Source: a virus
Length of the DNA stretch: 21,273 bases
Strand: one strand, 5' to 3'
IMG/VR virus record: IMGVR_UViG_3300005549_000035
Coordinates: 1 to 21,273 of that record
The position numbers were made by a program, and so were the translations under genes. The notes beneath the pieces are model-generated. The model ran no database searches and was not told the DNA's origin. It saw only the letters and a list, made by a program, of their open reading frames with translations. How positions within the stretch are numbered: position 1 is the stretch's first letter; each line of letters begins with the position of its first letter. Shown piece after piece: positions 1 to 21,273 of the stretch.

Positions 1-3000
1 AAAAACTGCCACTCTTCCCGTCGGCGCTTAATGGCCCGCTCGTAAAGGATCCGCTCTTCCGGCTCGAGGGATCGGACAAACTTGCGCTCGAGATCCTTCG
101 ACTCGTGGAAGATGGGCTTGCGCATAATCCCCAACCCCTCGCCAATGGTCGGGCGCATGCGCTTCTTTATGTCGGCGTCGTGGTCAACCAAGGGGCGCAA
201 TTCCTGAATGGCTTTCATGGATGCGTCCGGGTCACGGTCAGCCAGCGCGGCGTCCAAGCTGCGGTATTTACTGATCGGATATACCGCAGTCAGGTTGCGC
301 TCGTAGTCGGCGCGCACCTTCGGATCCTTGTTCTGTTCCAGCCACTTGGTGTGGATGTCGGCGAGCTTTTCGTTTGGGTCAAAGCGCCCGATGCGCAGTC
401 CCACGGTGCCGGCCATTTGTTCCCACCACTTGATAGCGCCGGGCCGTTCCGCCCCAGAGACGCCGCGCACCCCCGGCAGCGACCGGATCGAAATGGGGAT
501 TGGCTGGGTGGCCAGTTCCTTGGCCGTCTGGCTGGCGGTGACCTTGCGCCCGGCGTAGTCCACACGACTGAGAAACTGCAGCGCGCCCTTGCCGATAATG
601 GGGGAAAGGCGGCTGTGCAAGAACTGCCACCCGTGGTGCATCATGTCGGTTAAATCCTGGGGAATGGACCGGATGCTGTAGCGGCGGGTGCCAACGGTGA
701 ACTCGAAGGGGGAATTTTTGTCCCACTCACCGCCCGCCAGCGAGGCGGCCGTAAACGCCGCGGCGGCTTGGCTGAGCGCCAGGGTGGACAGAGCCAGCAT
801 TTGTTCCCGGCCAGCCTTGGCACCGGTGGCACCGGACAGGGCTTGGCCCAAGAACAGCGTGCGGGCGGCCAGGAAATCAGGTGCCAGCAACCCCAGTTGG
901 GCAATGTGCAGAATCGTGGGGTTGACGCTGAAATCCGCCCAATTGAGGTGCCCGTAAGCGGCATTGGCCTGCTCGGCCGAGAGCGCCTTCACGTCCTCAG
1001 CCTTGAGCTTTCCCTGCTGCAACTGCTTTTCAAACACGCGGTTGTTGCGCTCGAGGATCGCCTCGTAGGTTTTGAACTTGAGCCCGGGAATGTACTGGTG
1101 GAACAGGTAATTCGAATACATGTCCGCCACCGGGCCCAACCCGGGGATCTTGCTCACCAAGCCGCTCGTCCTAAACCCTTCCATGAATTGCTGTTGGCTG
1201 GCCCGGTCCGGCAACAGCATGAGCCCATGCCTGGCTGCGTCCATTTGCCTGGGATCGGTGGTCAGGTTCACCTTGGGAATGTTCCCGAACGGGTTTACCC
1301 GGTGCCCCAAGCCGTGAGTGCCCGTCTGCACCTGGTGGAACGGCGCCAGCAATCCGAGCATGGTCCGCTTGGTCTCGCTGTTGAAGGCGTCAAGGAAGTG
1401 GACGATTCCCTTGGGAATGGCCGCCAGCCGGGTGGTTGGCGTCTGATACCACTCGCGAATTGCCGACTTGCCCAACACGTCCTTGAGCCGGTTATACGCC
1501 TCGGGGTGCAGGGCGACGTCGGCTTTGACGAAAATATTGTTCCCAGCCGAATCCTTGGTGACCCACTTCCAACCCTGTAACGCGGGTTGATTGGGAATCG
1601 TTTTGTAGGTGCTGAAGTCTTCCTTGGCGCTCTTGGGCAGAACCAGGGTGACGCCCGGCTCGGTGGCTGTGTCGGGAATACTCATGCCGCCGCCCAACTT
1701 GGTGACAAGCGGCTCGCCGTCCGAGGCTTTGCCCTTGCTCATTTGCTGCACCATTTCGCGGGCGGCAATCACCGATTCCATCTCGTGCATGTAAACCGGC
1801 AGCAGTTCGGAAATGTCCTTGGTCTTTGGTTTATACCCAGCCTGTTCACCGTCAAAAAACGTGGGGAACGAACTGGCCTTGGCGAACTTGAACTTCTCTT
1901 TGAGCGTGCGCCCGGTGCTGCGCTCGGCCCCGCCCACCCCGCTGCCCAAGTCCCAAATCTGGGTAACGTAGTTCTGTTTGAACGTGTCGAGAACCCCGGA
2001 ACCCTGACCGCGCTGGCCGAGCCGGTTGTAACGCCCGCGCACCTCGTTGGCCACCGCCACCTCAGCCGGGGTGAGGGTAAGAGCCGCCTGATACCCGGCT
2101 TTGAGTTTCTTATCGGTGGTGGCCGCCATGCGCTGCTGCAGGGTAGCGGCGTCACCGTCGGCTTGGATCCAGTTGGTGATGCCCTCGCGGCGGACCTTGT
2201 CGGGAACGCGCTCGCGAATATCCACCCGGGCGGCAGCGGCGTCGCCGAATGACTTCTGCAGTTTGGCCGACCAGTTGAGCACGCTGCGCCGGTAGTCGGT
2301 CATTTTGCGGGCCTTGAACGCCTCTTCCCCCAGTTCCTTGGCGCCCTTCTGCGCTTCCTCGGCAAAGCCTTTGACCTTTTCCCACGACGCTTTCACCGCC
2401 GGTGCGGCGTTGTTGAACATCGCCTGCAGCGGCTGCAGGTTTATGGCCCCGGCTTCCCCCGCCCGCGGGCGCATGGGAAGGGTCTTCTGTCTTTCTTCGG
2501 CGGATTTTAAAAGTGCTTCTGTCTGGCGAATCTGCCGTTTCAAAACAGTCTGCAATGGCCCCTCGCCTGCACCCTGTGCCACCAGCAATTGAGAACGCTG
2601 TTTTTCCAGAAGCGCCTTGAGCCGTTCCGGATTGGCCCCCTCAGGGGCAGCTTGCCCAAGATATTCACGCCGCGCCTGGGCGTACTGCGTCAGCGTTTCG
2701 TCCTCACCGCGGGCACGGAATGGCGGCTTTTCTTCCTCTGGCCGCAGGCGTTCCTCGGCTGGCCGCGGGCCTTCCTGCACTTCCGGCGGAAACTGGTCCC
2801 GGTGAGCTTCCCGGCGAATGACTTCAAGTTCGCTTGAGATCCGCATGGCTTCACCCAGCGCCGAAACGGAAACGTCTTTGGGCGAGCCAAACAGCTTATG
2901 AACCAAGTCGACGAATTTACCCCAAACATTTTTGGCTGCACCTTTGCCGCCCTTGTATTCCAGGTTGGTCAGCCAATTCTGAATCCGCGGGTTGGAAGAC

Positions 3001-5210
3001 GCCTCGGACAGAAACTCATGCACGTTTTTGAACGTGTTGTGCCCTTCAAATTCAGTGCCGCCAGCTTTCTCTTTGGCATAGGCAAAGAGCACATCAAGTT
3101 CCCCCTGCAGCGATTCAGGTGCCTGATTGTATTTGCTGGTGACAGCGTTGTGAACCAGTTCATGAGTCAGGGTTTGAAGAAAGTCGGCTTGGTTAATTGT
3201 CTGCCCGCTATTATCTTTGGACAGAACCTGAACTATTCCCTCGCGATTGCCTTCCCGCAGGCGGAAGCGTCCGCGAAATTGAGACCCGCCGTAAAACTGC
3301 TGCCGCTCGTAAGGCGACATGTCAATAATTTGGATGGGTTCCAGCGGGTGGGCCGCGTCGGGTTTGAGCAAATGCAACAGCAGCTTGTTGACAGCTTCAC
3401 CGCCGTTTAGTTCGCCGCTCTCTATTGCCTGGGCCAGCTTGCGCTCGTCCAGCAACCCGTTGCCTTTGGTAGTGAACTTCTCGTGTTCAAAAGTCAGGTG
3501 CTCGTTGCCGAATTTCTGGCGGTAGGTGTTTTCCGACTGCGACACCATTCGCTTGATATTCGTACTTCGTCTCAGATCCTCAAACTGCTTCCATATATCC
3601 TGAAATTCTTGGGTGTTGGCTTTTCCCTCACTAATCAGTTCCGCCATTCGTTTGCCGATATCCGCATGTTCCTCTGGCGACAAATGTTCCTGGCCAGGCT
3701 TGGGCGCTTCCGGCGGCATGCCACCGTACTTGTTTTTGATCGCCTCGTTGCGTTTCAGGATGTCTTGGACTTCGGACAGGTCTTTGCCTTCAGCTTTGGC
3801 CTTGGCGAAATCTTCCTGCACCTTCTGCCACTGTGCCCAATCTTCTGGGGTGGCGTGGTAGGTGGTCCCCATCGGATCACCGGTGAGCGGATTCTTGAAA
3901 CGCGAGGTGCTCAACCGCGCAACTTCTGGCTTGGCACCTTCGGCGGGCGCCAAGTGTTCTTGCGTCAGTGGTACTTCACGTTCCCCCGGCGCTTCTGCGC
4001 GTGGTGCGCCACCCTCGTTTCCGGGTGGTAACTCGCTTGGTGGAATTCCTGCACGACCTTCTTCGGCGGGCACTTGCCCTGCGCGCTGCCCGGGTTGTTC
4101 CGGCACATCTCGAAGAACTTGCGCTGCTTGTCGCTCTTGTATGGCATTTGATTCCCTTTCGTGTTCGGCCAGAGCCTTCAGTGACTCTGGCAATTCCAGC
4201 CGGCTTGGGCGTTGCGGCTGGGCAATATCGGTGGTGAGCCGGTCGACTTGGTTGAGATAGCTGGGGTCTTCAAGCCACCGCTGCCCCTGTTGCCGGGCGA
4301 AAGATTCCCGCACCATGTGCGGAATGTGCGGTGCCTCAAACGCGAGACTCGCGCCAATCTGCTCGGCCAGCATATCCGCACCCTTGAGTGGATCCTGCTG
4401 ATACGCTTCGATCAACCCGGGCGCGTTGCCAGCCGCCATGAGCGCGTTTAGGAACACTTGCCGGCCACCGGCTTCACCCGCCGCCAGGGCCGCCTTTTCA
4501 AACACTTCCGGCACAAAGCCAGCCGCCCGACCTGCTAACACCGCGCCCCCTGCCGCCCCTAGTTCGCCAATCCCCGGCATGAGCGCGCCAACCGTGCCTT
4601 GGGTGATCGCCCGGCCAATGTCGCCAGAGCGTTCCAATTCACTCAGTCCCATTTGGCCGCCGAACGCCACCGGCGCGGGCACCCCAAGACTCGTGGCCGC
4701 AAGCCCTGGCACCATTTCGCCAGCGCCTCGGACTGCCCCTTCAGCAATGCGGGCACCCAACCCGGAAGTCTGATCGATGTTGGAAACGTGCTGGCCGCCA
4801 AGCGCCTGGTTCAACAGCGGAAACTCGCCGCTCTGAATGCCGCCGGCACCGATATCAGAGACAAAGCCAACACCTGTGTTCCCGGCAAATTCCGTGGCTG
4901 CGTGCACCGGCTTGGCCAGTGGCCGCAGCGCCGAGCCAACGGGTCCGAGCGGGTTCTCTGGGGTGAGTGACCAAGGCTCGACCACGTTGCGCGAGAGAAA
5001 GCCATACATGTTGGCTTGCCGCTCTGCTTCCTGGCCCGCTGCCTGTTCCTGCAGCATGCGCTCGTAGTCGCTGATTTCACTACGGACCATCGGCTGGCGC
5101 ATGCCCTCAGGCATCATGAGCCGCGGGGGCGGGGCGATGTCTTCCCACGGGATCCCGTAGTCGTCGGGGGCGAACTCTTCTTCCAAACCGTCTGGCAGTT
5201 CAACGGGCAT
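1..5210 (-). CDS. Giant internal virion / large polyvalent-type protein with HExxH metallopeptidase-like domain (partial, C-terminus beyond the left edge)
   Basis: I translated this frame by hand: it is open from ATG 5210 to the window edge, giving 1736 codons without a stop. The start overlaps the upstream stop as TAATG. Residues 19-22 are GIPW within an acidic context, a motif shared with the gene at 6220-7254. Residues ~65-200 are Gly/Ala-rich and hydrophobic-helical. Residues ~355-416 form a Pro/Glu/Gln-rich linker. A zinc-peptidase-like HELVH lies at 683-687, followed by EFLSEASSNP with Glu736, a pattern known in large phage and mobile-element polyvalent proteins. The rest is mostly helical and charged. 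Around 1477-1510 there is a hydrophobic stretch, then RRYSIRSIP and a D-Y-A-G-R segment typical of the C-terminal parts of such proteins. No Cys codon was found. By position it corresponds to T7 gp16, an ejected core protein; that role is inferred. Peptidase activity is not proven. Confidence 0.82.
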   Translation of the reverse strand, partial: MPVELPDGLEEEFAPDDYGIPWEDIAPPPRLMMPEGMRQPMVRSEISDYERMLQEQAAGQEAERQANMYGFLSRNVVEPWSLTPENPLGPVGSALRPLAKPVHAATEFAGNTGVGFVSDIGAGGIQSGEFPLLNQALGGQHVSNIDQTSGLGARIAEGAVRGAGEMVPGLAATSLGVPAPVAFGGQMGLSELERSGDIGRAITQGTVGALMPGIGELGAAGGAVLAGRAAGFVPEVFEKAALAAGEAGGRQVFLNALMAAGNAPGLIEAYQQDPLKGADMLAEQIGASLAFEAPHIPHMVRESFARQQGQRWLEDPSYLNQVDRLTTDIAQPQRPSRLELPESLKALAEHERESNAIQERQAAQVLRDVPEQPGQRAGQVPAEEGRAGIPPSELPPGNEGGAPRAEAPGEREVPLTQEHLAPAEGAKPEVARLSTSRFKNPLTGDPMGTTYHATPEDWAQWQKVQEDFAKAKAEGKDLSEVQDILKRNEAIKNKYGGMPPEAPKPGQEHLSPEEHADIGKRMAELISEGKANTQEFQDIWKQFEDLRRSTNIKRMVSQSENTYRQKFGNEHLTFEHEKFTTKGNGLLDERKLAQAIESGELNGGEAVNKLLLHLLKPDAAHPLEPIQIIDMSPYERQQFYGGSQFRGRFRLREGNREGIVQVLSKDNSGQTINQADFLQTLTHELVHNAVTSKYNQAPESLQGELDVLFAYAKEKAGGTEFEGHNTFKNVHEFLSEASSNPRIQNWLTNLEYKGGKGAAKNVWGKFVDLVHKLFGSPKDVSVSALGEAMRISSELEVIRREAHRDQFPPEVQEGPRPAEERLRPEEEKPPFRARGEDETLTQYAQARREYLGQAAPEGANPERLKALLEKQRSQLLVAQGAGEGPLQTVLKRQIRQTEALLKSAEERQKTLPMRPRAGEAGAINLQPLQAMFNNAAPAVKASWEKVKGFAEEAQKGAKELGEEAFKARKMTDYRRSVLNWSAKLQKSFGDAAAARVDIRERVPDKVRREGITNWIQADGDAATLQQRMAATTDKKLKAGYQAALTLTPAEVAVANEVRGRYNRLGQRGQGSGVLDTFKQNYVTQIWDLGSGVGGAERSTGRTLKEKFKFAKASSFPTFFDGEQAGYKPKTKDISELLPVYMHEMESVIAAREMVQQMSKGKASDGEPLVTKLGGGMSIPDTATEPGVTLVLPKSAKEDFSTYKTIPNQPALQGWKWVTKDSAGNNIFVKADVALHPEAYNRLKDVLGKSAIREWYQTPTTRLAAIPKGIVHFLDAFNSETKRTMLGLLAPFHQVQTGTHGLGHRVNPFGNIPKVNLTTDPRQMDAARHGLMLLPDRASQQQFMEGFRTSGLVSKIPGLGPVADMYSNYLFHQYIPGLKFKTYEAILERNNRVFEKQLQQGKLKAEDVKALSAEQANAAYGHLNWADFSVNPTILHIAQLGLLAPDFLAARTLFLGQALSGATGAKAGREQMLALSTLALSQAAAAFTAASLAGGEWDKNSPFEFTVGTRRYSIRSIPQDLTDMMHHGWQFLHSRLSPIIGKGALQFLSRVDYAGRKVTASQTAKELATQPIPISIRSLPGVRGVSGAERPGAIKWWEQMAGTVGLRIGRFDPNEKLADIHTKWLEQNKDPKVRADYERNLTAVYPISKYRSLDAALADRDPDASMKAIQELRPLVDHDADIKKRMRPTIGEGLGIMRKPIFHESKDLERKFVRSLEPEERILYERAIKRRREEWQF
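3965..4147 (-). CDS. Small phage protein of the MP[YF]KS-x-x-QR type, nested out of frame inside the giant gene
   Basis: This 60-codon ORF is shifted +1 relative to the giant frame on the same strand. It begins MPYKSDKQRKFFEMC and continues with GKCPPKKVVQEFHQAS. This matches a recurring small phage/prophage protein pattern known to me: Met-Pro-[Tyr/Phe]-Lys-Ser, Gln-Arg, an aromatic pair, then a Val-x-x-[Glu/Asp]-Phe-x-x-Ala segment. That similarity is from memory, not a search. Upstream of the ATG is AAAGGGA with a 5-nt spacer, a better Shine-Dalgarno candidate than most genes here have. In the giant frame the same DNA encodes a low-complexity, Pro/Glu/Gln-rich linker, as expected if the giant ORF reads through a pre-existing small gene. 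The final ~20 residues are less typical of the family. Function is unknown; it may be basic and nucleic-acid binding. Chance resemblance is the alternative. Confidence 0.55.
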   Translation of the reverse strand: MPYKSDKQRKFFEMCRNNPGSAQGKCPPKKVVQEFHQASYHPETRVAHHAQKRRGNVKYH

Positions 5211-6211
5211 TACGGTTCCAGGTCTTCGTCGTCCGCGGCGGGCTCGAGATCCTCTTCGTCGGTCGGTGGCTCTTCTTCACCGGGTTCAAGCTCGTTGGCA
5301 GCCAGTTCTTCGGGCGGAATGTTTTCCATTTCCTTGCCCGCTGCTTTCTCAGTGGACGGTGCAGTCATGTCCTCAAGCTCTTTGAGAATACCGTCTCGCT
5401 GTTTTTTGAGCAGCTTCTCTTGGGCGGGGCTGTCCGGTTCTTCGATCAAACCCTTAATGACAGCCAGCCGGTCGGTCAGAATTTTGGCTCGCTCGGCCAG
5501 GGTCATTTGCGGCCGCACAGCTTGCACACCGCCATGGGGCCCGCGAATGGCCATGCCGCCAACTGGCTTCCCAGACTCGTCCAATATCGGTTGCGCTGTA
5601 ATTGGGCCAGTGGCCACGCCAGCGGCGGCTCGAGGCGCAAATGTCGGCGTGCCCGTCCGCGAATTTACCAAGTAGGATTGGCCGGCGGCGTTGGTCGCCT
5701 CTTTGGGCATTCCCACCGGCGTCACTGCGCGTAGTGTCTGGCCAAGCGCCTGTGGTTTGTCGGCAAACAAATTGGGCGCGTTCTCGGCCAGAAGCTTCTC
5801 GAGTGGCACGCCCGCTTTCAGTCCTTCCTGCACCGCCTTCATGCCTTCCATTTTGCGGGCGGCTGAGGCGGCTTCCTGTTCGGCGGCTTTCTCGCGTATG
5901 CGCAACTGACGTTCAAATTGTTGGGCGCGCATCGCTTGCTGTTCCCGGCGCATTTGCAGCTGGGCAGCATGCTGGGCAAGCTCGGCGTCGCGGGTCTCTT
6001 TCAATACCTGGGCATGGCGCTCGCTGGCCCGTTCCTGCGCGGCAAGCCGGGCGTTCTGCATTTCCTGCTCTTGCTGCAGCCGCTGGTATTGGATCTGCGC
6101 GTTGCGCTCGGCGATGGCTTGCGCCCCACGCTGGGCGTTGGACCGCTGCAAAATCCGAGCCGGCTCGATTGGATCAATCCGCAGCCAGGGGGGCATTGTC
6201 ACGTCAGCCAT
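5210..6211 (-). CDS. Probable internal virion (ejection) protein, coiled-coil rich
   Basis: This 333-residue protein starts MADVTMPPWLRIDPIEPAR. Residues ~20-130 are extremely rich in Gln, Arg, Glu and Ala with heptad character, suggesting a long coiled coil. A Gly/Ala/Pro-containing middle follows, then a second charged helical region at ~235-285. The C-terminus is very acidic and ends with two EDLEP units. It has no cysteine and no signal peptide or membrane segment. The ATG lies 8 nt after the previous stop, and its own stop overlaps the next start (TAATG), so it is probably translationally coupled to the giant gene. Its place between a gp14-like and a gp16-like gene suggests the role of T7 gp15, a core protein ejected into the host. 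That is inference from order and composition only. Confidence 0.72.
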   Translation of the reverse strand: MADVTMPPWLRIDPIEPARILQRSNAQRGAQAIAERNAQIQYQRLQQEQEMQNARLAAQERASERHAQVLKETRDAELAQHAAQLQMRREQQAMRAQQFERQLRIREKAAEQEAASAARKMEGMKAVQEGLKAGVPLEKLLAENAPNLFADKPQALGQTLRAVTPVGMPKEATNAAGQSYLVNSRTGTPTFAPRAAAGVATGPITAQPILDESGKPVGGMAIRGPHGGVQAVRPQMTLAERAKILTDRLAVIKGLIEEPDSPAQEKLLKKQRDGILKELEDMTAPSTEKAAGKEMENIPPEELAANELEPGEEEPPTDEEDLEPAADDEDLEP

Positions 6212-6219
6212 AGAATTGG

Positions 6220-7254
6220 TCAGTAAGAGGATTCGTCATCAAAGCCGCCGGCAGAGGAATAGTCCCACGGGATCCCGAAGTCATTCGGATCGTCGCTCAC
6301 CGGCTGGTTGTAATCCCACGGGATTCCGTAGTCGTTGACGTCAGTGCTGGAAGAAGTGTCCCACGGGATCCCAAAATCCTCTGGGTTATCACTAACCGGC
6401 GCCGATGAATTCCAGGGGATTCCGTAATCGTCGGGTGTCCAAGCGCCATTGTTGTAGGGGATACTGCCATAAGGTGCGGGATTCATGCCCGCGTTTTGTC
6501 CCATGGGGGATCCTGCGGTTCCTCTGCCAATTATCGGCGGACCTGAACCCGCACCAAAACCAACCCCGCCCCCGTAACGCTTCAAAATGTCGTCCACTGA
6601 ACTGCCCGCGCTGGCCCCGCCGCCACCGTATCGAATGCCGGGCGTCCCGCCGCCCCCGCCGCCACCGCCCCCGCCGCCGGCTGCCGCTCGCGCCCGTTGG
6701 TAGGCGTCCTCTGGCACCGGCGCGGCCCGGTATTGGTCGGCCCGGTTCTGCGCGTCCAATTGGTGGTTGATGATCCCGGTGACATCGGTCGGGCCCACCT
6801 TTGGGATCAACCCCTGAATGGCCCCCAAGCCAGCGAGCGCCTGGTTCTGCACGTCGTAGCGGGTAAGGCCGATGTCGCGCAACAGCTTGGTGTTTTCCAT
6901 CCCGCTGCCAGAGAAACCGCCGCCCACGGCGCGCTCGGCCGAGTTTTGCTGAAGCTCGGGCAGCAAATCTGAAATATCACCGGCAGCGCGTCGCCCGACA
7001 TTTCCCAGCAGTGTTCCAAGCACGCTGAAATAGTCGCTGGGGTACTGTTTGCGCAGCGCATCCAGCGCGCTGCCGGTGAGTCCACCTTGAATGGCGGTCA
7101 GGTCGCCCAAGTTGCCCTTGACGGTTCCTATCGGCGAAGTGACCCCGGGAATGCCGCCGCTGGCCCGGTTGTAATCGCGAGGCGGGGCGCCGGTGAGTCC
7201 ATACCCACCACCACCGCCCACACCGCCACCAAAACGTCCACCTGTTACGGCCAT
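6220..7254 (-). CDS. Probable internal virion protein with poly-Gly tract and four D-[YF]-G-I-P-W repeats
   Basis: This 344-residue protein starts MAVTGGRFGGG. The Gly-rich N-terminus is followed by a helical region (~45-190) containing GSGMENTKLLRDIGL and NRADQYRAAPVPEDAYQRA, resembling phage internal virion proteins that sit between tail genes and large ejected proteins. An uninterrupted poly-Gly run lies near residue 200. The C-terminal third is Pro/Gly/Asn/Asp-rich and ends in four repeats centred on GIPW at 278-281, 295-298, 310-313 and 327-330. The same motif occurs at residues 19-22 of the giant protein two genes downstream. There is no cysteine. The start lies 4 nt after the previous stop with no clear Shine-Dalgarno sequence. 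By order it matches T7 gp14; this is inferred. Confidence 0.75.
   Translation of the reverse strand: MAVTGGRFGGGVGGGGGYGLTGAPPRDYNRASGGIPGVTSPIGTVKGNLGDLTAIQGGLTGSALDALRKQYPSDYFSVLGTLLGNVGRRAAGDISDLLPELQQNSAERAVGGGFSGSGMENTKLLRDIGLTRYDVQNQALAGLGAIQGLIPKVGPTDVTGIINHQLDAQNRADQYRAAPVPEDAYQRARAAAGGGGGGGGGGGTPGIRYGGGGASAGSSVDDILKRYGGGVGFGAGSGPPIIGRGTAGSPMGQNAGMNPAPYGSIPYNNGAWTPDDYGIPWNSSAPVSDNPEDFGIPWDTSSSTDVNDYGIPWDYNQPVSDDPNDFGIPWDYSSAGGFDDESSY
6262..6432 (-). repeat. Four tandem protein-coding repeats encoding [DN]-[DE]-[YF]-G-I-P-W
   Basis: Four copies are spaced 17, 15 and 17 codons apart at the 3' end of the 344-aa gene, and the DNA itself is similar between copies. The copy at 6314-6336 matches 21 of 23 bases with 5143-5165 in the giant gene, so the related motif is preserved at nucleotide level between two separate genes. 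Confidence 0.9.
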
Positions 7255-7258
7255 AATT

Positions 7259-8311
7259 TTAGAACAGCGAACCGATTCGCTGGTTGTTGAGTTTTGCTGT
7301 GCCCCACGGGGCGAAGTTGATTGCCGGATGCTCTTTGCCGAGCTTGTGCCGCAATTGCCCGTTGAGCAGGCGAATGGCTTTTTTGTGCCGCTCGTCGGCT
7401 TGCCCCAGCGACGTCGTGTCGTCCATTTCCGAGAAGCGCACCGCCTGACATTCTTCCTTCAGAGCCGCCAAGCTCTGGATCATCAGATAATCGGTGTCGG
7501 CCAAAACGGGAATGAACTCAAGCTTGGCCATGGCGGTGACCTGCACCTGTGACACGCCCGGCAAAGTCGGGTTGCAGCAGTTCATGGGCAAGCCGTTCAG
7601 GAAATAACGCCGGTAGTTGGCCACCTCTTCGCTCGGCTGCATGGTCACTAACAACCGCTGCTCGCCGGTCACCGTGTCCACCTCATAAATGGGAACCGTC
7701 CCAATGGTCACGTCCTTCTGAATGCCGGTGATAAGGCTGAAATCCAGCGGGGTATCGACGAAGGGTTGCGTGAGCGAAACGTAAATTCCCGATACCTGAT
7801 CAAAGCCGTCGAGACTGTAAATGGTCGAGCCGTTGCCGTCCTGGCCCTGAAAGAGCACGCGCCGATTCACGTCGGCGGCATCGGTGGTGTAGGCACGAAG
7901 CCGCTTGTTGCCGGCAATCAAGTCCACCATGGTGGGAAACGTCCCACGGTCGTAGGTCTCGAGCCGGTTGCAATTGTTGTTGGGGCAACCCACCTGCGGC
8001 TGCAGCCCGATGCCAGCCTCGAGGAACTCATAAAACTCGTTCTGAATCCGAACGGGGAAATTGCACACGTCCAGATTGATCAGCCGGGCGACGGTGCGCG
8101 GCAGGGTGACAAAGGGGTCAGTCAACGAATCGACGTTGAAGATCATCTTGGCCCAACTACCCCACCAACCCACTTCACCCCCGGCGAAGATCAGCCGCTC
8201 TTGCGCCTCGTTGACTATCTGAATCAGTTCCGACTGGTCGGCGTCGCAGCGGCCAATGGATTGGGGAATGCGCGAGGTGCGGACATCTTTCAATCTGAGG
8301 AATGGAATCAT
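7259..8311 (-). CDS. Probable head-tail adaptor (tail tubular A-like) protein
   Basis: This 350-residue protein starts MIPFLRLKDVRTSRIPQSIG. The ATG at 8311, 2 nt after the previous stop, is preferred over an upstream in-frame start at 8386 that would overlap the preceding gene by 73 bp. The N-terminal part contains IVNEAQERLIFAGGEVGWWG, followed by TLPRTVARL and an NEFYEFLEAGIG segment. This arrangement recurs in phage connector/adaptor proteins located beside nozzle genes, comparable in role to T7 gp11. The C-terminal part is helical and charged (KEECQAVRF, LLNGQLRHKLGKE). Seven cysteines include CPNNNC and a CC pair. Adaptors of this kind bridge the portal and the nozzle. The assignment rests on remembered family motifs and gene order, not a database match. 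Confidence 0.65.
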   Translation of the reverse strand: MIPFLRLKDVRTSRIPQSIGRCDADQSELIQIVNEAQERLIFAGGEVGWWGSWAKMIFNVDSLTDPFVTLPRTVARLINLDVCNFPVRIQNEFYEFLEAGIGLQPQVGCPNNNCNRLETYDRGTFPTMVDLIAGNKRLRAYTTDAADVNRRVLFQGQDGNGSTIYSLDGFDQVSGIYVSLTQPFVDTPLDFSLITGIQKDVTIGTVPIYEVDTVTGEQRLLVTMQPSEEVANYRRYFLNGLPMNCCNPTLPGVSQVQVTAMAKLEFIPVLADTDYLMIQSLAALKEECQAVRFSEMDDTTSLGQADERHKKAIRLLNGQLRHKLGKEHPAINFAPWGTAKLNNQRIGSLF

Positions 8312-8313
8312 AT

Positions 8314-9780
8314 TCAGGGTGGTGTCAGTGGACGCACCGTTAGAAAGCCGTTGAGCGTGCCGGCAAAGACGCCGGTGGCCGTGCAATAGATTCTCACCGT
8401 GTTGACGCCCGACGGCAGCGGCAGCGTCACCTGGAAGTTGTAATTGCCGTTGGCAGCGCCCACCGGACTGGGGTGGTCCACCCCGTTCAGACGCAGAATC
8501 GCCTGGGTGTTGACCACGACAAACCCGGCCACGGTCCAGCTTATATCCAGGGTGAAGTCATACGGATCCTGTTGCGGGTTGCAGATCTGGGCGGTGGCTT
8601 CCACAAATGGGCCAGCCGGATCCACGCCCGTGAACACGCCGTCACCGGCGGCAATGGCAATCGTCCCGGCAGCCGGCGGGGAAATCTGGGTCCACGCCGC
8701 ATCGGCAATTGAATCAGCTTCACCCATGCAATCGACGCCGGAAACCACCTCGAGAGAAAATTGTTTCGTGCAACTGACCGGTGCCCCGTTGCAGGTGGCG
8801 TCACATTTAAGGGTGAAGGTGAACGTGTCTTCCTCGGTGGGCGTCCCGCTCAAAGCCCCGTTTGAAGCCAGCGTAATTCCCGGGGGCAGCGTCCCGCCGA
8901 TCTGAGTCCACACCTCGCTGGATACGCTCGCCGGATCCTGCACCAAGGGGGTCATGTAAGCCTGGCCGTTGGTCGCCTCGGGCAGGGTCGCCCCCGTCAC
9001 AATTTCCATCACGCAAATGGAAAGCGTCTTGGTGTTGGTCACCCCGCGGGCGTCAATCACCTCAACCTCGAAGGTGAAGCTGCCGCTGGCCATGGGCGTG
9101 CCGCTGATAACCCCGGTCGAACTGTTCAGGTCCACCCCGGGCGGCAGGTCGCCAAAGAAATTCCACTCGTAAGAACCATCCGAAAACGTGGTCCCGCCGC
9201 TGGCTTGCAGCCGGGCGCTGTAGCTGTCCCCCAAGCAAATGCTGGGCAAGCTATCGGTGATGAAACAGATCTGCTCTAAAATGGCCCGCTTGCAGGCGAG
9301 CGACTTGGCTTTCTCGTCGGCTTCCGCCTGGGTGAGGGCGACCACGGTTCCGGCAGCCACTTCGCCGGTGAAGGATTGCCCATCCGGACAACTGACGTCG
9401 CATGTCTGGCGCCGATTGCGGAACACCCGCACCGGACTGCGGGGGTTGTTGATCGGTATGTCGTCGGGATTCCCGTTGCCCTTGCGCTTGCCGTTCGGCC
9501 CCGGGGGTATGGGCGGCTGGTGGGGCGGTTGCCACGTTCGCCAAACGCACAATGACGACGAGCGCCGGGCGCAGTCGTTGGCTTCCTGCTGTGAGACCTG
9601 AGAGAAGCAGATCGTTTTGCAACCCAACTGCGCGTAAATCACCCCTAATGGCGGGTTGCCGCGGAAATCGCGGAAGGCCACGAAAACGTCAACATCCGGA
9701 TTCTCTGCCGTCAGATTGGCAATGGGCGAGTCATTGCACGGAAGACACGAGTTTAAAACTAGGTTGCAAGGAACGATCAT
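8314..9780 (-). CDS. Cys-rich structural protein with two He_PIG/Ig-like domains
   Basis: This 488-residue protein starts MIVPCNLVLNSCLPCNDS. The ATG overlaps the nozzle-gene stop as ATGA. About 19 cysteines are present. Residues 1-80 are Cys-rich, followed by a Pro-rich stretch (81-115). Residues ~127-175 carry CPDGQSFTGEVAAGT and TQAEADEKA, similar to the C-P-x-G...A-G-T...Q-A-x-A-D pattern seen in DUF5977-like repeats; a degenerate earlier copy may lie at ~53-80. Two Ig-like modules follow at ~183-258 and ~262-346, each with the He_PIG signature L-P-P-G-[VI]...G-x-[IL]-S-G-T-P. The C-terminal ~135 residues look like a beta-sandwich. The likely role is a surface-exposed tail or decoration protein, possibly binding host glycans. 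Position between nozzle and adaptor supports virion location. Confidence 0.68.
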   Translation of the reverse strand: MIVPCNLVLNSCLPCNDSPIANLTAENPDVDVFVAFRDFRGNPPLGVIYAQLGCKTICFSQVSQQEANDCARRSSSLCVWRTWQPPHQPPIPPGPNGKRKGNGNPDDIPINNPRSPVRVFRNRRQTCDVSCPDGQSFTGEVAAGTVVALTQAEADEKAKSLACKRAILEQICFITDSLPSICLGDSYSARLQASGGTTFSDGSYEWNFFGDLPPGVDLNSSTGVISGTPMASGSFTFEVEVIDARGVTNTKTLSICVMEIVTGATLPEATNGQAYMTPLVQDPASVSSEVWTQIGGTLPPGITLASNGALSGTPTEEDTFTFTLKCDATCNGAPVSCTKQFSLEVVSGVDCMGEADSIADAAWTQISPPAAGTIAIAAGDGVFTGVDPAGPFVEATAQICNPQQDPYDFTLDISWTVAGFVVVNTQAILRLNGVDHPSPVGAANGNYNFQVTLPLPSGVNTVRIYCTATGVFAGTLNGFLTVRPLTPP

Positions 9781-12227
9781 ATAACAACGGTCCAGCCGCG
9801 TCCGCTGAGAGTGGCCATGTTCGCCGCGGATAGCGAGGTATCCAACCCCACCAAGAACACCTGCCCATTGTTTAAGCCATTAGCAACGAGTTGGCCAAGG
9901 ATCGAGTTTACGGTGGCCGCGCTGAACAGGTTTACCGAAAGTTCCAAAATCACCACGCCCACCGGCAGGGTGGGAATGGTGGTGAGTTGGTTCCCGCCCA
10001 CTTCCACGTCAGTCAGACTGGAAGGCAGATTGGTGATCGACGTGATGAAATTTGAGGAACAGGCGAACCGGGTCAGGTTACCCGTGGTCGGCAGCGCCGG
10101 AATGGAAATCAGGCTGTTGGAATTGACGAGGATCGTTTCGGTGTCGACCAAAAGGTTCAACCCGGTGATCGCGCTCACAGCGTGGCCGGTCACCTCGAAA
10201 TAACCCATGTCGTTCAGATTGGCTGTGGACAGGAACGTAGCCAAATCGCCAGTGAAGAAGTTCCCGACGTTGTCTTCCCAATAGGCGCTGGCGGTGTCGG
10301 GCGTCCAGCTGATCGCGCTGACCGGCGGTTCCGGTTCCGGTTCCGGCTCTGGTTCAGGCTCTGGCGTTGGTGTTGGCGTTGGCGCCGCGGACGTAGAGGC
10401 GGAAGCCGATTCTGTTTCAAAGAAATTCGACGGGCCGCATACGCAACTCTTGTAGGGCTCTTTGGCCCGCGGCTGGGCGAACACGCGCAAGCCCCGCAGC
10501 CGGCACCACCCTTTGATCGTGAGCCGGATCTGGAACTGATACCCCTCGGTGGTGGGCCGGGCGTTGTTGGGTTCACACTGGTTTGGCGGCTGAGGCAATG
10601 TGACGGTGGCTTTGAAACCCTCGCAGTAGGGTTGCACCGGGTAAGCCGGGCAAGTGACCGCCTCGGGATCTTCACGGCAATCTTTGGCGGTGCATTGCTT
10701 CCAGGCGTGCCACATGATCCAACACGGATTCTGGTCCACCTTGTATTCCACCATGAAATTGACCGTGCCCAACATCTTGTCGAACCACAGTTCGAGTCCA
10801 TCCAGCTTTTTGAGCATGAACGGATCGCCCCAAGTGTAGGCAGGCGTTTCGATAAACCACGTCACCCGGTCCCCATCGCCGTTGACCTGACTATCCCAGC
10901 GGTTCTGGGTGGTCATTTCCCACAGGTCAATATTCCCGGTGAGCTTGCTGACGATGAAAGAAAAACCACGCGGCAACCCGCCAAAGTCACCTGAGAGCAG
11001 CTGCAGAAAATACAAACCCTCGTACATCCCTTCCCACGCCGGCGGCATCCGGTTGCCGATGGTTCCCAGCAGATCAAAGTCCAGCAGCGTGACCGCCTGA
11101 AATGCCACCCCCTTGAGCGTCTGGAACGGGACCGCTGACTGCCAGAGCCGATTGTCGAAACTCATGCCCGTGGAAAAGCGCATTAACTCACGGTCGTTGA
11201 ATTGCAACAGGCGACCGACAGGCGTGCTGATGGGCACGTTTCCCCACTGGTCGAAATAGCGCACGGCTACCGTCAAGCTGCGGATCCCGTCCATGGCTTG
11301 GTAAAACAGGTCGCCGTTGACGGGCACGACGCACCGGTCCCCCACCGAGCCGAAATCAATTTGTATCACCCGCTGCAACGGCTCGCGCAACAACTTCCAC
11401 TCGGCCCGGGTCGGCGGAACGTCGGTCGCGTAAATTGACCGGCGCGTGAAAACGTAAAGCTGGCCCTGGCCAAGAGCGGTATTGAGGTTGGCTGAGTGCC
11501 GCAGGCAACGAATGTTGCCGGCCATGGTGGGAACGATGAAGGCGTCCCCTGCCAGGGAAACCGGGTTCTCGGTGTCCTTCAGAATCGAGTCCCGGTAATT
11601 ATACGCCGGGGTGCCTGATACCTGGCTGCCCACAATGTCCCCGCCGGCATACTGGCGCCCGAAGGCGTACCAGATCCGGCCCATGTAATAATCCATCGGG
11701 CCAGCCGCCTTCAGTTCGTTGCCGGGATTGCCCACACCCAGAAACCCCTTGGACCGGCGCAGCGTGGCCCCATCCCAAAACAGCGGCAGGGTAGTCAGGT
11801 CGCCAGCCTGAATGACGAGGAACTGCTCGCCCTGAACGAAGAAATATTCCGGCTCGTTGGGCGGCATGGCCGTGCCGGGGAAAGCTGAGGTCAAGTTCAC
11901 CACCGAGTTATCGGTGTCGACGTTGATCCGGTAAATCTGCCCGCCAATGGCAGCGATAAGGTAGGGATTTGCAAACGGCGGCTCGTAGAGGTAGGCGCCC
12001 TGAAAAATTCCCTGCCAAGGCACATTCTGAACAAGTGGCCGCCAGCCCGTGCGCTGCAACACCCCGCCACCGCGCATTGTCGCATTGGTTGCCCAAGCCA
12101 GCTGATTGCGTTTCAGTCCGGTTTCAAATCCAGGGGAAACAATTGTGGGGACAACGCCAGAGTCAATTCCGGCAATCCAATCAAGCTGGCCGTCAACAAT
12201 GCGAACTGTGGTGCCGTTAGTGGCCAT
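9777..12227 (-). CDS. Tail nozzle-like protein with Pro-Glu linker and C-terminal leucine-rich-repeat domain
   Basis: This protein has 816 residues from the ATG at 12227 (MATNGTTVRIVDGQLDW). An upstream in-frame start at 12320 would run into the divergent terminase gene and is less likely. Residues ~1-590 have the character of podovirus nozzle (tail tubular B/gp12-type) proteins: NQLAWATNATMRGGG near the start, then repeated beta-rich blade-like segments with conserved WY and GD motifs. Residues 616-635 are a Thr-Pro/Glu-Pro linker. Residues ~699-760 hold about three 20-residue LRR-like units (LTRFACSSNFITSI, LTDVEVGGNQLTTI). The C-terminus ends NSILGQLV...LSGRGWTVVI, a common ending of phage or environmental LRR adhesin modules. 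Twelve cysteines are present. The LRR part is probably a receptor-binding extension. It is the first gene of the run left of the terminase and has no evident Shine-Dalgarno sequence. Confidence 0.72.
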   Translation of the reverse strand: MATNGTTVRIVDGQLDWIAGIDSGVVPTIVSPGFETGLKRNQLAWATNATMRGGGVLQRTGWRPLVQNVPWQGIFQGAYLYEPPFANPYLIAAIGGQIYRINVDTDNSVVNLTSAFPGTAMPPNEPEYFFVQGEQFLVIQAGDLTTLPLFWDGATLRRSKGFLGVGNPGNELKAAGPMDYYMGRIWYAFGRQYAGGDIVGSQVSGTPAYNYRDSILKDTENPVSLAGDAFIVPTMAGNIRCLRHSANLNTALGQGQLYVFTRRSIYATDVPPTRAEWKLLREPLQRVIQIDFGSVGDRCVVPVNGDLFYQAMDGIRSLTVAVRYFDQWGNVPISTPVGRLLQFNDRELMRFSTGMSFDNRLWQSAVPFQTLKGVAFQAVTLLDFDLLGTIGNRMPPAWEGMYEGLYFLQLLSGDFGGLPRGFSFIVSKLTGNIDLWEMTTQNRWDSQVNGDGDRVTWFIETPAYTWGDPFMLKKLDGLELWFDKMLGTVNFMVEYKVDQNPCWIMWHAWKQCTAKDCREDPEAVTCPAYPVQPYCEGFKATVTLPQPPNQCEPNNARPTTEGYQFQIRLTIKGWCRLRGLRVFAQPRAKEPYKSCVCGPSNFFETESASASTSAAPTPTPTPEPEPEPEPEPEPPVSAISWTPDTASAYWEDNVGNFFTGDLATFLSTANLNDMGYFEVTGHAVSAITGLNLLVDTETILVNSNSLISIPALPTTGNLTRFACSSNFITSITNLPSSLTDVEVGGNQLTTIPTLPVGVVILELSVNLFSAATVNSILGQLVANGLNNGQVFLVGLDTSLSAANMATLSGRGWTVVI
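10323..10382 (-). repeat. Short repeat encoding the Thr-Pro / Glu-Pro linker of the nozzle protein
   Basis: Three TP and six EP dipeptides are encoded by six-base near-repeats (GGTTCC and GGCTCT types on the plus strand). The repeat sits exactly between the nozzle-like part and the LRR part of the protein. Such DNA can change length by slippage in whole-codon steps. Confidence 0.88.
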
Positions 12228-12268
12228 GAGCTTGCACGGTAAGCACTGCGCTAATAAGGTCAACTTCA
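12228..12268. promoter_or_regulatory. 41-bp divergent intergenic region between terminase and nozzle genes
   Basis: This is the only gap between two genes transcribed away from each other. On the minus strand there is a TTGACC box at 12259-12264 without a convincing -10 box. On the plus strand TTGCAC (12232-12237) and TAATAA (12252-12257) are present, but their spacer is only 14 bp. AAGG precedes the terminase ATG by 9 nt. An imperfect inverted repeat (AGCAC-T-GCGCT) lies between. A compact bidirectional promoter is possible; no element is conclusive. Confidence 0.3.
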
Positions 12269-14050
12269 ATGGCCAACTACGTTTCCCTCTACGGCGCCCG
12301 CTGGGAACCTCTTCTTTCACCCGTCACCGTTGAGGCAATTATGATCCGGCGCGGTGGTCGCTGGAAGAAAACCAAGAGCGCGGAATACGTCGGCAACGGT
12401 CTTTACTTCCACTTCAAACGCTTCATCAGCTTGATTTGGCCCGAGCACATTTGGCACCGGTGGAACGAACTGGAACTGGAAGCGTACCTGAACCACCGGA
12501 TCATCGGCGAGATGGGCCCGGCGTCCAGCGGCAAGACGCACTCGGCGGCCATTCACGTCCTGGCCGATTACTACGTGTGGTTTGACTGCACCACCGTGTT
12601 GGTTTCGTCCACCGAACGGGAAATGCTCGAGATGCGCGTTTGGGGTGAAATTAAGAAGTACCACCGCATGGCCAAGGACAGGTTCCCCAATATCATCCCG
12701 GGCAATTTGCTCGAGAGCCGGCTGCGCATCGTGAGCGATAGCAAATGGGACGCTGAGGACGGCCGAGATTTCCGCAACGGCATTTGCGGGGTGCCCTGCA
12801 AAAAGGGCGGCAGCTACGTCGGCTTGGGCAGCTTCGCCGGTATCAAAAACAAGCGCGTCCGCATGGTCGCCGACGAGTGCCACCTCATGCACCGGGTTTT
12901 CGTCGATGCGATCAGCAACCTGAACAAAAACGCGGATTTCAAGTGCGTCGCGCTGGGCAACCCCAAGGAAACCACGGACGCCCTTGGCATGATTTGCGAG
13001 CCTGCCGCGCACCTGGGCGGGTGGGATGGTGGCATTGACCAAGCGCCCAAAACAAAGTCGTGGGCCACCCGCTTTGATCAGGGGATCTGCGTACAGTTGG
13101 TCGGCAGCGACTCGCCCAATCTCGACGGCAAGTTGGGTATCCCGCTTATCGAGCAGAAGTCCATTGACGCGGACATTGCCTTTTACGGGAAAGACTCGCT
13201 GCAGTTCACCATGATGAACGAGGGGCGCATGCCCCGCGGCCAGGGATTGCGCCGGGTCATCACTCGCCAAATGTGCCTGAAGTTCGGCGCTATGGAAGAA
13301 CCGCTGTGGAAGAATACCAACCGCACGCAGATTGCCTTTCTGGACGCGGCTTATGGCAGCATCGGCGGGGACCGCTGCATTTTCGGGCGGCTCGAGTTCG
13401 GCATGGACCCAAACGACGTCCAGCTGTTGGCGCTGTTGGAAACCATGATCGTCCCGGTGAGCGTCGAGGTGGACGAGATACCCGAGGACCAAATTGCCAA
13501 TTTCGTCAAAAAGCGGTGCGAGGAAAACGAGATCCCACCGCACAATTTCGGCTTCGATTCCACCGGACGCGGGACGCTCATGGGCGCGTTCGCCAGAATT
13601 TGGTCCCCCTACGTGGTGCCCATTGAGTTTGGCGGGAAACCTTCCGAGCGCCCGGTGACCTGGCTGCCCACGGACCAAAAGATAACCTGCCGTGATTACT
13701 ACTCAAAGTTTGTCACCGAACTGTGGTACTCGGTTGCCCTCACCATTCAGAGCCGCCAGTTCCGGGGCATGACCGAAGAGGTGATGAACGAGGGGTGCAT
13801 GCGCGAGTGGGGATTTGTCGGGGCCAACAAGATCGAGGTTGAGCCCAAGGACAAAATGAAGCTCAAAACGGGGCGCTCGCCCGACTTGTTTGACGGCTTG
13901 GTCACAGGTGTGGAAATGGCCCGGCGGCTGGGTTTTATCATCGCCACCATTCGAGCGAAGGATTCCACCATCAAAAACGACGAGTGGAAAAACGTCTATC
14001 GCGAGCGCATGCAGCGCCTCGAGACCAACCACCGGCTCACCTACACCTGA
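12269..14050 (+). CDS. terL: Terminase large subunit (DNA-packaging ATPase/nuclease)
   Basis: This 593-residue protein powers packaging of phage DNA into the prohead through the portal and cuts the concatemer. Walker A GPASSGKT is at 83-90 and Walker B RMVADE at 198-203; an LGNP coupling-type motif is at 229-232. The RNase H-fold nuclease half has candidate metal ligands D359 (IAFLDAAYG), D430 (FGFDSTGRG) and D539/D542 (SPDLFDGLV). Start 12269 has AAGG 9 nt upstream. An alternative start at 12341 (MIRRGGRWKK) has GAGG 5 nt upstream, so the first 24 residues are uncertain. It is the only clear plus-strand gene. Its stop abuts the stop of the minus-strand gene at 14051 with no base between, and it diverges from the nozzle gene across 41 bp. 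No small terminase is seen nearby. Confidence 0.93.
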   Translation: MANYVSLYGARWEPLLSPVTVEAIMIRRGGRWKKTKSAEYVGNGLYFHFKRFISLIWPEHIWHRWNELELEAYLNHRIIGEMGPASSGKTHSAAIHVLADYYVWFDCTTVLVSSTEREMLEMRVWGEIKKYHRMAKDRFPNIIPGNLLESRLRIVSDSKWDAEDGRDFRNGICGVPCKKGGSYVGLGSFAGIKNKRVRMVADECHLMHRVFVDAISNLNKNADFKCVALGNPKETTDALGMICEPAAHLGGWDGGIDQAPKTKSWATRFDQGICVQLVGSDSPNLDGKLGIPLIEQKSIDADIAFYGKDSLQFTMMNEGRMPRGQGLRRVITRQMCLKFGAMEEPLWKNTNRTQIAFLDAAYGSIGGDRCIFGRLEFGMDPNDVQLLALLETMIVPVSVEVDEIPEDQIANFVKKRCEENEIPPHNFGFDSTGRGTLMGAFARIWSPYVVPIEFGGKPSERPVTWLPTDQKITCRDYYSKFVTELWYSVALTIQSRQFRGMTEEVMNEGCMREWGFVGANKIEVEPKDKMKLKTGRSPDLFDGLVTGVEMARRLGFIIATIRAKDSTIKNDEWKNVYRERMQRLETNHRLTYT

Positions 14051-14260
14051 TTACTTGGGCGGCGGTTCTGCTGGCGCCGGCGATTTGGGTGTAAGGAACG
14101 CGCCAAGGCCCATGAGCCCTGCCGCGGTGAGCCATTCGCCAGCGGTCCACACACAATCTGAAGCGCCAACGTGCTTCTCAATGTAGGTGCCCAAAACCAC
14201 CAACCCGGCGCAAATGATCGGCTTGGGATTGTGACTGATCGACGCGAAGAGTTCTTTCAT
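14051..14260 (-). CDS. Small membrane protein, holin candidate
   Basis: This 69-residue protein starts MKELFASISHNPKPII. The ATG overlaps the previous stop as ATGA. Two hydrophobic stretches, at ~14-26 (PIICAGLVVLGTY) and ~43-57 (WLTAAGLMGLGAFLT), could form two membrane helices. The short C-terminal tail is PKSPAPAEPPPK. Small size, two hydrophobic segments and position at the end of a late gene run fit a holin or other phage membrane protein, but no family is recognised and no endolysin is adjacent. The frame extends upstream to 14737, but that part overlaps the coupled gene at 14257-14730 and is not used. Its stop directly abuts the terminase stop. Confidence 0.6.
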   Translation of the reverse strand: MKELFASISHNPKPIICAGLVVLGTYIEKHVGASDCVWTAGEWLTAAGLMGLGAFLTPKSPAPAEPPPK

Positions 14261-14730
14261 GGTCTTTGTTCTAGCAGAATTACCCCGCGGTAAAAGCCAT
14301 TCGTCATCGACGGCGCCACCGATTGGGAAATGTTGGTCCACAAGCCGCCAAAGGGACGGTCCGACTTCTGCAGGGTGAAGGTCACCACGTTGCTGTCCCG
14401 CACGCTCAAAGGCGGGGCGAAATAACGGTTGGTCCAGTTGACGGCGTTGCTGGGCAGGCTCTCGAGGCCCGCGGCGTTTCTGGCGGTGACGGTGAACACG
14501 CTCGGACCAAAGACAAAGTTGGTCACCGCTAAGGTCACCTGGCTCACCGTGCTGGTAACCATCACACCGCTTTGGACCATGGGATTGCCGCTGGCCGGGT
14601 GCCAATACAGGGTATAATTGACCACGTTGGTTTCTGGGCTTGGATCCCATCCCCAAGTGATCGTTGGAACGGGGGCAAAAACTCGAAACGCCAGCGCCAG
14701 GACGGCAGTGGCGGTGGCGGTAACTCTCAC
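14257..14730 (-). CDS. FnIII-like protein with signal-peptide-like N-terminus
   Basis: This 157-residue protein starts with GTG; the start overlaps the upstream stop as GTGA, which supports this choice over later Met codons. The N-terminus is a short basic start, then a hydrophobic run (VTATATAVLALAFRVFA), resembling a Sec signal. Next comes one fibronectin-III-like domain (~22-100), with TITWGWDPSPETNVVNYTLYW and later FTVTARNAAGLESLPSNAV, typical of bacterial secreted proteins. The C-terminal third (FTLQKSDRPFGGLWTNIS) is beta-rich and unassigned. It may be an exported or virion-surface adhesion protein. Cys is absent. Confidence 0.65.
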   Translation of the reverse strand: MRVTATATAVLALAFRVFAPVPTITWGWDPSPETNVVNYTLYWHPASGNPMVQSGVMVTSTVSQVTLAVTNFVFGPSVFTVTARNAAGLESLPSNAVNWTNRYFAPPLSVRDSNVVTFTLQKSDRPFGGLWTNISQSVAPSMTNGFYRGVILLEQRP

Positions 14731-15506
14731 GTACCAATTAACCCATGTGCGATAAGAGCGTCAACGACACTCTTTACAACCTGCGCTAATTGAGCGGTGG
14801 TGCAGGTGCCGGTATCAAGGCCGCCGGCGTTCTTGTTGGCGGTGCCGGCAAAGGTGGTCCAGCCGGTGTTGCGCGGGCCAACCACTTGCGTGCCAGCGAC
14901 GGCAAACACAGCAGCGTTGCGAGCGTCAACCTGCGCGTTGCTCACCCGCAGTGCTTCCGTGGCAACGCCAAGAATGGTGGAAATCACCCGAAGTTCCGAG
15001 GTGCGCGTGGCGTGAGCGGCCACATTCCACAAGCTCGAGAGCCGCACTTGCTGCTGGCGGTCGGTCGTGTCCGAGTCCGCCCGAAAGTCCACCGATACCC
15101 CGTCATTGACTGCCCCGCCACCGGCCCCACCGCTGGTCTCGTGGTAAGCCTCGAGCGCCACTGGCTGGGTATTGTTGTTGGCGTCAACCACATTAACCTG
15201 GGTAAACCCCGATTGAAGGATCCCGTAATTGGAATTGTCTGCCAGACGGATTTGCAGCAACCCCGCGCTCACCCCAATGGCTGGAAATGAAGCGGTGGTG
15301 CCGCCAATTTGCAGAGCTGTCTGGCTGTTGGTCAGAACGAGGGCACCGGTCATCGTGTCGCCAGCTTTTAAAACGAAGAGCATATTGGTTCCCCCGCCGG
15401 CCAGTTGGCACATTAACGAGACCTTCACCGCCTGCATTGCCCCCGGCGGGATATAAGCCAGGATGCAATTGGCTTCCTGCAGGATCTCATCCACATCGCA
15501 CGGCAT
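14727..15506 (-). CDS. Tail-fibre-like protein with N-terminal Cys module
   Basis: This 259-residue protein starts MPCDVDEILQEANCIL, 3 nt after the previous stop. Residues 1-36 are a copy of the Cys module found in three other genes here (C-D...A-x-C...P-P-G-A-[LM]-x-A-V...C). The body begins GDTMTGALVL, a phrase common in trimeric phage tail fibres, and continues with Gly/Ala/Asn-rich beta-repeat-like sequence. The C-terminus (TTAQLAQVVKSVVDALIAHG) is an amphipathic helix as seen at the ends of fibre or baseplate-attached proteins. It may attach through its N-terminal module to the same partner as the other module-bearing proteins; this is inferred. Confidence 0.65.
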   Translation of the reverse strand: MPCDVDEILQEANCILAYIPPGAMQAVKVSLMCQLAGGGTNMLFVLKAGDTMTGALVLTNSQTALQIGGTTASFPAIGVSAGLLQIRLADNSNYGILQSGFTQVNVVDANNNTQPVALEAYHETSGGAGGGAVNDGVSVDFRADSDTTDRQQQVRLSSLWNVAAHATRTSELRVISTILGVATEALRVSNAQVDARNAAVFAVAGTQVVGPRNTGWTTFAGTANKNAGGLDTGTCTTAQLAQVVKSVVDALIAHGLIGT

Positions 15507-15509
15507 AAG

Positions 15510-15746
15510 TCAGGGCGTCAAAATATCACAGAGGATCGCCAGCTTCACAGCGGCAAGTGCGCCCGGTGGAATGCACCCCAACAGGCAACTGGCTTGGGTG
15601 ATTAACGCCTGCGGGTCGGTGGAAATGACCGTGCCGTCCCGAATGGCGCAGAGCAAAACGATTTCGACGTAGGGGGCCAAGCCGGTGCTAACCAGGCAGT
15701 CAAAGCAGCTGGATTGGGAAATGAGGGTTGCCGGGTCACAAGCCAT
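15510..15746 (-). CDS. Small protein made of two tandem Cys modules
   Basis: This 78-residue protein starts MACDPATLISQSSCF, 3 nt after the previous stop. Residues 1-37 and ~41-78 are two related copies of the same module. The second reads TDPQALITQASCLLGC, then IPPGALAAVKLAILC, and is closest to the start of the next gene (259 aa). Six cysteines are present. It contains nothing beyond the modules, so the module can exist as a free-standing double unit, possibly a connector or cap for fibres. No family name is known to me. Confidence 0.65.
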   Translation of the reverse strand: MACDPATLISQSSCFDCLVSTGLAPYVEIVLLCAIRDGTVISTDPQALITQASCLLGCIPPGALAAVKLAILCDILTP

Positions 15747-15749
15747 AAA

Positions 15750-16730
15750 TCAGGCAACCTTTCGGATGCCAACGGCGCTAATTTCCAGAACGGCGTTGGC
15801 GTTGGTGAATGGCCAGTAAAAGTTGAGCGTGTCCAGCACCCCGGTGGACTCGTCGAAGAGCCCGGCAATGGTTCCAACCGATGTGCCCACAATGCCCTGC
15901 TCGGCATCAGTGGCGCTGCCAGCAGTGGTATTGGTCGCTTCCATGAGGCGCCCTATCGAGTTTTGCTGCCTGGACAATTCCACCTCGGCAGCCGCATTGC
16001 TTATTTCCATGTGGGTGTAAGTCACAGAGGAAGCCGCGTTGAGATAAACCGGACGCCAGATGTTGTAAACCAGCGCCCCGTGATACCCCTCGGTGGCCGG
16101 CAGACAGTGGCCGCTGCCGCCCGCACCCAGCAAAGTGGTGGTGTTCACGCGCCGGGTCACAAACCGGAACGCCGTGGACATGTTGTAATAGTTGATCAGC
16201 GTGCCGGCGGTGAAGGTGACGCCGTCGCCAGCGCCAGAGCCCCACCGCAAGCCGATGAAGTTTGCGCAAGTCGCGCTGGCCCCCATGTTGGTGGTTCCAG
16301 AGCAAATGCCCAAAAGAGGATCGGCAGCGGTCAGGTTGAAAGACGCCGAGCCGTTCAAGCGCCAAAGAACAGCGAGCTTTAGGCGGGACCACTTGTTTCC
16401 CCACGGCATCCGGCGACCGAACTGGCCATTGGAAATTTGCAGGGCCTGAAAAGCGCGCCCGTCGACGGCAGTGCGGGCCACAATGGTGCCGCCTGTAATC
16501 ACCCCAGTGTTGCCGGCCCACCCGCTGCCGGCGTTCAAGCTGGCCACCGCGCCCACGGCGTAGCCAGAAAAATCGTCCACAGCCAGATCATCGACAACAA
16601 CGCCATTGGCCAAACTGCGCAATTGAACGGCGGTGCAACTACCGGACGCCGAAGATTGGTCCAACTCAAACTGGGCAGAGTCCAAAATTGAGGTGACCGC
16701 GGTTAGTTGGGGAATGGTTTTGTTGGCCAT
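15750..16730 (-). CDS. Tail-fibre-like protein
   Basis: This 326-residue protein starts MANKTIPQLTAVTSIL, an N-terminus very common in phage tail-fibre or adhesin proteins. Residues ~50-310 form a beta-rich, probably jelly-roll or lectin-like region containing GRAFQALQISNGQFGRRMPW, LWRLNGSASFNL and YNIWRPVYLNAAS. The C-terminus is VLEISAVGIRKVA. The start is 3 nt after the stop of the 65-aa module gene. No catalytic motif is visible. It is probably a virion-surface or receptor-binding component; the exact fold is unassigned. Confidence 0.6.
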   Translation of the reverse strand: MANKTIPQLTAVTSILDSAQFELDQSSASGSCTAVQLRSLANGVVVDDLAVDDFSGYAVGAVASLNAGSGWAGNTGVITGGTIVARTAVDGRAFQALQISNGQFGRRMPWGNKWSRLKLAVLWRLNGSASFNLTAADPLLGICSGTTNMGASATCANFIGLRWGSGAGDGVTFTAGTLINYYNMSTAFRFVTRRVNTTTLLGAGGSGHCLPATEGYHGALVYNIWRPVYLNAASSVTYTHMEISNAAAEVELSRQQNSIGRLMEATNTTAGSATDAEQGIVGTSVGTIAGLFDESTGVLDTLNFYWPFTNANAVLEISAVGIRKVA

Positions 16731-16733
16731 AGT

Positions 16734-16931
16734 TCAATGCCAGATCCGCAGGTCACCCGCTTCCGTCGAACGAATGTCGGCCAATTCCGTAATACGGAAA
16801 TCACCCGACACGAAGCCGCCACCCTCAGCCACGTCGGCCAGAGCGCCAATGGTCGCTGAGGTCAGTTGCCCGGGCGAGAGCGCCAGGAACTGTGTGGCCT
16901 GGGCAAGCAGCGTGTTTGGGTCACAACTCAT
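16734..16931 (-). CDS. Small protein with a Cys-poor copy of the shared N-terminal module
   Basis: This 65-residue protein starts MSCDPNTLLAQATQF; the ATG at 16931 overlaps the preceding stop as ATGA. The N-terminal ~35 residues align with the module of the genes at 18912-19172, 15510-15746 and 14727-15506, but only the first Cys is kept and the central Pro-Pro-Gly is Ser-Pro-Gly. The rest (GGGFVSGDFRITELADIRST) is a short beta-like tail. The reading frame extends upstream, but that part overlaps the beta-helix gene. It may be a degenerate attachment module of the neighbouring fibre genes. Confidence 0.6.
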   Translation of the reverse strand: MSCDPNTLLAQATQFLALSPGQLTSATIGALADVAEGGGFVSGDFRITELADIRSTEAGDLRIWH

Positions 16932-18421
16932 CGTCGGTAAAGAGGGTAGGCAATCACCCCGCCAGGCGAGTTGGTAATCTGCGTGGCCCCTATGTCTGGA
17001 AAGCTGGTGGTGCCAACAAATAACGGACCCGCGTTCGCAAGAAAACGCCCACGCGCAGTACCTAACAACGTCGTCACGGTGTTGGTTTTGGTGAAGTTCC
17101 CCCCAGCCGCATCCACCCATGGGCTGACATCAGCAGCCAGTCCGATGCTTCCGATTTCCTCAAGCGTCGTGCCCGGCAAAATGTTGGCGCTGCCATTGCC
17201 ATTAGTCGCCGTCGTGCCGGTTCCGAACGCGCAATTGATGACTGCGCCATTACGCACCAGGCTACCCGAAGAGTTGATGGCGAAAGCCCCGGCTAAACCG
17301 GCCCCGTTCCTCAGAAAAGTGCAATTCTCGATATTGACCAACGTCCCGGCAGCGCCAGTAAGGTTTATGCCATTGGTGCCATTGGTGTAGAAATCGCAGC
17401 CATAAATAATCACCCCAGTGGACGAGCTAGCTGTCACCCCATCGCGGCCATTGTTGGCGGCAATGCAGTCCTGCAATGTAACCCCTGAAGAAATCACGAA
17501 CCCGCTGGTTCCTGTCCCGGTATTGCCTTGCGCCACACAGCGTCTTGCCACAGTTCCGGCTGCCAAAAGCGAATACGCGCCCTGAGTAGCATTGACCGCA
17601 TTGCAGCCCTGTGCCTCACATTCTTCAATCACCGCAATTTGATTCACTTGCAAGCCGACCCCACGAGAAGAGGAAAACAAGCACCCCCTAACGTAGCCTT
17701 CATTTCCAGCCATGGTGAGCAAAACAGCGTTTCCACTTATTCCGTTGCGCGTAAACCCCAAATCCACCACGTCAATGTTGTTCCCATTAATGGTGCACAT
17801 GGCAAAACCAACCCCGTTACCGGTATTAATAAAGTAACTAAATCCACCGTCCCCGGCATTGGTCCCATAACCCTGGAACCGAATTGGCCCGTTGCTGTTC
17901 TGCACAAAATTTGTGCAACTGTTGAAATCGAAATTCTTGAAGTTTACCCGTGGCACATCCGTGGCCAAGTTGGTCATCAGATTGTTCACCAAACTGAACG
18001 GGAATGCGTCAGAGTTCGCACCACCCACCCAGGGCCCTTGCCACGCACCGCCCACCCGAATGCTGCGCGTCCCCGTCCCGTCCGCCGGCGCTGTGCCTGT
18101 CTTGATGGTCGTACTGACTGTGATCGTGTCGGCACCGTCGTTTACGGTCGTAATGCGCCCAATGAACGCTGCCGTGGTCGCCCCATCCACGTAGACGCTG
18201 GCCCACATCCCGGCGGTGACAGCGGACAGGTCGGAACCCGCCTTGGTGTAAACCCCAGTGGCCGCAACCCAGTCCCCGGCGGTAGTGCTGAACAGCGGCG
18301 TCGCGTTGGTGGTAGAACCGGCATTCACGTTCGTGCCGCCAGAGTTTGCATAGAACTCGGTGAAAGCGCCTCGGGCGCTCACGCACACTAACAACAGCAG
18401 CAGGGCAAAAATGGTCCTCAT
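16928..18421 (-). CDS. Parallel beta-helix spike/adhesin-like protein with signal peptide
   Basis: This protein has 497 residues from the ATG at 18421, which overlaps the upstream stop as ATGA. It begins MRTIFALLLLLVCVSARGAF, a strong Sec signal peptide. A small N-terminal beta domain follows (to ~120). Residues ~150-410 hold short repeats with right-handed beta-helix character (VVDLGFTRNGISGNAV, VIIYGCDFYTNGTNGINL, VNIENCTFLRNGAG), as in pectate-lyase-like tail spikes and secreted adhesins. Near the C-terminus FPDIGATQ resembles the PDIGA ending of choice-of-anchor-Q-type surface proteins. The location in the virion run suggests a tail spike, but the signal peptide points to export; both are open. 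A longer frame to 18607 is rejected because it overlaps the coupled gene. Confidence 0.72.
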   Translation of the reverse strand: MRTIFALLLLLVCVSARGAFTEFYANSGGTNVNAGSTTNATPLFSTTAGDWVAATGVYTKAGSDLSAVTAGMWASVYVDGATTAAFIGRITTVNDGADTITVSTTIKTGTAPADGTGTRSIRVGGAWQGPWVGGANSDAFPFSLVNNLMTNLATDVPRVNFKNFDFNSCTNFVQNSNGPIRFQGYGTNAGDGGFSYFINTGNGVGFAMCTINGNNIDVVDLGFTRNGISGNAVLLTMAGNEGYVRGCLFSSSRGVGLQVNQIAVIEECEAQGCNAVNATQGAYSLLAAGTVARRCVAQGNTGTGTSGFVISSGVTLQDCIAANNGRDGVTASSSTGVIIYGCDFYTNGTNGINLTGAAGTLVNIENCTFLRNGAGLAGAFAINSSGSLVRNGAVINCAFGTGTTATNGNGSANILPGTTLEEIGSIGLAADVSPWVDAAGGNFTKTNTVTTLLGTARGRFLANAGPLFVGTTSFPDIGATQITNSPGGVIAYPLYRR

Positions 18422-18915
18422 CGGTAAAAGGCGGCAACAGTGACGTCTATGTTGGTGTTCCAACTGTCGAAGGCGACCTGGTAAGTCACCCCGTTGGTGA
18501 GCGTCGTCCAGAGCGTTGACCCCTGGTTTGTCCCCAGGCTGATACTGAACTGTGAGCCGCTCGGCCACACCACCGTCCGGTTGACCAACTGCGGAACCAG
18601 CTTCCATTTCACCAGCATGTTCTGGCCGGCGGCGAATCCGGTGAAGTTGGTGATCGAAATGTTGTTGGTGAGGAAAATTTCCCGGGTAAGCGTCGTCTGA
18701 AAGTTGACGGTCAGATTGGAATTGGCCGTTGAGTTGGTGGCCACGAAATCCGACGTGGAAAAGTAGTAACCGGTGTCGATGATGATCGCGCCACTGGGCG
18801 GATTACTGCGAATGGTCGCGCCATTGGTGCCGACAAAAGAGGTGTAAGCAGGGTTGGCCGCGAAGGATGGCAGCGCCAGTCCAACAAGAGCCAAAACGAA
18901 TAAGAGAGTTTTCAT
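18418..18915 (-). CDS. Small beta-rich fibre-like protein with signal peptide
   Basis: This protein has 165 residues from the ATG at 18915 (ATGA overlap with the previous gene). The first 19-20 residues, MKTLLFVLALVGLALPSFAA, are a textbook signal peptide with an A-x-A-like cleavage site. The mature part is Asn/Thr-rich and beta-stranded, with a fibre-like arrangement: NLTVNFQTTLTREIFL, AGQNMLVKWKLV, NRTVVWPSGSQF. This resembles small head- or tail-fibre domains in other phages, apart from the signal. No cysteine and no catalytic motif are present. The role is uncertain: either a virion fibre or an exported protein. Confidence 0.65.
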   Translation of the reverse strand: MKTLLFVLALVGLALPSFAANPAYTSFVGTNGATIRSNPPSGAIIIDTGYYFSTSDFVATNSTANSNLTVNFQTTLTREIFLTNNISITNFTGFAAGQNMLVKWKLVPQLVNRTVVWPSGSQFSISLGTNQGSTLWTTLTNGVTYQVAFDSWNTNIDVTVAAFYR

Positions 18916-19172
18916 ACCCATGTTTGTGAGGGGACGTCCCACTGCAGAAGTGAACCCCCGCCAACCGGATAGTCCAGCGCCGGTAAGGTCGGATCATCGG
19001 GTGCCGCCGGGGAACGGCCCTGAGTAATTTGACTGCCACCGCCCCCGCCAACGCCCCCCTGCTCTATCAACGCGCACAGAAGGGCAATCTCAACGGCTAA
19101 AAGCGCCCCGGGCGGAACGCATGCTTCGATGCACTTGGCATCGTTCAACAACGTGTTTGGATCGCACGCCAT
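18912..19172 (-). CDS. Small protein with Cys module and Gly-rich linker
   Basis: This 86-residue protein starts MACDPNTLLNDAKCIEAC, 4 nt after the previous stop. Residues 1-37 are the best-preserved copy of the shared module (C-D-P, A-x-C, P-P-G-A-L-x-A-V, L-L-C). A Gly-rich linker (GGVGGGGGSQ) is followed by a Pro-containing tail ending SLLQWDVPSQTWV, a phrase reminiscent of the linker before fibre domains. The following gene encodes a fibre-like protein. It may be a short attachment or adaptor piece; function is unknown. Confidence 0.62.
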   Translation of the reverse strand: MACDPNTLLNDAKCIEACVPPGALLAVEIALLCALIEQGGVGGGGGSQITQGRSPAAPDDPTLPALDYPVGGGSLLQWDVPSQTWV

Positions 19173-19176
19173 GACT

Positions 19177-19464
19177 TCACGTCATCATCTCGTCTTCGGG
19201 GGCGGTTTCCCCTTCGGCCATTTCTTCTTCGCTTTCGGACTTTTCCTCGTCCTTGTAAACGCATTTTATCGAGCACTCGTCCTCGTAAACCTGCACGATC
19301 TCGACTTCCTCACGCCCGCCAGGCTTGGGCTCGTTTTTGAAAAAGCTCTTTGGAACCAGGGCAAGATTCTCTTCGGTCTCGTCGGCTTTCTCGGGCGTCT
19401 GGTCCATCGGGGTGCTGCCAGAAGTGGAAGGGGAACTCTCGTCGTTGTCCATGTAGTCAGGCAT
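19177..19464 (-). CDS. Small acidic protein next to the capsid gene
   Basis: This protein has 95 residues from the ATG at 19464 (MPDYMDNDESSPS). A TTG further upstream is in frame but less likely; a weak GAAAG lies ~8 nt before the ATG. It is strongly acidic, with a disordered N-terminus, then LVPKSFFKNEPKPGG and a beta-like segment EEVEIVQVYEDECSIKCVYK, and an acidic tail. Small acidic proteins with a similar LPKS...PG...VxxVxxDE core occur beside capsid genes in other phages. Possible roles are a capsid-associated, decoration or assembly protein. Only the gene call is firm. Confidence 0.65.
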   Translation of the reverse strand: MPDYMDNDESSPSTSGSTPMDQTPEKADETEENLALVPKSFFKNEPKPGGREEVEIVQVYEDECSIKCVYKDEEKSESEEEMAEGETAPEDEMMT

Positions 19465-19492
19465 AAGAATCTTTCGATTGAAGTGCAAGGAT

Positions 19493-19524
19493 GGTCGCCG
19501 TCCGCGCCACTTCGGACGGCGACC
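19493..19524 (-). terminator. Perfect 12-bp hairpin after the capsid gene; partial terminator or processing site
   Basis: Arms 19493-19504 and 19513-19524 are exact reverse complements (12 bp, mostly GC) around an 8-nt loop. The hairpin lies 25-56 nt downstream of the capsid stop and ahead of the next gene. No U-tract follows on either strand, so it may attenuate transcription or protect mRNA rather than fully terminate. T7 has a partial terminator at the same relative place after its capsid gene. Confidence 0.6.
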
Positions 19525-19548
19525 GACCCTATAACTGCACCCGACAAA

Positions 19549-20904
19549 TTACGGACAGTTCGTGTTGCAGCTATCGTACGTCTGGGTGGGGTAACCAGGA
19601 TCGCTGCTGCAGTTGCTGATCTCAGGCACGCAGAACGGCTCGCCGCGGTGGAAGAACACGTTCAAGAACTCGGTGTAGAGCGGGCGAATCGCCAATTTGA
19701 AATCGGCAATGAACTGGCCCTTGTTCCGGCGCTTATTCTCAACCACGCACCCGTCCGAGCCGGTGCCAAGGTTGTCCATGACGAATTGCCACTTGCCGCC
19801 GAAGTTACGGCTCGAGAAGGGCATTTCCGGGTTGACCGGCGTCGCATCGGCAACCAGCGCCTCGAGCGCCATTTTGTGCCAGATGTAGCTGATCCGGAAC
19901 TGGGCATTGTCGAAGTCCGAATTCTCAATGGACCCCAACCCCGGGGCACCGCCCGCACCGCTGGTGATCTGATTCTTGTAGGGCAGCACCACCTGATACC
20001 GGTAGCGGTTGGGGGCCGAAGCCGCGCCAAGGTCGCGCACGAAGTTGAAGCGCAGTCCCATGGGATCCACGCGCACCATGAAATTGCCGATTTGGCCGCT
20101 GAACCCATAACGCCAGTAGGCGTTGGCGCTGTCCCACTGGGTGAAACGCCAGTTGGCTGCCACCGAGGGCGTGCCGCCGTTGCCCGTCTGGCCGCCAAGC
20201 TTGTCCAATTCCCAGCAGGTGGAAATATCGGTGACCAACTCAATGAACGGGGCCGTCTCTTTGAACGGATTCTTGCCGCCGTAACCGCGGCGCATGAGCG
20301 GCTCAAAGCGGCTCTGCAACATTTGGGGAACCAGCTTGAACACCTGATTTGGATTGGCCGAGCAGTCGAAGAAGCGTTCCTCATCGCCCACGAGTGACCA
20401 TGCAAAGGTGAACTCGGTCATGGTCCTGTTGGCGATAAACCGCTTGTCCGCATGAGTGATTGCCCGCTTGCGCAGGAAATTGCTCATGATGTCCGTGGTG
20501 GCCGGACGCAGGATGTCAGAAATGATCTGGCGGAAATGTTCCTGAGCCTTCGTAACGTGCATGTCCTGGTCGAAGCACAGAAGCGGCGTCTGCCAGCTTT
20601 GTTCTTCCAGGTAGTAGGTGATCCGAGTCGCGCCCCAGCCGATGCAATACTCAGTCTTATCGCACGGCGTTCCCACGCAGGAAGCGTAAGCGGTCCGATT
20701 CCAGGTCTTGGTGGTGTTGGGGAAAACGTGACGGAACCGGTCGAGGGTATGCTCAACCCCGCTGTAAGACTCGAAGGTGCCCGTTTTGACGTTCAGGATC
20801 CAAGAGTCAGTGGGCCGGATGTCCGAGAGGATCAGTTTGTCGTAAACCGGCTGTTGGTCCACGAGGTATTGCGCGAACTTCGTACACGAGACGACGGATG
20901 CCAT
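19549..20904 (-). CDS. Probable major capsid protein
   Basis: This protein has 451 residues from the ATG at 20904 (MASVVSCTKFAQYLVDQ); an upstream in-frame start at 20958 would add 18 unlikely residues. It lies downstream of a possible scaffold tail, upstream of a terminator-like hairpin, and has the largest non-coding gap in the window before it, as expected for the most expressed virion gene. Helical sections (AQEHFRQIISDILRPATTDIMSNFL) and beta sections (NRYRYQVVLPY) alternate, compatible with an HK97-like fold, but no signature motif was recognised. Twelve cysteines are present, four in the final ~25 residues (SCNTNCP). No start-proximal Shine-Dalgarno sequence is seen. Another structural protein is the alternative. 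Confidence 0.62.
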   Translation of the reverse strand: MASVVSCTKFAQYLVDQQPVYDKLILSDIRPTDSWILNVKTGTFESYSGVEHTLDRFRHVFPNTTKTWNRTAYASCVGTPCDKTEYCIGWGATRITYYLEEQSWQTPLLCFDQDMHVTKAQEHFRQIISDILRPATTDIMSNFLRKRAITHADKRFIANRTMTEFTFAWSLVGDEERFFDCSANPNQVFKLVPQMLQSRFEPLMRRGYGGKNPFKETAPFIELVTDISTCWELDKLGGQTGNGGTPSVAANWRFTQWDSANAYWRYGFSGQIGNFMVRVDPMGLRFNFVRDLGAASAPNRYRYQVVLPYKNQITSGAGGAPGLGSIENSDFDNAQFRISYIWHKMALEALVADATPVNPEMPFSSRNFGGKWQFVMDNLGTGSDGCVVENKRRNKGQFIADFKLAIRPLYTEFLNVFFHRGEPFCVPEISNCSSDPGYPTQTYDSCNTNCP

Positions 20905-21129
20905 AAAAGCTTCAGTGACACAAAAGTGAATAACTCGGGCGGTAACCGCGCAAAGCACAACGCCTGCACGTAGTAATTGCCCGTGGGGTGTGTCAGAAGC
21001 TGTTCAGAGCTTCAGAAGTCGGCCACTTTCCTCACCTTCAAAGAGGCTCAAGCCGAAGTCGGCGGGCTTTTTGGACCATGCCCACGACTATGCTGGTGGC
21101 GCACTGTTACGCCAGTTTGGTCGAAAGTG
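20905..21129 (-). promoter_or_regulatory. Leader region upstream of the capsid gene
   Basis: This 225-bp non-coding gap holds an 11-bp palindrome (GCGGTAACCGC, 20939-20949), a 6-bp hairpin (GAAGCT/AGCTTC, 20996-21013) and two copies of GCCGACTTC on the minus strand. No convincing -35/-10 pair could be assigned. A promoter for the capsid gene is expected here by context only. Confidence 0.3.
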
Positions 21130-21273
21130 TCAAGAGGCCAGTTTTGCCAGTCCAGCCAGGGCGCCTTCCATGGTGTCCGCAAAACCCTCGCCATTTTCTG
21201 TCCGGCGCGGCTCGCCATTGGTCGGTTCACTGCCCTGAAATTCCTCGAGCGATTTCTTCAGCGTCTCAATTTC
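21130..21273 (-). CDS. C-terminal end of a gene entering from the right; possible scaffolding or portal protein
   Basis: The last 47 codons of a minus-strand frame are visible, ending in TGA at 21130-21132. They read EIETLKKSLEEFQGSEP and end in a helical DTMEGALAGLAKLAS. The charged, coiled-coil-like composition and position just before the capsid gene suit a scaffolding protein; a portal C-terminus is also possible. The start lies outside the window. Confidence 0.45.
   Translation of the reverse strand, partial: EIETLKKSLEEFQGSEPTNGEPRRTENGEGFADTMEGALAGLAKLAS

Follow-up and report, generated by a model that had tools for sequence, protein, structure and literature searches.

A giant gene on the minus strand of the window (the whole stretch analysed, a 21.3-kb IMG/VR record of 21,273 nt, 13 kb of which match a segment of the 55-kb contig L011 at 99.985% identity) wholly encloses a small conserved gene, on the same strand and in the +1 frame. 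Stop codons, difference rates by codon position, codon randomisation and Shine-Dalgarno (SD) sites reveal selection on both frames. The best reading, to which we give a probability of about 0.85, is a true dual-coding region, in which the small protein would be made from an internal start inside the giant mRNA and the giant frame would be read as a linker. The comparison of relatives shows homology, recurrence, a single copy per scanned contig, avoidance of stops, frame-specific constraint, SD sites and open RNA, and from it we infer that the small frame is actually translated.

Results

The nested gene and its surroundings

The features of the region are collected in Table 1. The initial annotation had reported a 60-codon ORF in the +1 frame of the giant gene without stating its strand; it is present on the minus strand (4147..3965) and its product is MPYKSDKQRKFFEMCRNNPGSAQGKCPPKKVVQEFHQASYHPETRVAHHAQKRRGNVKYH (60 aa; stop TGA). 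Its start falls within giant codon 355, it spans giant codons 355-415, and the AAAGGGA that had been described five bases 5' of its ATG was found there on the same strand. The giant frame reads the nest as NAIQERQAAQVLRDVPEQPGQRAGQVPAEEGRAGIPPSELPPGNEGGAPRAEAPGEREVP, a P/E/Q/G/A-rich composition that bears out its description as a P/E/Q-rich linker.

As the giant gene contains eleven further out-of-frame ORFs of 52-128 aa on its own strand, a length of 60 codons is by itself unremarkable. None of these eleven had a match at E<1e-3 among the fetched relatives. The nested ORF matched at least 93 fetched loci (best E 2e-26); this count is biased because the loci were mostly retrieved with the nested ORF or its relatives, the strength of the matches being unbiased. 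Between the window and L003, DNA identity reaches 77.5% in a 191-bp island whose limits are very nearly those of the nested ORF; elsewhere the giant genes have diverged much further.

Table 1. Features of the window around the nested gene.
Feature	Position	Strand	Remarks
Giant gene	3..5210	-	at least 1736 codons, reaches window edge; encloses nested gene
HELVH (HExxH) metallopeptidase-like motif	3150..3164	-	in giant protein; motif only
Nested small gene	3965..4147	-	60 aa, basic, pI about 10; +1 frame of giant gene
SD-like AAAGGGA	4153..4159	-	5-nt spacer to nested-gene ATG
Gene upstream of giant gene	5210..6211	-	homologue also upstream of L003 giant gene
Structural-module gene	7259..8386	-	conserved; syntenic upstream of giant in most nested-gene contigs

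The nested state recurs in uncultured viruses

Viral contigs were scanned with the 60-aa protein, two alignments and the L005 protein as queries, and bacterial and archaeal genomes were covered by one scan for small-protein homologues. The loci were retrieved via the small gene, so the sample is biased. Locus counts are lower bounds. Classification of the open reading frames distinguished three states: a separate gene, the N-terminal part of a longer protein and a fully nested gene. At least 24 contigs carried the small gene nested, comprising at least 23 distinct small genes (window included), whose enclosing ORFs range from 1125 to over 3400 codons, and one (L140) in a Patescibacteria MAG contig, with an enclosing ORF of at least 615 codons. 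Besides the window, at least 23 very different uncultured viruses share the arrangement, and in every nested case, L140 included, the small frame is shifted by +1 from the giant one. Nested cases come from metagenomic contigs only; a search of 50,697 phage records gave no nested case, and no cultured phage with this state was found. Two loci were left out of the nested set: in L074 the two other phases are both open and a longer in-frame ORF terminates in the motif, and in L060 a longer small ORF likewise has the motif as its in-frame C-terminal part.

Exactly one copy was present, nested or separate, in all 27 distinct copy-bearing contigs scanned whole; the sole contig scanned whole that lacks the small gene is L012, which holds an un-nested relative of the giant gene. 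Separate homologues occur also in jumbo phages, in the head module of Stenotrophomonas phage BUCT555 (between the terminase and capsid genes) and in Armatimonadota chromosomes (Chthonomonas and Fimbriimonas contigs). That of L017 also lies in a head module, overlapping by ATGA and directly 5' of a gene that reads as portal-like from its sequence, with no database match. Two Armatimonadota genome contigs carry separate homologues at L141 1150-1299, upstream of genes that look ClpP- and ClpX-like and with no obvious prophage, and at L142 3521-3682. In another phage (L062, 2849-8171), the giant gene is un-nested and the separate small gene comes 4 nt behind it, which makes L062 a natural comparison phage.

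Internal start signals

An SD core of at least 4 nt precedes all nested starts (22/22, 100%) vs. 23% of 1878 control starts, which are the out-of-frame ATG/GTG codons of the same giants; for a core of at least 5 nt the figures are 86% and 6%. The 45-nt start region was less folded than GC-matched positions of the same phase in 22/22 cases (p=2e-7). In the dual-coding reading, the small basic protein would be translated from its own internal SD site and start codon within the giant-protein mRNA.

SD-like motifs can also stimulate frameshifting. A +1 programmed shift from the giant frame would produce a truncated giant protein ending in the small domain, and both the SD-like motif and the invariable +1 position of the small frame are in keeping with such a shift. 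Nevertheless, an ATG or GTG is retained in all nested cases with the SD at initiation spacing, RNA structure at the nested start is weak, the open stretch of the small frame upstream of the start shrinks to just 5 codons in L005, and separate homologues begin with the same Met-Pro as the nested genes. We consider frameshifting very improbable compared with internal initiation.

Both frames are constrained

No stop interrupts the giant phase across 23/23 nested genes, and the same phase is open in 2/59 separate homologues. T occupies 4% of small-gene third positions in nested genes and 21% in separate ones; a T before codons starting with AA, AG or GA would create a giant-phase stop. When codons were randomised with the small proteins fixed, 27 giant-phase stops were expected and none was observed, and giant-phase similarity was 0.89±0.08, or 1.13±0.06 with stops forbidden, compared to the 2.17 observed. 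The corresponding z-scores for giant-frame similarity, which come from related sequences and are not to be taken as probabilities, were 14.4 for nested genes vs. 0.5 to 2.0 in three groups of separate homologues, so shared ancestry alone is insufficient to account for the similarity of the nested giant frames.

These values bear on the proposal that translation in the giant frame does not pass across the nest, its N- and C-terminal parts being separate genes that flank the small gene and the frame between them being open by chance. In favour of such a split, the giant flanks are mosaic and often unalignable, but the zero stops against 27 expected, the open giant phase in nested genes against separate ones and a z of about 14 make this the least credible of the alternatives, slightly behind frameshifting.

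By codon position of the small gene (1, 2 and 3), the difference rates were.318/.295/.456 in nested and.335/.315/.617 in separate genes, and those at giant positions 1, 2 and 3 outside the nest were.466/.387/.632. Since the second base of each small codon is the third base of a giant codon, the giant wobble position is the most variable outside the nest and the least variable inside it; thus, the codon period flips phase inside the nest. For L124 and L130, in which both flanks could be aligned, giant position 3 differed at.200 in the nest vs..480 and.497 in the flanks.

Alternatively, the small frame could be untranslated and owe its conservation to the constraint acting on the giant protein or to an RNA or DNA element in the giant gene, and the giant frame in the nest is also more conserved than codon shuffling gives. 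Yet with the giant residues fixed, shuffling destroyed the small frame (similarity 0.59±0.08 randomised vs. 3.81 observed), the small protein is better conserved in the nest than the giant reading (59% vs. 41% identity), and the small gene exists separately elsewhere, with start and SD kept in 22/22 nested cases. Such a secondary effect is accordingly as improbable as frameshifting. The claim that two proteins are encoded by one stretch is strongly supported by comparative evidence from stops, rates, randomisation, SD sites and RNA.

The small protein

The window protein had been assigned to a widespread family of small phage proteins, and this is supported by way of its relatives. The protein itself has no Pfam, PHROG or NCBIfam match, and none to phrog_16759 up to E=10; it matches the L003 member at E 2e-27 and the L004 member at E 3e-12, and 27/41 aligned homologues match phrog_16759 (best 7e-19). 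The family signature is an MPxxSxxQ(Q/R)(R/K)F(F/M) start, often two cysteines and then (K)KVxxEF; the window protein has the N-terminal MP..S.KQ, Cys15/Cys26 and KKV..EF. Like the nested gene, the phrog_16759 family has this start, a Cys pair in many members and a VAxEF motif, but the annotated phage matches inspected are separate genes or N-terminal fusions and none is nested out of frame. Invariant in alignment A2 are M1, P2, S5, K7, Q8, C15, P19, C26, P27, K29, V31, E34 and F35. A relation to DUF3008 was considered and dropped: there was no Pfam match and the term is absent from the searched literature.

The small proteins are basic (pI 9.5-11.1). An AlphaFold2 model of the 60-aa protein (pLDDT 77; helices 6-17, 29-39 and 42-53) indicates that it is probably three-helical. 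A structure search with this model gave no notable PDB match, and the best BFVD matches were weak and to uncharacterised phage proteins, including those of Serratia phage 2050HW and, lower, of 201phi2-1. In N-terminal fusions, relatives of the small protein begin proteins annotated as virion structural, and the N-terminal module of the virion structural proteins of phrog_22033 and phrog_25121 is this same family. From its neighbours and fusions, the small protein is likely to have a role in assembling the head or virion, in packaging or in association with the DNA, alongside which it may itself be packaged.

The giant gene

The giant gene sits in a structural module common to the nested-gene contigs, a position that fits an internal or ejected virion protein. 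The initial annotation had labelled the product an ejection and polyvalent protein; position, size and the HExxH motif agree with these labels, but Pfam searches found no domain above cut-off and no known polyvalent-protein domain in the window giant or in four other giants. The giant reading of the nest has 17% hydrophobic residues vs. 28%, being lower in 22/22 cases, and ribosomes in the giant frame would read these bases as a hydrophilic linker between domains. Many giants have only the SD and the small gene in common.

Other features of the window were noted. An upstream gene (6220-7254, minus strand) ends in repeats of a (D/E)(Y/F)GIPW motif, accompanied by a direct DNA repeat (6254-6335/6350-6431), and the motif occurs once near the giant N-terminus, at about 5140-5170: FAPDDYGIPWEDI. 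It is a possible docking motif between virion proteins. The terminase large subunit (12269-14050, plus strand; phrog_2, E 2e-6) is encoded in the opposite direction from the window's other long genes, and an 847-aa protein (9777-12320, minus strand) has an EPEPEPEP linker followed by a leucine-rich-repeat-like C-terminus (phrog_21719, 3e-9).

Discussion

Known comparators

The closest architecture is that of lambda Rz1, an o-spanin gene fully embedded in Rz in the +1 frame (phage lambda, T7; PMC6139136). As in the nest, a small phage gene with its own start lies entirely inside a larger one in another frame, and other members of the o-spanin class are overlapped or separate (PMC6139136). In contrast, Rz and Rz1 act together and the inner protein is proline-rich, whereas in the nest a giant protein that seems unrelated reads the shared bases as its linker. 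The o-spanins occur in +1 as well as in -1, without frame bias (PMC6139136), whereas the inner gene here belongs to a widespread conserved family and only +1 is seen. Embedded phage genes are thus already known, and what is different here is the age relation of the frames, the partners and the recurrence in one fixed phase. De novo overprinted viral genes (PMC8227390) share with the nest two constrained frames on the same strand and a disorder-prone novel frame, but there the novel frame is usually the one of restricted distribution and often the inner one; by that rule the outer frame is the newcomer here. Polyvalent proteins (PMC5512222) resemble the window giant in their giant size, mosaic make-up, peptidase-like motif and virion module, but no Pfam domain was found in the window giant; a term search of that paper gave no mention of out-of-frame genes. 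Full-text searches of a literature set with few subscription papers found no description of the nested arrangement.

Origin of the nest

Overlap is normally ascribed to the birth of a small gene within an older one. The inner gene does not fit a de novo origin, being widespread in many phages, jumbo phages and Armatimonadota chromosomes, and since the widest distribution marks the ancestral frame (PMC8227390), the small-frame reading would be ancestral and the giant-frame reading of the nest new. Loss of T from small-gene third positions would have made the giant-frame reading possible, and a coding frame extended across the small gene would be the origin of the nest.

The giant phase is that of a downstream gene overlapping the small-gene stop by 1 or 4 nt, and 16/50 separate homologues overlap a downstream start in this phase, which would explain the invariant +1 nesting phase. 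A fossil ATGA start, with all nested stops TGA, was rejected because the stops are mixed (TAA 9, TGA 8, TAG 5).

The small gene could, instead, have been copied together with its SD into the linker of an existing giant gene, a history that is compatible with dual coding. In L062 the separate gene immediately follows the giant gene, in L069, which shares a contig with L026, it lies in the capsid module between homologues of window genes that abut in the window, and the little that many giants share beyond the SD and small gene points the same way. On the other hand, an unadapted insert would almost always bring giant-frame stops, as the two open separate genes of 59 indicate, and over the 36-codon core the other phase is open more often than the giant phase (23/59 vs. 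4/59 separate genes) yet never used. We regard relocation as a serious candidate, falling somewhat short of even odds. Of the earlier proposal that the giant grew through a resident gene, the greater age of the small gene stands, judged by distribution; the read-through itself is plausible, with relocation about equally open in view of the L062 and L069 locations and the mosaic flanks.

A single origin of nesting is unsupported, as the small-protein tree mixes states and nested genes do not form one clade; the tree, a weak one built on 54 columns, implies 13 state changes, of which its supported branches require at least 4. Comparison with the un-nested L062 and L012 as empty sites gave no clean junction, since mainly the C-terminal or post-nest parts align.

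Implications

Extension of the downstream frame and relocation aside, the nest reverses the usual order, the inner gene being old and the enclosing reading new. That giant virion genes repeatedly absorbed the small gene, always in the downstream stop-overlap phase, is a tentative and rather unlikely generalisation; if true, long proteins grow by extending a coupled downstream frame over resident genes, and working old genes remain inside the linkers of long proteins. Gene finders that bar full out-of-frame nesting may overlook a class of conserved phage proteins. Because the nest recurs and separate homologues serve as controls, the cost and mechanics of dual coding are directly measurable in a system where one stretch of DNA appears to be kept for two proteins across many viruses.

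Follow-up and report, generated by a model that had tools for sequence, protein, structure and literature searches.

A short peptide motif shared by two neighboring, putatively internal virion proteins of an IMG/VR phage as a candidate docking tag

How the giant proteins of short-tailed phages are loaded into the head is largely an open question, and the locus described here raises it in a particular form: why should the same short peptide stand four times at the end of one virion protein and once at the beginning of a giant one, with a different gene between them? The window, i.e., the whole stretch of 21,273 nucleotides that was analyzed (positions 1 to 21,273 of the record IMGVR_UViG_3300005549_000035), encodes a terminase (phrog_2, E 2e-6) and carries on its minus strand a long series of virion genes, the last three of which code for a protein of 344 residues (p344), a 333-aa protein and the giant (Table 1). 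A 55,421-base contig of the same virus is 99.99% identical to the window over 18 kb, and the end of the window runs on into the start of that contig, which implies a map that is either circular or permuted in a circular fashion. With the overlapping contig the giant reaches a full size of about 1756 aa, ending in ...LWAQRGARPPKEVTPVP.

The gene order, with tail-like genes followed by a small, a middle and a giant gene both in the window and in its relatives, resembles that of gp14, gp15 and gp16 of phage T7, and it is on gene order only that p344 and the giant are designated here as putative ejection or core proteins. Profile comparisons with T7 took in p344, the 333-aa protein, the C-terminal region of the giant and a 375-aa protein; hhalign gave the three putative core proteins probabilities of 0.3%, 0.1%, and 3.4% against gp14, gp15, and gp16, respectively, from shallow alignments that do not establish homology, and the 375-aa protein had no profile match to T7 gp11. 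Among domain collections, p344 matched nothing in PHROG and nothing above the cut-off in Pfam, the giant reached the cut-off of no domain in Pfam, PHROG, or NCBIfam, and none of the three proteins had a useful PHROG or Pfam family match. The PDB, searched with p344 and the giant, gave no useful match, and the INPHARED phages gave none. Bacterial and archaeal genomes, queried with the 375-aa protein and the C-terminal region of the giant, contained no match either, hence neither a host nor a prophage could be named. The AlphaFold models of p344 (mean pLDDT 41.5, poor throughout) and of the 375-aa protein (pLDDT about 41) were unusable for fold search.

Table 1. Features of the locus and of its relatives (window positions unless a relative is named).
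Feature	Sequence or extent	Position	Strand	Remarks
p344, putative internal virion protein	344 aa	6220..7254	-	ORF; homologs in about ten other contigs
333-aa protein	333 aa, acidic C-terminus	5210..6211	-	ORF; homologs found; lies between both motif-bearing genes, without GIPW
Giant protein	truncated by window edge	3..5210	-	ORF; completed from the overlapping 55-kb contig
p344 copy 1	DYGIPWN, in PDDYGIPW	6409..6429	-	8 residues identical to the giant copy
p344 copy 2	DFGIPWD	6358..6378	-	
p344 copy 3	DYGIPWD	6313..6333	-	
p344 copy 4	DFGIPWD	6262..6282	-	
Giant copy	DYGIPWE, residues 17-23, in EEFAPDDYGIPWEDI	5142..5162	-	
Double unit A	residues 275-306, copies 1+2	6337..6432	-	63/96 nt identical to unit B
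Double unit B	residues 307-338, copies 3+4	6241..6336	-	repeat of unit A
IDF[TIV][AP]D sites, L042		13683, 13725, 18507		
IDF[TIV][AP]D sites, L049		13124, 13166, 17384		
IDF[TIV][AP]D site, L095		1514		
IDF[TIV][AP]D site, L002		19904		

p344 consists of a conserved N-terminal part of about 200 residues, a Gly-rich linker and a C-terminal tail that bears four copies of D[YF]GIPW. A first-pass annotation of this DNA had pointed out the four GIPW strings at 17/15/17 spacing, one further copy at residues 19-22 of the giant, the different gene lying in between and an agreement of 21 of 23 bases between positions 5143-5165 and 6314-6336. All of these were reproduced: GIPW starts at residues 278, 295, 310, and 327 of p344 and once, at residue 19, in the giant, the intervening gene is that of the 333-aa protein and the base count is the same. 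The motif is rare by every measure applied. GGNATHCCNTGG occurs exactly five times in the 55,421-base contig, at the five known copies, and GIPW-coding sites outside the p344 and giant genes are absent from this contig. Composition alone predicts 2e-5 occurrences of D[YF]GIPW for the giant and 5e-6 for p344, and shuffling of the last 110 residues of p344 (200,000 times) never produced more than two GIPW. Copy 1 of p344 and the giant copy are the closest pair among the copies and have PDDYGIPW in common, for which the expectation in the giant is 3e-8; this octapeptide extends beyond the motif first pointed out and, among the matches listed, no longer peptide connects any two distinct genes of the 55-kb genome, once a capsid-like gene that was listed twice had been set aside. 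Across all IMG/VR contigs, more than one D[YF]GIPW motif was found in this virus only, the other 17 matches being single ones in short frames or in proteins without visible relation. The sharing of the motif is thus real and non-random.

The four copies in p344 are organized as two double units of 96 nt (32 codons), copies 1+2 and copies 3+4, and the comparison of these units tells whether the peptide or the DNA has been kept. For the second motif of each unit and its surroundings, 13 codons in all (VSD[ND]P[EN]DFGIPWD), all 7 silent sites have changed as against 3 of 32 replacement sites (Fisher P 8e-6), and over the whole 32-codon units the same comparison gives P 4e-5; despite low counts and saturation at silent sites, the direction is clear. 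The linkers, made of Ser, Pro, and Asp, have diverged whereas the motifs have been kept. With silent changes at saturation and the peptide nevertheless retained, it is the peptide that is under selection. The array in p344 is therefore an old duplication, preserved as a peptide while its linkers were free to vary; it is not of recent date and does not act as a signal in the DNA. It shows some of the features by which short linear motifs are recognized, namely a conserved peptide, variable linkers and purifying selection.

The same data bear on the view that a palindromic GGGATCCC core acts as a binding or recombination site and that the peptide is its by-product. Palindromes of 12 bp in the giant copy (ACGGGATCCCGT), 10 bp in copy 4 and 8 bp in copy 2 would fit such an element; in copies 1 and 3, however, silent changes break the palindrome with the peptide kept, and the changes fall mostly at silent positions. 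For the former reason the DNA-level reading was rejected; it is largely refuted and can be considered extremely improbable. The agreement of 21 of 23 bases between the two genes is not exceptional once the identical peptide and the codon usage of the genome are taken into account, its probability being 0.08 for one pair and 0.16 when the best of four is taken. Being mostly explained in this way, it adds little to the peptide match itself, and copying between the giant and p344 genes is possible.

A specific form of such copying has been considered, in which the p344 array was copied out of the giant gene and now competes with it, the p344 tail filling the docking site of the giant until p344 is assembled and thereby ordering assembly. 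The F-x-P-D that precedes the giant motif is common to the IDF[TI]PD of the relatives, making the giant site look older, and the PDD flank is also present on p344 copy 1. Against this, the codon agreement between both genes is within the expectation from codon usage and gives no direction of copying; we regard this scenario as quite unlikely.

Homologs of p344 or of its neighbor were detected in about a dozen IMG/VR contigs, and those of the giant in more. The first-pass annotation had proposed comparing repeat number and position in related phages, and had named absence of the motif from both proteins in close relatives, or a merely random duplication lacking conservation, as what would refute the proposal. 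The outcome is divided: GIPW is absent from p344 and from the giant in every relative found, but other short motifs stand at the same positions. Thus, the p344 tails of nine relative contigs have a conserved DFGGSxxYGGG (FGGS followed by [YF]GGG) at the place of GIPW, a motif found nowhere else in those nine contigs, and D[FYW]G is confined to the tails of p344, never appearing in the bodies. In most relatives the p344 tail abounds in Gly, Asp, and aromatic residues. In relative L110, a further lineage with a motif set of its own, an acidic-aromatic-Gly kernel is present in all three proteins (NEDYGG/DEYGG in p344, GDFGLPP in the homolog of the 333-aa protein and DDEYGPFPE at the N-terminus of the giant).

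The giants of the relatives carry other short acidic-aromatic peptides, often repeated, at their termini. In several relatives the N-terminus bears two copies of IDF[TIV][AP]D, and in the giants of four relatives it is found again at most 8 residues from the C-terminus. Taken singly these repeats are not significant against shuffled controls (P 0.07-0.28), and their support lies in conservation across contigs. When aligned, EEFAPD of the window giant is placed over the IDF[TI]PD of the relatives, with four extra residues after it in the window. Three divergent giants (L118, L050, and L126) have their own N-terminal peptide doubled or tripled beyond shuffled controls (ADPWEENLVV/APPWEQDLVV, ITFNPDDETV/LKFNPDDEVI, and PDVFDQA, respectively). 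Additional matches to LLDFTPD in relatives were dropped, as by position and frame they appear to be read antisense to the terminase gene. In L044, which is on the same contig as L002, the giant frame is split (14183-16938) into an N-terminal ORF of 382 aa and a C-terminal ORF of 1368 aa with other ORFs in between, one of them HNH-endonuclease-like by eye.

Whether p344 and the giant share a peptide as a rule was addressed by comparing the p344 tail with the giant N-terminus within and between genomes. The pair of the window scored 64, with no other pair exceeding 40, and in the other genomes the p344 tail was no closer to its own giant N-terminus than to the giants of other genomes. By this comparison of sequences the sharing is specific to this lineage, and the proposed reuse of one peptide by two partners is borne out in this virus but in none of the other genomes; it is not a family rule. 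In the only lineage in which the p344 tail motif has changed to GIPW, the terminal motif of the giant is also different, which constitutes one event.

These patterns could also arise from the lineage-specific growth of low-complexity repeats in fast-evolving disordered tails with a loose requirement for composition (acidic, aromatic, Gly/Pro), the giant copy being a chance or copied insert without joint function. That the letters of the tails vary among relatives, that sharing is limited to one lineage, that p344 tails are of similar composition in most relatives and that the tail of L110 is a loose array of such residues are all consistent with repeat growth. It accounts less well for a peptide conserved over saturated silent sites, for a string as rare as GIPW kept five times and for the conservation of DFGGSxxYGGG in nine relatives. 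On balance repeat growth is possible, though on the unlikely side.

The reading we prefer is that (P)DD[YF]GIPW[DEN] is a fast-changing short linear docking peptide located in the disordered ends of two internal virion proteins; it is the best of several explanations, with a probability of roughly 0.5, i.e., about even odds. This interpretation is based on short selected peptides that lie in variable low-complexity ends, several per chain, in two neighbors; on the octapeptide common to both genes, with diverged linkers and GIPW nowhere else; on the different conserved motifs that relatives have at the same positions of p344 and the giant; and on the fact that in the GIPW lineage the terminal motif of the giant differs as well. 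Against it stand the relatives, which lack GIPW in both proteins and show no likeness within their own pairs, and the single event to which the co-change amounts; moreover, the p344 model is too poor to speak for disorder or for a pocket. The motif-bearing ends are probably disordered, judging from their low-complexity composition and from low model confidence, the whole p344 model being poor. The docking peptide put forward in the first-pass annotation has in this way gained from the character of these ends, from purifying selection and from the variable linkers, and lost from the absence of the motif in every relative found.

In the proposed mechanism, the giant would present one copy at its N-terminus and p344 four copies on the variable linkers of its C-terminal tail, and both proteins would most likely dock into pockets of one kind, provided by a third component that belongs to the internal core or to the portal-tail complex. 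Several weak contacts of this sort may recruit the giant during head assembly and release it during ejection. In T7, the core is fastened to the portal in part by flexible loops of gp6.7 (PMC11784390). A tag common to internal proteins has a precedent in T4, where a short capsid targeting sequence (CTS) on otherwise unrelated internal proteins directs them into the head (PMC3012670). The likeness would consist of one short peptide on two proteins, here p344 and the giant only, whose internal location is presumed. The T4 CTS is N-terminal whereas four of the five copies described here are C-terminal, and the GIPW tag differs from it in position, in copy number (four in one protein) and in letters and is not classed as a member. 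Furthermore, a T4-type CTS is removed by the prohead protease, and no such protease was recognized in this virus.

A processing-site signal had been offered in the first-pass annotation as a second explanation. On this view a protease of the phage or the host would cleave both proteins at GIPW, or close to it, during maturation. The giant contains a zincin-like HELVH within LTHELVHNA (residue 683; window 3164, minus strand), and polyvalent virion proteins of phage P1 with such domains are thought to self-process (PMC5512222). The giant resembles the polyvalent proteins described there in size, in the HExxH zincin-like motif and in having its gene among virion genes, but unlike them it has no domain-model match at the cut-off, HELVH being the motif alone; docking peptides do not appear in the portion of that source considered here. 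The same source reports that N4 vRNAP, with the same domain, is packaged unprocessed. In addition, four close sites at the extreme C-terminus of p344 would be redundant, and the relatives keep no equivalent site. A processing signal thus found no support and is very unlikely.

An extension of the docking reading would be that the peptides are lineage-specific, rapidly changing acidic-aromatic "addresses", with one tag at the giant ends and another in the p344 tail of each lineage, both of which have switched to GIPW in this virus. We consider this unlikely. If true, nature would have swapped a tag here, an event from which the partner pocket could be defined, and such addresses could prevent a phage from packaging the internal proteins of a different one. 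In any case, a short tag with a known copy number, in two proteins that differ from their relatives at once, provides a small testable handle on the recruitment of the giant. A wider pattern to be sought in other phages is the presence of lineage-specific repeats at the N-terminus of giants and, in some, also at the C-terminus.

Two further features of the virion genes were observed. The 847-aa nozzle-like protein (window 9777-12320, minus strand) has an LRR-like extension at its end (residues 728-813), which matched phrog_21719 (E 3e-9) and, falling far short of the cut-off, an NCBIfam model that includes LRRs (E 2e-7). Nested in another frame within the giant gene is an ORF of 60 aa, MPYKSDKQRKFFEMCRNNPGSAQGKCPPKKVVQEFHQASYHPETRVAHHAQKRRGNVKYH (window 3965-4147, minus strand), homologs of which lie within the giant genes of three relatives or more (L042 14530, L047 15080, and L110 3581).
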